Assembly: GCF_000341185.1 (NCBI RefSeq)
Contig: NZ_ANBH01000130.1
Coordinates: 1,156-65,155 of the forward strand
DNA from: Nocardiopsis chromatogenes YIM 90109
GTDB taxonomy: Bacteria; Actinomycetota; Actinomycetes; Streptosporangiales; Streptosporangiaceae
DNA length: 64,000 nucleotides
Direction: 5' to 3'
In this document: one piece after another, positions 1-64,000 of the stretch
How positions within the stretch are numbered: the first letter of the stretch is position 1
Layout: every line of letters begins with the position of its first letter
Notes under the pieces: model-generated
The model's input: only the letters and a program-made list of their open reading frames with translations
The model's database searches: none
Told to the model about the DNA's origin: nothing
Translations under genes and position numbers: made by a program

Positions 1-601
1 CCAGCGCGGTCAGGGGGGTGGTGTCGGAGGGCTTCCACACCACCGTGTTCCCGCACACCAGCGCGATCGCGGTGTTCCAGGACCACACCGCCACCGGGAA
101 GTTGAAGGCGGTGATCACCCCGACCACGCCCAGCGGGTGCCAGGTCTCCATCAGCCGGTGGCCCGGCCGCTCCGAGGGCATGGTGCGGCCGTACAGCTGC
201 CGGGACAGGCCCACCGCGAAGTCGCAGACGTCGATCATCTCCTGCACCTCCCCGGCGGCCTCCGAGCGGATCTTGCCCGCCTCGATGGAGACCAGGTCGG
301 CCAGGTCCTGCTTGTGCGCGCGCAGCAGCTCGCCCAGGCGGCGCACGAGCTGCCCGCGCACGGGGGCGGGGGTGTCCCGCCACACCCGGCGGAAGGCCTC
401 GTCGGCGGCGGTGACGGCCTGCTCGGTGGTCTTGGCGGTGCCGAAGTCCAGCCGGAACAGCTCCTCACCGGTGATGGGGGTGCGGGCCGAGCCGGGGGCG
501 CCCCCGTCCTCGGGGAGGCGGGCCGCCCCGCACGCCTCAAGGGCGGCGGTGGCGCGCTCGGCGAGGTCGGCGGTGTCGGGGAGGGTGGTGGTAAACGGCA
601 T
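1..601 (-). CDS. Aldehyde dehydrogenase, ALDH7-type (C-terminus cut off)
   Basis: NAD(P)-dependent oxidation of an aldehyde to its acid. The translated complement begins MPFTTTLPDTADLAERATAA and contains the family stretches SIEAGKIRSEAAGEVQEMID, ETWHPLGVVGVITAFNFPVA and CGNTVVWKPSDTTPL, which are the substrate-tunnel and NAD-binding parts of the N-terminal domain. This wording is closest to the ALDH7 / piperideine-6-carboxylate dehydrogenase group of lysine catabolism (recognition from memory, not an alignment). Only about 200 of the roughly 500 residues usual for the family lie here; the catalytic Cys region is beyond base 1. The ATG at 601 is the only plausible start near the conserved N-terminus. 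No obvious partner gene is adjacent. Confidence 0.88.
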   Translation of the reverse strand, partial: MPFTTTLPDTADLAERATAALEACGAARLPEDGGAPGSARTPITGEELFRLDFGTAKTTEQAVTAADEAFRRVWRDTPAPVRGQLVRRLGELLRAHKQDLADLVSIEAGKIRSEAAGEVQEMIDVCDFAVGLSRQLYGRTMPSERPGHRLMETWHPLGVVGVITAFNFPVAVWSWNTAIALVCGNTVVWKPSDTTPLTAL

Positions 602-794
602 GCGTGATCTCTCTCCATCGAGAGCCGTGGGGTCCGGTCGTCGGCGGCGCGTGAACACCGCCACAGGCCGGGTCTACCCCGGATCGCGCCGGACCTCACC
701 CGCCCGCCGCGAGCGCCGCCGCACCCGCCCCGGTGTCGCTGCGGGCATGTAGACTCACGCCCCGTTCGGACCGCCGACCCGCGAACATGGAGCC

Positions 795-1946
795 ATGGAC
801 GCCACCCCCACCACCGCCGAGGAGGACCGCGCCCGTCGGGAGGCGCCGCGGCAGCTGCTGCGCCGCTCCGGGTTCGCCGCGGCGGCGCCCCTGTTCACCG
901 CCGACCTGGCGGGGGCCGCCGGGGCCGAGGAGGCCGCGCGGATCGTCACCTCGCACGGGCACCGGCTGTGGTCGGAGGCGGCCCGCAGCGGACAGGCCGG
1001 GGACGACCGGCCGCTGTACTGGGCGCGGCTGACGCTCGCCGCGATCCTGCGCTCCTGGGAGCCGCCGTTCGCGCTGGCCGCAGAGGAGCGCGCCGCGCTG
1101 CTGCGCCGCCTGGAGTACGCCTCCCGGGGCCACGACGACCTGGTGTTCGCCCCCGACGACCGGCAGCTGCGGGTGATCGTCACCGGGTTCGACCCGTTCG
1201 GGCTCGACGAGGACGTGCGCCGGTCCAACCCGTCGGGGGCGGCGGCGCTGGCCCTGCACGGCACCTCGTTCGAGGCCGGGGGGCACACGGCGGTGGTGCG
1301 CGCGGCGGTGTTCCCGGTGCGCTGGCGGGACTTCACCGAGGGCATGGCCGAGGAGACGCTGATGCCGCACTACGGGGCCACGGCGGCCCCGGCCGACGCG
1401 GTGATCACCGTCAGCCGGGGGCGCGAGGGCCGGTTCGACCTGGAGGCCTACAACGGCGCCTGGCGCAGCGGCCGGGCCGACAACGAGGACCGCGGCGAGC
1501 AGGGGCCGGTTCCGCTTCCCGGCGGCATGGGCCTGCCGGACCCGCCGCCGCAGTGGTGCCGGTCCACGCTCCCCCGCCGCGCGATCGTCGAGGGTGCCGC
1601 GGGGCGCTTCCCGATCGTGGACAACACCGAGGTCACCGAGATCCCGGCCGGGGCGTCGGAGCCGGTGGTGCGCCCCGACGGCCCGACCGAGGGCTCGCAG
1701 GCGCGCGCGGGCGGCGGCGGGGGCTACCTGTCCAACGAGATCGCCTACCGCAACACCCTGATGCGCGACACCGCGGGCCGCGACATCCCGGCCGGGCACG
1801 TGCACACGCCCGAACTGGAGCTGGCGACCGACGACCCGTCGGCGGTGACCGACCCCGACTTCGAGCGCGACCGGGCCGACATCACCGAGCAGCTGCGGGC
1901 CATCGTGATGGCCGCGGTCAGGGCCCGCACGGAGGACGACGGGTAG
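795..1946 (+). CDS. Pyroglutamyl-peptidase (C15)-like protein with Ser at the nucleophile position
   Basis: A 383-residue protein whose central and C-terminal part matches pyrrolidone-carboxylate peptidases, which remove N-terminal pyroglutamate. Visible landmarks are VIVTGFDPFG near residue 127, the Glu region RFDLEAYN (E217) and the His region GHVHTP (H337). The usual nucleophile context, Y-(L/V)-C-N, reads GYLSNEIAYR here, so the Cys is Ser313 (codon TCC, directly read). The 120-residue N-terminal extension is not part of the usual roughly 215-residue enzyme. Catalysis is therefore doubtful, or uses Ser. ATG at 795 precedes MDATPTTAEEDRARR. The gene stands alone, divergent from the dehydrogenase and convergent with the two-component pair. 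Confidence 0.75.
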   Translation: MDATPTTAEEDRARREAPRQLLRRSGFAAAAPLFTADLAGAAGAEEAARIVTSHGHRLWSEAARSGQAGDDRPLYWARLTLAAILRSWEPPFALAAEERAALLRRLEYASRGHDDLVFAPDDRQLRVIVTGFDPFGLDEDVRRSNPSGAAALALHGTSFEAGGHTAVVRAAVFPVRWRDFTEGMAEETLMPHYGATAAPADAVITVSRGREGRFDLEAYNGAWRSGRADNEDRGEQGPVPLPGGMGLPDPPPQWCRSTLPRRAIVEGAAGRFPIVDNTEVTEIPAGASEPVVRPDGPTEGSQARAGGGGGYLSNEIAYRNTLMRDTAGRDIPAGHVHTPELELATDDPSAVTDPDFERDRADITEQLRAIVMAAVRARTEDDG

Positions 1947-2077
1947 CGCGGTCCGGCCCTGCCGGGCCGCGGTCCGAGCGTTCCGGGTGCCCGCCGGGCA
2001 TCCCGGCACGGTCGGGGACACTCCCCGTGGACGCCTTCGCGGCGACGGGGCCGGGCCGCGCCAGGCCCCTCCCCGCC

Positions 2078-2761
2078 CTACCCGGGCGCGGAGTCCTCGG
2101 TGTCCATCAGGCCGGAGCGGTAGGCCCAAGCGGCGATCTCGACCCTGTTCCGGGCGTGCAGCTTCGCCTGGACGCTCGCCAGGTGGGTCTTCACCGTGCT
2201 CAGCGACACGAAGAGCCGCTCGGCCGCCTCCGTGTTGGTCAGCCCTTCGGCCACCGCCCGCACCGTGTCCAGCTCCCGCTCGGTCAGCCCCTGGCGCCGC
2301 GCCTCCTCCGCGGGGTCGCGTCGCCTGCGGGCGGGCCGGGCGAAGTGCTTGAGCAGCCGCACCGTGACGTTCGGCGCCACCAGCGCGTCGCCGCGGGCGG
2401 CCGCCCGCACCGCCTCGGTCAGCAGCGCCGGACCGGCGTCCTTGAGCAGGAACCCCACGGCTCCGCCCTGCAGCGCCGCGTGCACGTACTCGTCCAGGTC
2501 GAAGGTGGTCACCACGACCACCTTGAGGGGGTCGGCCACCCCCGGCCCGGCCAGCCTGCGGGTCGCCTCCAGGCCGTCCACGCCGGGCATGCGGATGTCC
2601 ATCAGCACCACATCCGGCCGGAGCTCCTCGGCCAGGCGCAGGGCCGACAGCCCGTCCCCGGCCTCCCCGGCCACCTCGATGCCCTCCTCGGCCTCCAGCA
2701 TGTACCGGAAGCCGGTCCGCACCATCGCCTGGTCGTCGGCGAGCAGTACCCGGATCGTCAA
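2078..2761 (-). CDS. NarL/LuxR-family response regulator
   Basis: DNA-binding response regulator of 227 residues, partner of the histidine kinase just upstream. The receiver domain (1-120) shows the acidic pair D9-D10 in RVLLADDQ, the phospho-acceptor D55 in VVLMDIRMPG and the conserved Lys in LLKDAGP. The C-terminal GerE/LuxR HTH reads LTERELDTVRAVAEGLTNTE and continues into VSLSTVKTHL. Start: a TTG at 2761 that overlaps the kinase stop TGA (TTGA overlap), since no ATG or GTG lies before the first beta strand; this is an inference. Target genes are not evident from the sequence. Confidence 0.9.
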   Translation of the reverse strand: MTIRVLLADDQAMVRTGFRYMLEAEEGIEVAGEAGDGLSALRLAEELRPDVVLMDIRMPGVDGLEATRRLAGPGVADPLKVVVVTTFDLDEYVHAALQGGAVGFLLKDAGPALLTEAVRAAARGDALVAPNVTVRLLKHFARPARRRRDPAEEARRQGLTERELDTVRAVAEGLTNTEAAERLFVSLSTVKTHLASVQAKLHARNRVEIAAWAYRSGLMDTEDSAPG

Positions 2762-3999
2762 CGTCCCCCTCCGTCCCCGGCCGTCCCGGCGGGCAGCTCG
2801 GCCTCGACCCGCCACCCCGGCGCGTCGGCCGCGGGGCCCGCGGTGAAGGACCCGCCCAGCAGCTTGGCCCGCTCGGCCATGCCGATCAGACCGTATCCCC
2901 CGCCGGGGCCGTGCGCCGAGCCGCCGCCCCGGCCGTCGTCGGCGACGCGCAGCCGCGCCCCGGACGCGTCGGCCGCCAGCTCGACCCGGACCAGCGCGGC
3001 GTCGCGGGCGTGGCGGCGCGCGTTGGTGACCGCCTCCTGGGCCATGCGCAGGACGGCCGAGGCGGTCTCCTCCGGGAGCGCGCCGAGGTCGCCCTCGACG
3101 GCGACCTCCACCCGCGGGCGGCCGATGTCGCCCGGCTCCTCCATGGCGCGCAGGGCGGCCGCCAGGTCGTGGGCCTCCAGCGGGGCCGCGTCCCCCTCCT
3201 CGCGCAGGGCGCCGACCATGCGGCGCATCGCGGCCAGGGCGGCGGCCCCGGCGTCCTCGATCTGCGGCAGGGCGGCGGCGACCACGGCCGGATCCCGGTC
3301 GGCCACGTGGCGCAGCGCCTGCACCTGCACGACGATGCCGCTGACCTGGTGGGCGACGACGTCGTGCAGGTCGCGGGCCAGGGACAGGCGCTCTTCGCGC
3401 CGGGCCTCCTCGACCCGCCAGGTGCGCTCGCGCTCGCGCCAGCGCAGGACCAGGCCGGGCAGGAAGGTCAGGGTCGCCAGCAGGAGCATCCAGCCGACCG
3501 AGTCGGTGCCCCACCCCTCGCTGCGCAGCGCCTGGGAGAGGATGGCCAGGGTGGTCGCGGCCGCCATCACCACCGCGGCCCTGCGCGAGGCGTGCCAGGC
3601 GACCAGGTTGGCCACGAGGAACATAGCGAACACCTCGAGGATGCTCATGGTGTAGCCGTAGGCCCCGTGGTCACCGGGCCACAGCGCCACGGACGCCGCC
3701 ACGACGACGACGGGGGCGACCGGGCCGAGCAGGGCCAGGCGGCGCGGGGGCGTTCCGGGCCAGGCGGCCGCCACGGTGGCGGCGCCGCCGATCAGGCCGG
3801 AGTACAGGGGGAACCAGTCGCGGAAGGAGGGCGGCGGCCCCATCCAGTCGGGGCCGGGCGAACGGCTCAGCAGCTCCTGCAGCGTGGTGGCCAGGCCGAG
3901 CACCAGGACCACGCCGACGACGACGGTCAGCATGAACCCTTTGCGGGCGAGCGTCTCCATGGCCGCCTCGGCGCGGCCCCAGGGCTTCCACGATGGCAT
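2758..3999 (-). CDS. Two-component sensor histidine kinase (HisKA_3 type)
   Basis: A 413-residue membrane kinase. Residues about 23-42, 65-82, 90-108, 118-135, 140-157 and 168-186 are hydrophobic, giving an N-terminal multi-pass sensor region. The dimerisation/phosphoacceptor helix reads LSLARDLHDVVAHQVSG with His212, the NarX/DesK-type HisKA_3 signature. The ATP-binding domain shows EAVTNARRHA (N box) and DDGRGGG followed by GYGLIGMAERAKLLGG (G boxes). It is transcribed with, and overlaps, the response regulator. The signal is unknown; this architecture is typical of actinobacterial cell-envelope stress pairs. Confidence 0.92.
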   Translation of the reverse strand: MPSWKPWGRAEAAMETLARKGFMLTVVVGVVLVLGLATTLQELLSRSPGPDWMGPPPSFRDWFPLYSGLIGGAATVAAAWPGTPPRRLALLGPVAPVVVVAASVALWPGDHGAYGYTMSILEVFAMFLVANLVAWHASRRAAVVMAAATTLAILSQALRSEGWGTDSVGWMLLLATLTFLPGLVLRWRERERTWRVEEARREERLSLARDLHDVVAHQVSGIVVQVQALRHVADRDPAVVAAALPQIEDAGAAALAAMRRMVGALREEGDAAPLEAHDLAAALRAMEEPGDIGRPRVEVAVEGDLGALPEETASAVLRMAQEAVTNARRHARDAALVRVELAADASGARLRVADDGRGGGSAHGPGGGYGLIGMAERAKLLGGSFTAGPAADAPGWRVEAELPAGTAGDGGGR

Positions 4000-4028
4000 G
4001 GCGCCAGGTTAGAGGGGGTGAACAGCGA

Positions 4029-4056
4029 ACCGCCTCGGCCGAACGGCCGAGGCGGT
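4029..4056 (-). terminator. Perfect 12-bp hairpin after the CD225-like gene
   Basis: ACCGCCTCGGCC, loop GAAC, GGCCGAGGCGGT: an uninterrupted 12-bp stem with a 4-base loop. It lies 29 bases beyond the stop of the minus-strand gene at 4086-4436 and before the kinase start, which fits a GC-rich terminator isolating the kinase. There is no clear T tract. Confidence 0.7.
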
Positions 4057-4085
4057 CGCAGGGTCTGCCGACGAGACGGAGGGGA

Positions 4086-4436
4086 CTAGTACGTGGTCGT
4101 CGTCCCGGCTCCGCTGGCCGCGACCAGGAAGAAGTAGAGGATGCTGGAAACGATGCCGATCGCGACGAAGACCCAGCCGATGATCTGGCAGATCTTCGAC
4201 GCCTTCGGGTTGCTCTCAGCCGTCACGATCGCCACGATGCCGAGGATGCCGGAGAGCAGGTTGCAGCACAGGAACCCGATGACCGTCAGTGCGATCGCCG
4301 CGCCCTTGTTGGCCGGCGGCTCCGTCGGGCCCATGTTCGGCGGGGGCGGCGGGGCGCCGTAGCCGCCTCCGGGGGGCGGGGGCGGAGGCGGCCCGTAGCC
4401 CCCGGGGCCCTGCGGTGGCGGTGGACCGTAACTCAT
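4086..4436 (-). CDS. Small proline/glycine-rich membrane protein, CD225/DUF4190-like
   Basis: A 116-residue protein. Residues 1-45 are a low-complexity Pro/Gly/Tyr tail of the kind MSYGPPPPQGPGGYG. Residues about 48-75 form one hydrophobic segment (AIALTVIGFLCCNLLSGILG), then a short charged loop with NPKASK, then a second segment (IIGWVFVAIGIVSSILYFFL). This two-helix pattern with a Cys pair and a basic loop fits CD225/dispanin or DUF4190 proteins, which are common in actinobacteria and of unknown function. ATG at 4436 has a good ribosome site (CAGGAGAAAC). A strong hairpin follows the stop. It is monocistronic. Confidence 0.8.
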   Translation of the reverse strand: MSYGPPPPQGPGGYGPPPPPPPGGGYGAPPPPPNMGPTEPPANKGAAIALTVIGFLCCNLLSGILGIVAIVTAESNPKASKICQIIGWVFVAIGIVSSILYFFLVAASGAGTTTTY

Positions 4437-4783
4437 ACTCGGTTTCTCCTGGGTTCGGGGATTACTGCATCGGCCTGCGCCGATTCGCGCGGCGGCTCGC
4501 CGATGATCTCACTTCGGACGGGGCCCAGCCGCTCGAGGTTCCCGATGGAACCACTTCGTTATCAGGACGTATCCGAAATCGCCGCTGCTGCGGTGCGCGG
4601 GCGGGCATGACCACTCGGATGGTATGACGCGGCGGTGACCGCGACGCGCCGCGGGCACGCGATTGCACGCCCGCCCTCGTGCCCGTATGTTCGCGATGCG
4701 GTCCGCTGCGGGAGGCCGGGGCGCGTCCGCCCGCTCCCGCCCCGTGCGCCGCCGACCGGCCCCCGAACTCCAGGTGAGAACCC
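4437..4783. other. Intergenic region between divergent genes
   Basis: About 350 bases between the CD225-like gene and the deacetylase. Slightly less GC-rich around 4545-4580, as expected for promoters. I see no ORF with protein-like composition, no RNA gene and no convincing repeat. Confidence 0.5.
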
Positions 4784-6418
4784 GTGCCCGTGTCCGCCAT
4801 CGCCCGACTCCGCCCGACCGGGCTGCGCCCGCGCCACGCCCTCGCGGCGGCCGTGGCACTGTGCCTGCTCGCCGTACCCGGCGCGGCCGCCGTCGTCGGC
4901 GGGAAGCCCGACTCCCCGCCCCTGGCGCTGGCCGACCCGCAGAGCGTTCCCGGGCTGGACCTGGTCGCGCACACGGCGGCGGACGACGAGGTGAGCACCG
5001 CGTGGACCTACCCGGTGGTGCCCGGGGCCCCGGGGTTCGGCGGGGAGGTGCGCACCGCCATGGCCGAGGCGCACACCGCCTTCATGGAGGAGCGGGGCGG
5101 TGAAGGGCCCGCCGAGCTGGAGCAGCGGCTGGACCTGGTGGCCGCCTCGGGGGACGTGCTCGGGGCACGGATCGTGCGCGAGGCCCGGCTGGGCGGCGGC
5201 GGACCGCGGGTGGACGGCGAGTCGCTGTGGTTCGACGGCGGCTCCGGCGCGGTGCTGCCGTGGACGGGTCTGCTGCGCGGCGAGGACGCGGTGGCGGCGC
5301 TGGACGCCGAGGTGGCGCGGGTGCTGCGGGAGCGGGACGGCGTGGAGCCCGGCGAGCTCCCCGAGGGACTGGAGTCGGACGGGTCGGCCGAGCCCTTGGG
5401 CGACGGCGCCGACGCCCCCGGAGGAGGCGGCGACACCTCCGGGGAGAGCGGCGGGGACGCGGACGGCGACGGCGGCCCCGGCGACGGCGCCGGGGAGGCG
5501 CCCGAGTTCCGCCCCGGTGACGCGTGGGAGCTGAGCACCGAGCTCGGCGACTCGCCCCTGCGCGACCTGGCCTTCGACACCGAGGGGGGCTTGGTGGTGA
5601 CGCTGCCCGGCACCCCCGCCGAGGGGGCGGGTTCCACCGCCGGGGACGGCGGCGACGGCGGCGGATCAAGGGCCTCCGACGGCCCCAGGGTGGCGGTCTC
5701 CGCGGAGGCCGCCACCGGGCTGCTGTCGGCGTTCGGCGAGCGGGCGCGCGCGGCGGCCCTGGCCGACGCCCCGCTGGAACTGAAGGACGCCGACGGGCCG
5801 GGCCGCGCCGACCTGGACTGCGACCGCGTCCCGTGCGTCGCGCTGACCTTCGACGACGGGCCGGGCGAGCACACCGGGCGGCTGCTGGACGCGATGGACC
5901 GCTACAACGCGAAGGGGACGTTCTACCTGCTGGGAATGCTGGCCGGGGAGTTCCCGGACCTGGCGGCCCGGATCACCGGGGAGGGGCACGAGGTGGGCGC
6001 CCACTCCTGGAAGCACGACGACCTGGCGGGCAAGTCGGCCTCCGGGGTCTCCGACGACTCCGTGCGCACGGCGGAGGCGATCGAGAAGGCGACCGGCGAG
6101 TGGCCGCAGACGATGCGCCCGCCGTACGGGTCGTTCAACGCCACGACGAAGCGGAGCGTGGGGGCGCCCCTGGTGCTGTGGGACGTGGACACCATGGACT
6201 GGAAGGTGCGCGACGCGGGCAAGGTGGCCGACACCGCGCTCGAACAGACCCGCCCGGGAAGCATCGTGCTGATGCACGACATCCACGGCACGACGGTGGA
6301 CGCGGTCCCGGACATCCTCAAGGGGCTGCACGCGAAGGGCTTCCACTTCGTGACGGTGTCCCAGCTCTTCTCCGACCTGGAAATGGACGAGGGAACGGTC
6401 TACCGCCGCCGGGAGTGA
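4784..6418 (+). CDS. Secreted polysaccharide deacetylase (NodB domain)
   Basis: A 544-residue exported protein that probably removes acetyl groups from peptidoglycan or chitin-like glycans. N-terminus: basic residues then a hydrophobic signal segment (ALAAAVALCLLAVPGAAAVV). Residues about 50-340 are a variable region resembling DUF3298/RsiV-type extracellular domains, interrupted by a Gly/Asp-rich linker (about 205-240). The NodB domain is C-terminal: TFDDGP with Asp357/358, the zinc motif HSWKH with His407 and His411, RPPYGS, and the final DIHGTT. Start: GTG at 4784, with AGGTGAG about 10 bases upstream. It stands alone; the following DoxX-like gene is about 175 bases away. Confidence 0.9.
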   Translation: MPVSAIARLRPTGLRPRHALAAAVALCLLAVPGAAAVVGGKPDSPPLALADPQSVPGLDLVAHTAADDEVSTAWTYPVVPGAPGFGGEVRTAMAEAHTAFMEERGGEGPAELEQRLDLVAASGDVLGARIVREARLGGGGPRVDGESLWFDGGSGAVLPWTGLLRGEDAVAALDAEVARVLRERDGVEPGELPEGLESDGSAEPLGDGADAPGGGGDTSGESGGDADGDGGPGDGAGEAPEFRPGDAWELSTELGDSPLRDLAFDTEGGLVVTLPGTPAEGAGSTAGDGGDGGGSRASDGPRVAVSAEAATGLLSAFGERARAAALADAPLELKDADGPGRADLDCDRVPCVALTFDDGPGEHTGRLLDAMDRYNAKGTFYLLGMLAGEFPDLAARITGEGHEVGAHSWKHDDLAGKSASGVSDDSVRTAEAIEKATGEWPQTMRPPYGSFNATTKRSVGAPLVLWDVDTMDWKVRDAGKVADTALEQTRPGSIVLMHDIHGTTVDAVPDILKGLHAKGFHFVTVSQLFSDLEMDEGTVYRRRE

Positions 6419-6593
6419 GTGCGGTCCCGTCCGGTGCGGGACCCGCCGCCCCGCCGCCCCGCCGTCCCCGCGTCCGATGGTCCCGTCTCCGACGGAACCA
6501 CGGCCCGCGGAACCGTTGCCGCCGTCCCTACCGCCCGTCGGGGAACCGGCCTTTCCTGGGAGCGTCCGGACGGCCGTGGAAAGGACGCCGACC

Positions 6594-7143
6594 ATGGAAG
6601 CGCAGAACCTACCCCCTCCCCTCCGACACCCGCGCTCCCCGCACCCCCGGCGTCGCCTCGGCGGCGGCGCGGTGGGTCCTGGCCGCCCTGCGGCCGGCCA
6701 TCGGCTGGGTCTTCTTCTGGGCCTTTCTGGACAAGCTGTTCGGCCTGGGGTTCGCCACGCCCGCCGACGGGGCGTGGATCGCCGGTGGCAGCCCGACGTA
6801 CGGATTCATGGCCGAGGCCGCCTCGGGCCCCTTCGAAGGCCTCTACGGCTCCTTCGCCGGGGCCGCCTGGGCGGACTGGCTGTTCATGGCAGGGCTGCTC
6901 GGGATCGGGCTGGCGTTCCTGCTCGGCATCGGAATGCGTATCGCGGCGGCCTCCGGGGCCCTGATGCTGGTCCTGGTGTGGACCGCGGTCCTGCCGCCGC
7001 CCAACAACCCCTTCATGGACGACCACCTGGTGATGGCGCTGGCGATGGCGGCCCTGGCCCTGGTGGACGCGGGCGACACCGCGGGTCTGGGCGGCTGGTG
7101 GTCCCGCCTCTCCCCGGTCCGGCGCGTTCCCGCCCTGAGGTGA
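6594..7143 (+). CDS. DoxX-like membrane protein, apparent +1 frameshift near the start
   Basis: The frame ending at 7143 encodes a DoxX-type four-helix membrane protein: LRPAIGWVFFWAFLDKLFGL, then WLFMAGLLGIGLAFLLGIGM, ALMLVLVWTAVLPPPNNPF and DDHLVMALAMAALALVDAGD. That frame has no ATG, GTG or TTG upstream. An ATG at 6594 with a strong ribosome site (GGAAAGGA, about 9 bases upstream) opens the neighbouring frame as MEAQNLPPP. Removing one C from the run at about 6611-6615 joins them into MEAQNLPLPSDTRAPRTPGV, which looks natural. So the gene is either frameshifted or the sequence has one base too many. Function in DoxX proteins is poorly defined (quinone/thiosulfate or redox roles in some). 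Confidence 0.7.
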
Positions 7144-7247
7144 CCCCGCGTCCTCCCTCTCCACCGCTCCATGCCCCGGCGCCCCGGGCGCGTGGAGCGG
7201 CCAGGCGCGTGGAACGGCTCCGTGGCACACCGCTCCGCCGCTGGAGG

Positions 7248-7949
7248 TCAGACCGCCTCGGAGGAGTCGCCGCCCTCCCCCAGTTCCTGGTAGGCCGCGC
7301 GGGTGCGTTCGGTGTGGTCGGCCATCAGGGCCGCGGCCTCGTCGGGGCGTCCGGCCTCCACCGCGTCGATGATGCGGGCGTGCTCGTCCCATGAGGCCTG
7401 CCCGCGGGACCGGGCGATCGGGGCGTAGAACCAGCGCACCCGCCGGTCCACCTGGGCCGCGAGTTCGGCCAGCACCGTGTTGCCCGAGGACACGATCAGG
7501 GCGCGGTGGAAGTCGGCATTGGCGTTCACCGCCGCCTCGACCGGCTCCTCTCCCGCGGCGCGGGTGCCGCGGCGCCACAGCGCGCGCAGGCGCTCGATGT
7601 CGTCGGGGCCCGCGTTGCGCGCGGCCAGCCGGGCCGCCTCGGTCTCCAGGAGGGCGCGCACGGCCAGCAGCTGTTCGGCCTCCCTCTCGTCCGGGGTGTG
7701 CACGAACGCCCCGTAGCCGGGGCGCAGGTCGACCCAGCCTTCGTTGCTCAGGCGCTGCAGGGCCTCGCGCACCGGCTGGCGGGAGACCCCCAGCCGGGCC
7801 GCGAGGTCGGTCTCGACCAGGTGCCGCCCCGGCGGCAGGGCGCGGGTGGTGATCAGGTCGAGGAGGGCCTCGTAGACCGCTTCGCGAAGCGGGGCCGGGC
7901 GTCGCACCGGGTCGGCCGCGCCGCCGGCGGTGGTCGTCGGTAAGGGCAT
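7248..7949 (-). CDS. GntR-family transcriptional regulator, FCD subfamily
   Basis: A 233-residue ligand-responsive repressor or activator. The N-terminal winged helix (about 20-85) reads LREAVYEALLDLITTRALPP and LGVSRQPVREALQRL. The C-terminal all-helical FCD effector domain (about 95-225) includes ADFHRALI and the metal/ligand His in WDEHARIIDAVEAG. ATG at 7949 was chosen over upstream options because GGAGGA lies 6 bases before it and MPLPTTT leads straight into the HTH. It is divergent from the ketopantoate-reductase-like gene. Palindromes before its own start and before the formate dehydrogenase units suggest it controls itself and that locus. Confidence 0.92.
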   Translation of the reverse strand: MPLPTTTAGGAADPVRRPAPLREAVYEALLDLITTRALPPGRHLVETDLAARLGVSRQPVREALQRLSNEGWVDLRPGYGAFVHTPDEREAEQLLAVRALLETEAARLAARNAGPDDIERLRALWRRGTRAAGEEPVEAAVNANADFHRALIVSSGNTVLAELAAQVDRRVRWFYAPIARSRGQASWDEHARIIDAVEAGRPDEAAALMADHTERTRAAYQELGEGGDSSEAV

Positions 7950-7976
7950 GGACGGTCCTCCGACTCCTCGGCGGTG

Positions 7977-7988
7977 ACTGTCGACAGT
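7977..7988. promoter_or_regulatory. Candidate GntR operator 1
   Basis: ACTGTCGACAGT, a perfect 12-base palindrome 27 bases upstream of the regulator ATG on the opposite strand. Same ACTGT-NN-ACAGT form as the sites at 8145 and 9362. Confidence 0.6.
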
Positions 7989-8143
7989 GTACGAAACGCG
8001 CGGGCAGGCGCGGGGGCGATCGCGCCGACCGCCCGCCGCCGCGGCGGCGGAAAAGTGCGGAAAGAAGGCGAGAACTTCCCGGTCCGGGACCATCCCCGCC
8101 TCCTTCTCCCCCTCCGTGGAGGGTCACCCTTCCCGCACACGGT

Positions 8144-8157
8144 TACTGTATACAGTA
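8144..8157. promoter_or_regulatory. Candidate GntR operator 2
   Basis: TACTGTATACAGTA, a perfect 14-base palindrome 28 bases before the ketopantoate-reductase-like ATG. It is the most symmetrical member of the set and sits where a -10 region would be expected. Confidence 0.65.
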
Positions 8158-8185
8158 TTCCTTTCCCCGAGAGAAGGGACCCCCC

Positions 8186-9199
8186 ATGCGCATCGCCGTC
8201 CTGGGCGCAGGCGCCATCGGCGCCTACGCCGGCGCCGCCCTGCACCGCGCGGGCGCCGACGTCCACCTCATCGCGCGCGGCCCCCACCTGGAGGCCATGC
8301 GGGCCCGCGGCGTCCGCGTGCTCAGCCCGCGCGGCGACTTCACCGCCCGCCCGCACGTGACCGGCGACCCGGCCGAGGTCGGCCCGGTCGACTACGTCCT
8401 GCTCGGCCTCAAGGCCCAGCACTACGCCTCCTGCGGCCCGATGCTCGCCCCCCTCATGGGCCCCGACACCGCCGTCATCGCGGCCCAGAACGGCGTCCCG
8501 TGGTGGTACTTTTACGGGTCCGGCGACCGGTGGGAGGGCCACCGGATCGAGGCGGCCGACCCCGGCGGGGCCGTCAGCGCCACCATCCCGCCCGAGCGCG
8601 CGATCGGCTGTGTCGTCTACGCCGCCACCGCCATCGAGCGGCCCGGGGTCATCCGCCACATGGAGGGCACCCGCTTCTCCATCGGCGAGCCCGACCGCTC
8701 CCTGTCCCCCCGCTGCACCGCGTTCTCCGAGGCGATGACCGCAGGCGGCCTGAAGTGCCCGGTCGAGAACGACCTCAGGGAGGACGTGTGGGTGAAGCTG
8801 ATGGGCAACGTCACCTTCAACCCGCTCAGCGCGCTGACCCGCTCGACCATGGCCCAGATCTGCGCGTTCCCCGACACCCGCACCGCCGCCGAACTGATGA
8901 TGCGCGAGACCCTCGACGTCGCCGGGCGCCTCGGCGTGCACACCTCCATCTCGATCGACCGGCGCATGGCGGGCGCGGAGCGCGCGGGCGACCACCGCAC
9001 CTCGACGCTGCACGACGTGGAGCGCGGGCGGCCGATGGAGCTCGACGTCATCCTGGGCGCGGTCGTGGAGCTGGCCGACCTCACCGGGGCCGACGCCCCG
9101 ACGCTGCGCACGGTCAACGCCCTGGCCAGCCTGCTCAACGAGCGCCTGGACGAAGGGGCGGTGCAGCCCCGGGCCGCCGAGGGCGCGGCGGCGGGCTGA
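8186..9199 (+). CDS. Ketopantoate reductase (PanE/ApbA)-like NADPH-dependent reductase
   Basis: A 337-residue oxidoreductase of the 2-dehydropantoate 2-reductase fold. The Rossmann motif GAGAIGAYAG is at residues 7-16, the catalytic Lys/Asn region appears as EDVWVKLMGNVTFNPLSALT, and the C-terminal helical domain ends near ASLLNERLDEG. The real pantothenate enzyme usually sits elsewhere. Here the gene lies between a GntR gene and formate dehydrogenase genes and carries the same palindrome, so the substrate may be another 2-oxo acid linked to that pathway (inference). ATG at 8186 with AGAAGGGA upstream. Confidence 0.82.
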   Translation: MRIAVLGAGAIGAYAGAALHRAGADVHLIARGPHLEAMRARGVRVLSPRGDFTARPHVTGDPAEVGPVDYVLLGLKAQHYASCGPMLAPLMGPDTAVIAAQNGVPWWYFYGSGDRWEGHRIEAADPGGAVSATIPPERAIGCVVYAATAIERPGVIRHMEGTRFSIGEPDRSLSPRCTAFSEAMTAGGLKCPVENDLREDVWVKLMGNVTFNPLSALTRSTMAQICAFPDTRTAAELMMRETLDVAGRLGVHTSISIDRRMAGAERAGDHRTSTLHDVERGRPMELDVILGAVVELADLTGADAPTLRTVNALASLLNERLDEGAVQPRAAEGAAAG

Positions 9200-9361
9200 C
9201 CGGAGGACCGGCCCCGCGCGCATCGGCCGGAACGGCACCCCCTCCCCCGGCTGCGACCGGGGCGCCGATGCCCTGAGCGGGCGGCGGAAGGCGGGGGAAG
9301 AAGGAGGGCGGGCCGCCGCCACCCACCCTCCCCCCTTGCCGCCACCCCCGAACGGTTGAAT

Positions 9362-9373
9362 ACTGTAGACAGT
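9362..9373. promoter_or_regulatory. Candidate GntR operator 3
   Basis: ACTGTAGACAGT, a near-perfect palindrome (the central AG is the only asymmetry) 63 bases before the ATG of the formate dehydrogenase catalytic gene. Confidence 0.6.
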
Positions 9374-9436
9374 CACCATCGATCGACCCTGCCCGCCGCA
9401 CACCTGGACGACCCCTCCCACCCCTGCGAGGCAACG

Positions 9437-11398
9437 ATGCGATCGGACCGGCGGAATTCCGCCTACCAACGACTCACCCAACCGCTCGTCCGCGAGGGCG
9501 GCGGCCTGCGCCCCGCCACGTGGGACGAGGCCCTGGACCGCGCGGCCGAGGGCTTCCGCGACGCCGTGCGGCGGCACGGCCCCGACTCCTTCGCCATGCT
9601 CTCCTGCGCCCGCTCCACCAACGAGATGAACTTCATGGCGCAGAAGTTCACCCGCGCGGTGATCGGCACCAACAACGTCGACTCCTGCAACCGCACCTGC
9701 CACGCCCCGAGCGTGGCCGGGCTGGCGGCCGCGTTCGGCTCCGGGGGCGGCACCTCCTCCTACCGCGAGGTGGAGGAGACCGACCTCATCGTCATCTGGG
9801 GCGGCAACCCCCGCAACGCGCACCCGATCTTCTTCCAGCACGTGCTGAAGGGCGTGCACAACGGCGCGCGCCTGTTCGTCATCGACCCCCGCCGCACGCC
9901 CACCGCCGAGTGGGCCGACCGCTGGCTCGGCCTGAACGTAGGGACCGACATCCCCCTGGCGCACGCCGTGGGCCGGGAGATCATCCACTCGGGACTGGTC
10001 AACGAGACCTTCGTCAAGCGCGCGACGACCGGCTTCGAGGAGTACCGGGAGCTCGTCGAGCCGTGGACCCCGGCCGCGGCCGAGGCCGAGACGGGCGTCC
10101 CCGCCGAGGCGATCCGCGAGCTCGCCCACGCATTCGCCCTGGCCGAGCGCGCACAGCTGTGCTGGACCCTCGGCATCACCGAGCACCACAACGCCACCGA
10201 CAACGTGCGCGCGCTGATCAACCTCTCCCTGCTGACCGGACACGTCGGGCGCCCCGGATCGGGGCTGCAGCCGCTCCGGGGGCAGAACAACGTGCAGGGC
10301 GGCGGCGACATGGGCGCCATCCCCGACCGCCTCACCGGGTTCCAGGACATCCTCGACGACGAGTCGCGCGCGCCGTTCGAGCGCGCGTGGGACACCGCCA
10401 TCCAGCCGCGCAAGGGCAAGAACCTCACCCAGATGTTCGAGGGCATGGACGAGGGCGAGGTCAAGGCGCTCTACGTCATCGGGGAGAACCCGGTCCAGTC
10501 CGAGCCCGAGACGGAGACGACGCTGCGCCGCCTGGGGCGCCTGGACCACATGGTCGTGCAGGACATCTTCCTGACGCGGACCGCCGAGCAGGCCGACGTC
10601 GTCCTCCCGGCGAGCGCGGCCTGGTGCGAGTCGGACGGGACCTTCACCAACAGCGAGCGGCGCGTGCAGCTCGTGCGCAAGGCCGTCGACCCGCCGGAGG
10701 GGGCGCGCGACGACATCGAGATCCTGTGCGACCTGGCCGACCGCCTCGGGCACGCGTGGAAGAGGCCCACCGCCGAGGAGGTGTGGAACGAGGTCCGCTC
10801 GCTGTCCCCGATCCACCGCGGGATGACCTACACGCGGCTGGAGGAGGAGCAGGGGCTCCAGTGGCCCTGCTTCTCCGAGGACCGGACCGAGCCGTCCTAC
10901 CTGCACGGCCGCCTGTGGTCGGAGACGCCGCAGGAGCGCGGGGAGCCCGCGCCGTTCGGCATCGTGGGCCACTCCCCGCCGGTGGACCTGCTGGACGAGG
11001 AGTACCCGCTGAGGCTGACGACGGGGCGCCGCCTGGACGACTACAACACGGGCGTTCAGACGAGCGGCTTCTCGTCCCCGCTGCGGCGGGGGGAGCTGTT
11101 GGAGATGTCCCCGGAGGACGCCTCCGGTCTGGGCCTTGAGGACGGCGACGCGGTCCGCGTCTCGTCCCGGCGCGGGTCGGTGGTGGCGCCGCTGGCGGTG
11201 TCGCCGGGACTGCGGCCCGGGTTGGTGTTCATGACGTTCCACTTCCCGGACCAGGTGGACACCCAGCTCCTGACGATCGACGCCACGGACCCCATCGCGG
11301 GGACCGCCGAGTACAAAGCGGCGGCGGTGCGCGTGGAGCGCGCCGAACAGGCGCCGCAGGAGGGCGCCGAAAGCGTGGACCGGGCCCCGGTCGCGTGA
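9437..11398 (+). CDS. Formate dehydrogenase alpha subunit, molybdopterin catalytic part only
   Basis: A 653-residue molybdopterin oxidoreductase lacking the N-terminal iron-sulfur region that FdhA normally carries. It starts MRSDRRNSAYQRLTQPLVRE, exactly where the catalytic domain follows the Mo/4Fe4S domain in intact proteins. The molybdenum-ligand motif is CNRTCHAPSVAG with Cys88-His89 (Cys, not selenocysteine). Later landmarks are IWGGNPRNAHP, IDPRRTPTAEWAD, GITEHHNATDN, RGQNNVQGGGDMG and the C-terminal molydopterin-dinucleotide-binding part with TTGRRLDDYNTG. A TTG start at 9356 would run through the operator, so ATG 9437 with GCGAGG upstream is preferred. The missing N-terminal portion is encoded at 14591-15598. 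Confidence 0.9.
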   Translation: MRSDRRNSAYQRLTQPLVREGGGLRPATWDEALDRAAEGFRDAVRRHGPDSFAMLSCARSTNEMNFMAQKFTRAVIGTNNVDSCNRTCHAPSVAGLAAAFGSGGGTSSYREVEETDLIVIWGGNPRNAHPIFFQHVLKGVHNGARLFVIDPRRTPTAEWADRWLGLNVGTDIPLAHAVGREIIHSGLVNETFVKRATTGFEEYRELVEPWTPAAAEAETGVPAEAIRELAHAFALAERAQLCWTLGITEHHNATDNVRALINLSLLTGHVGRPGSGLQPLRGQNNVQGGGDMGAIPDRLTGFQDILDDESRAPFERAWDTAIQPRKGKNLTQMFEGMDEGEVKALYVIGENPVQSEPETETTLRRLGRLDHMVVQDIFLTRTAEQADVVLPASAAWCESDGTFTNSERRVQLVRKAVDPPEGARDDIEILCDLADRLGHAWKRPTAEEVWNEVRSLSPIHRGMTYTRLEEEQGLQWPCFSEDRTEPSYLHGRLWSETPQERGEPAPFGIVGHSPPVDLLDEEYPLRLTTGRRLDDYNTGVQTSGFSSPLRRGELLEMSPEDASGLGLEDGDAVRVSSRRGSVVAPLAVSPGLRPGLVFMTFHFPDQVDTQLLTIDATDPIAGTAEYKAAAVRVERAEQAPQEGAESVDRAPVA

Positions 11399-11495
11399 CC
11401 GTCCCGCCGCCCTGGTGCCGGTCCCGGGGACATCGACCAGAGGTCTCCCGGGACCGACCCCGCAGGGGGCGGGGCCGGTCCGTCGCCCGGGCGAC

Positions 11496-11536
11496 GGCGG
11501 GCCCGGGCCCCGGGATCTCCGGGCCCCGGGCCCGCC
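11496..11536 (+). terminator. Large GC hairpin after the catalytic fdh gene
   Basis: GGCGGGCCCGGG pairs with CCCGGGCCCGCC, with a further CCCGG-gatct-CCGGG inner stem. The structure starts about 100 bases after the stop codon and would end the transcript; there is no T tract. Confidence 0.55.
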
Positions 11537-12398
11537 GCTCCTGCCGATGACGGCGTCCAGGAGACCTTCGGCGGCCGCGCCCGCCTTGGGCGGGCGGCCG
11601 GAGGCGGCCCTCAGCGGCAGGGCGCCGGTCGGGGCGCCGACGCAGGGGCAGGGCCGCCCCGAGGCCGTGCCGATCACCCTGACCCGGTGGGACGGACATG
11701 CCACCACTCCAGCGGACGCGCACCTGCCGATGCGGTCGCCGAACCGTCCGGCTCCGGCCGTCGGCCACGTCCTGCGGAGAGGTGTGCCCCCGTCCGCCCG
11801 TGGCGGGGCGGGCGCCGCGCACCAGGGGCCCCGCCCGGCCTTCAGGGCCCTGAGGGACGCGGGCGCCGGGCACGGCGGCTGTTCAGTCACTCGACCGGAT
11901 CAGGCCCATCCACCGGTCGTCCCCCGCCCACGGGCACTGTCCGGACTCCCGCAGGACCACCGACCGGCAGCGCCGGTGGCGGCCGCCGGGGCACGTCCGC
12001 GGGACTTCCATCCGGCCGGGTCGGCCCGCCGGATACGGCTCCAGAGCGGACCGGGCCGCCTTCAATGCCCTGGCCTGCGATCCGCCCTTCGGCTGCCGGC
12101 CGGGACCCGCCCGCCCAATGCGGCCGCAGTCGGCAGAGGTGACACCGCTCCAGCGGAAGCGACCCTCCAGACGCGGACCGGATCCGCCCCGGAGCCGCAA
12201 CGACCGTGGCGACCCTGCCGGGCGGAAACCGCGACCCCGGCGGACACGCCTCGGAGGGAACCGGACCGCGCCAGAGCACACGACCACGGCACGGTCGCGA
12301 GGCCGTCGCCGCGCCCGTTCACAGGCGCCCGGCGCCCCCCGGGGGAAATGCCTCCCGGCGGCTCCAGACGGGGGGTTGTCCCCGGCCGAGCGAAGGCA

Positions 12399-12416
12399 TA
12401 CTGTAGCCCGTATACA
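12399..12416. promoter_or_regulatory. Diverged GntR-type site before the NuoEF gene
   Basis: TACTGTAGCCCGTATACA: the left half matches the TACTGTA half-site of the three palindromes, and the right half TATACA matches TATACAGT in part but is offset. It lies 100 bases before the GTG start. Weaker than the other sites. Confidence 0.35.
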
Positions 12417-12515
12417 AAATCCTGTGACGTAGACCACGGACAGCCGCGCGAACAGCCACCGCGCCACCGCCCGCCCGCGCGCGGGCGCCCACACAGTGAA
12501 AGGTGAGCGGGGAAC

Positions 12516-14594
12516 GTGGACCTTCAGCACCTGGACACGCCTCCGAGCGACGCCGAGCGCGCCGCCGTGGACGCCCTCCTCGGCCCGCCCGGGTCGGCCT
12601 GGGAGGGCGGCGAGCGCACCGGCGGCGACCTGCGCCGGGCCGACGGCGGACAGGCCGCACGCGGACGGCGCGACCTCCTCCTTCCCGCCCTGCACGCCGT
12701 CAACGACCGCATCGGCTGGATCAGCGAGGGCGCGCTCGGCTACATCTGCCGGCGCCTGACCGTTCCCCCGGCCGACGCCTACGGCGTCGCCTCCTTCTAC
12801 TCGATGTTCGCCCTGCACGAGCGGCCCCGGCGCGTCCTGCACGTGTGCACCGACATCGCCTGCGCCGCCAAGGGGTCGGGCCGGATCTGCCGGACCCTTG
12901 AGGAGCGCCTCGGGCCGCCCGGCCACGGGTCGGCCCCGCCTCCCGACGGCGAAGAGGGCGGGCACCGCGACGACCCCGGTGTCGCCTGGGCCGAAAGCCC
13001 CTGCCTCGGGATGTGCGAGCGCGCCCCGGCGGCGCTGGCGATCGAGGCCGGAGACCCGCCCGGGTACGCGGTCTCCGCCCCCGCCGACCCGGACGTGCTG
13101 TGCGCACCCCCTGGGCCCCGGCCCACCGGGGCGGACGGGGAGGACAGGGCGGACGGGACCGCCGCCGGACGGGCCGCTCCCCCGCCTCCCGCGTCGAGCA
13201 ACGGGCACCGGACCCCCGCGCATCCCACCACCTTCTCGCCCGACCCGCTCGCCCCCCTGCCCGCCGAGCCGCCCGCCGAGGCCGCCGTCCCCCAGGCCGG
13301 GGACACCGGCCTCCTGCTCCTCGGGCGCATCGGCGCCGTCGACCCCACCGACCTGGACTCCTACCGCGCCGCGGGCGGCTACACGGCCCTGCGCCGGGCC
13401 ATCGCCCTGGGCCCCTCGGGCGTGATCCGCGAGGTCACCGACTCCGGCCTCGTCGGACGCGGCGGGGCGGCCTTCCCGACCGGCCGCAAGTGGGCCGGGA
13501 CCGCCCAACGCCCCGAGGCGCCCCGCTACCTCGTCTGCAACGCCGACGAGAGCGAGCCGGGCACCTTCAAGGACCGCGTGCTCATGGAGGGCGACCCGTT
13601 CTCGGTCATCGAGGCCATGACCGTCGCGGGGTTCGCGATCGGGGCGGCCCGCGGCTACCTCTACATCCGCGGCGAATACCCGCTCGCGCTCTCCCGCCTG
13701 GAGAACGCCATCGCCCGCGCCCGCGCGCGCGGGCTGCTCGGGGAGGACATCCTCGGGTCCGGCTTCTCCTTCGACATCGAGATCCGCCGCGGGGCCGGGG
13801 CCTACATCTGCGGCGAGGAGACCGCGATCTTCAACTCGATCGAGGGCCTGCGCGGGGAGCCGCGCAGCAAGCCCCCCTTCCCCGTCGAGCGCGGGGTGTT
13901 CGGCCGCCCGACCGCCGTCAACAACGTCGAGACGCTCGTGAACGTCCTTCCGATCGTGCAGATGGGCGGGCCCGCCTACGCGCGCATCGGCACCGGGTCC
14001 TCCACCGGCCCCAAACTCTTCTGCGTGTCGGGGACCGTCGCGCGCCCCGGCGTCTACGAGGTGCCGTTCGGTGCCACGTTGCGCGACCTCGTCGGCCTCG
14101 CCAACACCGGCGCCGCGTCGCCCCCCGAGCCGCGCGCGGTCCTCCTCGGCGGGGCGGCCGGAGGGTTCCTGCGCGGCGACGAGCTGGACGTGCCCCTCAC
14201 CTTCGAGGGGGCCAGGGAGGCCGGGACCACCCTGGGCTCGGGCGTCGTCCTGGTCCTCGACGACACCGTGGACCTGCCCGCGGTCCTCGTCCGCATCGCC
14301 GCCTTCTTCCGCGACGAGTCGTGCGGACAGTGCGTGCCCTGCCGGGTCGGCACCGTCCGCCAGGAGGAGGCCCTGGCGCGGCTGTCCGGCGGCACCGGAG
14401 ACGGGTCCGACATCGCCCTCCTGCGCGACGTGGGTGCGGCCATGCGCGACGCGTCCATCTGCGGCCTCGGGCAGACGGCCTGGAACGCGGTCGAGTCGGC
14501 GATCGACCGGCTCGGGGTGTTCGCGGACGCGCCGACCCGAAGGACCCTGCCCCTGACCGCCGCCGCCCCGTCGACCACGAAGGAGGCGCCGTGA
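12516..14594 (+). CDS. NuoE-NuoF fusion, NADH-binding subunit of formate dehydrogenase
   Basis: A 692-residue fusion that passes electrons between FdhA and NAD. Residues about 30-195 are a NuoE-like thioredoxin-fold [2Fe-2S] domain: VCTDIACAAKG and SPCLGMCERAP hold the four Cys ligands. A Pro/Gly/Asp linker (about 195-265) follows. Residues about 270-692 are NuoF-like: RGGAAFPTGRKW (FMN), CNADESEPGTFKDR, GAGAYICGEETA (NADH) and the cluster motif SCGQCVPCRVG with a distal Cys in ASICGLGQ. Separate subunits are more usual. GTG at 12516 follows AAAGGTGAGC. Its stop overlaps the next gene's GTG, so the two are translated together. Confidence 0.92.
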   Translation: MDLQHLDTPPSDAERAAVDALLGPPGSAWEGGERTGGDLRRADGGQAARGRRDLLLPALHAVNDRIGWISEGALGYICRRLTVPPADAYGVASFYSMFALHERPRRVLHVCTDIACAAKGSGRICRTLEERLGPPGHGSAPPPDGEEGGHRDDPGVAWAESPCLGMCERAPAALAIEAGDPPGYAVSAPADPDVLCAPPGPRPTGADGEDRADGTAAGRAAPPPPASSNGHRTPAHPTTFSPDPLAPLPAEPPAEAAVPQAGDTGLLLLGRIGAVDPTDLDSYRAAGGYTALRRAIALGPSGVIREVTDSGLVGRGGAAFPTGRKWAGTAQRPEAPRYLVCNADESEPGTFKDRVLMEGDPFSVIEAMTVAGFAIGAARGYLYIRGEYPLALSRLENAIARARARGLLGEDILGSGFSFDIEIRRGAGAYICGEETAIFNSIEGLRGEPRSKPPFPVERGVFGRPTAVNNVETLVNVLPIVQMGGPAYARIGTGSSTGPKLFCVSGTVARPGVYEVPFGATLRDLVGLANTGAASPPEPRAVLLGGAAGGFLRGDELDVPLTFEGAREAGTTLGSGVVLVLDDTVDLPAVLVRIAAFFRDESCGQCVPCRVGTVRQEEALARLSGGTGDGSDIALLRDVGAAMRDASICGLGQTAWNAVESAIDRLGVFADAPTRRTLPLTAAAPSTTKEAP

Positions 14595-15598
14595 CCGCCG
14601 CACCTGAGACCCCCGCCCCCTCCCCCGCCGGACCGGTCCCCCTGGCGCCCCCGCGCCGCCTGGTCGGGGTCACCGTGGACGGCGAGGAGCTCCGCGTCCC
14701 CGAGGGCTCGACGCTCCTCGACGCCTGCGAGGCCAAGGGGGTCGACGTCCCGACCCTCTGCTACGGCGACACCCTCACACCGCGCAACGCCTGCCGGGTG
14801 TGCGTGGTCGAGGTCGAGGGCGCGCGCACGCTCGCCCCGGCGTGCTCGCGCAAGGCCGAGGAGGGGATGAGCGTCCTCACCGACTCCGAGCGCGTGCGGC
14901 ACAGTCGCAGGCTCGTCCTGGAGCTGCTCGGATCGTCGGTCGACCTGTCCACCACGCCGGGCGTCCCGGAGTGGAACGAGCGCTACGACGCCGAGCCGGA
15001 CCGGTTCGGCCCGCGCGCCGAACCCGCCCCGCTGGGCGAGCGCGACGCGCGCCACGCCGGGGAGCACGGCCCGGTGGACGGGGCGGCCGCCGCGACCGTC
15101 GAGCAGCCCGCCAAGGACGACAACGACCTCTACGTGCGCGACTACGGCAAGTGCATCATGTGCTACAAGTGCGTGGACGCGTGCGGCGAGCAGTGGCAGA
15201 ACACCTTCGCCATCGGCATCGCCGGGCGCGGGTTCGACGCGCGGGTGTCCACCGAGTTCGACGTCGGGCTCCCGGACTCGGCGTGTGTGTACTGCGGGAA
15301 CTGCATCGAGGTCTGCCCCACCGGGGCGCTGTCGTTCGCCACCGAGTTCGACATGCGCCGGGAGGGGACCTGGGACGAGGAGCGGCAGACCCAGACGACG
15401 ACCGTGTGCACCTACTGCGGGGTGGGCTGCAACGTCACCCTGCACGTCCAGGACGGTGAGATCGTCAAGACCAGTTCGCCGCACGACAACCCCGTGACGC
15501 ACGGCAACCTGTGCATCAAGGGGCGGTTCGGGTACCAGCACGTGCAGAACGCACCCGGAAGGGATCAGGGGCGCGGCGGCGGGGAGACAATGGAGTGA
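14591..15598 (+). CDS. Iron-sulfur half of formate dehydrogenase alpha subunit
   Basis: A 335-residue protein made of the N-terminal modules of FdhA/NuoG. Residues about 25-105 are a [2Fe-2S] domain (TLCYGDTLTPRNACRVC, first Cys at about 57). Residues about 185-260 hold two 4Fe-4S motifs (CIMCYKCVDACGEQW and CVYCGNCIEVCPTGAL). Residues 273-325 are the Mo/4Fe4S domain (VCTYCGVGCNV and GNLCIKGRFGYQHV). It then stops after a short polar tail, just where the molybdopterin domain should begin; that domain is the separate upstream gene at 9437. GTG at 14591 overlaps the fusion gene's TGA and follows AAGGAGG. Confidence 0.9.
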   Translation: MTAAPETPAPSPAGPVPLAPPRRLVGVTVDGEELRVPEGSTLLDACEAKGVDVPTLCYGDTLTPRNACRVCVVEVEGARTLAPACSRKAEEGMSVLTDSERVRHSRRLVLELLGSSVDLSTTPGVPEWNERYDAEPDRFGPRAEPAPLGERDARHAGEHGPVDGAAAATVEQPAKDDNDLYVRDYGKCIMCYKCVDACGEQWQNTFAIGIAGRGFDARVSTEFDVGLPDSACVYCGNCIEVCPTGALSFATEFDMRREGTWDEERQTQTTTVCTYCGVGCNVTLHVQDGEIVKTSSPHDNPVTHGNLCIKGRFGYQHVQNAPGRDQGRGGGETME

Positions 15599-15654
15599 AC
15601 CGGTCCCGGGCATGAGAACCGGGACGGGCGCGACGCCAGAAAGGCAGAGGGCTC

Positions 15655-16515
15655 ATGGGACGCGTGACCACCCGCGAGAAGGTGCTGCGGATCCGCGGCG
15701 CGGCCTCGGACGACCGCGCCGACACCCTCGTCGTCGAGGAACCGCTGGAGATCCGCTTCGGCGGAGCGCCGCTGACGGTCACGATGCGCACCCCCGGTGA
15801 CGACTTCGACCTGGCGGCGGGGTTCCTGGCCAGCGAGGGGGTGCTGGCCGGCGCCGAGGACCTGGAGTCGATCCGCTACTGCGCCGGAGCGACGGCGGAC
15901 GGGTCCAACACCTACAACGTGCTGGACGTGGCCGCGGCGCCGCACGTGCCGCCGCCGGACACATCGCTGGAACGCAACTTCTACACGACCTCCTCGTGCG
16001 GGCTGTGCGGCAAGGCCTCGATCGACGCGGTGCGCACCGCGGTGCGGTGGGACGTCGCCGGGGACACCCTGGAGGTGACGCCCGAGCTGCTGGCGAGCCT
16101 GCCGGACCGGCTGCGCGAGGCCCAGCGGGTGTTCGACCGCACGGGCGGTCTGCACGCGGCGGGGCTGTTCGACACGGACGGAAACCTGCTGTGCCTGAGA
16201 GAGGACGTCGGGCGGCACAACGCGGTCGACAAACTGGTGGGCTGGGCCCTGCGCCAGGGGATGCTCCCGCTGCGCAACACCGTCCTGATGGTGTCGGGGC
16301 GGGCATCGTTCGAGCTGGTGCAGAAGGCCCTGATGGCGGGGGTGCCCGCGCTGGCCGCCGTATCGGCCCCATCGTCCCTGGCGGTCGAACTGGCCCGGGA
16401 GCACGGCCTGACCCTGGTCGGCTTCCTGAGGGGGGACTCCATGAACGTCTACGCCGGCCGGAACAGGATCACCCTGGAGACGGCGTCCCCGACGCCTATG
16501 GCGGCCCCGAGGTGA
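15655..16515 (+). CDS. fdhD: Formate dehydrogenase sulfur carrier protein FdhD
   Basis: A 286-residue FdhD. The protein passes sulfur from a cysteine desulfurase to the molybdenum cofactor of formate dehydrogenase. Conserved stretches are EEPLEIRFGG, the active Cys pair SCGLCGK (Cys115 and Cys118), REDVGRHNAVDKLVGWAL, VSGRASFELVQKALMAGVP and the C-terminal GDSMNVYAG. ATG at 15655 follows GAAAGGCAGAGG. It lies 56 bases after the iron-sulfur half gene and is followed by a strong terminator, so it is probably the last gene of that operon. Confidence 0.96.
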   Translation: MGRVTTREKVLRIRGAASDDRADTLVVEEPLEIRFGGAPLTVTMRTPGDDFDLAAGFLASEGVLAGAEDLESIRYCAGATADGSNTYNVLDVAAAPHVPPPDTSLERNFYTTSSCGLCGKASIDAVRTAVRWDVAGDTLEVTPELLASLPDRLREAQRVFDRTGGLHAAGLFDTDGNLLCLREDVGRHNAVDKLVGWALRQGMLPLRNTVLMVSGRASFELVQKALMAGVPALAAVSAPSSLAVELAREHGLTLVGFLRGDSMNVYAGRNRITLETASPTPMAAPR

Positions 16516-16539
16516 CCCCCCGGCCGGGCCGGTAGACGC

Positions 16540-16583
16540 GGAACCGGTCGGCGCCACCACAGCCCCCTGCGCCGGCCGGTTCC
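16540..16583 (+). terminator. Terminator hairpin after fdhD
   Basis: GGAACCGGTCGGCGC pairs with GCGCCGGCCGGTTCC: 15 base pairs with one G-T wobble around a 14-base loop, 24 bases past the stop codon. Confidence 0.75.
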
Positions 16584-16690
16584 GACAGTTCGGGCACTGC
16601 GCCGCTTCCCCGTGGCACAGCTCCGCGCAAGAATGCGACGCGGAACAAGAAGTCCCCCATATAGGACATTTTTCAGGTTCCGCCCAAATA

Positions 16691-16710
16691 ACATTCATTC
16701 ACATTCATTC
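16691..16710. repeat. Tandem 10-mer in an AT-rich patch
   Basis: Two exact head-to-tail copies of ACATTCATTC inside the lowest-GC stretch of this intergenic region. Could be part of a promoter or binding site; no gene assignment. Confidence 0.6.
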
Positions 16711-17234
16711 CCCCTATCCCGCCCCTCCGGGCCGATCGGAACACCGATTCCCGTGCGGCCCCGTGGCCGAATCGCGCCATCCTTGGGCCGAGGTGGGCGA
16801 CGAGGCCCGGATCGTCATCGACGACCCGTTCCTCGGTCCCGGGACGGAGACGGCTGACGGTGGCACCGGGGGACCGAGCGCAGGGGGCCGACGGAACAGG
16901 CAGCCCCGCAGGCCGGGCGCGGGCGGCGGGGAGGCACCCGTGAGCGGGGTGAACCGCAGGCGACGGCGCGATCCGGCTGGCCTGCGCCGTCCGGTGATGC
17001 TCCCCGGGCCCGGGAGACCGGCCCGGAAGACCGGTCAGGGAGGACACCGCTGCGCCGACGCCGCTCGGTTCCGACGGCCGCCCTCCCGGCCCGGCGCCCA
17101 CCGCGTCCCGGCGTCGCGCTCGCCGACCGGCCTCTCTCCTGACGGTGTCGGGGAGGAGCCGCCGCCACGACGAATCCTCCCGGTCCGGACGATCGCGGCG
17201 GGCGCCCATGGGCGCTCACGGGAGCCCGGCGGCC

Positions 17235-17672
17235 TCAGGGCCCGACCAGCAGGGCGCGGACCACGTGCCCGAACAGCAGGCGGCCGCCCCAGGCCGCGGG
17301 CGCGTCGAGGACGCGGGGAAGCCGGGCCACCCGGACCTCCTCGCGCCACAGCACCCGGGCCCGGCCGCCGCTCCCGCCCACCACGATCTCGGCCCATCCG
17401 GTGACCAGGGCTCCGCGCTTCTCAAGGCGGCACATGCCGGGCCTCCCGTCCGAGGGCGGAGACCACCGCACCACCTCCATCGTGTCGTCGAACCCGACCG
17501 GTCCGATCCCCGTACGCGCCGAGAGCAGCGTCCCGACCCCGGTGGCGCCGGGGGGCTCGACAGTGACACGCGTCAGCGGGATGTGCGCCCCGTGGCGGGG
17601 CCAGTCCGTCAGCCGCCGCCACGCCTCCTCGGGCCCCAACGAGACGCACCGCATGATCCGGAAGAAGGCCAC
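17235..17672 (-). CDS. SRPBCC-fold protein (polyketide cyclase/START-like)
   Basis: A 145-residue single-domain protein. The pattern of an amphipathic N-terminal strand, LGPEEAWRRLTDWPRHGAHI, then RTGIGPVGFDDTMEVVRW and a C-terminal helix ending in GHVVRALLVGP matches the SRPBCC lipid/ligand-binding fold common in actinobacteria. Ligand and role are unknown. A GTG at 17672 puts the first strand (AFFRIMRCVSLGP) inside the protein; ATG at 17654 would cut it. No clear ribosome site is visible. It stands between the fdh region and the cyclase cassette, on the cassette's strand but 173 bases downstream of its last gene. Confidence 0.65.
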   Translation of the reverse strand: MAFFRIMRCVSLGPEEAWRRLTDWPRHGAHIPLTRVTVEPPGATGVGTLLSARTGIGPVGFDDTMEVVRWSPPSDGRPGMCRLEKRGALVTGWAEIVVGGSGGRARVLWREEVRVARLPRVLDAPAAWGGRLLFGHVVRALLVGP

Positions 17673-17845
17673 AGGCCGATCGTAGACGAGGAGCACGCGG
17701 ACGAGGAGCACACACCCGACCGGGGCCGACGGCTCTACCGTCCTCCGTCCTCCTCCCACCGTCCGAGTCCGGTGTCGCCCTCCTTCCGAGGGGCGACCCG
17801 AAACCGGAAATGGGGGAATCGGCTCCTACGAGGGACCTGACGACC

Positions 17846-18640
17846 TCAGGCTCCGGCCTCCGCTCCGGCCCTCGCCCACTGGCGTCGGAGCCGCTCCGCC
17901 AAGTCCGCGCGTTCGAATCCTTCCAGGATGCTCGCGAGACGATCCACCATGGCCGGCCGCTCCCACTCTTCGAGTCCGGCCAGGAACACGTCCATGGTCG
18001 AGTCCCGATCCCCGTCACCGTCGCCGTTCACGATTCCTCCCACCTGCTCGGGAGGGGTGAGCATCTCATCGAGCATCTCGCCTGCTTCGGAGATCCGGTC
18101 CAACTGATCGGGGTGCTGCTCGAACCACCAGACGCGCGCGAGTACGGAGTCGACCAGGACGTCACGCTGCAGTTCCCGGACACGCTCCATGCGCCCCCGG
18201 TGAACGGCGGCTTGGATCTCCTTCCTCGGCCCCAGGAGCTCCAGCTCCTTGGCCAGGCTCATGTCCTCCTCATCGACGGCGAGGGCCACGGTCACCATGT
18301 GTCCGCGCACCTCGGCCCGGTCGAAGGCCTCTTCGTCGAAAAGGGCGCACCTCAGTTCCGCCTCCGCCACCCCCATGTCGCCGAGGGAGAAGTCGGCCGA
18401 TCTCTCCGAAGCCGACCGAATGATCCGGCGCTGAAATTCGGCCAGCATGCGGGCACGGTCCGACGATCCTGCACCATTCCACGCGACCTCCAGCGAGAAC
18501 CGGGCCCCGAACCACAGCCCTTCGTTCCTGCTCGGCAATCGAGCTTCGAAGTCGATCTGCGAATCGGGGGCCCGGAACGCGATACTCCAAGAGGGAATGG
18601 AAGGACGCCCCCGCCTGGACCCGAATCCGAAAAATGTCAT
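17846..18640 (-). CDS. Unknown protein, last gene of the cyclase/ATPase cassette
   Basis: I do not recognise this 264-residue protein. It is soluble-looking, with no signal peptide, membrane helix or Cys motif. It begins MTFFGFGSRRGRPSIPSWSI. A beta-rich half (to about 85) contains FEARLPSRNEGLWFGARFSL, and an acidic helical half contains MSLAKELELLGPRKEIQAAV and RVWWFEQHPDQLDRI. A short acidic Gly/Asp linker lies near residue 205. It starts 53 bases after the ATPase stop on the same strand, so probable co-transcription links it to the cassette as substrate, effector or regulator (inference). Confidence 0.75.
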   Translation of the reverse strand: MTFFGFGSRRGRPSIPSWSIAFRAPDSQIDFEARLPSRNEGLWFGARFSLEVAWNGAGSSDRARMLAEFQRRIIRSASERSADFSLGDMGVAEAELRCALFDEEAFDRAEVRGHMVTVALAVDEEDMSLAKELELLGPRKEIQAAVHRGRMERVRELQRDVLVDSVLARVWWFEQHPDQLDRISEAGEMLDEMLTPPEQVGGIVNGDGDGDRDSTMDVFLAGLEEWERPAMVDRLASILEGFERADLAERLRRQWARAGAEAGA

Positions 18641-18693
18641 GATCTCACCCCTTCGATCAGCATGCCTCCACCAGCCTGTAAGGAATGACAGGA

Positions 18694-20835
18694 TCAGGAT
18701 TCACGGCCGCTGATCTCCTCATAGAGCCTGTCGACTTCGGCGACCCTGCGTCCGCACGCCAGCCGCCAGCGCTTGATGACCCGGAGGATCGCTTCCGCAT
18801 TGCCAGGGGAGCCATGAGCCGCCGCCCGCAGTGACTCCTTGACCGGTTCGGGCACCGGCCAGGAAGCAAACGCGTTCAGCCACATCCACAGAGTCTTCGA
18901 TGCCTGCGCGTTGTCCTCCATGAGGGCTTGCCAGCAATTCGCCACGGTGTCGGCCGAAACCCGGGACTCCGCGAGTTCGGTGAAGATCACCGGTTCCCCA
19001 TCCTCCGGTCCCTGCGCAGAGCGTGTGAGGAGGTGCGCCAGCCCTTGAACGGCGAAGTATCCGCGGTGTCCGTGCCTCGACGCGTCGGCCACCCAGGTCG
19101 TCAGCTCATCGAGCACCGACTCCACATTGCCCGGCTCATCGGCGATGCTCTCTAAGATCCCGACGAGCGATCCGGCCCACTGGTGGGGAACCTTCGCCGC
19201 GATGAGCCGCAACCGCACCATCGCGGAGCGCGGGCGCACCCGGCCGTAAACTCCGCACACTTCGGCGACCATACGGTCGAGCTGATGTGTCCTGCCACCG
19301 GCGGCCACCCGGTACAGCTCCGCCCTGACCACCCCGCCGATCTCGGCGGTGACAGCGGCTTCGGCGATGGCGGGGACCGCCGCCCACGAAAGGTCGGCGG
19401 TCCGGCCCCAGGACCTCATGAGCTCAGTGACGGGGGACGGATCCGAATGGCGGAGTCCGAGCCTGAGCCACCGGTCGGCGAGGTCCCCCCTCTCCGCCCA
19501 CGGGAGCTCTGCGGCAGCCGACTCCGACCAGGAGAGAAGGTCGGCCCTCGCGTGCGGGTGCTCACGCCAGAGATGGTCCAGGGCGCCGTCCCTGATCTCC
19601 TGACGGGTGAACCGGATCCTGTCGTCCACGACGGTCGCAGGGAAGTCCTGGAGTAACTCCGACAGGCCGCTCCCGGAGATGGGCGTGCGCCAAGCGGAGG
19701 GAACCTTCCAGCGCTGGGCGAGTTCATGTGCCTGCTTGAGGACGACGGGGCAGCGGGCGCCTTCCAGCAGCGCGACGGCCTCCAGGAGGACCCGTTGGAA
19801 CTCCTTCTCGTAGTCGTGCTCGGCGAACCACTTCCGGAGCTCCTTCGCCGGGTCGGTGAAGGAGCCGATGACGGAGTCGATCCACTGGCGGTAGCCGTCC
19901 TCTCCGCCGCCACCCGTGTCCGGTCGCCCCCGGGCGGCCATCCCCGCCAGCTGGGTGGCGCGCCCCGGGTCGGCACCTCTCAGCGCGGCGCGGACCCCTT
20001 CGTCATCACACCACCGCCGGGCATCCTCCTCGCACGTCCGATGCCGCATCGACCTGAAGAAGACCTCCAGCGGACGGGGAGGTTCTTCGATCTCCAGCCA
20101 GGCGTACGCCTCTCCGAACTCCTCGGTCCACTGCTTAGGGGTGGCGATGACGACGAGGAGCGTCTCCGCCTCACGGACCCTCCCCGCGAAGGACCGCAGA
20201 GCGGTCCGCTGGGTGGGGCCGATCTCCGGGGCATGCGTCAAGTCGATGAGATAGGTGTGCTCCTTTTCGACTTCGACTCCGGATAGACCCGCATCCCGTT
20301 CGTCCAGGTCCGGCATCTCCTCTTGAATCGGACTCCCGGGCCTGAGGGCCGCGAGCGCGTTGATGCCCGCCGTTCCCCTGCCGGTGCCCTGTTCACCGAC
20401 GATGATGCCGATACTGGAGCGGCGTAGTTCCTCCTCAAAACGCTTGTAGTCCCGGCATTCGACGAACGTTTCAACGATCGTCTCCACTTTCTGTTCGTCC
20501 ATCCGCAGGGCATTGCGGACCCGTTCAGCCGTCTCCTCTGAACGGACGTAGGTGTGGAACGCGACGCCGCCTTGGATCAGGCCCGCCTGCACCGCCTGAC
20601 CCCGGTTGGAGCCCACGCTCGACCGCGCATTCGTCCGTCGGTCGGACTGCCTTCCCCCTTCGCTGCCGCCCCCTTCCTCGGTGCCCGCATCGGGCTTCCC
20701 CGCTTGCGCCGATCCCGATGCCTCGTCCCGGGAACCCGAGTCGCCGGAAGCACTCCCGTGCGTTTCGCCCTCCACACGCGCGTCCTTGGGCGGGCGTTCC
20801 TCTCCTTGCTGTTCAGGATCTCGCCCCTCGGCCAC
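18694..20835 (-). CDS. STAND-like ATPase with N-terminal amyloid-type signalling motif
   Basis: A 713-residue protein. Residues 1-74 are a polar disordered tail. Residues 76-94 read SNRGQAVQAGLIQGGVAFH, matching a motif at the C-terminus of the cyclase encoded next door. A P-loop-like segment follows (about 143-156: SIGIIVGEQGTGRGTAG), in which the Walker A Lys is replaced by Arg-Gly, and a Walker B-like strand EHTYLIDLTHAP. The rest (about 330-700) is helical-repeat in character, as in NLR/STAND sensors that hold a ligand-binding repeat array. Start: GTG at 20835, only 2 bases after the cyclase stop codon, so translation is coupled. Inferred role: regulated scaffold or sensor that nucleates its partner. 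Confidence 0.7.
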   Translation of the reverse strand: MAEGRDPEQQGEERPPKDARVEGETHGSASGDSGSRDEASGSAQAGKPDAGTEEGGGSEGGRQSDRRTNARSSVGSNRGQAVQAGLIQGGVAFHTYVRSEETAERVRNALRMDEQKVETIVETFVECRDYKRFEEELRRSSIGIIVGEQGTGRGTAGINALAALRPGSPIQEEMPDLDERDAGLSGVEVEKEHTYLIDLTHAPEIGPTQRTALRSFAGRVREAETLLVVIATPKQWTEEFGEAYAWLEIEEPPRPLEVFFRSMRHRTCEEDARRWCDDEGVRAALRGADPGRATQLAGMAARGRPDTGGGGEDGYRQWIDSVIGSFTDPAKELRKWFAEHDYEKEFQRVLLEAVALLEGARCPVVLKQAHELAQRWKVPSAWRTPISGSGLSELLQDFPATVVDDRIRFTRQEIRDGALDHLWREHPHARADLLSWSESAAAELPWAERGDLADRWLRLGLRHSDPSPVTELMRSWGRTADLSWAAVPAIAEAAVTAEIGGVVRAELYRVAAGGRTHQLDRMVAEVCGVYGRVRPRSAMVRLRLIAAKVPHQWAGSLVGILESIADEPGNVESVLDELTTWVADASRHGHRGYFAVQGLAHLLTRSAQGPEDGEPVIFTELAESRVSADTVANCWQALMEDNAQASKTLWMWLNAFASWPVPEPVKESLRAAAHGSPGNAEAILRVIKRWRLACGRRVAEVDRLYEEISGRES

Positions 20836-20837
20836 GA

Positions 20838-21707
20838 CTACGCCCCCTTCTGGTCCCCGAACTTCAGGCCACCAGAGATCTCATCCGCCTGAACGGACAC
20901 GCCGCTATTGGTGCCGATTGCTTTGGAGGGGCGCTCCCTGCCCTCGTCCACCCATCCCGGTCCTCCCTCCACGTCTTCTGCACCAGCGCCTGTCTCAGCC
21001 CCGGTCCCCCCTACGGTTCTGGCCGGGTCGCCTGCGTCGCTGTCAGCCCGCCCGACAGATGAAGGCCTCGGCGTGTAGACGTACACCTCGGCCTGGAACT
21101 CCTTGTCGGGGATGCTTCCGTCGGCCGGTTGGAAGAGGGCCGGGTTCAAGGCGACGTATCCGCCGAGGACCGCGTCCTCGTACACGCGGCTGGACAGGCC
21201 CGCGACCAGGTAGGTCACGTCCGGGTTGCCGGCCTTGAGCGCCCTTCTCAAGGGGGCGGAGTCCAGGATGCGGTGGGTCTCGGTCATGGCGGATCCGATG
21301 CCGTCGCCGCGTTCTTCGCCGCCGCTGTCGGGGAGCGGGCCCAGGCCGATGGCGGCGCGCAGCCGCAGGCTCAGGGTGCGGTCCTCGTAGGCGAGGATCG
21401 GCTGCATATCGGCGAGGACTTCCTGGAGTTCGCCCATGAGCGGGTTGATGAGCAGGGCGAGGTGTTCCGGGTCCACACCGACCACGTATCCGTCCCCGGT
21501 GTGCTGGGGGAAGGACGCGTTCTCCCAGAGGCCGGCCAGCCCGCAGTCGCGGAACGCGGTTTCGAGCGCATCTTGGATGGAGTTGTTGAGCAGTCGCTGG
21601 TTCATGGAGGAGGTGCGCGAGAACTTCTCCGCATCGACCGCCAGGACGGCTCGGTAAGGCGGCATGGGCTTGCCGGTGCGGCGCGCGCGGCGGGGGACTT
21701 CCACCAT
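20838..21707 (-). CDS. Class III nucleotidyl-cyclase-like protein with C-terminal signalling motif
   Basis: A 289-residue protein. Residues 15-213 resemble a class III nucleotidyl cyclase catalytic domain: PPYRAVLAVDAEKFS supplies the first metal Asp (D25), FPQHTGDGYVVGVDPEHLAL the second acidic site (D72), and LRLRAAIGLGPLP the core strand. Residues 215-265 are a low-complexity linker. Residues 266-284 read TNSGVSVQADEISGGLKFG, matching the motif in the following ATPase at 9 of 19 positions. Product nucleotide is unknown; related bacterial cyclases make cAMP, cGMP or, in Pycsar defence, cyclic pyrimidines. ATG at 21707 follows GAGGAGACAGC. A Crp-type cyclic-nucleotide sensor gene lies upstream. 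Confidence 0.75.
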   Translation of the reverse strand: MVEVPRRARRTGKPMPPYRAVLAVDAEKFSRTSSMNQRLLNNSIQDALETAFRDCGLAGLWENASFPQHTGDGYVVGVDPEHLALLINPLMGELQEVLADMQPILAYEDRTLSLRLRAAIGLGPLPDSGGEERGDGIGSAMTETHRILDSAPLRRALKAGNPDVTYLVAGLSSRVYEDAVLGGYVALNPALFQPADGSIPDKEFQAEVYVYTPRPSSVGRADSDAGDPARTVGGTGAETGAGAEDVEGGPGWVDEGRERPSKAIGTNSGVSVQADEISGGLKFGDQKGA

Positions 21708-21725
21708 TTCGCTGTCTCCTCGGGT

Positions 21726-21762
21726 GTCGGGGGTGCGCGGCCTCCCAGCCGCGCACCCCGAC
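21726..21762 (-). terminator. Hairpin between the Crp-like gene and the cyclase gene
   Basis: GTCGGGGGTGCGCGGC pairs with GCCGCGCACCCCGAC (one bulged G, 6-base loop). On the minus strand it ends about 5 bases before the cyclase ribosome site. It could stop read-through from the Crp-like gene, attenuate, or stabilise the downstream mRNA. Confidence 0.55.
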
Positions 21763-21884
21763 CTTCCCCCGGGGGCCAGCAGCGCTCTGTCCAGAATCAG
21801 ACACACCACGGCGGCGCCCCGTCGGCGCCCCGCCCGTGCCGCGTCAGAGCCCCTGTGAGCCCGGTCTCCCTCCGACGCGCACCG

Positions 21885-22598
21885 TCAGGAGTCCCCCTGG
21901 GCGACCTCTCTCAGGCGGTCCAGGTCGCGGATCGAGACGTACTGGCGGCCTGTGCGGATGATGCCCATGGACCGGAGCCGTCCGAACTCCGCGGCCACCG
22001 AGGCGCGGGACATGCCGATCCAGTCGCCCAGCTCCTTCTGGGACAGCCCCACCCGCAACACGGCGCCGTGGCGGGCAGCCCCGTCTCCTCCGCCCTTCGC
22101 ACCGCCCGCGCCGGGGACGTGCGTCCCCAGCACGCCGGTGAGCCTGAGCAGCGTCGCCGCCAAACGCCGCCCCGAGGGCAGGGCCACGATCTCCGCGCGC
22201 TGGCTCTCCCCTTCGCTCTGCCGCTTGACCACGTGCTCCCACAGCGCCCGGTGCAAGTCCATGCGCCCGACGAGCAGCCGGAAGTGGGCACTGGTGAGGG
22301 CGCGGGTCAGGCAGCCGCCTCCCGTCGGCGTCACCGTCGCGGTCCTCGGCAGCCCCGACAGGGCGGAGAACTCGCCCAGCGCTTCCCCCGACCCCCTGAG
22401 CGCGAGCAGGGACTCGGTGCCGTCCGGTCTGACGACCGACACCTTGACCGTCCCCTCAGCGAGCATGTAGACGACGCCTTCCCGGTCGCCCTGGCGCATG
22501 ATCGGTTCACCGTCGGGGAAGACCCTCGTGGCGCCGGCCTTCAGGAAGACCGCCCACTGCTCGTCCGTCAGCAACGCGCCGAAGCCTTGTCTGCGCAC
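21885..22598 (-). CDS. Crp/Fnr-family regulator with cyclic-nucleotide-binding domain
   Basis: A 237-residue transcription factor. Residues about 15-125 form the cNMP-binding beta barrel; the phosphate-binding cassette reads GEALGEFSALSGLPRTATV, keeping the Glu (E76) and Arg-Thr (R85-T86) equivalent to the cAMP-binding residues of CRP. The C-terminal winged helix reads LSQKELGDWIGMSRASVAAE with VSIRDLDRLREV at the end. It has no FNR-type Cys cluster, so the ligand should be a cyclic nucleotide (inference). GTG at 22598 with GAAAGG about 6 bases upstream was chosen as start. Its position just upstream of a cyclase gene suggests it reads that cyclase's product. Confidence 0.88.
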   Translation of the reverse strand: MRRQGFGALLTDEQWAVFLKAGATRVFPDGEPIMRQGDREGVVYMLAEGTVKVSVVRPDGTESLLALRGSGEALGEFSALSGLPRTATVTPTGGGCLTRALTSAHFRLLVGRMDLHRALWEHVVKRQSEGESQRAEIVALPSGRRLAATLLRLTGVLGTHVPGAGGAKGGGDGAARHGAVLRVGLSQKELGDWIGMSRASVAAEFGRLRSMGIIRTGRQYVSIRDLDRLREVAQGDS

Positions 22599-22747
22599 CT
22601 GTGCCCTTTCGGTCCTCGTGAACGTCCGTCGTCCGGATTCCTTTCCTTGAACTCCGGATCGCCAGCCGTTGGAGGCCGAGAGTGACCGAATGCGGTCGCA
22701 GGGCCGGAACGCGCGGACAGGCGCCGCCACGCCGTCGAGCCACCCCG

Positions 22748-23593
22748 TCAGGCCCCGTACGCCTCCGCGAGGGCCTCCAGGACCTCGGTGCAGCCGGTGT
22801 CCAGCTTCAGCGCCGCCAGGTCGTCCGCGCGGGTGGGGCCGCGGTTCACGATGGCCACCGGCTTGTCCTGCTGGGCTGCGTGTTTGACGAACCTCCGCCC
22901 CGACAGCACCGTCAGCGACGAACCGGCGACGAGCACCGACGCCGCCCCGTCCACGAGACCGTAGGCGTCGAGCACGCGCTCCTTCGGCACGTTCTCTCCG
23001 AAGTAGACGATGTCTGGCTTGAGCATGCCCCCGCAGTACTCGCAGTCCGCGACGCGGAACCCCTCCGTGGAGGCCAGCACCGCGTCGGCGTCCGGGGCGA
23101 CCTCCACGTCCGCCACGCTCTCCGAGAAGCGCGGGTTCAGGGCGGCCAGGCGCTCGGCCAGGTGGGCCCGACTGATCGTCCGCCCGCACGACAGGCACAC
23201 CACGCGGTCGAACCGCCCGTGCAGGTCGATCACCCGGCGGCTGCCCGCCGACTCGTGCAGGGTGTCCACGTTCTGCGTCACGACACCCGACACCAGCCCC
23301 GCCGCCTCCAAGCGTGCCAGCGCGCGGTGCCCGCCGTTGGGGCGGGTCTCCCGCATGTAGTGCCATCCCACGTGATTGCGGGCCCAGTAGTGCCTGCGGA
23401 ACGCCGCATCCCCGACGAACTGCTGGTAGGTCATCGGCGTGCGGGGCGGCGAATCCGGTCCGCGGTAGTCCGGGATTCCGGAGTCGGTGGAGATCCCCGC
23501 CCCGGTGACCACGGCCACCGGCCCGTCTCCGAGGGTCTCGCGCAAACGCTCCGCCGCCGCGATCGGGCTCTGGGCCTCCGTCGTCTGAACCAC
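22748..23593 (-). CDS. Sir2-family NAD-dependent protein deacylase
   Basis: A 281-residue sirtuin. It removes acyl groups from lysines using NAD. Motifs: VVTGAGISTDSGIPDYRG (NAD loop), TQNVDTLHESAG, catalytic His125 in VIDLHGRFD, zinc Cys pairs CLSC (133/136) and CEYC, and GSSLTVLSG plus IVNRGPTRADD near the end. The GIPDYRG and PMTYQQFV wording fits class II (SIRT4-like) enzymes. Start: GTG at 23593, the first start before the conserved domain. It is on the same strand as the Crp/cyclase cassette, 149 bases upstream, but it is a standard stand-alone sirtuin and a functional link is unproven. Confidence 0.93.
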   Translation of the reverse strand: MVQTTEAQSPIAAAERLRETLGDGPVAVVTGAGISTDSGIPDYRGPDSPPRTPMTYQQFVGDAAFRRHYWARNHVGWHYMRETRPNGGHRALARLEAAGLVSGVVTQNVDTLHESAGSRRVIDLHGRFDRVVCLSCGRTISRAHLAERLAALNPRFSESVADVEVAPDADAVLASTEGFRVADCEYCGGMLKPDIVYFGENVPKERVLDAYGLVDGAASVLVAGSSLTVLSGRRFVKHAAQQDKPVAIVNRGPTRADDLAALKLDTGCTEVLEALAEAYGA

Positions 23594-23654
23594 GCAGTCG
23601 AGCCTATGCGCCCGGGGCAATCCGCCGACCGGCCCGCCCCGGGCGCCCGGCCCC

Positions 23655-25148
23655 TCAGCCTGCGAGTCCCTGCCGCCCGTCGCCGCCGTCGGGGAGGTCG
23701 ATCCCCCGCACGGCGCCAGGGGTGAGAGTGCCGTCCTGCATCCGCAGTCCCCTGTAGACGCGGACCGGCCCCGCAGGGGCGTCGACCGTCCCCTTGACCG
23801 ACGACGACCGCCCGGCGACCACGTCGTCCGTGCCGTCGCCGTCGGTGTCCACCAAGCGCAGCAGCGTACGCGGAAACTCCTCATAGGGGTCCCAGTACTC
23901 GTCCTCGGGAGGCGGGGACGCCTGCGGGTACTGGTCGGCCTCCTCCGGACGCAGCAGGCACGCCCCCTCACCGGTCAGCCCGTCGGGACCTCCCGGCAGG
24001 ACGACGACGTCCCCCTCGTCCACGGGCGGCTTCCCCCCGCCCGCCGGGCGGTTCACGGCCGCGGCGACGTCAGCGTACCCGTCGCCGTCGACATCCCCGG
24101 CCTCCAGCACGGTGCCGAGCTCGTCGCCGTCCACCCCCTTCTGGGACAGGCCGGCCTGGTCCATGCCCACCCGGGTGGCCGGTTCCTCGGCCGGACCGTC
24201 CGGTCCGCCGGGGTAGACGGTCACCTCCCCCGGACCCGGCGCCCCGTCCTCCACCGTCGTGCCGACCTCGCGGACGATGAGGTCGCCGAAGCCGTCCCCG
24301 TCCACATCGGCCACAACGCCCTCGTCCGCGTTGGCACGGGTCCCGGCCGACTCGAACCCGTCCTCGCTCCCGGTCCACAGGGCGGTCTCATAGGCCATCT
24401 CCTCGAAGGCCCGGAAGGCGACGAGGTCGTCGCATCCGTCGCCGTCCATGTCCCCGGCGATGAACGAGTTCTCCAACCCCTCCAGGTCGACCCCGGAGGA
24501 GGCCGTCCGGGCGGGTGCGCCGTCGCGGTCGAACGGGCCGTACAGGACCTCGCTCTCGTCACCGAACCACTCGACGCCCACGAACATGTCGGAAGCACCG
24601 TCGCCGTCGAAGTCCCCGACCGCGGTCAACCACGGCTGCACTTCACCGCCCTTCTGGACCACCGTCCCTCCGTCGACGCCGCCTTGCCCGCCCCAGACCA
24701 GGGCGATGGACCCCTGGTCTTCGTCCCTCTCGGTCCGTGGGCCCGCGGACACGGCGACGTCGGTCACGCCGTCCGCGTCGAAGTCGCCGGTCAGGGCGGT
24801 CTCACCGAATCGCACGTCGTCCTGCAGCGACGCAGGGACCCCGTCCTCTCCGGGCACGACGCTCTGAGCGGCCCCGCCGTCCGGGCCGTCCTCGCTCCCG
24901 GGGACGACCAGGAGGCTCCCCTCACGCTCTGCCTTCTCTCCCGACTCATAGGGGCCGAGGTACGGGACCACCAGGCCCTCGAAAGCGTCCCCGTCGACGT
25001 TCTGGACGGTCCGGTCCGGGGCCCCCTCCCCGCGGCCCCACCCGACGCGGGCACGGATCCGCCGCACAGCTCCCCGGGATCGTCCGGCCGGTCGGTGCCA
25101 CAGCCGGCGGCCAGGAGGACGAGCGGGAGGACCAGAAGGGGCCGTCAT
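23655..25148 (-). CDS. FG-GAP/VCBS-repeat lipoprotein with displaced N-terminal frame
   Basis: About 500 residues carrying at least six Ca-binding-type loops (GDFDADGVTD, GDFDGDGASD, GDMDGDGCDD, ADVDGDGFGD, GDVDGDGYAD, VDTDGDGTDD), the FG-GAP/integrin-alpha-like beta-propeller found in secreted actinobacterial proteins. In its own frame the N-terminus is unlike a signal peptide. In the neighbouring frame the same DNA encodes LLVLPLVLLAAGCGTDRPDD, a clear lipoprotein signal with lipobox LAAGC. One extra C at about 25138-25141 and one missing G at about 25022-25031 would join ATG 25148, the signal and the propeller in one frame. Either a compensated pair of sequence errors or a damaged gene. 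Role unknown; probably envelope-anchored. Confidence 0.75.
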   Translation of the reverse strand: MTAPSGPPARPPGRRLWHRPAGRSRGAVRRIRARVGWGRGEGAPDRTVQNVDGDAFEGLVVPYLGPYESGEKAEREGSLLVVPGSEDGPDGGAAQSVVPGEDGVPASLQDDVRFGETALTGDFDADGVTDVAVSAGPRTERDEDQGSIALVWGGQGGVDGGTVVQKGGEVQPWLTAVGDFDGDGASDMFVGVEWFGDESEVLYGPFDRDGAPARTASSGVDLEGLENSFIAGDMDGDGCDDLVAFRAFEEMAYETALWTGSEDGFESAGTRANADEGVVADVDGDGFGDLIVREVGTTVEDGAPGPGEVTVYPGGPDGPAEEPATRVGMDQAGLSQKGVDGDELGTVLEAGDVDGDGYADVAAAVNRPAGGGKPPVDEGDVVVLPGGPDGLTGEGACLLRPEEADQYPQASPPPEDEYWDPYEEFPRTLLRLVDTDGDGTDDVVAGRSSSVKGTVDAPAGPVRVYRGLRMQDGTLTPGAVRGIDLPDGGDGRQGLAG

Positions 25149-25232
25149 CGTGAGGGGACGGTGGGGCGGGGCGATCATGCTGGGGAGAACGTCATGACCG
25201 GCGGCTCAGTTGTCCGATGCCCCGAGCAGTCG

Positions 25233-25649
25233 TCAATCCGTGACATCTCCGTCGACGTAGGTCCACTGCCCCTCATGGCGGGTGAAACGGCTGTTCTCGT
25301 GCAGGGCGCCGGTCGAGCCGCCGTGCCGATAGGAGGCCCTGAACTCGACCGTGCCGTCGGTGTGGAATGCCGTTCCACCGGTGGTCGACAGGATCTCCAG
25401 CCCCTCCCACTCCATGGCGGGATCGAGGTCGAGCCTGCGGGGACGGGTCGTCGGGTGCCAGCTCTTCTTCAGGTAGGCGGCGTCCCCCAGGACGAACGCG
25501 GTGTACCGGGACCGCATCAGCTGCCCGGCGGTGGAGGCCGAGCGCCGTCCCTGGTGCAGCGGGGCGCAGCAGGCGGCATAGGGCGCCCCCTTCCCGCACG
25601 GGCAGGGCATTTCGGGGTCGGCGGAGCCACTGGGGCGACGTTCAGGCAT
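25233..25649 (-). CDS. YchJ-family protein (SEC-C zinc motif)
   Basis: A 138-residue protein. The N-terminus holds the SEC-C zinc motif CPCGKGAPYAACCAPLHQG (residues about 15-33), then SASTAGQLMRSRYTAFVLGD, YLKKSWHPTTRP and a cystatin/NTF2-like beta domain ending WTYVDGDVTD. This is the full length and layout of YchJ/UPF0225 proteins, whose function is not established. ATG at 25649. It stands between the BCCT transporter and the FG-GAP lipoprotein, same strand, with about 85 bases to the latter. Confidence 0.9.
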   Translation of the reverse strand: MPERRPSGSADPEMPCPCGKGAPYAACCAPLHQGRRSASTAGQLMRSRYTAFVLGDAAYLKKSWHPTTRPRRLDLDPAMEWEGLEILSTTGGTAFHTDGTVEFRASYRHGGSTGALHENSRFTRHEGQWTYVDGDVTD

Positions 25650-25855
25650 GCCCCCATTGTTCCGCGCACCGTAAGGGAGCGCGCCGCACCGGCCGCTCTC
25701 GCGCGGCTGCATGAGGTGTCGACCGCCGTCTGCAAGGCCGCACAGGCAGGCGACGGCCCCGCCGCGTAGTGGCGCGTGACGGGGAGACGCCGTCTGTCCC
25801 GGGGCCTCTCCGGCCCCACGCAGGCGCGGAGCCGGAGAGGCGGCCGGACCCGGGA

Positions 25856-28000
25856 TCAGCGTTCGTCGTCGCCCTCCACGTACACCTCGGCGGTGCCCGG
25901 CCCGTGGTCGGGCAGGGCCGACCCGGCGGCGGCCTCGCGGTGCAGGCGCAGGAACTCCAGGTGGCGCTCGTACTCGTCGAGGATGTTGCCGATGAGCTGC
26001 TGCTTGCTGTAGCCCATCACGTCGTAGCCCTGGCTGCCCTCGGTGAGGCGCACCTCGAACCGCACGTAGGTGTCCTGGTTGGTCAGCGCACGCATGGCGA
26101 AGGCCGGGGTGGGCATCTCGATCGGCCACACCTGGTAGCCGAACTCCTCCTCGGCGCCCATCGGCGCGCGCAGCTCCAGGTGCGGGATGCCGGTCGCCTC
26201 GTCCACCCCTTCGGTGATCGAGGCCTCCGCCCCCTGCTCGCGCAGCTCCTCGGCCACGTCCTGGAAGGCCGGGCGGCACACCTCCTCGACGAAGCGGGCC
26301 GCCGCCCGCCTTCCGGGAAAGCTCGTCACCCGCGCCAGGCGCTGGCGCCAGTTGCGGTCGGCGCCCCGGCGGTCGATCTCGGTCCGGGTGGACAGCGAGG
26401 AGGTCAGCGTGGTGCGGAAGGCCTCCACCCGGAACTGCTCGACCCGCAGCGCCCGGTACAGCCCCCACATGACCAGCAGCATCACGAACGAGAACGGCAG
26501 GCCCATGATGATGGTCGCGCTGGTCAGCGCGTCCACGCCGCCGACGATCAGCATGGCCAGGGTGAGCAGGCCGGTCACCGACGCCCAGAAGATGCGCAGC
26601 CACGCCGGGGCGTCGGTGATCGGCGTGGGCAGGTGGGAGCTGAGGTTGGCGGTGACCAGCGCTCCGGAGTCGGCGGAGGTCACGTACAGCAGCAGCCCGA
26701 CGATGGTGGCCAGCCCGGCGCTGAAGGTGAAGCCCGGATACTGCTCCAGCAGCGTGTAGAAGCCCTGCTCCGGGGTGTTCATGGCGACCTCGCCGAACCG
26801 GGTGTCGCCGCCCATCACGATGCTCAGGGCGCTGTTGCCGAAGATCGACAGGAAGGTCAGGGTGTACAGCAGCGGGATCACCAGCGTTGCGGCGACGAAC
26901 TGCCGGATGGTGCGCCCGCGCGAGATGCGGGCCAGGAACATGCCCACGAACGGCGCCCAGGCGATCCACCAGGCCCAGAAGAACAGGGTCCAGGCGTTGA
27001 GCCAGTCCACCGGCGGGTCGTAGGCGAAGGTGTTGAGGGTGATCCCGGGCAGCCGGCTGACGTAGTCGCCGATGTTCAGGATCAGGGTGTTGAGCAGCCA
27101 GACCGGCCTTCCGGCGAACATCACGTACAGCATCAGCACGATGGCGAGCAGGACGTTGAGCTCGGACAGGCGCCGGATGCCCTTGTCCACGCCGGCCACG
27201 GCCGAGACGGTGGCCACGAGCACCGCCACGGCGATCAGCGCGGTCTGGCCCGCCACGCCCTCGGGCACCCCGAACAGGGCGCTGAGGCCGAAGTTGAGCT
27301 GCACCACGCCGATGCCCAGCGACACCGAGATGCCGAACACCGTGCCGATGATGGCGGCCAGGTCCACGGCGTCGCCGACGCGGCCGTGGATGCGCTTGCC
27401 GATCAGGGGGTACAGGGCCGAGCGGATGGCCAGCGGGAGGCGGTAGCGGAAGGCGAAGTAGCCCAGCGCCATGCCCATGAGGGCGTACATCGCCCAGCCG
27501 GTCACGCCGTAGTGGAACAGCGACCACACGAGGGCCTGCCGGGCGGCCTCGACCGTCTCGGGGTCGCCCTCGGGCGGCGCGAGGTAGTGGGTGACGGGCC
27601 CGGAGACCGAGAAGAAGAGCAGGTCGATGCCGATCCCGGCGGCGAACAGCATGGCGGCCCAGGCGAACACCCCGTAGTCGGGCGTGGAGTGCTGCGGGCC
27701 GAGCTTGACCTTGCCGTACCGGGAGACCGCCACGAACACCACGAACAGCAGGTAGACGGTGGCGACGAGGAAGTAGTACCAGCCGAATCCCGAGGAGATC
27801 CAGCCGACCACCGCGCCGATGACGGACTCGGCGTTCCCGGGCGCGATGATCGCCCACACCGAGATCACCAGGATCAGCACGGACGAGCCGACGAACACCG
27901 CCTTCTTCAGACGGGGCGGACCGTGCCCGTTCTCATCCTCATCCGCGGGGGACTGTGCCCCCGGTCGCGCCTCTCCTCCGATGGATGACAGCGCTCTCAC
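25856..28000 (-). CDS. BCCT-family (betaine/carnitine/choline) transporter, long BetT type
   Basis: A 714-residue secondary transporter for quaternary-ammonium osmolytes or choline. About twelve membrane segments start at LKKAVFVGSSVLILVISVWA. BCCT landmarks: AAGIGIDLLFFSVSGPVTHY (TM3 region with the Gly-rich stretch), WSLFHYGVTGWAMYALMGMA, and TLFFWAWWIAWAPFVGMFLA, the aromatic substrate box. A cytosolic C-terminal extension of about 190 residues (from VEAFRTTLTSSLSTRTE) is typical of BetT-like choline transporters with regulatory tails. GTG at 28000 is the best in-frame start; CAGGAG lies very close to it, so a start a few codons upstream is possible. Likely osmotically regulated (family knowledge). 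Confidence 0.92.
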   Translation of the reverse strand: MRALSSIGGEARPGAQSPADEDENGHGPPRLKKAVFVGSSVLILVISVWAIIAPGNAESVIGAVVGWISSGFGWYYFLVATVYLLFVVFVAVSRYGKVKLGPQHSTPDYGVFAWAAMLFAAGIGIDLLFFSVSGPVTHYLAPPEGDPETVEAARQALVWSLFHYGVTGWAMYALMGMALGYFAFRYRLPLAIRSALYPLIGKRIHGRVGDAVDLAAIIGTVFGISVSLGIGVVQLNFGLSALFGVPEGVAGQTALIAVAVLVATVSAVAGVDKGIRRLSELNVLLAIVLMLYVMFAGRPVWLLNTLILNIGDYVSRLPGITLNTFAYDPPVDWLNAWTLFFWAWWIAWAPFVGMFLARISRGRTIRQFVAATLVIPLLYTLTFLSIFGNSALSIVMGGDTRFGEVAMNTPEQGFYTLLEQYPGFTFSAGLATIVGLLLYVTSADSGALVTANLSSHLPTPITDAPAWLRIFWASVTGLLTLAMLIVGGVDALTSATIIMGLPFSFVMLLVMWGLYRALRVEQFRVEAFRTTLTSSLSTRTEIDRRGADRNWRQRLARVTSFPGRRAAARFVEEVCRPAFQDVAEELREQGAEASITEGVDEATGIPHLELRAPMGAEEEFGYQVWPIEMPTPAFAMRALTNQDTYVRFEVRLTEGSQGYDVMGYSKQQLIGNILDEYERHLEFLRLHREAAAGSALPDHGPGTAEVYVEGDDER

Positions 28001-28261
28001 CTCTCCTGCCCACGGTGCCGACACCGGACGACTGCGGAGGACCCCGCACGGTGGGCCCTGCACCTGCGCCCCCGATTCTGGAGAACACCCGCACAGAGCC
28101 GATCCGGGCACCATCCTTCCCCGACCCGGCCCCGCCTCCCCGGTAAACCCCCCACATCGGCGTGCCGCGGGACGCGGGCAGTGGGCTGATGCAGCATGAC
28201 GCGGCGACACGTCTTCGACGATTGAGCCGTTCTCATGCTGAGGATGTGCGGGCGGTTCCGT

Positions 28262-30664
28262 TCAAGCCGTGCCCAAAAGGAGTTCCGCAGCGACGGTGTC
28301 CGGCTCGGCCCAGCACCTCCACGCGGGGACCCGCACCGTGCGCACGCCCGCCACCTCCGCGAAGAGGACCGCCCGGCCAAGGGTGCGCTCAAGCGCCCTC
28401 TCCGAGCCGGGCTGTGCCGGAGCACCGATCCCTGAACCGTCCACGATCACGGCGGCCTCGCCCTGGGAACCCGGGACGAGGAGGTCACACGCGTACCCGT
28501 TGACGACGGGCCCTGCCTCCGGGGCGGCGCCGCGGGCCGTCAGCGCCTCGAAGAGCCGGTTGCGCGCCTCGTCGGGGGCCTCTTCCACCGCAGGTGAGAG
28601 CGCGTGGGCCGCCAGGTCGGCGAGCAGGCCTCCCTGCTCGGACCAGTACCCCCGGTCCCCGACCACGTAGAGGCGCGAGCGCGCTCGGGTGACCGCCACG
28701 TTCCACAGGTTCTGCTGCCTGGCGGCCCACTGGCCCGCCCCACGCTCGACGCCGGTCGCGGCCGTCGGGGACACCACCATGACGTCCCGTTCTCCGCCTT
28801 GGAAGGTGTGCACGGTGCCGACCCGGATGCGTTCCCCCGCCTTGCCGCCGAGGTGCCGGTCGAGGTCCCTCCTCTGCGCCGCGAAGGGGGTGACCACACC
28901 GATGTCGGCATCGGCCGGAAGATCCGTCCACAGTTCACGCAGCAGGCGGACGACCTCCTGCGCCTCGTCGGGATTGCGGCAGGAGCCGCCCTTGGGCCTT
29001 TCCGAGAGCCCCTTGACGTCGATCCAGGTGACGGCCCGGTCGGCGGGTGCGGCGAGCCCTGTGGTGCGGGTGCGCACCGCGAGCCTGTTGCCGTAGAAGC
29101 GCCTGTTCACCGGAGTGACGATGTCGGGGTGGCAACGGTAGTGCTCGTCAAGCCAGAGCACGTCGCGACCGGCGCGCGCCAGGGCGGAGGCGGCCGCGTG
29201 GTAGGCGGACGAGCGAGTGTAGACGAGCGACCGTTCATCGAGCCAGTCCTCGTCCAATCCGGATGCCGCCTGGATACGCCGGTCCTCGGACGCGTCCAAC
29301 GAGTTCACCGGCTGGAGCTGGTGCGGGTCGCCGATGATGAGCGCCCGCTTGGCCCGGAAGAGCAGCGGGAGCAGGTCGGCGATGGTGCACTGGCTCGCCT
29401 CATCGATGACGACCAGGTCGAAGAGGCCCTCCCGTGGCGGGAACACGCGGGCGGAGCGGGACGTGGTCGCCCAGGCCCGGGCCACGCGCACGAGGCGGTC
29501 CATACCGACCCATGTGGATCTGCGGGCCGCCAGATTGTCCAGCCGTTCGTCGAGGACGGAGACGCCCTCGTCCCGAGCCCGGGCCACCTGCGCCACGACG
29601 AACCTCCCGGCGTCGCCGCGCCGCTCCTCCCTCAGGGCGCGGATCCGATCGTGGGCCTCCGCAGGGGACGGAAGGCGCTGGAGGCGGTCCTGTGTACGGC
29701 GCCAGTCGGACTCGGTTTCCAGCAGGGCGGCGAGCGCCTCCCATTCGTCCGCGTCACGCCCGTAGCGCAGAGAGCGCCGTACGAGCCACCGGTAGAACCA
29801 CCCGGTCCACCTGCGTTCTGTGGCCGCGTGCACCCGGTGAGCCCACCGACGGACGCTCTCCAGGTCCGGGAAGGCCTCGTCCAGCGCGACCTCCTCGGCC
29901 ACCCGGGCCCTGTCGCCCTCACGTGTCGGGGCCAGGGCGGCCAGCCGGTGTTCCAGCGCACCGATCTCCTCGAGCGCCGCATGTCCGGCGCCGAGTCCGC
30001 GCTGGTGGAGGTCGAGCCGTTCGGCCGCGGTGCGCGCGCCGGTGGAGTCCAGACGCGCCGCCCGCAGCCTCCCGAGGATGTCGGCTTCTTTGCTCTGCTT
30101 GTCCGCATTGCCCGTACGGACGATCAGATCGGCCCCAGGGAGCAGACGGTTGGCGCGGTCGACGACCTCATCCACCGCCGTGTTGTTGGTCGAGGCCACC
30201 AGGACGGACTCGCCGTCGGCGACGGCGGTGGTGACGACCCCCGTGATGAGTTCGCTCTTCCCCGTGCCCGGAGCACCCGTGGCGACGGTCAAGGTCTCGC
30301 GCATCGACGATTCCAGGATGCGCTCCTGCGCGGAGTTGCTGAGGCCGGTGATGACGGGGCGCCGACCACCGGCGCGCCGAGCATTCCCGCACACCGCCGG
30401 ATCGGCGAGCGCCGCCAGAGCCGTGGACGCGATGCGCTCGGTCTTCAGGCCCTTGCCTGAACGGTGATCCAGATCGGCCGACAACCGTCCGACCGCAGAG
30501 GCCGCGGGGTCGGCGGCATAGAGCATCGCCGCGTTGCGGGCCCCGCTGGTCAGCGGCCGACCGGCCTCCAAGCGGTCCTCGAGCCTCCCGGGGACCAGGT
30601 CCTGGACCTGGGTCAGCCCCAGGCGCCCGCACAGTGCGCGCGCCTTGTCCGCGAGTCCGGCCAC
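28262..30664 (-). CDS. SF1 (Upf1/DNA2-like) helicase, partner or continuation of the caspase
   Basis: An 800-residue superfamily 1 helicase. Motifs in order: GAPGTGKSE (Walker A), SNTAVDEVV-type motif Ia as ASTNNTAVDEVV, a long coiled insertion (about 225-400), VVIDEASQC (motif II), GDPHQLQPV (III), LDEHYRCHPD, GTVHTFQGGERDV (V) and NVAVTRARSRLYVVGD (VI). The protein begins abruptly at GLADKARALCGRLG. The domain that normally precedes it is encoded at the end of the caspase gene in another frame. GTG at 30664 lies 52 bases inside the caspase gene. One additional G in the run near 30680 would fuse the two into one protein of about 1,250 residues. Confidence 0.85.
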   Translation of the reverse strand: MAGLADKARALCGRLGLTQVQDLVPGRLEDRLEAGRPLTSGARNAAMLYAADPAASAVGRLSADLDHRSGKGLKTERIASTALAALADPAVCGNARRAGGRRPVITGLSNSAQERILESSMRETLTVATGAPGTGKSELITGVVTTAVADGESVLVASTNNTAVDEVVDRANRLLPGADLIVRTGNADKQSKEADILGRLRAARLDSTGARTAAERLDLHQRGLGAGHAALEEIGALEHRLAALAPTREGDRARVAEEVALDEAFPDLESVRRWAHRVHAATERRWTGWFYRWLVRRSLRYGRDADEWEALAALLETESDWRRTQDRLQRLPSPAEAHDRIRALREERRGDAGRFVVAQVARARDEGVSVLDERLDNLAARRSTWVGMDRLVRVARAWATTSRSARVFPPREGLFDLVVIDEASQCTIADLLPLLFRAKRALIIGDPHQLQPVNSLDASEDRRIQAASGLDEDWLDERSLVYTRSSAYHAAASALARAGRDVLWLDEHYRCHPDIVTPVNRRFYGNRLAVRTRTTGLAAPADRAVTWIDVKGLSERPKGGSCRNPDEAQEVVRLLRELWTDLPADADIGVVTPFAAQRRDLDRHLGGKAGERIRVGTVHTFQGGERDVMVVSPTAATGVERGAGQWAARQQNLWNVAVTRARSRLYVVGDRGYWSEQGGLLADLAAHALSPAVEEAPDEARNRLFEALTARGAAPEAGPVVNGYACDLLVPGSQGEAAVIVDGSGIGAPAQPGSERALERTLGRAVLFAEVAGVRTVRVPAWRCWAEPDTVAAELLLGTA

Positions 30665-32019
30665 GCCCAGTCCGCCTCGAACCAGGCCACCAGATCCTCG
30701 ATCTCTTCTTCACCGAGGTCGGCGGCGCTGAGCAGGACCTCCCGGTTGAGCTCGGGCTCACCGACCGGGACGAGCGTGTCGGCGCCGCCCGGCCCGCTGC
30801 CCTCCCGTACCTCGACGTCCAGCACGAGCAGGGGGGCGACTTTGAAACCGGTCCTCCCCTTGCCTCTGCTGCGGGCCGGGTCGAAGAGCACGGCCGGGTA
30901 CCCGTAGCGCAGGGAGCGCCCCTCCCTGCGGGCGCCGTCGGCGATCCGCGCGGGGTCACCGGTCAGTCCGACTTGCTCGCCCTCTCCGCTCAGGAGGAGT
31001 TCCCGCCCCGTCCCCACGACCGCGTACAGGCCCGACCCGAGGTCGGGGAGCTGCTGGAGGACGCTCTGCCTGTCGAGGCAGGCGCGATAGTAGTCGAAGA
31101 GGGCCGTCCATTGGCGGGTGTCCCAGGGGCGCTCGGCGCCACCGCGCCCGGGCTCGTGCACCGCCCCGCCGCCCGCGTGGCCGGTGGCGGCTCCGGTGCC
31201 GTCCCGGCCCTGGACGGGTTCCGCCGCCCCCGTCCCCGGCGGCGCCTGGTCGCCCAGCGCCACCCCGGTCGCCGCCCCCGCGTGCCGGGCCAGCTTCAGG
31301 CCGCCGCGCACCCCGAGGCTGAAGCCGGTCACCCGCTGGCGCCCCTGGCCCTCCACCTGCCGGTAGACGTACTGGTAGAGGTCGAGGGCGTCGATCCAGC
31401 CGTCGCCGTCGGAGTCGTCGGCGGCGCCGGAGAGGCCGCGGACCACGGCCGCGGTGAACGGGGAGGGGTCCGTTCCCCCGGTGTTCGCCCCTTCGTAGGC
31501 GAGCTCGATGGCTCCCGAAGAGGCGATGACGTAGGTCCCGGACGCGTCCCCCGCACCCATCTGCCGTTCGTAGTCGGGGTGCTCGTCGGCCCCGGCCCCG
31601 CTCCGGGTGGCGAACCCGTCGGCGAAGGCACCGCTGTAGCAGCAGTCGAGCAGGACGAACTTGCTCGCCGCACGGGACTCCTTCAGCATGCGCTGCAGCG
31701 ACTCGGCGGGCAGTCCGGTGGACTCCAAACGCTCGGAACGAGTGTCACCGAAGGCGAAATGGAGCCGTCCCCGGGAGTTGCGCAGTCCGTGCCCGGAGAA
31801 GGAGAGCACCACCAGGTCCCCGGGCCCCGCCTCCGCCAGGACGTCCTCGACGGCTTCGACCGCCTCGGCCCTGTGCGGGTCATAGAGGGGACGCACGCGG
31901 TCGAAGTGCCCTTGGGACTTGAGCACCCTCTCCAAATGCTCGACGTCGGCCCGCGGCGATTTGAGGTCGGAGAGCTCGTGGTAAGAGGTCGCGCCGATCA
32001 GCAGGGCCGTGCGCTTCAC
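30613..32019 (-). CDS. Caspase-like protease (EACC1-associated type)
   Basis: A 468-residue protein. Residues 1-235 are a C14 caspase/metacaspase domain: LLIGATSYHELSDLKSPRAD, catalytic His77 in LSFSGHGLRNS, and the nucleophile Cys127 in LLDCCYSGAFADG. An EF-hand-like loop, DSDGDGWIDALDLY, sits near residue 205, as in many actinobacterial members. After a Gly/Ala linker (about 255-295) comes FDYYRACLDRQSVLQQLPDL through LVAWFEADWA, which looks like the N-terminal module of an SF1 helicase. GTG start at 32019 overlaps the EACC1 stop by four bases (GTGA). Inferred role: toxic or processing protease released by a conflict system. Confidence 0.88.
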   Translation of the reverse strand: MKRTALLIGATSYHELSDLKSPRADVEHLERVLKSQGHFDRVRPLYDPHRAEAVEAVEDVLAEAGPGDLVVLSFSGHGLRNSRGRLHFAFGDTRSERLESTGLPAESLQRMLKESRAASKFVLLDCCYSGAFADGFATRSGAGADEHPDYERQMGAGDASGTYVIASSGAIELAYEGANTGGTDPSPFTAAVVRGLSGAADDSDGDGWIDALDLYQYVYRQVEGQGRQRVTGFSLGVRGGLKLARHAGAATGVALGDQAPPGTGAAEPVQGRDGTGAATGHAGGGAVHEPGRGGAERPWDTRQWTALFDYYRACLDRQSVLQQLPDLGSGLYAVVGTGRELLLSGEGEQVGLTGDPARIADGARREGRSLRYGYPAVLFDPARSRGKGRTGFKVAPLLVLDVEVREGSGPGGADTLVPVGEPELNREVLLSAADLGEEEIEDLVAWFEADWAWPDSRTRRAHCAGAWG

Positions 32020-32528
32020 CGCTCCTCCCCGGCGCCCTCCGGGCCGTCGACCCCCGAGGCGCCTCCAGCTCCCGCACCGTCCTCATCCGGATCCACCGGA
32101 TCCACCGGATCCACGGAACGGCTGCGCTCCAGGGGCCGCGCCGTCTGGGAGCCGGTGTTCAAACGGGCCAATGAGGACACCATCCGCTCGATCTCCTCCG
32201 GCCGCGTGTGCCCCTGCACGGTCAGCCTGGTCGCACCGTTCTCCACGGTCACCGACTTCTGAGCACGGGTACGGAGCCATTCCTGGACGATCGCGGCGAT
32301 GTGCGGAGCGGCCTGCCGAACCGCGACCCCGGCCATGACGATCGCGCCGCCGACCACCGCCAGGTCCCCGGCGCGAGCCCCTTCGGGGACCGCATCGGGC
32401 CCTGTGTCGAGGCCGACCCGCTCGGCGACGACCCCCTCCAAGAGTTCGAGCAGGTCGCGCGTGTGCTCATCGGCCTCTTCGGGGGTGGTGTCCTCTCGGA
32501 ACCCGATCCTGATCCGCAGGTCGGTCAC
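32016..32528 (-). CDS. Effector-associated constant component EACC1
   Basis: A 170-residue protein matching EACC1, a small component that comparative genomics finds beside varied effectors (caspases, trypsins and others) in actinobacterial conflict systems. Visible layout: MTDLRIRIGFREDTTPEEAD, a Gly/Ala/Val hydrophobic helix (LAVVGGAIVMAGVAVRQAAP), IVQEWLRTR, then a beta hairpin KSVTVENGATRLTVQGHT, and a polar tail with DPVDPVDPDEDG. GTG at 32528 with GGGAG at good spacing. It is the first gene of the EACC1-caspase-helicase unit, overlapping the caspase start. Biochemical function is not known. Confidence 0.82.
   Translation of the reverse strand: MTDLRIRIGFREDTTPEEADEHTRDLLELLEGVVAERVGLDTGPDAVPEGARAGDLAVVGGAIVMAGVAVRQAAPHIAAIVQEWLRTRAQKSVTVENGATRLTVQGHTRPEEIERMVSSLARLNTGSQTARPLERSRSVDPVDPVDPDEDGAGAGGASGVDGPEGAGEER
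32087..32113. repeat. Three tandem 9-mers in the EACC1 tail
   Basis: CCGGATCCA three times in a row, encoding the acidic DPVDPVDP repeat of EACC1. In-frame, so copy number could vary without breaking the gene. Confidence 0.8.
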
Positions 32529-32719
32529 GCGCGCTCCCTACCATCGGTGCATTTCGAGCCCGTCCGGTAATCGAACGAACACGTTGCGAACCTGTCACAT
32601 ATAGCACCGGAACGGTCACCGCGTTCCTGAAATCGCCCCGGATGACCGCTCCCGGCCAGGACCGGCGCCGAGCAAGCCGACCGCCGATGCGGGGCCGTCA
32701 CCGCACTCGGCACGTCCGC

Positions 32720-34312
32720 TCAGACGAGGACACCGGGCACGCGGCCCGCGAGAGCCAGGACGGCCGCCATCGCGAGAACGAGGAACAAGGCACCCGCACA
32801 TCCGCCCCCGCCCGTGCGGGCATGGTGCCGGGAGCCCGGGGACGCCGCGCCGCGGGTGGACACATGGACGACCATCTCGTCCTCGTCGTCATCCTCGAAG
32901 GGCGCGACGAACCGCCGGTAGTACTCGTCGTCGGAGAGTTCGCGCGGGCGCCATGTCCGGTGCCAGCCCGTCCGGCGCTCGAGTTCGGCCCGGCGGTCGT
33001 CACGCTCACGGACTTCGGCCGCCCGGGCCGCGTCCCCCGCGTTCTCGAAGAGCGACTTCTGTGCCTCGGCGGCCGCCGCGTCCAGGATCCGCTCGGCCTC
33101 CTGCGGCGCCTCCACGCGGATCCCGGCCTCGCGGGCTTTGGCCGCCTTGGGGTGCTCCTCAGAGGGGTCGGCCACGACCAGCCGCACGGTCTTGGTGACG
33201 TTGACCCCGACCGTCGCCCCGCGCTCGGCGGCGGAGTCGACCACTGCCCGTACCGCCGCAGACTCCCCCGCCGGCACGATCCTCCACCCCTTGAGGGGGC
33301 CGTTGCGGCGGGCCTTCTCCTTCTCGGCCACCTCCAGCAGGTCCCCGACCAGGTGCCGCGCGCCCAGCTGGTCGGCGGCCTTGTTCAGTTCGCGCAGTTC
33401 GGCGGAGGTCACCACACCGTCGGCCTCCGCGCGCGCACGCGCCTCGGCCAGGACCTGCTCGTGGACCCCGCGCACGGTGGAGCGGGTGAATCCCGCCTGT
33501 GTCGCCAACCGCGCCAGCCGGTGCGCCTCCTCCCCCACGACGCGCCCGTCGGCGAGGGCGTCCACCAGGACCGCACGGTACTCCGCGGCCGCACGCGGCT
33601 CGGGGGAGAGCGAAGGCCGCATGTCCGGGAGTCCGGCCGCCAGGTTGGCCAGCCACCCTTCCTCTCCCCTGCGCAGGCTCCCGGGCCGGGGCGCGATCCG
33701 CCCCGTGCGGGGCAGCGCGGGCTGGGGCACGGGGTGCGGGCCGACCCACGCCAACGGCTGGGGCGGTTCGGTGGCCAGGATCTGGAGCATGTGGCCGAGG
33801 TTGCGCGCCTTCTCCAGGGAGCTCTGCTCCCAGGCGGGCCAGGAGCCGGTGACCTCTTGGAAGACCGTGTCCTGGCGATACCTGGAGAGATCGATGTGCC
33901 TGCGGAACTCGAACAGGGTGCACAGCGCGGGGAAAGGGCCCACCGAGATCCCCGCCAGCCGGAACTCCGCCCGTAGGAAGCCTTCTAGGTACGGCAGGTG
34001 GTGGGTGGCGACGACCGCGTTGGACAGGCGGGGCACGAGTTCGCCGGCGATCTCCGGGAACGTCGGCGCCGAGGCGGCCAGCGCGTCGTCGATCCCGTGG
34101 TACTCGCTGTTGCCGATGTGCCGCTGGGGGTTGACGACGGTCGCGAACTCGTCCTCGACCCGTCCGTCGCCCCACATGCGCACGACGGCCACCTCGCAGA
34201 CCCGGTCGCCGCGGAGGGGATCGTAGCCGGTGGTGTCGAGCTTGACCACCGCGAACAGGACGCGCCGGGGATCCTCCCCGGGCCCTCGTACCAGTCGGCC
34301 CTGGCCGAACAT
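32720..34312 (-). CDS. Degenerate DEDDh exonuclease-fold protein with TerB-like, BRCT and membrane anchor
   Basis: A 530-residue protein. Residues 15-180 follow the DnaQ/PolC exonuclease fold, but the catalytic motif DxE reads K-L-D (VVKLDTTGYDP, K24-D26). The usual H-N-A-x-F-D reads THHLPYLEGFL and the final H-x-D region is EKARN, so metal-binding residues are missing. Residues about 235-315 are helical and TerB-like. Residues about 345-420 look like BRCT (LKGWRIVPAG, VGVNVTKTVRLVVADPSEEH, AKAREAGIRV). The C-terminus ends in one hydrophobic helix (GALFLVLAMAAVLALAG). Probably a membrane-tethered DNA- or protein-binding pseudo-enzyme. ATG at 34312 follows GGAGGAG. Confidence 0.72.
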   Translation of the reverse strand: MFGQGRLVRGPGEDPRRVLFAVVKLDTTGYDPLRGDRVCEVAVVRMWGDGRVEDEFATVVNPQRHIGNSEYHGIDDALAASAPTFPEIAGELVPRLSNAVVATHHLPYLEGFLRAEFRLAGISVGPFPALCTLFEFRRHIDLSRYRQDTVFQEVTGSWPAWEQSSLEKARNLGHMLQILATEPPQPLAWVGPHPVPQPALPRTGRIAPRPGSLRRGEEGWLANLAAGLPDMRPSLSPEPRAAAEYRAVLVDALADGRVVGEEAHRLARLATQAGFTRSTVRGVHEQVLAEARARAEADGVVTSAELRELNKAADQLGARHLVGDLLEVAEKEKARRNGPLKGWRIVPAGESAAVRAVVDSAAERGATVGVNVTKTVRLVVADPSEEHPKAAKAREAGIRVEAPQEAERILDAAAAEAQKSLFENAGDAARAAEVRERDDRRAELERRTGWHRTWRPRELSDDEYYRRFVAPFEDDDEDEMVVHVSTRGAASPGSRHHARTGGGGCAGALFLVLAMAAVLALAGRVPGVLV

Positions 34313-34394
34313 GCGCTCCTCCGATCAGACCGCCGCGGCGACCGGGCGGCCATTCCGTTCCTACCGATTCGACCCCAGTGTTCCGTACGGCAGA

Positions 34395-34417
34395 GAATTC
34401 CGGGAATTCGGGAATTC
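34395..34417. repeat. Three closely spaced GAATTC sites
   Basis: GAATTC at 34395, 34404 and 34412, giving a short GGGAATTC direct repeat. They lie between the large helicase-nuclease and the exonuclease-like gene, the third overlapping the helicase stop codon. Confidence 0.7.
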
Positions 34418-37400
34418 ACGTGTGTACGGGCTCGATGCCCATCCCGTCCAACAGTTCCCACAGCGGAATGAGCGCGCCGTCAGGGTCACGGAAGAACCGG
34501 CTGCCGCGAATCCGCTCGAACGTCCACCCGACACGTTCCAACTCCCTCTGGCGCGCCGCGTCCTCCGCCGCGTTGGCCTCATTGTGGAACGCATCACCGT
34601 CGCATTCGACCGCGAGCCTGCGGCTGTGCCCTTCCACCACCAGATCGATACGGAAGGGGCCCGCCTGGTACTGGGGGAGGACGCGGTAGCCCCTCGCCCT
34701 GAGCGCGCAGAACACGCGCTGCTCGAAAAGGCTGTCGAACGGGTCCACCCGTTCGTCCTCCGGCACATGCGCCAGGCCGGTGCCGTCCTGCTGCTCCACC
34801 GGGCGGTCCAGGTAGTCCAGGTAGGACCGGCGCAGGTCCGTCTCCCCCAGGTCGGTCAGGGCGAAGCTGTGGAAGAGCCAGACCTGGTCGCGCGCACGGG
34901 AGGCGGCGACGTTGATGGCCTGCTGAGCGCCCTCGGAACTGTACGGCGCGGCCCTCCTGGGCTCGCCCTCGGAGTCGAACGGTGCGTACACGGCACCGAT
35001 GAAGACGACGTCCCGCTCGTCGCCTTGGAAGGCGGAGGGGGTCCCGACCCGGATCCGCCTGGACACGCGCTCCTCCAGGTCCAGCTCAGCGGCGAGGAGG
35101 TCCTCGATGAGGGCCTGCTGGCGGCCGGACTGCAGCACGATGATCCCCATGGTCCGCCCCGCGTAGACGGGGTCGGCGCAGCACTCGGCGACCTGCCTGA
35201 CCAGCCTGCGCGCTTCATGGGGGTTGGTCTGCCGCTGCCCCTTGCCCTCCAGGCGGCCCTCCGGGACGTGCACGCTGCGCAGCGGCGTGAGGCGGTCGCC
35301 GCCGAACTGGCGGAGCGCCTGCAGCCTGCCCTGGTAGAAGTGCTCATTGGAGAACCCGATGATCTCCGGCATGCACCGGAAGTGCTCCTTGAGCATCAGC
35401 CGCCCGCGCCCTCCGGCCAGGCCCGAGACGATGTCGAACAGGCTCCGGTTCGGGGAGAACAGGTTGCGGCGGGCGGGGGTCAGCGCCCCCAGGTGGCGCT
35501 GCTGCATCGTGAAGACGCTGCCCTGGTCCACCCCGACGTCGGCCGGGCTGACCTGCTTGTCGTCGCCGACCACGACGACCTTCCGGGCGAGCCAGGCCAG
35601 CAGCAGGGCCGTCGGCCCGGACTGGCTGGCCTCGTCCACGACGACCACGTCGAACACGCCCGGCCGTTCCATCGGGATCGTGGAGACGACCTGGAAGAAC
35701 GGCATGATCCAGGCGGGAACGGCGGATGTGCACTCGCGGAGGCTCTCCTGGGCCTGGCGCTGCAGGCGGCCGACGTACTTGCCCGTCCCCTTGCCGATCT
35801 TGTTGACGCTCGTCTGGTACGAGCTGAGCGCGATCTCCTGGGCGTCGTCCAACCGGTCGAGGCACCCGGCCCAGGCGCGCGCCGCGGCCAGCCGCGCCAT
35901 CGTCAGGCGCACCTCGCCGTCGGCCTCGGCCAGCCGGGCGCGGCATTTCTCCTCGGCCCGGGGATCGGTGAGCTCGGCCAGCCTCCTGTTCCACGCCGAC
36001 CAGGCCCAGGCCCGGTCGAAGTCGTCGATACGGCGTTCCCACTCGGGAAGGTGCGGGTCGGCCGCCACGGACTCGGCGAGCGCCGCGTGGCCGGCCGCGA
36101 GCGCGCCGTAGGCCGCCTCATAGTCCGCGACCAGCCGCGCGGCCTCACGCACGCGGGCCATGTCCGCACAGGCGGCCGCGTACGCGTCGGGGTCACCGGA
36201 CTCCAGCGCCTCGCGGGCGCGGGTCAGCGCCTCCGGGACCTCGGAGGCGCGCCCGGACCAGTCCCTCAGGAGAGTGGCGGCCCGCTCCACGCGCTCGCGG
36301 TGGTCCGCCGCACTGTTCTCCGCGTCGACCGCGGCGAGGAGCAGGCCGACCTGATTGACCTGGTCGGCGTCGGCGAGGTCGAGCGAGGCGAGTCCCGGCA
36401 GGCCGGCGCAGGCCTCCGAGAGCGCTCGCCTGGCATCGGCGAGCGCGATGAGCACGTCGAGGTCCCGCTTGGCGTCCCGCAGGCGCGCGATGCGTGCCGG
36501 TGGCCGCTGCCATGCCCGTCCGGCCGCCGTGTCGCCGCCGAGGAGCCCTTCGGCCTCCTGCAGCGCGCGCTCGGCCGTGACGCGGGCCAGCACCGTTGCG
36601 GCGTCGTCGGCGCTCTCCAGCGGGCGCCCGTCGACCCGCACCGACGCGAGGAAGGACGCGTGCTCCTTGGCCAGGCGCGTGCGTCCGAACAGGCCGCGGA
36701 GCTTCCCTCCCGATGCGAGGGCTTCGCTGAGTCGGCTCGCGCTTCCGAGGGCCTCGGCGACGCCGAAGGCGTCGAGGCCGGTGACGAGCGCGTCGCCGAC
36801 ACGCCGCGTCTCCTGGTCGGCGAGACCGACCGCCTTGCGGACCCCCTCTTCCCGCACGGTGATCTCGCTGGAGCGGCCGGCGAGGACGTGCGCCAGCGAC
36901 GGGGCCCAGTGCTCGCCGAGCCGGCGCGCAGTGTCCCGGGCGGCGATGAAGGCGTCCATCGCGGTCCGGATCCGCTCACAGCGCTCGGGGTCCACACCGG
37001 CGAGGAGGTCTCCCAGATCGGCGCCCCCGATCCCCGAGGCCTGGGCGTAGGCCTCGTCTGCGGCGGCGATCGCCTGCGCGGACTCGGCGAACTCCCCCGG
37101 TGACGGGATCCCCGAGGCTTCCGGAACCTCGGCGGCGAGGCGGCGTGCCTCCGGGCCGACGGCGCGCGCCGCGTCCACGAGGGCGCGGAGGGCGTCGGCG
37201 GTCACGGTGGGGTGGTCGGCCGGAACCTGCCCCATCCAGGAGTAGCGCTCCTCCTCGTCGGCGAGGCGGCGCGCGATGGCGGAGAGCCGTCCGCTGTAGT
37301 CGCCGATGGTCCGCGGGTGTTCGTAGGTCTCCTGCTCGCGGATCCCCCGCAGGTCCTTGAGGGCCTGGTCGCGGTCGGTCCGCGCCTTTTCCAGCCGGTC

Positions 37401-38951
37401 CTCCAGCCCGGCGATGTCGCGCCGAGCCTGTCGGGCATCGTGGTCGCCGCGCCGCTCCAGGATCGCCTGGACGGAGGTTTCGAGCTCCTTCTTGGCCTCC
37501 AGGCCGTCGCCGGTGCGGCTGACGGCGAGCGGCCGAATCTCCTCGGGGAGCTTGTCCTTGAGGACCTTCAGCGCGCGCGTGGTCTCGCTGGTGATGAGGA
37601 CCCGCTGCCCCTTCGCGAGCAGGTCGGTGACCAGGTTCGCGATGGTGTGGGTCTTCCCCGTCCCCGGTGGCCCTTGGACGACGACCAGGTCGCTGTCCTG
37701 GAGCCGGGATGCGATCCGGCGCTGTTCGGCGTTTGAGGGCAGGGAGAAGTACAGCCCTTCGTCCGGTGCGCCGCGTTCGGCGGTCGGCTCCCCGGTGTCC
37801 TCCTCCTGCGCGTCCTCCTGGGCAGCGCCCGGGTCCGTCCCTACGAGGCGCTGTACCAGGTCCGTCGCCGCCTCCCCCCTGCCCAGCGCCTCGACGATCC
37901 GCTTGAGGGCGTCCACGCGCCCGCGCTGGGGGCGCTGTCGGAGGATCACGGCGGGTGCGAAGGCCACGACGGGCCCCTCCCCGGCCCCTTCGGCCCCCTT
38001 CGCCGCGCCGCCCGCGGGAGCGGGAGCGGCCGTGGAACGCGAGTACTCGGCCTCGGCAGAGGTCGCGACGGCCCACTCTTCGAGGGCACGGTGCAGGTGG
38101 CCGGCCGCTTCAGCGGCCGGAACCTCCTCGGCTTCCTCAAGGGCCCCCAGCACCCGGCCGCGCGGCTCTTCGCGGAGACGCTGATCGGCCTCCAGCATCT
38201 CCTCTTCGAGCTCGAAGCGGGAGGCCTCGGGGTCGGGCACCAGGTCGATGCGCCCGGACTCGTCCATGGAGGAGACCAGGCGGCGCGCGACCAGGTGGCG
38301 GCGGACCGGGTGCCCGTCGGCCGTCCACGTCAGGTGCCCGACGCCCAGCACCAGCTCGTAGGCGTCCCCATAGTCATGGGCCTCCTGGTGGATCCGGAAC
38401 AGGGCCTCGTAGGCCTTCACGAACGGGGCCTTGGAGCGCTCGTCCTCGGCCCACTCCAGCCACTGCAGGGACCAGCGGGCGTAGGTCTCGCGGACCGTCT
38501 CGTCCGGCGCCTCATCCGGTGCCTCGTCCGGTGCCTCGTCCGGTCCGTCGGATTCGCCTTCCCCGCTGTCCTTGGGTGCGGGGTGCTCCTCCTGTCCAGT
38601 CCATTCCGCACCGGACCCGTGTCCGGGCAGGGGTGTCTCCCGCAGGGGCGGGGCCTCGGTCCGCTCCCAGTCGCGCACCTCCCGGGGGTCGACCCACGGC
38701 TCCAGGGGCACCGGAAGGTCGGGCGGCCGCGTGTGGCGGACCCGGTCGGCTTCGAGCCAGGCATCGCCGTCGTCGGGGTCGACGATCCCGCAGTCGACGG
38801 CACGGGGGCTTCTGGGAAGTTCGTCCAGCCAGAGGACGCGTTCCGCAGAGTCGAGCGTCCTGACCGGACGGCTGCGCAACTCTTCGGACTGGAGAAGGAA
38901 CCGGTAGAGGCTGTGGACGGCATCGGCCCCGGTGGCTTCACGGTCGGTCAC
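34416..38951 (-). CDS. Giant SF1 helicase with C-terminal PD-(D/E)XK nuclease domain
   Basis: About 1,511 residues. The N-terminal 400 residues include the tandem acidic PDEA repeat and unassigned domains. Walker A QGPPGTGKTHT lies near 425, followed by a very long helical insertion (about 480-1080) between the RecA halves. Motif II is VVVDEASQSGP (near 1105), motif III VVGDDKQVSP, then MLKEHFRCMPEI, GTPSAFQGDERDV and NVAASRARDQVWLF. The last 110 residues are a Vsr/MTES_1575-type nuclease: LFEQRVFCALRARGY, FRIDLVVEG, LAVECDGDAFH. Such helicase-nuclease fusions occur in defence islands. Start is uncertain: GTG 38951 follows AAGGAG at long spacing; the frame stays open upstream. Confidence 0.83.
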   Translation of the reverse strand: MTDREATGADAVHSLYRFLLQSEELRSRPVRTLDSAERVLWLDELPRSPRAVDCGIVDPDDGDAWLEADRVRHTRPPDLPVPLEPWVDPREVRDWERTEAPPLRETPLPGHGSGAEWTGQEEHPAPKDSGEGESDGPDEAPDEAPDEAPDETVRETYARWSLQWLEWAEDERSKAPFVKAYEALFRIHQEAHDYGDAYELVLGVGHLTWTADGHPVRRHLVARRLVSSMDESGRIDLVPDPEASRFELEEEMLEADQRLREEPRGRVLGALEEAEEVPAAEAAGHLHRALEEWAVATSAEAEYSRSTAAPAPAGGAAKGAEGAGEGPVVAFAPAVILRQRPQRGRVDALKRIVEALGRGEAATDLVQRLVGTDPGAAQEDAQEEDTGEPTAERGAPDEGLYFSLPSNAEQRRIASRLQDSDLVVVQGPPGTGKTHTIANLVTDLLAKGQRVLITSETTRALKVLKDKLPEEIRPLAVSRTGDGLEAKKELETSVQAILERRGDHDARQARRDIAGLEDRLEKARTDRDQALKDLRGIREQETYEHPRTIGDYSGRLSAIARRLADEEERYSWMGQVPADHPTVTADALRALVDAARAVGPEARRLAAEVPEASGIPSPGEFAESAQAIAAADEAYAQASGIGGADLGDLLAGVDPERCERIRTAMDAFIAARDTARRLGEHWAPSLAHVLAGRSSEITVREEGVRKAVGLADQETRRVGDALVTGLDAFGVAEALGSASRLSEALASGGKLRGLFGRTRLAKEHASFLASVRVDGRPLESADDAATVLARVTAERALQEAEGLLGGDTAAGRAWQRPPARIARLRDAKRDLDVLIALADARRALSEACAGLPGLASLDLADADQVNQVGLLLAAVDAENSAADHRERVERAATLLRDWSGRASEVPEALTRAREALESGDPDAYAAACADMARVREAARLVADYEAAYGALAAGHAALAESVAADPHLPEWERRIDDFDRAWAWSAWNRRLAELTDPRAEEKCRARLAEADGEVRLTMARLAAARAWAGCLDRLDDAQEIALSSYQTSVNKIGKGTGKYVGRLQRQAQESLRECTSAVPAWIMPFFQVVSTIPMERPGVFDVVVVDEASQSGPTALLLAWLARKVVVVGDDKQVSPADVGVDQGSVFTMQQRHLGALTPARRNLFSPNRSLFDIVSGLAGGRGRLMLKEHFRCMPEIIGFSNEHFYQGRLQALRQFGGDRLTPLRSVHVPEGRLEGKGQRQTNPHEARRLVRQVAECCADPVYAGRTMGIIVLQSGRQQALIEDLLAAELDLEERVSRRIRVGTPSAFQGDERDVVFIGAVYAPFDSEGEPRRAAPYSSEGAQQAINVAASRARDQVWLFHSFALTDLGETDLRRSYLDYLDRPVEQQDGTGLAHVPEDERVDPFDSLFEQRVFCALRARGYRVLPQYQAGPFRIDLVVEGHSRRLAVECDGDAFHNEANAAEDAARQRELERVGWTFERIRGSRFFRDPDGALIPLWELLDGMGIEPVHT
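38500..38547. repeat. Four tandem 12-mers inside the helicase-nuclease gene
   Basis: Four near-identical units of the form TCGTCCGGTGCC, encoding the acidic repeat PDEAPDEAPDEAPDE. In-frame and unstable by nature. Confidence 0.8.
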
Positions 38952-39359
38952 GGTCGCGGTGAACTCCTTGTCCTCATGCCCGGCGGCCACCGCTGCGGCC
39001 CACGGTGGAACGCCGCCCGCCTGAGGGAGAGAGGCGGGCACGCCGACCCTACAGAGGCGTGCGGGGCGACCGGGCCGTAACGCGAGTATCGGCGGCCGGT
39101 GACCGGATCCGGTCGCCCCGCGGCGGCACCCCGACGTTTGCCGCAAGGAACTTCGCTCCTCTTTCACCACTCAGCGAACGCGCGTCCTCCTCTGAAGCAG
39201 GGTGCGCAGCCGCCACCCGAGAAAACAGTGAAGCACGCGATTACAGGAATGCGCACATTTCTCACGGCATTCCTTATCCGGCCATGGCGGACTGTTGACG
39301 GTGTGTTCCTCCCGGGGTGTTCTAGTAGGAACGGAGAAATCCCTCCCCTCGGAGATGCG
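38952..39359. other. Divergent promoter region, helicase-nuclease versus type ISP gene
   Basis: About 400 bases. The half next to the methylase gene (from about 39180) is clearly less GC-rich and contains an 8+8 inverted repeat and a TTGACG hexamer at 39295-39300, a possible -35. No protein-like ORF. Confidence 0.5.
39245..39274. promoter_or_regulatory. Inverted repeat before the type ISP restriction-modification gene
   Basis: AGGAATGC, 14 bases, GCATTCCT: a perfect 8-base inverted repeat 86 bases before the ATG and just upstream of a possible -35 hexamer. Candidate operator or short hairpin. Confidence 0.45.
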
Positions 39360-42300
39360 ATGACGGCGTTGCCGAGCGCCCCCTCCCCCGACCGCGCCGG
39401 CCCCCTCCCCGCCGGCGGATACGCCGCGCGCAGACTCGAATCGTTCATCTCAGACGTGGCCGACGCCTGGGGTCGGGGCGGCTTGGAGGAAGAGCAGCTG
39501 CGCACGCCCCTGCTCAGACTCGTGGAAGGGGTCTCCCATGACTTCGGGACGCCGGTGACGGTCTTCGGAGAGGTCCCCCTCAAAGCGCTCGGAGCCCGAC
39601 CCGATTTCGGAGTCGACGCCAAGAACACCGGACGCGACCCCATCAACAGGATCGGCTATATCGAGCTGAAGAAGCCGGACAAGCCCATCCCCCCGAGCGA
39701 CTTCGTGCGCGGACACGACCTCAAGCAGTGGGAGAACCTCAAGAGCCTTCCGAACCTGCTGTACACGAACGGCACCCAATGGTCGCTTTTCCGCTACGGC
39801 GTCCAGCGCGGACACACGGTGGAGACGCCGGCCCTGTTCTCGAAGAAGCGCAGACGGCTTCCGCCCCAGCGTGAACTCGAGGGCCTCCTATGGGACTTCC
39901 TCACCTGGGCACCCGAACAGAACTACACACTCGACCAGCTCATCACCCGTGTCGCACACATGTGCCGACAGCTCCGGGGGGAGATCGTCGATCTCATCGA
40001 GGAGGAGCGCTACAGCGATGGCCCCAAGCCGTTCACCGGCCTGGCCCGGGAGTGGAAGAACCTCCTCTTCCCCGCCATGGAGCCCGGCCCTGAATTCGCC
40101 GACGCTTATGCTCAGGCGGTCACCTTCTCCCTGCTGGTCGCACGGGAATCCGGGGTCGACTTCACCGACAAGAGCACGCGCGAAATCGGCGATCAACTCG
40201 GAAAGCACCACCGTTTCCTAGGGGAAGCGTTCGCCACCCTCACATCCAGCGAGGAGATAGAGAAGAAGACCCTTCTGCCCACTCTCATCCGCATCCTCCA
40301 GCCACTCGACTGGGACACGGTGATGCGAGGGGAGGAGCACGCTTACTCCGACCTCTACGAGACCTTCCTCTCCCGCTATGACCAGGAGTTGCGGAAGGAG
40401 ACCGGCTCGTACTACACCCCGGAGCCCGTGGCCTCCTATATGGCGGGGTTCGTCGACTCGGTCCTCAAGGAGAGAATGGGGATACGGACCGGGCTCGCGG
40501 ACAGGAGTGTCACGACGATCGACCCTGCCATGGGGACGGGGACCTTCCTTTCAGCGGTCACGAGGCGGGCAGCGACGACTCTCCTCGATGAATCCGGTCC
40601 CGTCCAGACGCGGCACCGGCTGAGGGAGATGTACGAGTCCCGTCTGATCGGGTTCGAGCCCAGCGCCTCACCCTTCGCGGTCGCCGAGCTCCGGCTGCAC
40701 CAGCAGCTCCAGGACGTGTACGGAGCCGAGGTCCCCACGGAGCATCAGCGCTTTCTGGTCGATACTCTCGACGACCCCTGCCTGGCGATTCCGGCGTACG
40801 GCCTCCGCTATGAGGAGATCCTGAATTTCCGCAGGAGAGCGAACGAGACGAAGCGCACCACACGTATCCAGGTCGCCATCGGAAACCCTCCCTACATCGA
40901 CCATGCCACCAAGAGGGCGCCCGCCCCTTGGATCGCCAGAAGGAGAGTCGACCCCGCAACAGACCCGTTGACCGACCGCCCGTCCCTCGACGAGTTCAGA
41001 GAGCCGGGAATGGGGAGGTTCGAACACAAACTCCATCACACAGGTGTGTACTTCTGGCGTTGGGCCACATGGAAGCTGTTCGACGCCCACCCCGACCAGC
41101 CCGCCGGCATCATCGCCTTCGTCAGTACGTCCGCCTTCCTAACAGGCGACGTCTTCATGGGGATGCGGCGATACCTGCGCGCGACCACGGACGAAGGGTG
41201 GATCGTCGACCTGTCCCCAGAAGGCCACCAGGCTCCGGTGCCGACCCGGGTCTTCCAAGGTGTGCAGCACCCAATCTGCATCGCCGTGTTCGCCCGGTAC
41301 GGGGAACCCAACCCCGACCGCCCGGCAAAGGTCTGGTACACGTCGCTCGAAGGGCTCAAGGAACAGAAGTTCACCGCCCTGTCCTCCGACACTGCCCTGT
41401 GCCTTGACGGCGCGGCCTTCTCCCCGACCGAGAGTGAAGCGACGGCAGCGTTCCTTCCTGCATCCCCCGCAGCCGCCTCCTGGAAGTCGCTTCCCTCATT
41501 CGGCGACCTGTTCCCCTGGCACGCATCCGGCGTCAAAGCAAACCGCACCTGGGTCATCGCTCCTGAACGGGAGACGCTTCATCGGCGCTGGAGAAGGATG
41601 AAGAGCGCGTCCCCCGAGACGATGGACCGCCTGTTCAAGGCCACTCGCGACCGATCCGCAACAACAAGCGTCGCGGGAATGCCCTCCATAGCCCACGATC
41701 ACCGTGAGCCTGAGTGCGCCGAGTTCGCCTACCGCGCGTTCGACCGTGAGTTCATCATCAGCGATCCCCGGTTCGTGGACCGCCACCGCCCTCAGCTCTG
41801 GCTAGCCCATGGTGGGAGACAGGTCTATGCAGTAGAACAGCACTCTCTCCCACTGGCTTCGGGGCCGGGGCTCCTCTTTTCCTCCCTCATTCCAGACCAG
41901 CACTACTTCAGCGGTCGTGGCGGCCGAGTGCTTGCCCTCCACCGCGACCAGGAGGGAAGGGTGCCCAACACACCGCCCCGCCTGCTCTCGGCATTGGAGT
42001 CGCGGCTGGGGATCACCGTCACGGCCGAGGATCTGATGGCCTACTGCGCCGGAGTGGCGGCTCACCCCGGCTTCGTGGCCCGATTCCAGGAGGGGCTGAA
42101 GGTTCCCGGGGTCCGCATCCCCATGTCGGCCGACCCCGACCTGTGGCGGACCGCGGTCGAGTCAGGGCGGCGGGTCGTCTGGCTGCACACCTACGGAGAG
42201 CGCTTCTGCGACCCGGACGCGGACCGACCGCCAGGTGGCCCGCGCCTTCCCCGCGAGCGGCGCCCCCAGCTCATCGCCGAGATATCGGACGGCCGGGGAG

Positions 42301-42728
42301 GCCTGCCCGACCGTATCTGGCACGACTCCGACACCGGTGACGCAGGAGACCGCCTGCACGTCGGGGAAGGTGCAATCGCTCCCGTCTCGCCGCACGCCTG
42401 GCACTACGACGTGAACGGCATGCGGGTGGTGAAGAAGTGGTTCTCCTCCCGGCAGCGCAATCCACGGGGGAAGCGGAGGGGAACTCCCCTGGACGACATC
42501 CGTCCCGACCGCTGGTCGCCCGACTACACCGACGAACTCGTCGACCTCCTGTCGGTCCTGACACTTCTCGTCGACCTCGAACCCCGACAGGCGCGGCTCC
42601 TCGACGACATCATGGCCGGACCGCTGATCACCGTGGACGACCTCGCCACCGCCGGTGTCCTCCCCTTCGATGAAGGGCACAGGAAGGGGCCGCCTTCGAA
42701 CGAACAGTTGGAGCTTCCCAGCGAGTGA
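39360..42728 (+). CDS. Type ISP/IIG-like restriction-modification enzyme (no helicase part)
   Basis: A 1,122-residue single-chain enzyme. N-terminal nuclease: RPDFGVDAK (Asp near 80) and IGYIELKKPD (E-x-K near 100), the PD-(D/E)XK pattern. Central gamma-type N6-adenine methylase: SYYTPEPVASYM, motif I DPAMGTGTFLSAV (near 388) and motif IV IGNPPYID (near 508). The C-terminal part, with YVFNGMRVVKKW-like HYDVNGMRVVKKWF and SPDYTDELVDLLSVL, matches the type ISP (LlaBIII-like) specificity domain. The helicase of true type ISP enzymes is absent, so it probably works as a type IIG-style enzyme. ATG at 39360 follows GGAG. Confidence 0.85.
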   Translation: MTALPSAPSPDRAGPLPAGGYAARRLESFISDVADAWGRGGLEEEQLRTPLLRLVEGVSHDFGTPVTVFGEVPLKALGARPDFGVDAKNTGRDPINRIGYIELKKPDKPIPPSDFVRGHDLKQWENLKSLPNLLYTNGTQWSLFRYGVQRGHTVETPALFSKKRRRLPPQRELEGLLWDFLTWAPEQNYTLDQLITRVAHMCRQLRGEIVDLIEEERYSDGPKPFTGLAREWKNLLFPAMEPGPEFADAYAQAVTFSLLVARESGVDFTDKSTREIGDQLGKHHRFLGEAFATLTSSEEIEKKTLLPTLIRILQPLDWDTVMRGEEHAYSDLYETFLSRYDQELRKETGSYYTPEPVASYMAGFVDSVLKERMGIRTGLADRSVTTIDPAMGTGTFLSAVTRRAATTLLDESGPVQTRHRLREMYESRLIGFEPSASPFAVAELRLHQQLQDVYGAEVPTEHQRFLVDTLDDPCLAIPAYGLRYEEILNFRRRANETKRTTRIQVAIGNPPYIDHATKRAPAPWIARRRVDPATDPLTDRPSLDEFREPGMGRFEHKLHHTGVYFWRWATWKLFDAHPDQPAGIIAFVSTSAFLTGDVFMGMRRYLRATTDEGWIVDLSPEGHQAPVPTRVFQGVQHPICIAVFARYGEPNPDRPAKVWYTSLEGLKEQKFTALSSDTALCLDGAAFSPTESEATAAFLPASPAAASWKSLPSFGDLFPWHASGVKANRTWVIAPERETLHRRWRRMKSASPETMDRLFKATRDRSATTSVAGMPSIAHDHREPECAEFAYRAFDREFIISDPRFVDRHRPQLWLAHGGRQVYAVEQHSLPLASGPGLLFSSLIPDQHYFSGRGGRVLALHRDQEGRVPNTPPRLLSALESRLGITVTAEDLMAYCAGVAAHPGFVARFQEGLKVPGVRIPMSADPDLWRTAVESGRRVVWLHTYGERFCDPDADRPPGGPRLPRERRPQLIAEISDGRGGLPDRIWHDSDTGDAGDRLHVGEGAIAPVSPHAWHYDVNGMRVVKKWFSSRQRNPRGKRRGTPLDDIRPDRWSPDYTDELVDLLSVLTLLVDLEPRQARLLDDIMAGPLITVDDLATAGVLPFDEGHRKGPPSNEQLELPSE

Positions 42729-42769
42729 ACGGGCCCGGAGACCAGTGGCCCCTCTTTCTCACCCCTTGG

Positions 42770-43804
42770 CTACCGCAGTCGCTCGCCCAGGGCGGCCAGC
42801 CGGCCGTCGATCGCATACGTCAGATCCCGGAACTCCGATCTGCACTTTTCGACCAGGCCCTGCATGCTCCCCATCGCACCACCGGCCGTTCTCAAGTCGA
42901 ACATCGGCTTCCGGGCGTCGTGCGCGAGCGGCATGAGACTCCGGTACTGGCGAATTGTGGCGATCTCATGGTCTCCGCCGCCCTCGATACCGCTTTCTTC
43001 CAGGACGAATCGCTCGTACACCATGGGGATGCGGTCCAGCCACCGCTTGTAGGCGCCGACCGGGCGATCCAGGCGGAATCCTGGCTGCATGATCACGTAC
43101 CCGAGGGGACTCATGTTGCCGCTCGGAAGCACCATGTCCTTCGGGGCCTGGTGCACGACGACGCCCTGCCACTTCCTCCTCCACTCCGCGAGCGTCGGTC
43201 CCAGGTTCCGCAGCCCGCGCAGGGAGAAGAGGTCGGCGGCGAGCGGCATCAGCACGGTGTCCGAGGACAGGAGGGCCGCTCGGTTGATCGCCCCCAGGTT
43301 CGGGCCGACATCGATGAGCACGACGTCCGGGTCGACCACCCGCCGCGCGTTCTGGATGAAACGGTAGAAAGCGGTCGTCGCGCGGACGGCCTTGGCGTTC
43401 CCGGCAAGGGTGTTGCCCCAGGCCTGGGACAGTTCATCTTCGAACCGGCTGAGTTCGAGGTCACCGGGAAGGAGCCACAGCCCTTCGACCACTTGCGCCG
43501 GCTCGATGAGCTCCACATCACCGGTCCCCTCGACGATCGGCTGCACGGCCTGCGCGATCGTCTTGGTCTCTGGAGACAGCAGCGTGAACATCGCCTCCTG
43601 CCGGGGACCGAAGGGAAGGTCCGTCTCGTCCCACAGGAAGGCCAGGTCGTCCTCGTCCAGGAACGCCGAGGTGAGGTTGGACTGCGGGTCCAGATCCACC
43701 GCCAATACGCGCTTCCCCAGGCGCTGGTACATGTGGGCGAGGTGGTAGGCCAGCGTCGTCTTTCCGTCGCCGCCCTTGTTGTTGAACAGCGCGATCGATG
43801 TCAC
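42770..43804 (-). CDS. ParA/MinD-like ATPase (AAA_31)
   Basis: A 344-residue P-loop ATPase. Deviant Walker A FNNKGGDGKTTLAYHLAHMY is at residues 7-26, with LAVDLDPQSNLT (A-prime) and VLIDVGPNLGAINRAALLSS (Walker B region). Typical ParA dimers are driven by ATP to partition DNA or position proteins. Residues 55-110 and 230-300 are insertions compared with a minimal ParA. There is no ParB gene nearby. GTG at 43804 follows GAGGAG and overlaps the stop of a 33-residue ORF, which in turn overlaps the HATPase gene, so all three are translated in series. It converges with the methylase gene, 41 bases apart. Confidence 0.88.
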   Translation of the reverse strand: MTSIALFNNKGGDGKTTLAYHLAHMYQRLGKRVLAVDLDPQSNLTSAFLDEDDLAFLWDETDLPFGPRQEAMFTLLSPETKTIAQAVQPIVEGTGDVELIEPAQVVEGLWLLPGDLELSRFEDELSQAWGNTLAGNAKAVRATTAFYRFIQNARRVVDPDVVLIDVGPNLGAINRAALLSSDTVLMPLAADLFSLRGLRNLGPTLAEWRRKWQGVVVHQAPKDMVLPSGNMSPLGYVIMQPGFRLDRPVGAYKRWLDRIPMVYERFVLEESGIEGGGDHEIATIRQYRSLMPLAHDARKPMFDLRTAGGAMGSMQGLVEKCRSEFRDLTYAIDGRLAALGERLR

Positions 43805-43902
43805 TGGACTCTCCTCATCACCACGACCCACGAACTCTCGTCCACGGTGAACTCGGGCGGCGGGTTCCCGTTCTTCTCCACGAGGCCTCCCCCCGGCTTC
43901 AC
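43801..43902 (-). CDS. 33-residue ORF wedged between HATPase and ParA-like genes
   Basis: GTG start at 43902 overlaps the HATPase stop (GTGA), and its own TGA overlaps the ParA-like GTG (GTGA). The peptide runs MKPGGGLVEKNGNPPP then EFTVDESSWVVVMRRVQ. It is not recognised. Four-base overlaps on both sides are the pattern of real, translationally coupled genes, and the sequence is less Arg/Pro-dominated than noise frames here. It could be a coupling peptide, a partner of either protein, or a purely translational relay. Confidence 0.6.
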   Translation of the reverse strand: MKPGGGLVEKNGNPPPEFTVDESSWVVVMRRVQ

Positions 43903-44456
43903 CTCGGCCAGGCGCTGCCCTCCATGTCGAATGACAGGTGGAACCACACGTTGCGGTGCGTCGCCCAGCCGTTGTCGCCCCAGGTGGTGGACAGAGCGTC
44001 GACGAGGGCCAGCCCGCGCCCGGCCTCTCCTGACGACGCCGACGTGAGACCTGACGGCCGAAGGTAAGCCCGTTCCGGGGCCATGACTCGGGGTGGGAGT
44101 CGCTTGTCCCCATCGTCGCGGCAGGTCAGGGTCAGTCCCCCACGGCCGCGCTCGACGATGAGGGTGTATGTCGCCTCCGGACGACCGGAGCGGCTGTGCA
44201 CGAGGGCGTTCGTAGCGAGCTCGCTTCCCAGGAGGGTGAAGAGGTAGCGGTAGTCGCGGTCGCGCTCTGCGGCACAGGTGTCCAGGAACGAGCGGACCAG
44301 CGGGAGCATGTCCGCCATACCGGGGACGTCGACACGGCGGCGCGTATAGGGACCGGTGTAGGCGCCGCAGAAGTAGTGGCGGCGCATCGGCGGGATGAAG
44401 GCGGTGAGCGGGACCGTGACCCGAGGCAGCGGGGGTACGGGGGTGGACGCGGGCAT
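43899..44456 (-). CDS. HATPase-domain protein, anti-sigma-factor kinase (RsbW) type
   Basis: A 185-residue ATP-binding protein. N box LLGSELATNALVHSRSG, G1 box CRDDGDKRLPP and G2 box GEAGRGLALVDALSTTWGD place it in the HATPase_c_2/RsbW-like family, abundant in actinobacteria beside WhiJ-like regulators and DUF397 proteins. Substrate (anti-sigma or another partner) is unknown. ATG at 44456 follows GGAGGAG; a longer start at 44534 is possible but reads through that ribosome site. Divergent from the HTH/DUF397 pair across twin operators. Confidence 0.87.
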   Translation of the reverse strand: MPASTPVPPLPRVTVPLTAFIPPMRRHYFCGAYTGPYTRRRVDVPGMADMLPLVRSFLDTCAAERDRDYRYLFTLLGSELATNALVHSRSGRPEATYTLIVERGRGGLTLTCRDDGDKRLPPRVMAPERAYLRPSGLTSASSGEAGRGLALVDALSTTWGDNGWATHRNVWFHLSFDMEGSAWPR

Positions 44457-44609
44457 GAGGACACACTCCTCCGGGGGCGAAGGCGGCAGGCCGAGCCGCG
44501 ACAGCGCCCAGCACTCGTGCCGATTCACGGACACCAGAGCGAACGCCGACTAGATTGAGCTGCGGTGATGGCCTTCCAGGCCACCAACACCGCCAGTGAC
44601 TCCAGACTG

Positions 44610-44652
44610 ATTCTCGATATTCGAGCTGTCAAGCAGATTCTCGATATTCGAG
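44610..44652. promoter_or_regulatory. Twin operator: two copies of ATTCTCGATATTCGAG
   Basis: Exact 16-base copies at 44610-44625 and 44637-44652, 27 bases apart. Each contains the palindrome CTCGA-TAT-TCGAG. Between them, TTGACA on the minus strand (44632-44627) is a possible -35 for the HATPase gene. They lie 24 bases before the HTH gene ATG. Probable binding sites for that regulator. Confidence 0.75.
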
Positions 44653-44675
44653 TTCGGATGGCATAGGCTTCTCCC

Positions 44676-45533
44676 ATGCACCGCCCCTTCAGCCCCACCG
44701 TCCGACGGCGCCGCCTGGCCCGTGAGCTGCGACGCCTGCGCGAGGCCAGCGGCCTCAAGCTCTCCACGGCCGCCAAGGACGCCGACGTGCCGCAGTCCAC
44801 CCTGAGCAACATCGAGAGCGCCGATGCCCGGCGGATCAAGGCTCGCGACATCGACGCCCTGGCTGACCTCTACGGCGCCTCGCAAGAGGTTCGTGTCGCC
44901 TTGCACGAGCTGTCACGCGAGTCCAAGGAGCAAGGCTGGTGGTCAAAGTACCGCGACGTCTTCGGCGGCAACGCGCTGCCCGACTTCGAGGCCGAAGCCT
45001 CCATGATCCGCACCTACCAGTGCCAAGTGATCCCGGGACTCCTCCAAACGCCTGCATACGTTGAAGCCGTCTTCCGGGGCGGTGGAGCCTACGCGGACGA
45101 CAAGGTCACCAGGCACGTGGACGCCCGCCTGCGCCGGCAGCAGATCCTGACCAGGAACCGACCGCCTCACCTGTGGGCCGTGGTCGACGAGGCGGCTCTA
45201 CGGCGTCGTCTCGAAGATCCGGCGATCATGCGGGAGCAGCTTCAGCACCTCGTCGATCTCGCGACGCACCACAACATCGACATCCAGGTCCTGCCGTTCA
45301 CGGCCGGAATGCACGCGGGCCTGTCGGGCTCCTTCTACCTGCTGGATTTCCCCCATGATGCCGACCCCAGCATCGTATACACCGAGACCGCCACGGATAG
45401 CCTCTTCGTCCAGGACCCTGATTCAGTGCAGCGCTATGTCACGATCTTCGCCCACCTGAATGCCGCCGCACTCCGCACTTCAGAGACCATCACGTTCGTC
45501 AGACGGATCATCGAGGACGAAGGGCCAGCATGA
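44676..45533 (+). CDS. WhiJ-like HTH regulator with DUF5753 domain
   Basis: A 285-residue XRE-type regulator. The HTH spans about 15-70 (LARELRRLREASGLKLSTAA, ADVPQSTLSNIESADARRIK). The DUF5753 domain (Scr1-type) spans about 95-280, with WWSKYRDVFGGNALPDFEAE, YQCQVIPGLLQTPAYVEAVF and IDIQVLPFTAGMHAGLSGSF. In Streptomyces such genes, with a DUF397 partner and a HATPase, modulate development and antibiotic production and behave like antitoxin-toxin pairs (family knowledge). ATG at 44676; the stop overlaps the DUF397 gene. Likely binds the twin sites upstream. Confidence 0.93.
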   Translation: MHRPFSPTVRRRRLARELRRLREASGLKLSTAAKDADVPQSTLSNIESADARRIKARDIDALADLYGASQEVRVALHELSRESKEQGWWSKYRDVFGGNALPDFEAEASMIRTYQCQVIPGLLQTPAYVEAVFRGGGAYADDKVTRHVDARLRRQQILTRNRPPHLWAVVDEAALRRRLEDPAIMREQLQHLVDLATHHNIDIQVLPFTAGMHAGLSGSFYLLDFPHDADPSIVYTETATDSLFVQDPDSVQRYVTIFAHLNAAALRTSETITFVRRIIEDEGPA

Positions 45534-45724
45534 GAATCACCGGTGAGCCGGTCTTCTTCAAGTCGAGCTACAGCAGCGACCGTGTGGAATGCGTCGAGGT
45601 CGCTCCCCTCCCCGTCGGAGCCGCCCTACGCGACTCCAAGCACCCCGACCGGGCCGTGCTGGGGTTCCCCTCCTCCGAGTGGCACGCCTTCCTCTCGACG
45701 CTGGGCGACGACGCGACCTCCTGA
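45530..45724 (+). CDS. DUF397 protein
   Basis: A 64-residue DUF397 domain in full: FFKSSYSSDRVECVEVAPLP, ALRDSKHPDRAVLGFPSSEW and HAFLSTLGD. It is the usual small partner of DUF5753 regulators (the Scr2/Scr1 arrangement). ATG at 45530 overlaps the regulator's TGA (ATGA). A hairpin follows. Confidence 0.94.
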   Translation: MRITGEPVFFKSSYSSDRVECVEVAPLPVGAALRDSKHPDRAVLGFPSSEWHAFLSTLGDDATS

Positions 45725-45745
45725 AGCCCTTACCAGCCCCGCTTC

Positions 45746-45773
45746 CCGGAGGCCGCCGCCTGGCCGCCTCCGG
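45746..45773 (+). terminator. Hairpin after the DUF397 gene
   Basis: CCGGAGGC, 12-base loop, GCCTCCGG: perfect 8-base stem starting 22 bases past the stop codon. Confidence 0.5.
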
Positions 45774-45950
45774 CCACTCCCGCCCCGACGATTCGGACCA
45801 CGCCGGCCTTCCTGAATGGATCCGCAGGAGAGACACACCGGCCGGATCACCTCTCCCTCGGCGGTCACGGCGTCCCTTCCGCGACGCACCGCCCCACTCG
45901 GGACTTTCGTCCCTTCTCTTTTCCGGGCGCCCCGCTTCACCGTTCTTTGG

Positions 45951-45979
45951 TTGTGAACACAGTTCACACTCGCTACTGT
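45951..45979 (+). promoter_or_regulatory. DISARM promoter with overlapping operator
   Basis: TTGTGA (45951-45956), 17 bases, TACTGT (45974-45979) makes a reasonable sigma-70-type promoter. A perfect inverted repeat TGTGAAC-ACA-GTTCACA (45952-45968) covers the -35 hexamer and most of the spacer, so a bound dimer would block RNA polymerase. It lies 122 bases before the drmD ATG. Confidence 0.6.
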
Positions 45980-46100
45980 TGGCTCATCCGACGCTGCCCG
46001 CAGCCACGGCCGGTGAACCCGCACACCTCCCCTGGCCACGCGTCGCCCCGCGTCCTCCCCGCGAGGGCGCGCCCAGCAAGCGCGATCAGGAAGTCCGGCG

Positions 46101-49100
46101 ATGCCCAGCACAACCGAAGAGCGCCCCGCCCCGGGATCGCTCGTCGCCGTCCGCGGACAGAAGTGGGTCGTCAGCGATGTCGACCACGCCGACGGCGGCA
46201 CCCTGGTGACCCTGCAGAACACCGACAGCGGCCGCTACGGCGAGACCCTGAGCGTCCTGTGGGAGATCGAGCCCGGACGGCGGGTCCTCCCCCGCGGCTC
46301 CCTCCCCCCGGTCTCCCCCGACCGCTTCGACCCGCCCGAGCGCCTGGCCGCCTTCCTCGACGCGGTGCGCTGGTCAGCGGTCACCTCGGCCGACACCCGC
46401 ACCCTCCAGGCCCCCTTCCGCTCCGGCGTGGCCATCGAGGACTACCAGCTCGAACCGGTCACCCGCGCGGTCGGCGCCCCGCGCGTGAACCAGCTCCTCG
46501 CCGACGACGTCGGCCTCGGCAAGACGGTCGAGGCCGGGCTGGTCGCCCAAGAGCTGCTGCTGCGCCACCGGGCCCAGCGCATCATGGTCGTCTGCCCCGC
46601 CGGGCTGACGGTCAAGTGGAAGGACGAGATGGCCGAGAAGTTCGGCCTGGACTTCACCGTCATCGACTCCGACCGCTGCGCCCAGGTCCGCCGGGACTAC
46701 GGCAGCGCGGCCAACCCGTTCAAGGTCTACCCGCTCACCATCGTCAGCCTGTCCTGGCTGCGGGGCCCCAAGGCCCAGCGCCTCCTCGACGAGGTCCTGC
46801 CCGCCGGCGGCGCCATGGGCCCCGAGGACCGCGTGTTCGACCTGCTCATCCTGGACGAGGCCCACCACGTGGCTCCGGCCGCCCCCAAGCAGGTCTACGC
46901 CGTGGACTCCCAGCAGACCAAGCTCATCCGCCGCCTGGCCCCGCACTTCACGCACCGGCTGTTCCTGTCGGCCACCCCGCACAACGGCTACCAGGCCTCG
47001 TTCACCGCCCTGCTGGAGATCCTGGACGACCAGCGCTTCGCGCGCGGGGTCGAGCCCGACCCGGCCGCCGTCAAGGACACGGTGGTGCGCCGCCTCAAGC
47101 GCGACATCACCGACGCCGACGGCAACCCCCGTTTTGTCGAGCGGGACGCCCGCTCCCTGCCGGTCGACTACCCCGACAGCGAACGGAAGATCCACGGCCT
47201 GCTCACCCGCTTCGCCGAGCTTCGCCGCAGGAAGCTCACCACCCGCCGCGGCCGTAAGGCCACCGACCTGGTCACCCTCCTGCTGAAGAAGCGCCTGTTC
47301 TCCAGCCCCGCCGCCTTCGCGCACACGGTGGAGGTCTACCTGGAGACGCTGCGCGCCAAGGGGCGCCCGCTCGACCCGTTCGCCGACGGGGACGGCGAGG
47401 ACGAGGTCCCCGAGTGGATGGAGGACTTCTACGACGAAGCCGCGGCCTACAACGACGAGGAGCTCGCCGAGGCCGAGGACGACGCCCTCGACCGCACGCG
47501 CCCGATGCAGCCCGACCCGGACGACGACGAGACCGCGCTGCTGGAGCGCATGCTCGAATGGGCCCGGGACCACGAGGCGCTGCCCGACGCCAAGGCGTCC
47601 AAGCTCATCGAGTACCTGACGGCGGTCTGCAAGCCCGGCGGGCACTGGACCAACGAGCGCGTCGTCGTGTTCACCGAGTACCGCGACACCCTCGACTGGC
47701 TCCGCGAACTCCTCCGCCAGCAGGGCCTGGGCGGCGACCGGGTGGCCGAGCTCCACGGCGGCCTGGGCACCGACGAGCGGGAGCGGCTGCGGGTCGCCTT
47801 CCAGAAGGAGCCGTCCGAGCACCCGGTGCGCATCCTGCTGGCCACCGACGCCGCCAGCGAGGGCATCGACCTCCAGCGCCACTGCCACCGCCTGGTCAAC
47901 TACGACATCCCGTTCAACCCGAACAAGCTGGAGCAGCGGATCGGCCGCATCGACCGATACGGCCAGACCCGCACGCCGGAGATCCGCCACTTCGTGGGCA
48001 CCGGATGGGACACGGCCGTCGACTCCTATGAGGCCGACCTGGAGTTCCTGTCCCGTGTGGCCACCAAGGTCGCCCGCATGGAGGAGGACCTGGGGTCGGT
48101 CAACGCGGTGCTCTCGGACGCCGTGCAGCGCCGGATGCTCGGCCAGGGCGCACCGGTGGACGTGGACGCGGCCGGCGCCAAGGGCGACCGAGTGCCGTCC
48201 GAGGCCAACGTCCGCGAGCAGGTGCGCCGGGTCCGGACCGAGCTGGAGCGGACCGTCGAGGAGCTGGGCATCACCCCCGTGCGGGTCAAGCGGGTCGTGG
48301 ACACGGCGCTGGGCCTGGCCCGCCAGCAGTCCCTCCGCCCGCACGTGGACGAGAGGCACTTCGCCGAAGGCATGTTCGAGGTCCCGCCGCTGACCGGTTC
48401 GTGGGTGCGGGCCACCGAGGGACTGACCGAGAAGCCCGCAGCGGGCGCCGCGGACGGCGGCAAGAGGCACGGCGGCAAGCGCGACGAGCCGCTGCGCCAG
48501 CTCCCCGTCACCTTCGACCCGGAAGTGGCCAAGGGCCGCGACGACGTGGTGCTGGCCCACCTCAACCACCCCTTGGTGGCGATGTCCACGCGGCTGCTCC
48601 AGACGGCGGTCTCCAACGACCAGGTGGGCCTGGACCGCGTCACCGCGGTCGTCAGCGACGATCCGGAGCTGGAGGACGTGCTGGTCGGCGCCTTCTCCCG
48701 GTTCGTGCTGGTGGGGGCCGACGGTATGCGCCTGCACGAGGAGGTGCTGCACGCGGGCGGCTGGCTGCCCGAGGGCGGGCGCTTCCGCCGCCTGGAGAAC
48801 CTGGGCGCGCTGCGCGGGATGCTCGACCGGGGACTGACCGACGGCACGCCGCTGGCGGGCCCGGTCTGGCACCGGATCCACCAGCGGTGGACCGACCGCG
48901 CCTCGGACGGCCTGATGAAGGCGATCGAGTGGCGCAAGGAGACCCGGCTGGAGTCGCTGCGCCGCAGGCTGGAGCAGCGCGAGGCCGAGGAGCGCGAGCG
49001 CGCGACCGAGGTCATCGACCGGTTCAGCGCCACCCTGCGGGCGGCGCTGGCCGAGGACGACGCGGACGCCGAGAACGCGCTGTTCAGCACGGCGGAGATC

Positions 49101-49292
49101 ACCCGCACCAGCAAGGAAGAGCGCGAGCAGTACCGGAAGGACCGGATGAACTGGGAGAAACGGTTGGACGAGCTGGCCGCCGAGCGCGACCGCGAGCTGA
49201 AGGCGATCGCGGCCCGCTACAGCCGCCAGGAGCCGCACTCCTTCCCCGTCGCCGTCGTCTTCGTCGTTCCGAAGCGGGAGGCCGTCCGATGA
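46101..49292 (+). CDS. drmD: DISARM SNF2-like helicase DrmD
   Basis: A 1,063-residue SNF2-family ATPase, the first gene of class 1 DISARM, an anti-phage system that restricts DNA lacking the host methyl mark. N-terminal SH3-like strand region (LVAVRGQKWVVSDVDHA), ATPase core with LADDVGLGKTVEAG (Walker A, near 135), LLILDEAHHV (near 252), LFLSATPHNGYQ, and C-terminal half with VVFTEYRDTLDWL, LLATDAASEGIDLQ and KLEQRIGRIDRYGQ. The C-terminal 350 residues are a long accessory region rich in Arg/Glu coiled coil. ATG at 46101 follows AGGAAG. Its stop overlaps drmMI (ATGA). Confidence 0.92.
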   Translation: MPSTTEERPAPGSLVAVRGQKWVVSDVDHADGGTLVTLQNTDSGRYGETLSVLWEIEPGRRVLPRGSLPPVSPDRFDPPERLAAFLDAVRWSAVTSADTRTLQAPFRSGVAIEDYQLEPVTRAVGAPRVNQLLADDVGLGKTVEAGLVAQELLLRHRAQRIMVVCPAGLTVKWKDEMAEKFGLDFTVIDSDRCAQVRRDYGSAANPFKVYPLTIVSLSWLRGPKAQRLLDEVLPAGGAMGPEDRVFDLLILDEAHHVAPAAPKQVYAVDSQQTKLIRRLAPHFTHRLFLSATPHNGYQASFTALLEILDDQRFARGVEPDPAAVKDTVVRRLKRDITDADGNPRFVERDARSLPVDYPDSERKIHGLLTRFAELRRRKLTTRRGRKATDLVTLLLKKRLFSSPAAFAHTVEVYLETLRAKGRPLDPFADGDGEDEVPEWMEDFYDEAAAYNDEELAEAEDDALDRTRPMQPDPDDDETALLERMLEWARDHEALPDAKASKLIEYLTAVCKPGGHWTNERVVVFTEYRDTLDWLRELLRQQGLGGDRVAELHGGLGTDERERLRVAFQKEPSEHPVRILLATDAASEGIDLQRHCHRLVNYDIPFNPNKLEQRIGRIDRYGQTRTPEIRHFVGTGWDTAVDSYEADLEFLSRVATKVARMEEDLGSVNAVLSDAVQRRMLGQGAPVDVDAAGAKGDRVPSEANVREQVRRVRTELERTVEELGITPVRVKRVVDTALGLARQQSLRPHVDERHFAEGMFEVPPLTGSWVRATEGLTEKPAAGAADGGKRHGGKRDEPLRQLPVTFDPEVAKGRDDVVLAHLNHPLVAMSTRLLQTAVSNDQVGLDRVTAVVSDDPELEDVLVGAFSRFVLVGADGMRLHEEVLHAGGWLPEGGRFRRLENLGALRGMLDRGLTDGTPLAGPVWHRIHQRWTDRASDGLMKAIEWRKETRLESLRRRLEQREAEERERATEVIDRFSATLRAALAEDDADAENALFSTAEITRTSKEEREQYRKDRMNWEKRLDELAAERDRELKAIAARYSRQEPHSFPVAVVFVVPKREAVR

Positions 49293-52200
49293 GCGCACCC
49301 ACCACCGCCGCACGCCGGCGCCGCACCACCGGCGAGGACAGCGCCGAGCAGCACCGCAACTGGCTGAGCCTGATCGAGGTCGACGGGCCGTTCCTGACGC
49401 TGCCGGTGCTGCGCGCCACCTGGCCCGCGCGGCTCGAACCGCTCGACAAGGAGGAGCGCGCCCGGATGCGCCGCGAGCACGCGCGCTGGCAGGCCGCCTC
49501 GGCCACGACGGCCGGGCAGCAGGCGTGGATCCGCTACCTGCTCGCGGACATGCTGGCGTGGGGCGATGACCTGCACCTGGCGGCCCGGGGCCCGGAGGAG
49601 GGTGCCGAGGGGAACGGTGCGGAGCGCGCCGGGGCGGCGTCCGCGAGCGACGGCGCCACGGGCGAGGACGGGGGCGGGGACACGGACGCCGCCGCGCTCG
49701 ACGCCCTGGCGCTGGAGGTCCCCGAGCACGAGACCCGCGTCGTCCCGTCGTTCGTGCTGACCGCGCCGGGTGAGGCCGTCAAGCCGGACACCGTGCGGGT
49801 GCTGGGGCTGGTGTGCCCGCCCGGCCAGCAGCCCACCGCCCGGATCAAGGGCGAGGCGTGGGCCGCCAGCCCGGCGGACCGGCTGGCGCAGCTCTGCCGC
49901 CACCACGGGGTGGAACTGGGGCTGGCCACGGACGGCCGATGGTGGGCGCTGGTGTGGGCGCCGCGCGGAGGCGTGACGACCACCGCCGTCTTCGACACGG
50001 CGGTGTGGAACGAGCGCGCCGAGCGGGACGTGGTGGAGGCGTTCCACTCCCTGCTGTGCCGGCGCCGGTTCTTCGGCGTGCCGGACGAGGAGACGCTGGT
50101 CCGGCTGCTGGCCAAGAGCCAGGACGGGCAGGAGGAGATCACCGAGGCCCTGGGCGTGCAGGTGCGCCAGGCGGTGGAGCTGCTGGTCGCGGCGTTCGGC
50201 CGGGCCGACACCAAGCTGCGCGAGCGCGGCGAGCCCGACCTGTCCGAGGTCGACGCGCACGAGGTCTACCGGGGCGCGGTCTCGGTGATGATGCGCGTCG
50301 TCTTCCTGCTCTTCGCTGAGGAGCGCGGGCTGCTGCCCTCGGACAACGACCTCTACCTGAAGTCGTACTCGGCGGGTCGGCTGTGCGCGGAGCTGGAACA
50401 GCGCGCGCTGGAGGGCAGCGAGGACGAGCTGGAGGAGACCTACACGGCCTGGCACCGGCTGCTGGCCCTGTTCGAGGCGGTGTACCAGGGCGTGGACCAC
50501 CCGCGCCTGCGCATGCACCCGCACGACGGGTCGCTGTTCAACCCGGCCGAGTTCCCCTGGATGCCGCTGCTCATCGACGACCGCACGGTGCTGCACATGC
50601 TGCGGTCGGTGCAGTACGTGGTGGTCGGCAAGGGCAAGAGCAAGGAGCGGCGGGCGCTGTCGTTCCGGTCGCTGGACGTCGAGCAGATCGGGTACGTGTA
50701 CGAGGGCCTGCTCTCCTTCGACGGGTACCGGGCCGAGAGCGAGACGGTCGGACTGACCGGCAAGGTCGGGGCCGAGGAAGAGGTAGAGCTGCGGCGGCTG
50801 GAGGAGATGGCCGCACAGTGCGCCGACGTTCCCGCGCTGGCGGCCAAGCTGGCGGCGGAGTTCAAGGACTCGGGGATCGGGTCGGCCCGCGCGCTGGAGA
50901 AGAAGCTCGCGCCGCTGTCCGGGGTGGAGAAGGAAGAGGCCCGGAAGAAGGTTCAGGCGGCGGTCGGCAACGACCAGGCGCTGGTGGAACGGCTGATGCC
51001 GTTCTACGGGGTGCTGCGGGAGGACCTGCGGGGCCTGCCGTTCGTAGTGCTGCCGGGTGAGCTGTACGTGACGGAGTCGTCGCTGCGGAAGAACACGGGG
51101 ACGCACTACACGCCGAGGTTCCTGGCGGAAGAGGTCGTTGAGGGGGCCTTGGAACCGCTGGTGTACGAGCCGGGGCCGCTCCAGACCGCGAACAAGGACG
51201 AGTGGAAGCTCAAGTCCAGCCGGGAGATTCTGGACCTGAAGGTCGCCGACATCGCGATGGGGTCGGCCGCCTTTTTGGTGGCGGCGGCGCGCTACCTGGG
51301 CGACAAGCTTCTGGAGGCGTGGACGAACGAGGGCGACGAGCGGGTCCGCGACTACACGCCGGGGAGCGACGGCGCGAGCGCGGATGAGGACCCGGTGGTG
51401 ATCGAGGCACGGCGCCAGATCATCGAGCACTGCCTGTACGGGGTGGACATCAACCCGATGGCGGTGGAGATGGCGAAGCTGTCGCTGTGGCTGGTGTCGA
51501 TGGACCCGGAGCGGCCGTTCACGTTCTTGGACGACCGGCTGGCGGCCGGGGATTCGCTGTTGGGGATCACGTCTTTGGAGCAGCTTGAATACATGCACAT
51601 GGACCCGAAGAAGGGGAGGGAGATCCATTCCGAGGGGGCGTTGATCGACTTCACGTCGGGTGTGCGTGAGCTAGTGGAGCGAGTTGCGGAACGGCGTCGC
51701 GAGGTCACTGAAATCGACGGCGCCACCTTGGAAGGCCTCGTTCGCAAGCGCGAGCATCTGAAGGAGGCCGAACTTGATTTGGAGCAGGCGCGCCTCTTGG
51801 CAGATCTCACCGTGGGGGCCGCTTTGGCATACGCCACCCAGGGAGAACGTGAGCAACAGAGCGGCGCACTCACCTCTGCTGACCTAGCACGAAGGATTGA
51901 GGCTGCTAATGCAGAGGCAAGAGTTCAGGCCCAGGAGTGGCTAGACACAGGGCGCCCTTCTGAGTCCTTCACCCGAACCCCCATCCACTGGCCCCTCACC
52001 TTCCCGGAAGTGTTCGCCAAAGAAGGCTTCGACGCAATTATCGGAAACCCACCTTTCCTTGGAGGCAAGAAAATAAGCGGCTCCACAGGGGGCGCATACA
52101 GGGAATACCTCGTAAAGAATATCGCAACCAACAAAAAGGGAAATGCAGACCTTGTTGCATACTTCACTCTTCAAGGTCACGCAATCACTAACAAGAATGG

Positions 52201-53479
52201 CCAGCTCGGGATTATAGCCACTAACTCCCTAGCTCAGGGAGATACCCGCGAAGTCTCGCTCGACCAATTGCCCAAGCGGGGAGTCACTCTGCGGCGCGGG
52301 ATAAGTAGCACCCCTTGGCCTTCCAGGAGTGCAGCCCTTGAATTCTGCGCCATCTGGACAAGCAAATATGAACCAAAAAAAGAATCGTCAACCATCTTGG
52401 ATGGCACTATCGTCCCCGGGATAACCCCAAGCCTCACACCGAGAAGTAGAATCTCTACGCCCCCTAAGCGCCTTGCGGCAAATCGAGGCCTTTCCCACAT
52501 TGGAGTTCTGGTCAACGGAACTGGGTTCACACTCGACGAGAGGCGCGCCTCGGAGTTCATCTTAGACGACGCCAAGAACTCCAGAGTCCTCCACCCATAC
52601 CTCAATGGCCAGGACCTAAACACAGACCCAACCTGCTCAGCTTCACGATGGATTGTCGACTTCAACGACCTCCCAATCGACGAAGCAAGCAACTACAAGC
52701 TACCATTTAAATGGGTCACAGAAAGAGTAAAACCGGAACGCGAACAGAATAAGCGCAGATCGTACCGCGAACGCTGGTGGCAGTATGCAGAGAACCAAAA
52801 CTCGATGCGATCCGCCATCGCCAACCTGCAACGCATTATCGCTATCACCTCCGTCAGCAAGAGTGCAATACCGGCAGCACTTCCCACTGGGCAGATCTTT
52901 TCCCATATGCTAGCCGTTTTCGCAACCGAAGACATGGCTATGCTATCCCTACTCACAAGTTCCCCACATTATTGGTGGGCAAAATCCCGCGGTTCATCCA
53001 TGAAGGCTGACCTTCGCTACACCCCCTCCGACGTCTTCGAGACCTTCCCTCTCCCCGAGCTCACCCAGGAGATGCGTGACCTCGGCGAGCACCTCGACAC
53101 CTACCGCCGGGACGTCATGCTCTCCCGGGACTCTGGCCTGACCAAGACCTACAACCTCGTCTTCGACCCCGACTGCAACGACGAGGACATCGTCGAACTC
53201 CGCCGCATCCACCGCGAGATCGACGAGGCCACCATCCGCGCCTACGGCTGGGAGGACCGCATCGAAGCCGTCGGCGGGCTCGACCACGGCTTCCACAAGG
53301 TCGGCGGGCGCGAGACCCGCTACACCATCGGCCCGGCCGCCCAGCGCGAAGTTCTCGACAGCCTCCTCGAACTCAACCACGAGCGCTACGCCGAAGAGGT
53401 CGCCCAGGGCCTCCACGACAAGAAGAAGTCCGGCAAGTCCAAGAAGAAGGCCGCCGACGACGAAGGGACGCTGTTCTGA
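49289..53479 (+). CDS. drmMI: DISARM adenine methyltransferase DrmMI
   Basis: A 1,396-residue Eco57I-type N6-adenine methylase that marks host DNA in class 1 DISARM. Motif I is DIAMGSAAFLVAAARYLGDK (near 655), preceded by GTHYTPRFLAEEVVE; the linker has YGVDINPMAVEMAKLSLWLV, and motif IV is IIGNPPFLGGKK (near 920). The specificity part runs from there to about 1250, and the tail has DCNDEDIVELRRIHREIDEA. From about 51640 to 53030 the DNA is much lower in GC than the rest of the gene, with rarer codons, as if this target-recognition part came from another source. ATG at 49289 overlaps drmD. Confidence 0.92.
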   Translation: MSAPTTAARRRRTTGEDSAEQHRNWLSLIEVDGPFLTLPVLRATWPARLEPLDKEERARMRREHARWQAASATTAGQQAWIRYLLADMLAWGDDLHLAARGPEEGAEGNGAERAGAASASDGATGEDGGGDTDAAALDALALEVPEHETRVVPSFVLTAPGEAVKPDTVRVLGLVCPPGQQPTARIKGEAWAASPADRLAQLCRHHGVELGLATDGRWWALVWAPRGGVTTTAVFDTAVWNERAERDVVEAFHSLLCRRRFFGVPDEETLVRLLAKSQDGQEEITEALGVQVRQAVELLVAAFGRADTKLRERGEPDLSEVDAHEVYRGAVSVMMRVVFLLFAEERGLLPSDNDLYLKSYSAGRLCAELEQRALEGSEDELEETYTAWHRLLALFEAVYQGVDHPRLRMHPHDGSLFNPAEFPWMPLLIDDRTVLHMLRSVQYVVVGKGKSKERRALSFRSLDVEQIGYVYEGLLSFDGYRAESETVGLTGKVGAEEEVELRRLEEMAAQCADVPALAAKLAAEFKDSGIGSARALEKKLAPLSGVEKEEARKKVQAAVGNDQALVERLMPFYGVLREDLRGLPFVVLPGELYVTESSLRKNTGTHYTPRFLAEEVVEGALEPLVYEPGPLQTANKDEWKLKSSREILDLKVADIAMGSAAFLVAAARYLGDKLLEAWTNEGDERVRDYTPGSDGASADEDPVVIEARRQIIEHCLYGVDINPMAVEMAKLSLWLVSMDPERPFTFLDDRLAAGDSLLGITSLEQLEYMHMDPKKGREIHSEGALIDFTSGVRELVERVAERRREVTEIDGATLEGLVRKREHLKEAELDLEQARLLADLTVGAALAYATQGEREQQSGALTSADLARRIEAANAEARVQAQEWLDTGRPSESFTRTPIHWPLTFPEVFAKEGFDAIIGNPPFLGGKKISGSTGGAYREYLVKNIATNKKGNADLVAYFTLQGHAITNKNGQLGIIATNSLAQGDTREVSLDQLPKRGVTLRRGISSTPWPSRSAALEFCAIWTSKYEPKKESSTILDGTIVPGITPSLTPRSRISTPPKRLAANRGLSHIGVLVNGTGFTLDERRASEFILDDAKNSRVLHPYLNGQDLNTDPTCSASRWIVDFNDLPIDEASNYKLPFKWVTERVKPEREQNKRRSYRERWWQYAENQNSMRSAIANLQRIIAITSVSKSAIPAALPTGQIFSHMLAVFATEDMAMLSLLTSSPHYWWAKSRGSSMKADLRYTPSDVFETFPLPELTQEMRDLGEHLDTYRRDVMLSRDSGLTKTYNLVFDPDCNDEDIVELRRIHREIDEATIRAYGWEDRIEAVGGLDHGFHKVGGRETRYTIGPAAQREVLDSLLELNHERYAEEVAQGLHDKKKSGKSKKKAADDEGTLF

Positions 53480-56400
53480 TGTCCTCCGACGGGCTCTTCC
53501 CCAACCCCAACGGGGAGCAGACCTCCCTCGACGCGACCGGCGCTGCCCCTCCCCCGCCCTCCGCGCAGGACGCGCAGGGCAAGGACGACACGACCGACCA
53601 GCCCAAGCCCCGCACCGGCCCCGCCCTCACCGACCCCCAGGAGCTCATCGACCGCCTCGACACCCCCCAAACCTTCAGCGGCGCCTCCTCCTACCAGGTC
53701 CGCGACGAGTTCCAAGAGCTCGTCGCCCGCGACCTCCTCGGCCCCTGGGGCGGCGACTACGAGGAGTTCGCCCCGCGCGCCCGCGGCCCCCGGGAGCGCT
53801 ATCTCGTCGGCATGCTCGGTCCCCGCGACAAGCCCGCCGCCTCGCACACCGCCGACGCCGGGGACCTCGCCGACACCGAGGCCGGCGTCGGCGGCAGCGC
53901 CAAGGGCGAGGAGGGCGGCGAACTCCCCGACGTCGTCACCACCCAGAACCTCGGGCACATCTGGGCCTCCTCCATGGGCCTGGCGTTCACCGTCGCCGAC
54001 GAGACCGACGCCCTGTCCGTCACCGCCTCCTGGGGCGAGTACTCCCGCCGCACCATCACCGACGACGACGGCAAGTCCCGCACCACCTGGGCCCGGGATC
54101 CGCGCACCTACATGCGCGAGGTCCGCCTGGACGGCGACCGGAACCAGCGCATCGGCCTCACCGCCGCCGACACCGACACCCCCGGCGTCTACCTCGACGT
54201 CGCCGTGCGCCCCCGCGACGGCCGCCGCACCGTCGAGCTGACCCTCATCAACGGCCAGCAGCAGCCCTCCACCACCCCCGACACGGCCTGGCTGTTCCAG
54301 ACCCGCCTGGCCGTCACCGCCCGCGACGGCGGCTCCCCCGTCTTCCTCCCGATCGACGACCCGCTGGACCCGGCCCAGCCCGCCCCTCCGCAGGCCGACA
54401 CCGAGGACCTTCGCCTCCGTCTGCTCTACCGCAACCAGCTCTCCTACGCCCGGGGCCGCAACGTCGCCGTCCAGGAGGACGCTGACCCCGAGCTGCGCCG
54501 GGCGCGCAGGCTGGAGACCACCTGGCTGCCCACCTACGACGTCCCGCCGACCAGCGCCCCCTCCGGACCGGGCACGCCGCTCGAAGGCACCGAGCTGTCC
54601 ATGGACGCCTTGGCCGCGGCCTCCCCCGAGGAGCTGGCCTCCGGCCTGGCGCCGCTCGCCGACGGCTACTCCGCCTGGCTGGACGAGCGCGAGGCCGAGA
54701 TCGGCGGCCTGCCCGAATCCCTGCGCGGCACCGCCGAGGCCGCCGTCTTCCAGGCCCGCAGCGCCGCCGAGCGCATCCGCGCCGGGATCGACCTGCTCTC
54801 CGACCCGTCGGCGCCCGGCCACGACGACGCCCTGCGCGCCTTCCGCTTCGCCAACCGGGTGATGGCCGACCAGCGCCGCCACACCGAGATCGGGCGGCTC
54901 CGCGAGGACCGCGACCGCTCCTACGCCGACGCCGAGCGCGCCGTGCGCGAGCGCGGCCCCTCCGCCGCCTCCTGGCGCCCCTTCCAGCTCGCCTTCGTGC
55001 TGCTGAACCTGCCCTCCCTGGCCTCCCCCTCGCACCCCGAGCGGGCCGCCTCCCCGCGCGCGCTCGTGGACCTGCTGTTCTTCCCCACCGGCGGCGGCAA
55101 GACCGAGGCCTACCTGGGGCTCACCGCGTTCACCTTCGCCATCCGCCGCCTCCAGGGCATTGTCGGTTCCGGCGAGGACGCCCGGTCCGGGATGGCCGGG
55201 GTCGCCGTGCTCATGCGCTACACGCTGCGCCTGCTCACCGCTCAGCAGTTCCAGCGCGCCGCCTCGCTGGTGTGCGCCGCCGAGGTGGAGCGCCGCGCCG
55301 ATCCCGACACATGGGGCGAGGAGCCCTTCCGCATCGGCCTGTGGGTCGGCGGCGGGGTCTCGCCCAACTGGTACAAGGAGGCCGAGGACCAGATCCGGGA
55401 CGCCCGCGAGGCCGGCCACGGCGAGCGCACCAACGTCCTGCAGACGCTCGCCTGCCCGTGGTGCGGGGAGGAGCTGACCGCCCAGCGCGACCTGGAGCCC
55501 GACCCGGTCGCCCGGCGCGTGCGCCTGTTCTGCCCCAACGGCGAGGGGACCGACGCCTGCCCCTTCTCCAAGCGCTCCTCCGCCGACGGCCTTCCCATCC
55601 TCACCGTCGACGAGGAGATCTACCGGTACACCCCCAGCCTGGTCATCGCGACCGTGGACAAGCTGGCGCGGCTCCCCTGGAGCGGGTACGCGGGCATGCT
55701 CTTCGGCCGGGTCCGGGAGCAGTGCCCCCGGCACGGGTTCCGCCACGACGACCTGGACCGCAAGACCGACTGCCGGAGCAGGCACACCGCGAAGGCGGGC
55801 TACCCCGCGGCCACCAGCCGCCCCGTCCCCCGGCTGCGTCCGCCGGACCTGATCATCCAGGACGAGCTGCACCTGATCTCCGGGGCGCTGGGCACCACGG
55901 TCGGGCTGTTCGAGTCCGCCGTGGACCGGCTGTGCACCTGGACCGCCCCCGACGGCTCGCGCACCGCGCCCAAGATCGTGGCCTCCACCGCCACCACCAA
56001 GCGCGCGGAAGCCCAGGTGCGCGGGGTGTTCGCCCGCGACCTGCGGATCTTTCCCCCGCAGGTCACCGACGTGGCCGACACCTTCTTCTCCCAGCAGGTG
56101 CCGATCTCGGAGAGCTCGCCGGGCCGCCGGTACATGGGGGTGTGCGCACACGGGGTGCGGCTGAAGTCGGCCGAGATCCGGCTGGCGGAGATCCTGCTCA
56201 TCGCCGGGCAGACCATGTTCGACGCGCACGGCGAGGCGGCCGACCCGTACATGACGACGGTCGGCTACTTCAACGCCACCCGGGAGCTGGCGGGCATGCG
56301 GCGCTACGTGGACGACGACGTGGTCACCCGGGTGCGCCGCAACGGCCGCGCGAAGGGGCTGTCCAACCGGCTGCAGGGCACCACCCAGCTCCTGGAGGTC

Positions 56401-57435
56401 CAGGAGCTCACCTCGCGCGTGTCCTCGGGCGACATCAGCCGGGTCCTCAAGGGGCTGGAGGTGCCGTTCGACCCCGAGCTGGACACCTCCGACCGCAAGC
56501 GGACCATCATCCAGCACGGGGCGGCGATCATGCGCGGCCGCGGCGGCGGCTCGCGGCCCAAGCAGCCCGAATACCACCCGCTGGCGGACCAGCGCATGCT
56601 GCGCGCCCGGGAGGGCCGGGTCCCGGTGGACATGGTGCTGGCCACGTCCATGCTCCAGGTGGGCGTGGACGTGTCCCGGTTCGGGCTGATGATGGTGACC
56701 GGGCAGCCCAAGAACACGGCCGAGTACATCCAGGCCTCCTCCCGCGTGGGCCGTGACGCCCGTCGGCCGGGCCTGGTGGTGACGCTGTACAACTGGACCC
56801 GACCGCGCGATCTGGCGCACTTCGAGGACTTCCGGAACTACCACGCCTCCTTCTACCGCGAGGTTGAGGCGCTGTCGGTCACCCCGTTCACCCGCCGCTC
56901 GCTGGACCGGGGCACCGCGGCGGCGTTCGTGGCGGCCGTGCGCAACCTGGCCGAGGAGTACTCGCACAACGCCGACGCCCAGGACGTGGACTTCAACGGC
57001 GATGTCGTGGAGGACGTGGTGCAGCACCTGTTGGAGCGCGCCGAACAGGTGGGGGGCGAGCGCGGGCGCGCCTATCTCGCTGAGCGCATCAACGTCCTGA
57101 AGGACGTGTGGAACACCAAGCGCTCCGGGGAGACGCGGCTGGGATACGACCGCGAGTCCTCCGGCCCCACCCGGTTGGTGGAACTGCTCAACCGTCCCGG
57201 CGAGGGCCCCTGGATGGCGACCACCGTCGGCATGTCCATGCGCGAGACCGAGAACGAGGTCAACCTCCTCCTGCCCAGGGACGGACGCTTCTTGAACCCG
57301 CCGGTCGGTGCTCCTGAGTGGTCCTTCGCGCCGGGCGGTGCGGACGGCGCCGGTGCCGCGGGCACCGAGGACGACACCGACGAGCTCGGCCAGTCCGCCT
57401 TCGACACCAAGCAGGCCCGGGAGGGGAACCGATGA
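53479..57435 (+). CDS. drmA: DISARM SF2 helicase DrmA
   Basis: A 1,318-residue helicase, one of the three core DISARM proteins. After a disordered Pro/Gly N-terminus and a beta-rich region (about 60-330), the helicase carries FFPTGGGKTEAYLGLTAFTF (Walker A, near 536), a zinc-like Cys cluster (CPWCGEEL, CPNGEGTDACPF), IIQDELHLISGALGTT (motif II written DELH, near 795), VASTATTKRA, TSMLQVGVDVSRFGLMM and QASSRVGRDARRPG (motifs V and VI). These are DrmA hallmarks. ATG at 53479 shares one base with the drmMI stop (TGATG). Its stop overlaps drmB. Confidence 0.94.
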   Translation: MSSDGLFPNPNGEQTSLDATGAAPPPPSAQDAQGKDDTTDQPKPRTGPALTDPQELIDRLDTPQTFSGASSYQVRDEFQELVARDLLGPWGGDYEEFAPRARGPRERYLVGMLGPRDKPAASHTADAGDLADTEAGVGGSAKGEEGGELPDVVTTQNLGHIWASSMGLAFTVADETDALSVTASWGEYSRRTITDDDGKSRTTWARDPRTYMREVRLDGDRNQRIGLTAADTDTPGVYLDVAVRPRDGRRTVELTLINGQQQPSTTPDTAWLFQTRLAVTARDGGSPVFLPIDDPLDPAQPAPPQADTEDLRLRLLYRNQLSYARGRNVAVQEDADPELRRARRLETTWLPTYDVPPTSAPSGPGTPLEGTELSMDALAAASPEELASGLAPLADGYSAWLDEREAEIGGLPESLRGTAEAAVFQARSAAERIRAGIDLLSDPSAPGHDDALRAFRFANRVMADQRRHTEIGRLREDRDRSYADAERAVRERGPSAASWRPFQLAFVLLNLPSLASPSHPERAASPRALVDLLFFPTGGGKTEAYLGLTAFTFAIRRLQGIVGSGEDARSGMAGVAVLMRYTLRLLTAQQFQRAASLVCAAEVERRADPDTWGEEPFRIGLWVGGGVSPNWYKEAEDQIRDAREAGHGERTNVLQTLACPWCGEELTAQRDLEPDPVARRVRLFCPNGEGTDACPFSKRSSADGLPILTVDEEIYRYTPSLVIATVDKLARLPWSGYAGMLFGRVREQCPRHGFRHDDLDRKTDCRSRHTAKAGYPAATSRPVPRLRPPDLIIQDELHLISGALGTTVGLFESAVDRLCTWTAPDGSRTAPKIVASTATTKRAEAQVRGVFARDLRIFPPQVTDVADTFFSQQVPISESSPGRRYMGVCAHGVRLKSAEIRLAEILLIAGQTMFDAHGEAADPYMTTVGYFNATRELAGMRRYVDDDVVTRVRRNGRAKGLSNRLQGTTQLLEVQELTSRVSSGDISRVLKGLEVPFDPELDTSDRKRTIIQHGAAIMRGRGGGSRPKQPEYHPLADQRMLRAREGRVPVDMVLATSMLQVGVDVSRFGLMMVTGQPKNTAEYIQASSRVGRDARRPGLVVTLYNWTRPRDLAHFEDFRNYHASFYREVEALSVTPFTRRSLDRGTAAAFVAAVRNLAEEYSHNADAQDVDFNGDVVEDVVQHLLERAEQVGGERGRAYLAERINVLKDVWNTKRSGETRLGYDRESSGPTRLVELLNRPGEGPWMATTVGMSMRETENEVNLLLPRDGRFLNPPVGAPEWSFAPGGADGAGAAGTEDDTDELGQSAFDTKQAREGNR

Positions 57436-59357
57436 GCGCCCAGAGCGGCAAGTACCGGCGCCGGGTCGGCGCCGTCCGTCCCAGCCACCTCATGTTCACC
57501 ACCGGGGTGGGCGCGCTGGTGGACCTGCCCAACATCGCGGTGCTGGTGCGCGGCGTGGACGACTGGAACTACGACGACGTCCCGGACTGGGAGCCGATCA
57601 CCGAGCCCCGGCTGCTGCGCGAACTCAACAGGTTCCACGACGGCCGCCACGTCAAGCAGCTCCGCCCGGCTCCGTGGCTCGACGGCTTGGACGCCGACCC
57701 GAACGGCCCGGCGGCGCGCGTCGGCGTCCCGGTCATGCCGTTCCCGACGTGGCTGCGGTGCACGGCCTGCAACGAGCTCGCGAGTCTGGACTCCAAGGCC
57801 TTCGACTTCGAGAACGACAAGCCCCGTCGGCCCCAGGACGCGCGCTTCTTCCACCGGGGCTGCCCGAAGAAGCGGAAGGGGAAGCCGCCGCTGGCGGTCG
57901 CCGCCCGCTTCGTCCTGGCCTGTTCGCAGGGGCACCTCGACGACTTCCCCTACGCCCACTTCGTGCACGAGGGGGCGGACTGCCCCAAGGCGCCGCAGCC
58001 CAAGCTCCAGATGGACGACCGCGGCGGCAACATCGGCGCCAACGTCTCGATCCGCTGCATGGCGTGCCAGCAGCACCGCAACATCCGCGACGCCCTGGGC
58101 GAGCGCGGCCGGGACGAGCTGCCCGCCTGCCGGGGGCGCCACCCCCACCTGAGCGTGTTCGAGCAGTCGGGCTGCAAGCAGCGGCCGGTCGTGCTGGTGG
58201 TGGGCGCCTCCAACCAGTGGTTCGCCCAGACCCTGTCGGTGCTGTCGGTCCCCGAGGGCGGGGCGAGCGACCTTCAGATGAAGGTGGTGGAGCACTGGGA
58301 GCTGTTGAGCAAGCTCGGCGACCCGAAGATGATCGTTCTCGCGCGGGAGCACATCCCGGAGTTCAAGCAGTTCGCAAAGTGGTCGGACGATGAGATCGTC
58401 GCTGCGATCGAGAAGGTCGGCGCCGCCAAGGAAGCCGAAGCCTCCGGTGATTCCGGCGCCGATCAGGAGCAGGGTCAGCCGGACCTGCTCACCCCTGAAT
58501 GGGAGGTCTTCTCCGCCCCCGAGGCGCCGGAGCCCACGGACGACTTCGCCCTCTACCGCGCCCCCGAGGGCGTCCCCGAATCGCTGGCGCCCTACTTCTC
58601 CGACGTGGTGCAGGCCGAGCGCCTGCGCGAGGTCCGCGCGCTGCGTGCGTTCACCCGCCTGGACGCCCCCGACCCCGAGGACCCGGACCTGGTGTCTCGG
58701 GCGCCCCTCAGCCGCGGCGAACTGACCTGGGTCCCGGCCAGCGAGGTGCGGGGCGAAGGGATCTTCCTCCGCGTCCCCGAGGAGGTGCTGAGCGGCTGGG
58801 AGGAGCGCATCGCCGGCAGCGATGCCCTGCGCCTGCACCAGGAGGCCTACAAGCAGTTCCGCATCAACCGCTACTCGGGGCGCATCCCCGGCGGCTTCGA
58901 CCCGATGCGGCTGTGGCCGGGTGCGCGCTACATCGCCCTGCACACCCTCTCCCACCTGATGATCCGCGCGATCGCCCTGGAGTGCGGCTACAACGCGGCC
59001 AGCCTTTCCGAGCGCATCTACGCCGGGGACGAGGAGGACCCGCGCGGCGGCATCCTCGTCTACACCGCCGTGCCCGACGCCGAGGGCACCCTGGGCGGCC
59101 TGGTCTCCCAGGCCGCGCCCGAGCGACTCGTCCCGCTGGTGGACAAGGCGCTCAAGGGCGCGATGCGCTGCTCCTCGGACCCCTTGTGCCGTGAGCGCCT
59201 GCCCCAGCCCCACGCCGACTTCCTGCACGGCGCCGCGTGCCACGTGTGCCTGTTCGTCTCGGAGACCACCTGTGAGAAGGGCAACCGCTTCCTGGACCGC
59301 CGCTTCGTCGTCCCGGTGGACGACCCGAAGCTGGCGCTGTATCCGGAGCTGCCGTAG
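57432..59357 (+). CDS. drmB: DISARM protein DrmB (DUF1998)
   Basis: A 641-residue core DISARM protein with DUF1998. It starts MSAQSGKYRRRVGAVRPSHL and shows Cys-rich zinc sites: LRCTACNELAS (near 108), CSQGHLDDFPYAHFVH, IRCMACQQHRNI (near 209) and the C-terminal DUF1998 site HGAACHVCLFVSETTCEKGN. HTLSHLMIRAIALECGYNAA is the conserved DUF1998 helix. In DISARM it works with DrmA as a DNA-binding complex (literature knowledge). An acidic linker lies at about 335-360. ATG at 57432 overlaps the drmA stop (ATGA). Confidence 0.94.
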   Translation: MSAQSGKYRRRVGAVRPSHLMFTTGVGALVDLPNIAVLVRGVDDWNYDDVPDWEPITEPRLLRELNRFHDGRHVKQLRPAPWLDGLDADPNGPAARVGVPVMPFPTWLRCTACNELASLDSKAFDFENDKPRRPQDARFFHRGCPKKRKGKPPLAVAARFVLACSQGHLDDFPYAHFVHEGADCPKAPQPKLQMDDRGGNIGANVSIRCMACQQHRNIRDALGERGRDELPACRGRHPHLSVFEQSGCKQRPVVLVVGASNQWFAQTLSVLSVPEGGASDLQMKVVEHWELLSKLGDPKMIVLAREHIPEFKQFAKWSDDEIVAAIEKVGAAKEAEASGDSGADQEQGQPDLLTPEWEVFSAPEAPEPTDDFALYRAPEGVPESLAPYFSDVVQAERLREVRALRAFTRLDAPDPEDPDLVSRAPLSRGELTWVPASEVRGEGIFLRVPEEVLSGWEERIAGSDALRLHQEAYKQFRINRYSGRIPGGFDPMRLWPGARYIALHTLSHLMIRAIALECGYNAASLSERIYAGDEEDPRGGILVYTAVPDAEGTLGGLVSQAAPERLVPLVDKALKGAMRCSSDPLCRERLPQPHADFLHGAACHVCLFVSETTCEKGNRFLDRRFVVPVDDPKLALYPELP

Positions 59358-59370
59358 CGGGAGGGCAGGG

Positions 59371-60159
59371 ATGAACGCGACGGTGGACAGCCCCGGCCCC
59401 TCCGCCTTCGAGGCGGCGGCGGAGGAGGCGGCCTCCCGCCTGGGCGGCGCGCTCCTTCGGGAGGTCGCGGGGCGGATCGGCCAGGGGTGGCCCGACCAGG
59501 CGATCCTGGGCTCCTCCCGGGACTCGGGCGGGGTGGCGCCGCTGTTGGAGGCCCGCAGGTCCGCCAGTGTGCCGCGTGCGGAGGCCGCGGCCTTCCTGCG
59601 CGGCCTGGCGGCCGGGTACGCCCGGGGCAGCGGCGCGGTGTCGGTGGAGACCGTGTGGAGCGGCCCGGCCAGCCACGCCGTCCCGACCCGGGCGACCGCG
59701 CAGGCCCTTCTGGAGGTCATCGAGGAGGCGCGCTCCGAGCTGGTGCTGATGACCTACTCGGCCCGCCGCAACGACGCCATCCGGCAGGCCCTCGCGGCGG
59801 CCGCCGAGCGGGGCGTGCGCATCGACGTGGTCGTGGAGACGCTCGAAGGGGCGGGCAGCGCCCTGGGCGGTGACCAGCCCGGGGCGGCCTTCGCCGGGCT
59901 GGACGGGGTCGGCCTGTGGCACTGGCCGCTCGCCCGGCGCACGGAGAAGGGGGCCAAGTCGCACGCGAAGCTGGCGGTCGCCGACCGGCGGGTGCTGCTG
60001 GTCTCCAGCGCCAACCTGACCCAGTCCGGGGTGGCCCGCAACATCGAGGCGGGCCTGCTGGTGCGCGGAGGCGAGACTCCCCGGCGGGTGGCCGAGCACA
60101 TCGCCGAGCTGCGGGCGCGCAAGGTGCTCGCCCCCCTGGCGGCGGGGGGCGCGGCGTGA
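59371..60159 (+). CDS. drmC: DISARM phospholipase-D-fold nuclease DrmC
   Basis: A 262-residue protein with a single clear PLD half-site, SHAKLAVADRRVLLVSSANL (His198, Lys200), preceded by ELVLMTYSARRNDAIRQALA and GVRIDVVVETLEG. This is the layout of DrmC, the third core DISARM component; the nuclease is dispensable in some tested systems (family knowledge). The N-terminal 110 residues are helical. ATG at 59371, 13 bases after the drmB stop, with a GGAGGGCAGGG ribosome site. Its stop overlaps the next gene (GTGA). Confidence 0.92.
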   Translation: MNATVDSPGPSAFEAAAEEAASRLGGALLREVAGRIGQGWPDQAILGSSRDSGGVAPLLEARRSASVPRAEAAAFLRGLAAGYARGSGAVSVETVWSGPASHAVPTRATAQALLEVIEEARSELVLMTYSARRNDAIRQALAAAAERGVRIDVVVETLEGAGSALGGDQPGAAFAGLDGVGLWHWPLARRTEKGAKSHAKLAVADRRVLLVSSANLTQSGVARNIEAGLLVRGGETPRRVAEHIAELRARKVLAPLAAGGAA

Positions 60160-61976
60160 CCCGGGACGCGATGGTCAGCGCCGCCGACATCGCGCGGCTG
60201 GCGGGGGTCGGCCGGTCGGCGGTGAGCAACTGGCGCCGGCGGTTCACCGACTTCCCCCGACCGGTCGCCGGGGCGCCGTCCAATCCGCTGTTCGCACTGG
60301 AAGAGGTCGAACAGTGGTGCTTGGAGCGGGGAAAGCCGTTCGAGGCCGATGACCTGGACCGGCTTTGGCAGCGGGTGCAGGCGGAGGTGGAGGGCGTCCG
60401 GCTCGCCGAGTTCGTCGCGCACGCCGGGGCGGCCCTCAGCGGTGGGCACGGGGCGGGGGTACCGGAGCCGCCGGAGGAGTGGTCCCCGCTCTTCGAGGCG
60501 CTCGCCGCAGCGGCCGAGAAGGCCGACGACGGCGCGGTCGGCGTGTTCTCGCGGCTGTGCGAGCGCTTCCGGGCCGCCCGGGAGCGCGCCTCGGAGGTGG
60601 AGCCGGAGGTCGCCGAGGCCATGGCGGGGCTGGCGGGCGTCGGGCACGGGTCCTCCGTGCTCGACCCGGCCTGCGGGACGGGCGTGCTCCTGCGGGCCGC
60701 AGCCTCCCGAGGGGCCGCCCTGCTGTGGGGGCAGGACCGCGACCCCGCCCACGCCGAGATCGCCCGCGCGCGCCTGGTCCTCATGGGCGGCGATGTGGAA
60801 GAGGTGGAGGTCGCCGTCGCCGACTCCCTGAAGGCGGACGCCCTCGGCGACCGACGGGCCGACGCCGTGCTGTGCGACCCGCCCTTCCGCGATCGCCACT
60901 GGGGCTGGGAGGAGCTGGCCGACGACGAGCGCTGGGCCTACGGCACCCCGGCGCGCGGCGAAGGGGAGCTGGCGTGGGTCCAGCACTGCCTGTCGCGCCT
61001 CCGGCCGGGCGGTGTCGCCGTGGTGCGAGTGCCCGCCTCGGCGGCCCACCGGCCCTCGGGAAGGCGCATACGGGCGGCGCTGGCGGCCTCGGGGGCCCTG
61101 CGCAGCGTCACCGAGCTGCCCGGGGGCCAGTCCCTCGTCTGGGTGCTGGAGCGCCCCGACGGGGAGTCCGGGCGGAGCGAGTCCCCGGGGGTGGAGTTCG
61201 TGCTGTCCGGCGATACGGCCGAATCGTGCCTGCTCGACCGCGCGGAGCTGGTGGATGAGGCCGACCTGCGCCCCTCCTCGCACGTGCCGCGGAGGGAGCC
61301 CGACGCCTCGTACGCGCAGTGGCGCACGGCCCTGCTGTCGGCCGTCAACGGCCTTGCGGAGGCCCCGCCGGTCCTCGTCCCCGGTGACGCCCCCAGTGAC
61401 CCCGAAGGCTCGGCCGCGGCCGTGAGCAGCGTCGGGGAGCTGGTGGACCAGGGTGTGCTCGAACTGCACACCGCCCCATTGGCCACCCCGGCCGACCGGG
61501 GCACCGTTCCCCTGCTCACCCACAAGGACCTGCGCGAGGGCCGCGCCCCCGGCGGCCGCACCGTCGAGTCGGCCGACCGGGTGGTCCTGCGCCCCGGGGA
61601 CGTGGTCGCCTCCGCCGCGGGCGACGTCTCCCCGCGCGTCGCCGGGGCGGCGGAGTCGGGCGCCGCGATCGGGCCGAGCCTGGTCGTGCTGCGGGCCGAC
61701 CCCGAACGGATCGACCCGGACTACCTGGCCGCGGCGCTCACCGCGGGCCCGGCCCACAGGCTCCGCAACGACCCCCGCAAGGCCCGCATCGCCCTGCTTC
61801 CATTGGAGCGGCAGCGCGCCCACATCACGGCCCTGCGCCGCCTGGCCGACACGGAGAGACGCCTGGCGCACCTGGCCGAGCTCGGCGCCCGCCTGGTCGA
61901 GGCGGGGCGGTCGGGCCTGGCCGACCGGTCCCTTGCCCCCGCCCACCCCACGGCCCCCGAGGAGAAACGCCCATGA
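60156..61976 (+). CDS. N6-adenine methylase fused to specificity domain, DISARM-linked
   Basis: A 606-residue protein not part of the textbook class 1 DISARM set. Residues about 8-60 are a MerR/excisionase-type HTH (SAADIARLAGVGRSAVSNWR). Residues about 140-350 are an HsdM-like methylase: VLDPACGTGVLLRAAASRGA (motif I) and VLCDPPFRDRHWGWEEL (motif IV as DPPF). Residues about 440-600 resemble an HsdS target-recognition half (VPLLTHKDLREGRAPGG, VVLRPGDVVASAAG, LLPLERQRAHITALRRLADT). It may add a second host mark or act as a DNA sensor. GTG at 60156 overlaps drmC; its stop overlaps the kinase ATG. Confidence 0.85.
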   Translation: MTRDAMVSAADIARLAGVGRSAVSNWRRRFTDFPRPVAGAPSNPLFALEEVEQWCLERGKPFEADDLDRLWQRVQAEVEGVRLAEFVAHAGAALSGGHGAGVPEPPEEWSPLFEALAAAAEKADDGAVGVFSRLCERFRAARERASEVEPEVAEAMAGLAGVGHGSSVLDPACGTGVLLRAAASRGAALLWGQDRDPAHAEIARARLVLMGGDVEEVEVAVADSLKADALGDRRADAVLCDPPFRDRHWGWEELADDERWAYGTPARGEGELAWVQHCLSRLRPGGVAVVRVPASAAHRPSGRRIRAALAASGALRSVTELPGGQSLVWVLERPDGESGRSESPGVEFVLSGDTAESCLLDRAELVDEADLRPSSHVPRREPDASYAQWRTALLSAVNGLAEAPPVLVPGDAPSDPEGSAAAVSSVGELVDQGVLELHTAPLATPADRGTVPLLTHKDLREGRAPGGRTVESADRVVLRPGDVVASAAGDVSPRVAGAAESGAAIGPSLVVLRADPERIDPDYLAAALTAGPAHRLRNDPRKARIALLPLERQRAHITALRRLADTERRLAHLAELGARLVEAGRSGLADRSLAPAHPTAPEEKRP

Positions 61977-63605
61977 GCGGCGCCGCCCCCGCCCCCCCGG
62001 CCCCTGCTCGCCGAGCGCTACGAGCTCAAGCCGACCCCGATGGCGCGCGGCGGTATGGGCGAGGTCTGGGAAGGGCACGACACCCGGCTGGACCGCGAGG
62101 TCGCCGTCAAGTTCCTGCGCTTCCCCGACGGCGAGCACGACCCGGACCTGGTGCGCCGGTTCGTCCGCGAGTCGCGCATCACGGCCCGCCTGTGCCACCC
62201 CGGCGTCCCCGGCGTCTACGACGCGGGCACCGAGAACGGGCGCCCCTACCTGGTGATGCAGCGCATCCACGGGATCAGCGTGGCCGACCTGGTGGCCGAG
62301 GAGGAGCGGCTGCCGGTCGGCTGGGCGGCGGCGATCGCCGCCCAGGTGTGCGCGGTGCTCACCGCCGCGCACCGCCGGTCGCTGGTGCACCGCGACCTCA
62401 AGCCCACCAACCTGATGCTGGAGCCGGACGGCACGGTCAAGGTGCTGGACTTCGGGCTGGCGGTCGCGCTGGACCGCTCCGACGGCTCGCGGATCACCCG
62501 GACGGGCGAGTCGCCCGGCACCCCCGCCTACATGGCCCCCGAGCAGGTCATGAGCGGCATGAGCACGCCCCAGACCGACCTGTACTCGCTCGGCTGCACG
62601 CTGCACGAGATGCTGACCGGACGCCGCGTGTTCACCGGATCCACTCCGTTCGCGGTCATGCACGGGCAGGTCCACCAGGCCCCGCGCCCGGTGCGGGAGC
62701 TGCGCCCGGACGTGCCCGCCGACCTGGACGCGGTGATCGATCGGATGCTCAGGAAGCGGCCGGAGGACCGGCCCGGCGGGGCCGAGGAGGTCTACCGCGC
62801 ACTGCTGCCCTTCGCGGCCGCGCTGGGGCCGCTGCCGGGGGTCCTCGACCCGCCGTCGGTGCCCAGTCCGACCCGGATGCAGGCCTCGGTCCTTGAGCGG
62901 GTCTTCGCCGAGGCGGCCGGTGTCGGCGGGCCGTCCGGGCAGGGAGGGGCCGGGCACGGGGTGGCCGACCGCAGGGCCGGCCCGGTCGAGACCGCCGCCG
63001 GGGAGGGCGGCGACGGCGGCACCTCGTCCATGACGCGGCTGGACATCGCCCATGCCCGTTCGGAGGCCGCCGCCCTGTCCGGCTCCTCGCGCTACCGGCA
63101 GGCCGCCGACGTGCTGCAGGCCGCCGTGGCAGCGGCACGGGGCGTCTTCGGACCGAACGACGGCGACGTGGTCGAACTGCGCATGGACCTGGCCAACATC
63201 CTGTTCGAGGGCGGCGACTTCCGCGCGGCCGAGCCGGAGTTCTCCGCCCTCGCCGCCGACTTGGCCGAGGCCGGGGCCCCGTCCGACGGGTCCCTGGTGT
63301 TCCGCTGCCGCTTCCAGGCCGCCACCTGCCGCGCCCTCGCCGGGGAGACGGCGAGCGCCCTGGAGGAGCTGCAGGCGCTGCGGGCGGACGAGGAGCGCGC
63401 CTACGGGGCCGATGACGCCCGCCCCCTGGAGCTGCGGCGCCAGATCGGGCTCCTCCAGCGGGGCGCGGGCCAGCACGCCGAAGCCCACGCGACCCTCACC
63501 GCCCTGGCCGAGGACCTGTTGCGCATCCACGGGCCCGGCCATCCGACCCTCGAACAGGTCACCGACCTGCTCGACCCCCCGCACGGCGGGCAGGCCGGCG
63601 TCTAG
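61973..63605 (+). CDS. Ser/Thr protein kinase at the end of the DISARM operon, apparent frameshift at a C7 run
   Basis: A Hanks-type kinase of about 540 residues. Motifs: RGGMGEVWEGHD (Gly loop), REVAVKFL (ATP Lys), LVHRDLKPTNLML (catalytic loop), VLDFGLAVAL (DFG), GTPAYMAPEQV (APE) and DLYSLGCTLHEM. The C-terminal 200 residues are TPR-like helices. No transmembrane helix is seen. The ATG at 61973 overlaps the methylase stop (ATGA) but opens the wrong frame. The expected kinase N-terminus, PLLAERYELKPTPMARGG, lies in the next frame. Dropping one C from the seven at about 61997-62003 joins them. An internal start at 62040 would lose the first kinase strand. Confidence 0.82.
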
Positions 63606-63672
63606 CCCCCGGCAGGCGCCCCTCTCCGCACGTCCCCCTCCCCGTGACCCCGGACCCAGAAAGTGAGATCCC

Positions 63673-64000
63673 ATGGCGCGTCTGGCCATCCACCGGAACC
63701 TGCTGAGCGACTTCGCCTCCCTGCAGAAGCCCGTCCAGGACCGGGTGAGCGAGGTGTTCTCCAAGTTCGAGAACGCCACGCACGCGGGGCTGCACTTGGA
63801 GAAGGTGAACAAGGCGCGCGACGACCGCATCCGCACGATCCGCATCGACAAGTACTGGCGGGGCGTCGTCCTGGCCCCCGAGTCGGGCGACACCTACACG
63901 CTGCTCAAGGTCCTCGGGCACGACGAGGCCTACACGTGGGCCGAGCGCAGGCGGGTGTCGGTCAACGGCGCCACCGGCCGCATCGAGATCCGCGACGCGG
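63673..64000 (+). CDS. Start of a probable UvrD-like helicase with toxin-fold N-terminus (cut by window edge)
   Basis: The first 109 residues of a gene running off the window. They read MARLAIHRNLLSDFASLQKP, THAGLHLEKVNKARDDRIRT, KYWRGVVLAPESGDTYTLLK and VLGHDEAYTWAERRRVSVNG. This is the RelE/ParE-like N-terminal module that I recall preceding UvrD/Rep-type helicase domains in actinobacterial proteins. The helicase part is not visible, so the call rests on that resemblance; a free-standing RelE-type toxin is the alternative. ATG at 63673, 67 bases after the kinase stop and on the same strand, so it may belong to the same operon. Confidence 0.55.
   Translation, partial: MARLAIHRNLLSDFASLQKPVQDRVSEVFSKFENATHAGLHLEKVNKARDDRIRTIRIDKYWRGVVLAPESGDTYTLLKVLGHDEAYTWAERRRVSVNGATGRIEIRDA

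Follow-up and report, generated by a model that had tools for sequence, protein, structure and literature searches.

Matched motifs pair a class III nucleotide cyclase with an NLR-like ATPase in actinobacteria and suggest an amyloid-type route to second-messenger signalling

Introduction

Cyclic nucleotide synthesis is a feature of Pycsar, a cyclase-based anti-phage defence. Amyloid signalling in bacteria has been described for BASS pairs of Bell effectors and NLR receptors (Dyrka et al. 2020, doi 10.1016/j.jmb.2020.10.004, here as relayed in PMC7889193, PMC8086366 and PMC9815663). The Bell domain is not obligatory, as CHAT and TIR have also been named as amyloid-signalling effectors, and the outcome of the bacterial process has been called unexplored (PMC7889193). 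A further related group comprises the EAD-linked conflict systems (Kaur et al. 2020, PMC7159879; 2021, PMC8195603).

We analysed a locus in a 64,000-nucleotide stretch of the genome of the soil bacterium Nocardiopsis chromatogenes YIM 90109 (the whole stretch is referred to as the window), where a first-pass annotation had noted a likeness to BASS pairs: one motif at the C-terminus of an effector, its counterpart at the N-terminus of a receptor, and the two genes adjacent. This geometry is present at the locus (Table 1). Judging by what the relaying papers carry of the BASS description, adjacent genes, a C-terminal effector motif with an N-terminal receptor motif, and a disordered setting are common to BASS pairs and the window module.

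Table 1. Features of the locus, with positions in the window
Feature	Position	Strand	Basis
Crp/Fnr-type transcription regulator (cNMP_binding + HTH_Crp_2), GTG start assumed, first module gene	21885..22598	(-)	PF00027, PF13545
GC-rich inverted repeat in the Crp-cyclase intergenic gap	21726..21762	(-)	gap folding versus shuffles
Class III nucleotide cyclase, 289 aa, C-terminal motif	20838..21707	(-)	3mr7 profile match and fold matches
Cyclase catalytic domain, about residues 16-215	21063..21662	(-)	conserved residues, model
Cyclase C-terminal motif TNSGVSVQADEISGGLKFG, residues 266-284	20856..20912	(-)	resembles own ATPase head
NLR-like ATPase, 713 aa: disordered head, P-loop NTPase domain, alpha-solenoid	18694..20835	(-)	AlphaFold and fold matches
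ATPase N-terminal motif SNRGQAVQAGLIQGGVAFH, residues 76-94	20554..20610	(-)	match to cyclase motif, profile search
Walker A-like P-loop GEQGTGRG, residues 147-154, Lys replaced by Arg	20374..20397	(-)	homologue alignment
Third gene, 264 aa, conserved, no recognised domain	17846..18640	(-)	same-strand homologues in paired loci

Results

Identity of the cyclase and the ATPase

Searches of Pfam, NCBIfam and PADLOC gave nothing above threshold for the cyclase, the ATPase or the third protein. The cyclase profile matched the cyclase 3mr7 (E = 3.3e-6), and the AlphaFold model of the protein matched the folds of 1wc1, 4wp8, 2w01 and 7r65 (the class III cyclases CyaC, Ma1120 and Cya2, and the cUMP synthase 7r65). 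Five residues are invariant in 40 cyclase homologues, and from the 3mr7 alignment and general knowledge we take D25 and D72 to be the metal ligands, R117 the phosphate arginine, R146 the transition-state arginine and K202 the phosphate lysine. By its modelled fold and these catalytic residues, the protein is a class III nucleotide cyclase. Where a transition-state asparagine would be expected, the window protein has T142 (17 of the 40 homologues have N, the others V, I or T), and a glutamine stands at the usual base-selecting lysine position. The departures at the asparagine position do not affect the fold assignment but make activity less certain.

For the ATPase, AlphaFold predicted a disordered head of 98 residues, a P-loop domain and a long alpha-solenoid. 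The best folds returned by Foldseek were NLRP9, SAMD9 and NLRP14, then RuvB, ORC, NOD2 and, lower, Avs4, all with TM-scores that are low because of interdomain orientation; we therefore label the protein NLR-like and not NLR. Pfam gave no NACHT or NB-ARC match. In the family alignment G147, G150, G152 and R153 are invariant or nearly so, and the Walker A lysine is replaced by arginine in nearly all members, which makes NTP hydrolysis doubtful and NTP-driven oligomerisation uncertain.

A shared motif in two disordered ends

The first-pass annotation had reported 9 identities over 19 positions between cyclase residues 266-284 and ATPase residues 76-94, and both peptides were found at those residues with that identity. 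Its placement of the motifs in disordered regions also held, given the low AlphaFold confidence there (pLDDT below 50 for cyclase residues 221-229 and 250-278 and for ATPase residues 1-98). The identity count alone is not significant, because at least nine identities arose in some 19-residue window in 113 of 2,000 composition-preserving shuffles of both ends; this is the number that speaks for a chance or compositional likeness of two Gly-rich disordered ends. The gapped local score of the pair, 75, was matched in 7 of 20,000 shuffles, and the motif stretch is the top 19-mer match across both full-length proteins. When a profile was built with the window's own genome and that genome's closest relatives left out of the contributing pairs, a search of the 6.9 Mb genome placed the ATPase motif of the window at the top (E = 3e-7) and its cyclase motif in third place (E = 0.01). 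At the DNA level the motif is identical at 32 of 57 bases (56%), so that a DNA repeat, gene conversion or recent duplication was ruled out.

Co-variation of the motifs across homologues

Among 151 genomes of the same family, homologues were found in 90 for the cyclase and in 36 for the ATPase. In 37 pairs of adjacent genes, tail-to-head local scores averaged 70 for own partners versus 33 for swapped ones (permutation z = 16.5), with a shuffle p ≤ 0.002 for the match in 32 of the 37. When named genomes, scanned with a profile from ten closer cyclase sequences, were added and the set was thinned to less than 75% cyclase identity, the resulting 41 non-redundant pairs scored 67 with their own partner versus 32 swapped (z = 17.3), and tail similarity predicted head similarity after the similarity of both catalytic domains was removed (partial r = 0.28, permutation p = 0.0005). 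The own partner ranked first in only 21 of these 41 pairs because pairs within one motif type are interchangeable, which makes cross-talk possible. Exceptions were few: two of the 37 pairs (L073, L120) are clearly without a match, L099, L121 and L249 scored at chance, and L111 was marginal.

A fresh set consisted of 40 stretches from an order-wide search, minus seven seen earlier, in which each tail was compared with the first 140 residues of the next gene. Here 25 of the 26 cyclases followed by an ATPase matched (p ≤ 0.004; the exception is L249), as did none of the 13 followed by another gene at the same threshold. The swapped-partner and fresh-set tests refute chance or compositional likeness, to which we give practically no weight, and the motif pair of the cyclase and ATPase is close to certainly genuine. 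The first-pass annotation had staked its reading on homologues in which the motifs might be absent or vary independently; in fact, almost every cyclase-ATPase pair carries the motifs, and the two change in step. We consider it very probable that the pair mediates contact between the two proteins.

Across the order, 202 of 299 sampled genomes encode the cyclase family, for which there is no Pfam model, and the copy number reaches ten or more in a single genome. Many cyclase tails without an ATPase have lost the motif, their last residues forming a short V/I-x-FEA-like stretch. In two loci (L107:6037-7593 (-) and L124:6755-8596 (+)) ATPase-less cyclases with FEA-ending tails are followed by a frame of 520-610 residues with a hydrophobic stretch and Gly-rich repeats, e.g. 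GGNFTGGAMATG, which is possibly a different cyclase partner.

Joint switching of motif types

Sorted by eye, the pairs fall into about ten motif sequence types. The window pair belongs to type A (N-x-G-x-x-V-Q-A-x-x-I-x-G-G); type B reads VTIsGDGaQnafGNtVgGDl and type C GGIGSIGGxVGTAxxxxxGPVNIGGxQ, and further types include GDxIGGASHRADGxGxVNAxGRDQ, AVFxxRVGQAFTGGTFHG, VTAKGGDVAFGNQYGxxxTYN and INNxxAGVxAxGAVFG. The type is nearly always equal in the cyclase and ATPase of one pair. For example, L104 has a cyclase domain with 64% identity to that of the window protein, yet its tail and the head of its neighbour are both type C; at L112, with a cyclase domain 52% identical to the window's, both genes carry type A. 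If the two motifs made no contact, such joint switching would be hard to account for; among paralogues it amounts to a natural experiment on keeping or losing the specificity of signalling motifs.

The third gene bears on whether such contact is direct. A homologue on the same strand is found in 33 of 49 paired loci, a degree of conservation compatible with a shared third protein to which both motifs bind in place of binding one another. Most of the loci that lack the gene have motif type B or one of the rarer types, and the 16 of 49 pairs in which it was not detected, mostly of another motif type, nearly all still match. Concerted switching among some ten types is, moreover, what direct pairing would lead one to expect, and we regard a common third protein as very unlikely. 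A PDB profile search with the third gene returned only designed helical or chance matches.

The type C tails of L104, L105, L108, L109 and L110 hold two different motifs in tandem, the upstream one resembling type A and the type C motif matching the neighbouring ATPase. No second protein with a type A motif was found beside these double-motif tails. At L109, the tail of a second cyclase (L109:1109-1930 (-), VNTATGNGAVYATQHGTLHVH) matches a short frame on the opposite strand (L109:5630-5950 (+), RNEAADHGTVFAVTHGDMHVH).

The motif class on other proteins

Elsewhere in the window's own genome a second cyclase (L087) has a type A tail and no ATPase, and a 641-residue frame (L210) with a weak NB-ARC match has a motif-bearing head that closely resembles this tail (NSGPTFQFGSVHGGVRV in L210, NSGSVYQMGDVGGGVNV in L087). 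Full-length relatives of L210 occur in four of six Nocardiopsis genomes, the same four that have the orphan cyclase; with six genomes compared, this co-occurrence is only suggestive. A natural fusion was found in genome G086, where a single frame behind a Crp-like gene (L062:7430-9181 (+)) encodes a cyclase, a linker, a degenerate P-loop domain and an FHA-like domain. The same motif class also occurs at the N-terminus of AAA/NB-ARC plus TPR proteins of the genus (L209 in the window's own genome, L215, L218 and L220), and one small frame (L212) has it at its C-terminus. In two further frames (L214:5521-6534 (-) and L219:4384-5421 (-)) a type A motif precedes an apparent single transmembrane helix, followed in L214 by an NPCBM domain, so that each looks, from its sequence, like a membrane protein with a cytosolic motif.

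Amyloid character of the motifs

The first-pass annotation had singled out BASS3 for comparison. The published BASS3 peptide, VDLRDAKGVQVGDGNVQINRF, has an RHIM-like VQxGxxN core (PMC8086366, Table 2) that is absent from the window motif, and BASS3 identity was rejected.

Compared with their linkers, the motif cores are poor in proline (2.9% versus 15.7%) and in charged residues (11% versus 21%), and N/Q and beta-formers are enriched. Amyloid signalling motifs have been described in a comparable disordered, Pro-poor setting (PMC7889193), and both the composition and the setting of the window motifs fit that class. The same data might be produced by a short non-amyloid interface, homotypic or heterotypic (e.g. 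a beta-zipper), holding a stable complex with neither templating nor polymer: all pairing results show specificity rather than polymerisation, and the L062 fusion would be compatible with a plain complex. Such an interface fits less well with the N-terminal occurrence of the same motif class on unrelated NB-ARC/TPR receptors, or with Pro-poor patches rich in G, N, Q and V at the ends of disordered linkers, which is the setting reported for amyloid signalling motifs (PMC7889193). We hold the non-amyloid interface to be rather unlikely, if still the most serious competitor listed here, and an amyloid-like contact between cyclase and ATPase to be the moderately favoured reading.

The adjacent Crp-type regulator

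The Crp-type protein matched PF00027 (E = 2.2e-13) and PF13545 (E = 2.3e-14) when the frame was scanned from 22652. A Crp homologue lies upstream of the cyclase in 40 of the 47 cyclase-ATPase pairs with enough upstream sequence, and with this gene conserved the module can be read as an NLR-like sensor, a motif pair, a cyclase and a Crp regulator. The Crp gene is the predicted reader for the cyclase and probably the readout of the pathway, and the likely output accordingly shifts from killing to transcription. The 177-base gap between the Crp and cyclase genes folds with z = -2.6 relative to shuffles; the strong inverted repeat within it (Table 1) is a candidate terminator, attenuator or operator.

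Discussion

Class III cyclases form their active sites at the dimer interface and need dimerisation, and clustering would therefore turn synthesis on. In the model that we propose for the four-gene module (Crp regulator, class III cyclase, NLR-like ATPase and third gene), the helical solenoid of the ATPase would sense a signal and the ATPase would oligomerise, gathering its N-terminal motifs into a cross-beta (amyloid-like) seed. This seed would capture the matching motif that ends the disordered tail of the cyclase and bring cyclase domains together, switching on synthesis, and the cyclic nucleotide, whichever one is made, would bind the Crp-type regulator encoded by the adjacent gene and change transcription. 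As a whole, this sequence of events is at best slightly favoured.

The opposite sign of control, in which motif contact sequesters or inactivates the cyclase and release from the ATPase activates it, would produce the same gene order and the same matching motifs, since neither separates activation from inhibition. We consider such restraint unlikely, and more so than a non-amyloid interface, because the dimerisation that these cyclases need is favoured by clustering and because the receptor activates the effector in described amyloid systems. In its most general form, the activation reading describes a module widespread in actinobacteria whose NLR-like ATPase turns on a second-messenger cyclase through prion-like templating and whose readout is a transcription factor; this remains tentative, with a probability that we place a little short of even.

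If the model is true, bacterial amyloid signalling would govern gene expression and not cell death alone, and, among the several paralogues that one genome encodes, each motif type would be a private channel. Since the product of the effector enzyme is a small molecule that can be measured, and a predicted reader is encoded next to it, the paradigm could be tested by an ordinary enzyme assay and a reporter.

Comparison with known systems

Pycsar and the window module have a class III-fold cyclase in common, the cUMP synthase 7r65 being among the fold matches. They differ in that the window module has no PADLOC match for cyclase or effector and in that the neighbouring cyclic nucleotide sensor is a Crp transcription factor. 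The EAD systems resemble the window system in that an effector, which in EAD systems can be a cNMP cyclase, and a STAND-like protein carry matching modules, in their occurrence in multicellular bacteria, and in the CRP-like regulators near some EAD loci. In contrast, EADs are small folded domains, whereas the window proteins have motifs of about 20-25 residues in disordered ends, and no MoxR or vWA partner was seen in the window system.

BASS pairs, as far as the relayed description goes, also comprise many motif families found mainly in multicellular actinobacteria. On the same description, the usual BASS effector is Bell, whereas that of the window module is a class III cyclase by fold; the receptor NTPase of the window module belongs to a divergent family with no Pfam match; a Crp regulator belongs to the window locus; and the window motif differs from the published BASS3 peptide. 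Our literature search found no earlier report joining a cyclase to amyloid signalling, though the primary BASS paper may mention one. By analogy, the module may work like a BASS-type signalosome, through likeness rather than strict membership. From the sequences of its parts, it would be a case of NLR-associated amyloid-motif signalling, with amyloid formation presumed, in which a second-messenger enzyme and a transcription factor replace the usual membrane-killing effector.

What the first reader, a model, noticed from the sequence alone, without database searches (positions are those of the whole stretch)
45951..45979. Perfect operator overlapping the DISARM promoter
TGTGAAC-ACA-GTTCACA covers the -35 and spacer of TTGTGA-N17-TACTGT. 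Defence operons are often silenced by dedicated repressors. No repressor gene is in the operon, so an outside factor must recognise this site.
Basis: partly seen in the sequence, partly recalled or inferred. Interest (0 to 1): 0.6.

Follow-up and report, generated by a model that had tools for sequence, protein, structure and literature searches.

The report
Conserved dedicated switch for DISARM defence
A short mirror-image DNA sequence sits on the start signal of a bacterial anti-phage defence operon and recurs at the same place in dozens of related operons from three actinobacterial families, so it is very probably a binding site for an unidentified protein that switches this defence on and off.

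Summary
The palindrome is real: TGTGAAC-ACA-GTTCACA at 45952-45968, overlapping TTGTGA-N17-TACTGT, 132 bp before drmD (46101) of a class 1 DISARM operon. A perfect 7-3-7 palindrome alone is not rare (18 in the window). Conservation makes the case. A 17-bp element, TGTKAA-N5-TTMACA with at most 2 mismatches, lies upstream of drmD in 43 of 61 loci compared, always with five central bases. It is absent from the diverged drmD loci checked. A blind scan for the motif hit a Streptomyces sparsogenes DISARM. Where an insert separates drmA from drmD, drmA carries its own copy in 8 of 14 such loci, against 0 of 16 uninterrupted ones. The element accompanies a Ser/Thr kinase gene: 41 loci have both, 8 neither, 3 kinase only, none element only, 9 undeterminable. 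Best reading: a dedicated operator for a dimeric repressor acting on each transcription unit of kinase-bearing class 1 DISARM. Rex, the neighbouring XRE-DUF397 pair and the operon's HTH-methyltransferase fit poorly. The bound protein is unidentified; repression and promoter activity are inferred, not shown.

The parts
45952..45968 (.). Operator: perfect 7-3-7 inverted repeat TGTGAAC-ACA-GTTCACA (half-sites TGTGAA / TTCACA, N5)
   Evidence: conserved upstream of drmD in 43 of 61 loci
45951..45979 (+). Candidate drmD promoter: -35 TTGTGA, 17-nt spacer, -10 TACTGT (TANNNT)
   Evidence: TANNNT at 5 nt after the operator in 9 of 43 loci and at 15 nt in 12 of 43; not called by the strict scan
45900..45923 (+). 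Terminator-like hairpin GGGACTTTCGTCCC plus T-rich tail between the upstream regulator pair and the DISARM promoter
   Evidence: hairpin kept with one change in the sister locus G143
46101..49292 (+). drmD (SNF2-like helicase), first gene of the operon
   Evidence: Pfam, PADLOC DrmD
49289..53479 (+). drmMI (adenine methylase, MmeI-like TRD); start inferred
   Evidence: the match begins at residue 313 of the longer ORF 48401-53479
53479..57435 (+). drmA (helicase)
57432..59357 (+). drmB (MZB domain)
59371..60159 (+). drmC (PLD-like)
60156..61976 (+). Accessory N6-methyltransferase with HTH-like N-terminus (HTH read by eye; Pfam reports no HTH)
61973..63605 (+). Ser/Thr kinase with C-terminal TPR-like helices; the gene that tracks the operator. 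Reading frame changes near its 5' end, so the open ORF is 62040-63605
44676..45533 (+). XRE / DUF5753 regulator (WhiJ/Scr1-like), upstream neighbour; not favoured as the binder
45530..45724 (+). DUF397 protein (BldB/Scr2-like), partner of the XRE gene
44616..44655 (.). Stretch with two copies of CTCGATATTCGAG upstream of the XRE gene, probably the XRE protein's own sites and unlike the DISARM operator
   Evidence: function inferred

Best explanation
The palindrome is a dedicated operator of a kinase-bearing subtype of class 1 DISARM. A dimeric helix-turn-helix protein, most likely a repressor, binds two TGTGAA half-sites (centres 11 bp apart) lying in the -35/-10 region of the drmD promoter and keeps the operon low. 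When inserts split the operon, drmA gets its own copy, so the same protein keeps the separated units in step. Relief of binding, perhaps through the operon's Ser/Thr kinase, would turn the defence on. Shown here by sequence: site, conservation, fixed spacing, recurrence at drmA, co-occurrence with the kinase. Inferred: protein binding, dimer, repression, promoter activity, induction, kinase link.
For: Conserved N5 element upstream of drmD in 43 of 61 loci. Spacing specificity: 20 of 23 for N5 against 0-2 of 23 for any other spacing. Unique in genomes: TGTGAAYNNNRTTCACA once each in G000 and G143, both at DISARM, 0 in 20 other DISARM genomes. Blind scan of genome-contig hit a Streptomyces sparsogenes drmD promoter; of the other stored hits I looked at nine only. 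drmA copies in 8 of 14 split operons against 0 of 16 unsplit. TANNNT at 5 nt (9 loci) or 15 nt (12 loci) after the operator, a 10-bp shift that keeps the helical face. Terminator-like hairpin isolates the promoter from the upstream genes. Kinase co-occurrence: 41 both, 3 kinase only, 8 neither, 0 operator only.
Against: No binding protein identified; no expression or binding data. Strict promoter scan negative. Ten of 43 loci show no TANNNT within 25 nt, so the geometry is unproved there. Exchanging right halves among the 38 distinct sites does not reduce dyad matches significantly (543 of 2000 shuffles reach the observed value): the arms are conserved, not shown to compensate. G937 has a kinase but no operator; G040 and G886 have only 3-mismatch versions. 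Between the window and its nearest relative G143 (86% mean column identity over 266 columns) flanking promoter DNA is conserved as well, so that pair alone does not single out the operator. 6 of 14 split operons show no drmA copy above score 15 in the searched stretch.
Confidence: 0.62

Rival explanations
1. The site is an activator site: a dimeric activator binds over or near -35 and recruits RNA polymerase, perhaps after phosphorylation by the operon's kinase.
For: In family f3 the site centre lies about 24 bp before the predicted -10, where class II activators can bind; the association with a kinase fits an activated factor; in ten loci no overlapping promoter is evident.
Against: In the window and eight other loci the site fills the -35/-10 spacer (TANNNT 5 nt after it), and in G132, G753 and G818 it is 1 nt from TANNNT; activators seldom tolerate such shifts (general knowledge).
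Confidence: 0.2
2. It is a Rex (redox-sensing repressor) site, tying DISARM to the NADH/NAD+ ratio.
For: Half-site TGTGAA equals the Rex half-site; the S. coelicolor Rex consensus is TGTGAACNNNTTCACA (PMC5355995, passages); Rex is present in all 10 genomes searched; Rex sites may cover -35.
Against: All counted operators have N5 while Rex sites have N4; the same 10 genomes each carry TTGTGAA-N4-TTCACA sites; in G072, G056, G030 and G107 those Rex-type sites have G at position 4 whereas the DISARM operator has T in one or both arms; the own genome has one N5 site, the DISARM one.
Confidence: 0.05
3. The XRE(DUF5753)-DUF397 pair encoded just upstream (44676-45724) is the regulator.
For: It is the nearest regulator; members of this family regulate neighbours (PMC10294661, passages); genes clustering with this XRE gene lie in 15 of 37 DISARM neighbourhoods.
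Against: The XRE gene near drmD in sister locus G143 is a different family member (not among pairs above 42% identity) while the operator arms are identical; the window's XRE is closest to one in G076, a locus without the operator; WhiJ9 binds direct repeats CGNNCTCAAC; the window's XRE has its own, different repeat; most operator loci lack such a gene nearby.
Confidence: 0.08
4. The HTH-bearing N6-methyltransferase in the operon (60156-61976) autoregulates through this site.
For: It has an HTH-like N-terminus (read by eye) and lies in most operator loci; in family f3 degenerate sites (CATTGACTNTGTTCACA) lie between it and the divergent kinase gene.
Against: Not found in the searched neighbourhood of operator loci G111, G081, G140, G015, G1105, G992 and G879, though the flanks of G879 are short. 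Pfam reports no HTH.
Confidence: 0.08

Closest known systems
BrxR (WYL) control of BREX defence islands, R-BOX1/R-BOX2 (PMC9122601, passages read)
   Same: Inverted repeats with a 5-bp spacer near the promoter; a second copy before a later transcription unit of the same island; repression keeps defence low.
   Different: BrxR arms are 10-11 bp, here 6-7; brxR is encoded in the island; a regular-expression search for WYL-type proteins in the DISARM neighbourhoods found none.
RptR control of a Type I R-M island (PMC12255303, passages read)
   Same: Small dedicated repressor with sites over the core promoter of a defence island.
   Different: RptR is the first gene of the island and binds several TAGCTA 6-bp palindromes; here the first gene is drmD and the site is a single 17-bp palindrome.
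Rex operator of streptomycetes (PMC5355995, passages read)
   Same: Same half-site letters (TGTGAA); sites may overlap -35.
   Different: Rex spacing N4, here N5 in every counted locus.
WhiJ/BldB-type XRE-DUF397 pairs (PMC10294661, passages read)
   Same: Such a pair lies next to this promoter.
   Different: WhiJ9 binds direct repeats; the pair is not conserved with the operator.

Membership tests
Class 1 DISARM operon (the regulated genes) | drmD, drmMI, drmA, drmB, drmC | tested here: met
Rex operator | TTGTGAA-N4-TTCACAA | tested here: not met
   N5 here and in all counted loci
LexA / SOS box of actinobacteria | GAAC-N4-GTTC (recalled) | tested here: not met
   GAAC-N3-GTTC in the window, and GAAC/GTTC not kept in relatives
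CRP-type site | TGTGA-N6-TCACA (recalled) | tested here: not met
   TGTGA-N7-TCACA
BrxR R-BOX | 10-11 bp arms, 5-bp spacer | tested here: not met
   spacer of 5 met, arm length not met
BrxR R-BOX | WYL regulator gene in the island | tested here: inconclusive
   regular-expression search only; no WYL-type protein among the called genes of the neighbourhoods
Operator in the wide sense | bound by a regulator that changes transcription | not testable with these tools
   needs binding and expression data

The most novel reading that the evidence does not exclude
Kinase-bearing class 1 DISARM is run as a small dedicated regulon: one trans-acting dimeric factor, not encoded beside the system in a conserved place, reads a 17-bp N5 operator at each DISARM transcription unit, and the operon's own TPR-bearing Ser/Thr kinase, the only gene found to track the operator, controls that factor by phosphorylation so that infection switches the defence on.
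Probability: 0.25. Interest if true: 0.78.

Novelty: new variant of a known kind. Interest (0 to 1): 0.6.

Why it matters
How DISARM is switched on is not described in the papers found here (open-licence library only, listings). A conserved operator gives a concrete handle: a bait to fish out the regulator, a simple test of induction, and a sequence signature that marks a kinase-bearing DISARM subtype and its accessory genes. It also suggests that inserts between drmMI and drmA are tolerated because drmA brings its own operator.

Tried and rejected
Rejected: Rex (spacing, base 4); CRP and LexA (spacing); local XRE-DUF397 pair (not conserved with the site); HTH-methyltransferase (not found near several operator loci); a DNA-binding domain in the kinase (Pfam: kinase plus TPR; a low-depth AlphaFold model shows only helices after the kinase domain, mean pLDDT 71, three sequences; Foldseek's 50 rows are kinases); a WYL regulator in the neighbourhoods (regular expression only).

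Led nowhere: one search examined eleven loci: L146, nine other hits of the blind scan and one; five of the nine lie inside a called gene and none shows a shared regulator. The search of 394 family-f3 genomes for TGTGAACTNNGTTCACA with up to 1 mismatch (34 genomes hit) gave DISARM-locus sites in G992, G1049, G1105, G1190 and, judging by neighbours homologous to G747 insert genes, G1116; among the 30 loci fetched the other sites show no common regulator. The three 2-mismatch sites of the own genome lie at unrelated genes. ACACAG, which I recall (from no call) as a class 1 DISARM methylation motif, lies in the palindrome but not in G143's, and is not enriched in the window (9, expected 16); the paper search listed one paper, which I did not read. 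Dyad covariation test not significant.

Dropped before counts: drmD places never fetched (G114, G043, G121, G027); G053 and G094 looked at only; seven diverged phylum loci looked at only, no site. Sspa was found by the motif itself, so the count without it is 42 of 60. In the kinase table a weak 92-bit hit in G037 was counted as no kinase. Early read minus-strand loci in the wrong orientation; corrected.

Full report
OBSERVATION. The sequence at 45951-45979 is as described. TGTGAACACAGTTCACA is unique in its genome at 0-1 mismatches. Perfect 7-3-7 palindromes are common in this GC-rich window, 18 in all, but this is the only one with AT-rich arms. The strict sigma-70 scan does not call the promoter. 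The gene 132 bp downstream of the palindrome is drmD, first of drmD-drmMI-drmA-drmB-drmC, followed by an N6-methyltransferase and a Ser/Thr kinase. A terminator-like hairpin at 45900-45923 separates the promoter from the upstream XRE-DUF397 pair.

CONSERVATION. I searched 150 genomes of the same family for DrmD (37 with a match at E<=1e-100), 396 of the phylum (8, E<=1e-200), 394 of the class (16, E<=1e-250) and 394 of family f3 (21, E<=1e-260); the sets overlap. The Streptomyces sparsogenes locus falls inside the f3 rows of the DrmD tree, so f3 is presumably Streptomycetaceae (inference). Of 23 close drmD loci in the first set, 20 carry TGTKAA-N5-TTMACA with at most 2 mismatches within 300 bp; other spacings give 0-2 of 23, a Markov null mean 0.16 and maximum 2, and 5 diverged loci give 0. 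Over 61 loci 43 carry it, 13 without mismatch, 13 with one, 17 with two. They come from three families: f1 (the window's), f90 and f3. Seven further diverged loci of the phylum search have none. Position counts over the 43 sites are: positions 2-3 and 15-16 (GT...AC) never vary.

INDEPENDENT RECOVERY. Of nine other hits of that scan that I examined, five were inside called genes; the rest of the list was not examined.

A SMALL REGULON. Scanning 1.84 Mb of DISARM neighbourhoods for at most one mismatch gave many N5 sites, nearly all at drmD, but only two N4 and no N6 sites. Extra N5 sites lie before drmA when the operon is split. Of the 42 loci where drmA was found, drmA lies more than 10 kb from drmD in 14 loci of the operator or kinase type: 8 of them score above 15 with a matrix built from the drmD sites only (random 440-bp windows: 95th percentile 5.5, 99th 19.5, true sites not removed; 0.1 to 1.5 percent of those windows score as high as these eight); 0 of 16 unsplit operator loci and 0 of 5 split loci without operator do so. 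Weaker copies at drmA in G747, G992 and G1105 lie outside the stretch searched there. Further sites lie between divergent kinase and nuclease-like genes (G1049; 'nuclease-like' read by eye), at insert genes of G747, and in degenerate form between methyltransferase and kinase genes of f3.

GEOMETRY. After the operator a TANNNT hexamer follows at 5 nt in 9 loci (the window included) and at 15 nt in 12 loci of f3; in all 33 of 43 have one within 25 nt and ten have none. The shift of 10 bp keeps the helical face. In the window the site fills the -35/-10 spacer, which suits a repressor (inference).

WHO BINDS? Rex: present once over the cut-off in 10 of 10 genomes, with N4 sites in 10 of 10, but the DISARM site is N5, and in four of these genomes it has T at position 4 of at least one arm where the Rex-type sites have G. 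XRE-DUF397: the XRE gene near G143's drmD is a different paralogue although the operator arms are the same. HTH-methyltransferase: not found near several operator loci. DrmD to DrmC: present in G1189, G1132 and G792, which lack the operator. The kinase is the only gene found to track the site: 41 loci with both, 3 with kinase only (G040 and G886 with 3-mismatch sites, G937 without), 8 with neither, none with operator only, 9 undeterminable because a contig or fetched flank ended (Fisher P=2e-7, which ignores relatedness; within the close clade 41/3/3/0, P=0.001). On the DrmD tree G1189 and G1132 join the f3 operator loci with support 90 (not starred), so joint loss is possible but not certain. 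The kinase shows no DNA-binding domain. Hence an unidentified factor encoded elsewhere, or a variable local one, is the best guess.

COMPARISON. BrxR (5-bp spacer, two R-boxes in one island) and RptR are the closest known ways of control; neither fits what is encoded here. I found no description of a DISARM operator in the open-licence library (listings only apart from the passages named).

VERDICT. The site is a conserved dedicated control element of kinase-bearing class 1 DISARM; the regulator and the sign of regulation remain open.

Noticed in passing
window 61973-62060: The kinase gene changes reading frame near its 5' end in a C-rich run, while the sister genome G143 has one open frame; sequencing error or true frameshift.
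   Followed up: no
between drmMI and drmA in related loci (e.g. G132, G613, G747): A hot spot of gene insertion: drmA lies from about 7 kb to 55 kb after the drmD start.
   Followed up: partly
window 44616-44655: Two copies of CTCGATATTCGAG upstream of the XRE(DUF5753) gene, likely that regulator's own sites.
   Followed up: partly
window 60156-63605 and L153:10827-15278: A recurring accessory module after drmC: N6-methyltransferase, Ser/Thr kinase (PD-T4-6/mad6-like), UvrD-like helicase, GmrSD-N protein.
   Followed up: partly
window 39099-42728: A Type IIG restriction enzyme-methyltransferase upstream, i.e. a defence island.
   Followed up: no
L170 (own genome C66:1229-1244): A Rex-type TTGTGAA-N4-TTCACAA site between a methyltransferase-like and a reductase-like gene (read by eye); sites of this kind occur in all 10 genomes searched.
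   Followed up: no

Follow-up and report, generated by a model that had tools for sequence, protein, structure and literature searches.

Introduction

What is a protein kinase doing in a DISARM operon? The window analysed here, a stretch of 64,000 nucleotides from Nocardiopsis chromatogenes YIM 90109, contains a class 1 DISARM locus that is followed by a gene for a second methylase-like protein (MT2) and by a gene for a Hanks-type Ser/Thr kinase (PK). To our knowledge, the way in which DISARM is restrained by its host is poorly understood. Phosphorylation control of restriction is known mainly from Pgl. A preliminary description of the locus likened the pair to Pgl and proposed that it could add either a second epigenetic mark or phosphorylation control to DISARM. 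A structural study of DISARM lists the components drmMI/drmMII, drmA, drmB, drmC, drmD and drmE and names no kinase (PMC9142583). Our own literature search for a kinase in DISARM returned nothing; as preprints and most subscription papers were beyond its reach, this is weak evidence of novelty. Class 1 DISARM is known, and its kinase/MT2 extension appears to be new.

Results

A complete class 1 DISARM operon

Five genes lying head to tail on the plus strand, from 46101 to 60159, form a complete class 1 DISARM operon in the previously claimed order drmD-drmMI-drmA-drmB-drmC. Four of the products exceed their NCBIfam cut-offs: DrmD, an SNF2-like helicase (46101..49292; NF038317, 1393 bits, cut-off 610), DrmA, a helicase (53479..57435; NF038325, 1419 bits, cut-off 950), DrmB, an MrfA Zn-binding/DUF1998 protein (57432..59357; NF038324, 706 bits, cut-off 240), and DrmC, a PLD-type nuclease (59371..60159, with the start set at ATG 59371; NF038319, 237 bits, cut-off 133). 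The drmMI gene (49289..53479), which is joined to drmD by an ATGA overlap, encodes an N6-adenine methylase with an MmeI-type target recognition domain (NPPF) and the Pfam domains Eco57I, MmeI_Mtase and MmeI_TRD. The NCBIfam scan of DrmMI gave no equivalog match, and its assignment is based on the PADLOC DrmMI model (1751 bits). The locus thus has the gene content of class 1, the drmA/drmB/drmC core plus drmD and drmMI, and matches the known system in gene order and models. Its closest DISARM relatives are found in Nocardiopsis and kin.

Many DISARM loci carry some 5-12 kb of cargo between drmMI and drmA, which sets drmD-drmMI apart from drmABC; ten such loci were recorded (upstream loci L114-L151). 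Where it was read, the cargo consists of transposases, regulators and AAA proteins. These genes were examined in several loci and considered unrelated.

MT2 combines an HsdM-like core with a half-HsdS-like tail

The drmC and MT2 genes share the GTGA overlap of the preliminary description (60156-60159). MT2 (60156..61976, +) is composed of an N-terminal HTH (residues ~1-60), an HsdM-like N6 MTase core (Pfam N6_Mtase), and a half-HsdS-like target recognition domain with a coiled coil (~421-595). A profile built from 50 MT2 relatives matches PacII M1 (7vru_A, E 1.4e-48) and other HsdM chains in the PDB, while profile positions 489-613 match the S subunits 5ybb_D and 3okg_A (E ~2e-11). The AlphaFold2 model has a mean pLDDT of 89.6 and aligns with 7vs4_A over 314 residues (Z 26.4, rmsd 3.1). 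The profile matches to S subunits and the quality of the model bear out the N6-methylase core and the HsdS-like tail of the earlier view.

The HsdM fold and the HsdS-like tail are shared with type I R-M methylases, including PacII M1 (7vru; PMC9613975). MT2 differs from these in uniting M and half of S in one chain and in carrying an N-terminal HTH. The DISARM locus contains no HsdR, and the partner of MT2 is a kinase.

The kinase and a frame break at its start

PK (62040..63605, +) is a PknB-like kinase (Pfam Pkinase, 144.8 bits) with a C-terminal TPR-like region (TPR_12). The catalytic Lys, HRDLKPTN and DFG are all present in the window copy, in agreement with the original assignment as a Hanks kinase, and of the 59 DISARM PK copies checked, 57 have an intact set of catalytic motifs.

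The MT2/kinase junction had been described as an ATGA overlap. The overlap sequence is there, but its ATG (61973) opens a 307-aa frame that is not a kinase. Three-frame translation against L067, a locus of the same-genus genome G128, places a frame break at 61973..62039 (+), and kinase homology upstream of 62040 runs on in another frame. The PK frame is one base off the overlap ATG, is closed by the MT2 stop codon (61974-61976) and offers no ATG, GTG or TTG before 62040. In G128 the start of the kinase coincides with the ATGA overlap and reads MSGDAHGPSPLLAERYEL; its counterpart in the window, LLAERYEL, lies one frame away behind a C-rich run. Because the G128 kinase begins at an intact overlap, we read the break as a sequencing error or a private mutation. 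With its frame off, the window PK as assembled would therefore either miss its first strand or use an unusual start codon.

A frameshift pseudogene was considered as an explanation. For the PK family it is rejected because the kinases of the relatives are intact, whereas for this strain it may apply. We also think it unlikely that the C-rich run is a phase-variable tract like the G-tract of pglX; the longest run behind the PK start is 7 C, and the same-genus relative lacks a run of this kind. In five other loci, a gene has been inserted immediately before PK; it lies on the opposite strand and encodes a membrane protein that has a Ser/Thr kinase domain.

The kinase is nearly constant in one DISARM clade

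The preliminary description had named uniqueness of the two genes to this strain as the outcome that would speak against it. Class 1 drmC was detected in 85 of 345 genomes of the order, extra samples were drawn from the phylum and the class, and the neighbourhoods were then read. The clade of the window was defined by a drmB at least 50% identical to that of the window, with 6.5 kb of downstream sequence at hand. PK is present in 46 of its 49 loci and MT2 in 32, so the coupling is real, and the recurrence across the clade rules out a strain-specific oddity. MT2 occurs without PK in none of the 49 loci, while 14 of the 46 PK-bearing loci are devoid of MT2. Among the 42 DISARM loci with a less similar drmB, PK and MT2 were found in none; the addition behind drmC is thus a difference between the window operon and this other DISARM clade. 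The linkage of PK to the clade has a Fisher p of 9e-23, in a test that ignores shared descent. A helicase with RelE-fold and UvrD parts is encoded in 26 of the 49 loci and a GmrSD-type protein in 24. The module therefore consists of a near-constant Hanks-type kinase with a TPR-like tail and an optional MT2, with RelE-UvrD and GmrSD-type genes often next.

In the kinase tree, the DISARM association requires 4 changes, 1 of them forced by well supported branches, which is compatible with one or few gains. The loci with PK only are dispersed over this tree (at least 6 changes), which suggests that MT2 is a dispensable partner that comes and goes while PK stays. Many relatives show translational coupling of MT2 and PK through a -3 overlap. 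In a set of 31 distinct DISARM loci, the distances of MT2 are correlated with those of PK (r 0.81), also given drmA (partial r 0.59, permutation p 0.0005). The partial correlation of MT2 with drmA given PK is 0.68 and that of PK with drmA given MT2 is 0.01, as if MT2 linked the kinase to DISARM, partial Mantel tests being too liberal (anti-conservative).

Motif IV and the recognition domain of MT2

One proposed role for MT2 is that of an active second N6-adenine methylase, adding to host DNA a second self mark that is read by DISARM. The window protein has motif I (DPACGTG, 170-176) and motif IV (DPPF, 241-244), and by these two motifs, the latter of the form (D/N/S)PP(Y/F), it is a predicted N6-adenine methylase. 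The closest solved structure, the PacII M1 subunit, is that of an active enzyme. In an alignment of 25 MT2 proteins, all from DISARM loci and including the window copy, motif IV reads DPPF/Y in 15 (the window and 14 others), DLPF in 1 and V/I/A-PPF/Y in 9, so that the catalytic D/N is exchanged for V, I or A in 9 of the 25. HPPF and APPF also occur among other MT2 proteins, and a conserved (D/N/S)PP(Y/F) motif IV is not a feature of the MT2 family as a whole. The loss is concentrated in a DISARM clade of mostly Streptosporangiaceae. It looks derived, since MT2 proteins encoded beside a PP2C phosphatase gene keep D/N-PPF in 38 of 40.

The recognition domains of DrmMI and MT2 behave differently. 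For much of its length, DrmMI of the window matches that of G128 at 95-100% identity, but within the recognition domain (residues ~1020-1200) identity to L067 and L143 falls to 30-42%, reaching 67% by residue 1260. This trough is apparently a typical specificity swap. MT2 of the window and of G128 is 58-92% identical throughout, with no trough at its recognition domain. The lack of a trough in MT2 does not fit a second mark that would have to track restriction specificity.

A second mark cannot be the general function of MT2, because 9 of 25 proteins have a degenerate motif IV and 14 PK-bearing loci lack MT2. The window copy, with both motifs intact, may add such a mark, but overall we regard a second self mark as improbable.

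Genes downstream of PK and around the operon

Although both extra genes of the preliminary description are present, its list of operon extensions was incomplete. A UvrD-like helicase gene (Pfam UvrD-helicase) begins 68 bp past the kinase; its 5' end lies in the window (63673..64000, +), and the 699-aa frame extends beyond it to L003:5773. The first 109 aa are predicted to adopt a RelE fold (model pLDDT 85.5), with a RelE toxin as the best PDB match (E 1.6e-4) and RelE-family toxins as the top matches. A GmrSD-type (DUF262) gene follows after a gap of 58 bp (L003:5831-8098, outside the window; Pfam GmrSD_N). The short spacing of PK, the UvrD-like gene and the GmrSD-type gene suggests one transcript. 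Both downstream genes could also be separate systems in a defence island.

Further defence-like genes surround the operon. Upstream of DISARM, a dense cluster occupies 28262-39170 on the minus strand. It encodes an AAA_11/12 helicase (28262-30664), a caspase-like Peptidase_C14 protein (30613-32019), a 170-aa protein without an assigned family (32016-32528) and, at 32720-34312, a protein with an RNase_T exonuclease domain. The last member (34416-39170) is a 1584-aa AAA_11/12 helicase that carries a REase_MTES_1575 domain at its C-terminus. A type IIG-like restriction-methylase gene (39099-42728, +; PADLOC PDLC03631, 868 bits) comes next, whose product is 77% identical to its G128 counterpart. 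Between this gene and drmD lie genes for a ParA-like ATPase (42770-44113, -) and a Sco1979-like regulator (44676-45533, +; 245 bits, below the cut-off of 350). On the other side, beyond the end of the window, two overlapping genes (L003:13738-17227, approximately window 73737-77226), one of them for an AAA-ATPase, look McrB/McrC-like by eye.

MT2-PK pairs outside DISARM

Actinomycetota have a large MT2 family, with at least 584 related stretches. Among the best 80 MT2 loci, 40 adjoin a PP2C phosphatase gene, usually divergent, and in nearly all of these a short kinase of ~300 aa follows MT2. The PP2C-linked loci that were read have housekeeping surroundings and no defence genes nearby; Streptomyces copies are located close to mfd-like genes. 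In the MT2 tree the PP2C set forms one clade, and the DISARM set requires 6 changes, 4 of them forced. A plasmid search with MT2 gave three partial matches only.

Such surroundings would be expected if MT2-PK were a general actinobacterial signalling pair that entered the DISARM operon by drift and plays no part in defence. We consider this very unlikely. The DISARM-linked kinases are set apart by their TPR-like tail (~500-610 aa, against ~300 aa for the PP2C-linked ones), they are conserved over many genera, and the same long kinase type recurs beside type I R-M.

A conserved stand-alone cassette of PP2C, MT2 and short Hanks kinase was seen around position 10000 in six loci and others, and ranges over Streptosporangiales and Pseudonocardiales. 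It is possibly a reversible-phosphorylation unit around a methylase-like DNA-binding protein.

Several MT2 loci adjoin other restriction systems. Three of the best 80 sit behind genes for HsdR and a YgjP-like metallopeptidase, and in one of these three (L164) a complete HsdM-HsdS-HsdR set was read. Other MT2 loci lie before an HmaA helicase gene (L167), before HsdM and HsdR genes (L208), or behind genes for a DruE-like helicase and UvrD (L158). In four Actinomadura loci a RelE-UvrD homologue is convergent with a non-DISARM MT2-PK pair, and two of these four have a type IIG-like gene further on.

Comparison with known defence systems

In Pgl (BREX type 2; PglX, PglW, PglY, PglZ), too, a DNA methylase and a Ser/Thr kinase belong to the same defence locus, and the kinase activity is required for defence (PMC4365076). 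As kinship, this likeness did not hold up. PK scores 44.9 bits with the PglW model NF033442 (cut-off 990), MT2 has no PglX match, and DrmMI reaches 20 bits with a BREX-2 model (cut-off 400). Neither pglY nor pglZ turned up in a scan that covered operon and flanking genes, part of the ORFs of the 87-kb contig. With the PglW and PglX models failing, we reject a kinship of MT2-PK with Pgl.

BREX with BrxU (PMC10952713) provides a precedent for a methylation-based defence followed by a GmrSD-type (type IV) gene. Here DISARM takes the place of BREX, and the kinase and MT2 lie between.

Models of MADS proteins match the pair over conserved domains: MT2 scores 94 bits with the PADLOC mad2 model, which is without a curated cut-off, and PK scores 217 bits with mad6. 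The gene set is unlike that of MADS, and PK reaches 128 bits with MAD6 NF047741 (cut-off 460), so the model scores leave MADS membership unsupported.

These kinase scores also bear on whether MT2-PK, alone or together with RelE-UvrD and GmrSD, works as a defence unit in its own right, for instance a kinase-based abortive infection system, and shares only a transcript with DISARM. The pair exists without DISARM, PK matches the PADLOC PD-T4-6 kinase model (PDLC04042, 303 bits) in addition to mad6, and a RelE-fold domain is next in the operon. A PP2C-linked kinase outside any defence locus scores 328 bits with the same PD-T4-6 model. The missed MAD6 cut-off, the near-absolute linkage to one DISARM clade (46/49 versus 0/42) and the housekeeping genes around the stand-alone PP2C-linked pairs all argue against independence, and we think it unlikely that the pair is such a unit.

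Discussion

We see roughly an even chance that the actinobacterial-clade class 1 DISARM has taken up a conserved kinase-based control module in which MT2 is optional. This reading is favoured over a second mark because the Pgl models fail and MT2-PK occurs without DISARM, and because the catalytic residue of motif IV is replaced in 9 of the 25 DISARM MT2 proteins and the MT2 recognition domain shows no DrmMI-like diversification. The principle has a precedent, since Pgl needs its kinase for defence. The phosphorylation control that was originally offered as one of two possibilities fits better than the second mark because the kinase is the near-constant part, and it stands as a candidate role.

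In such a module, MT2 would serve as a sensor or adapter with a fixed specificity that binds DNA, as its HTH and recognition domain suggest, and perhaps SAM, and the kinase would act together with it. Phage infection or contact with foreign DNA could trigger PK, which may phosphorylate MT2, one of the Drm proteins or the RelE-UvrD or GmrSD proteins encoded downstream, and thereby switch restriction on or off. Alternatively, phosphorylation might free the operon from being repressed through the HTH of MT2. Where the active site is intact, as in the window, methylation by MT2 would be a secondary or sensing activity. Among the points against a control module are the intact DPPF/Y of the window and 14 others of the 25 proteins, so that methylation may matter here, and the kinase frame of the window, which is broken as assembled.

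A broader and more tentative idea is that MT2-PK is a portable phospho-control module of methylation-based defences. In this view, a Hanks kinase and an HsdM/half-HsdS sensor, fixed in specificity and partly pseudo-enzymatic, would have become attached on separate occasions to actinobacterial DISARM, type I R-M, Hma and Druantia-like systems, whose restriction they would control, with RelE-UvrD as a possible effector in DISARM. We hold this to be possible, though doubtful.

As part of the MT2 family has lost the catalytic residue, an N6_Mtase gene in a defence locus need not be the source of a DNA mark. Kept in nearly all loci of one DISARM clade, PK is a concrete and testable candidate for a regulator of DISARM. 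The presence of MT2-PK beside DISARM and other restriction systems suggests that phosphorylation may control these defences, and, if this is true, phosphorylation control of restriction would be a transferable part.
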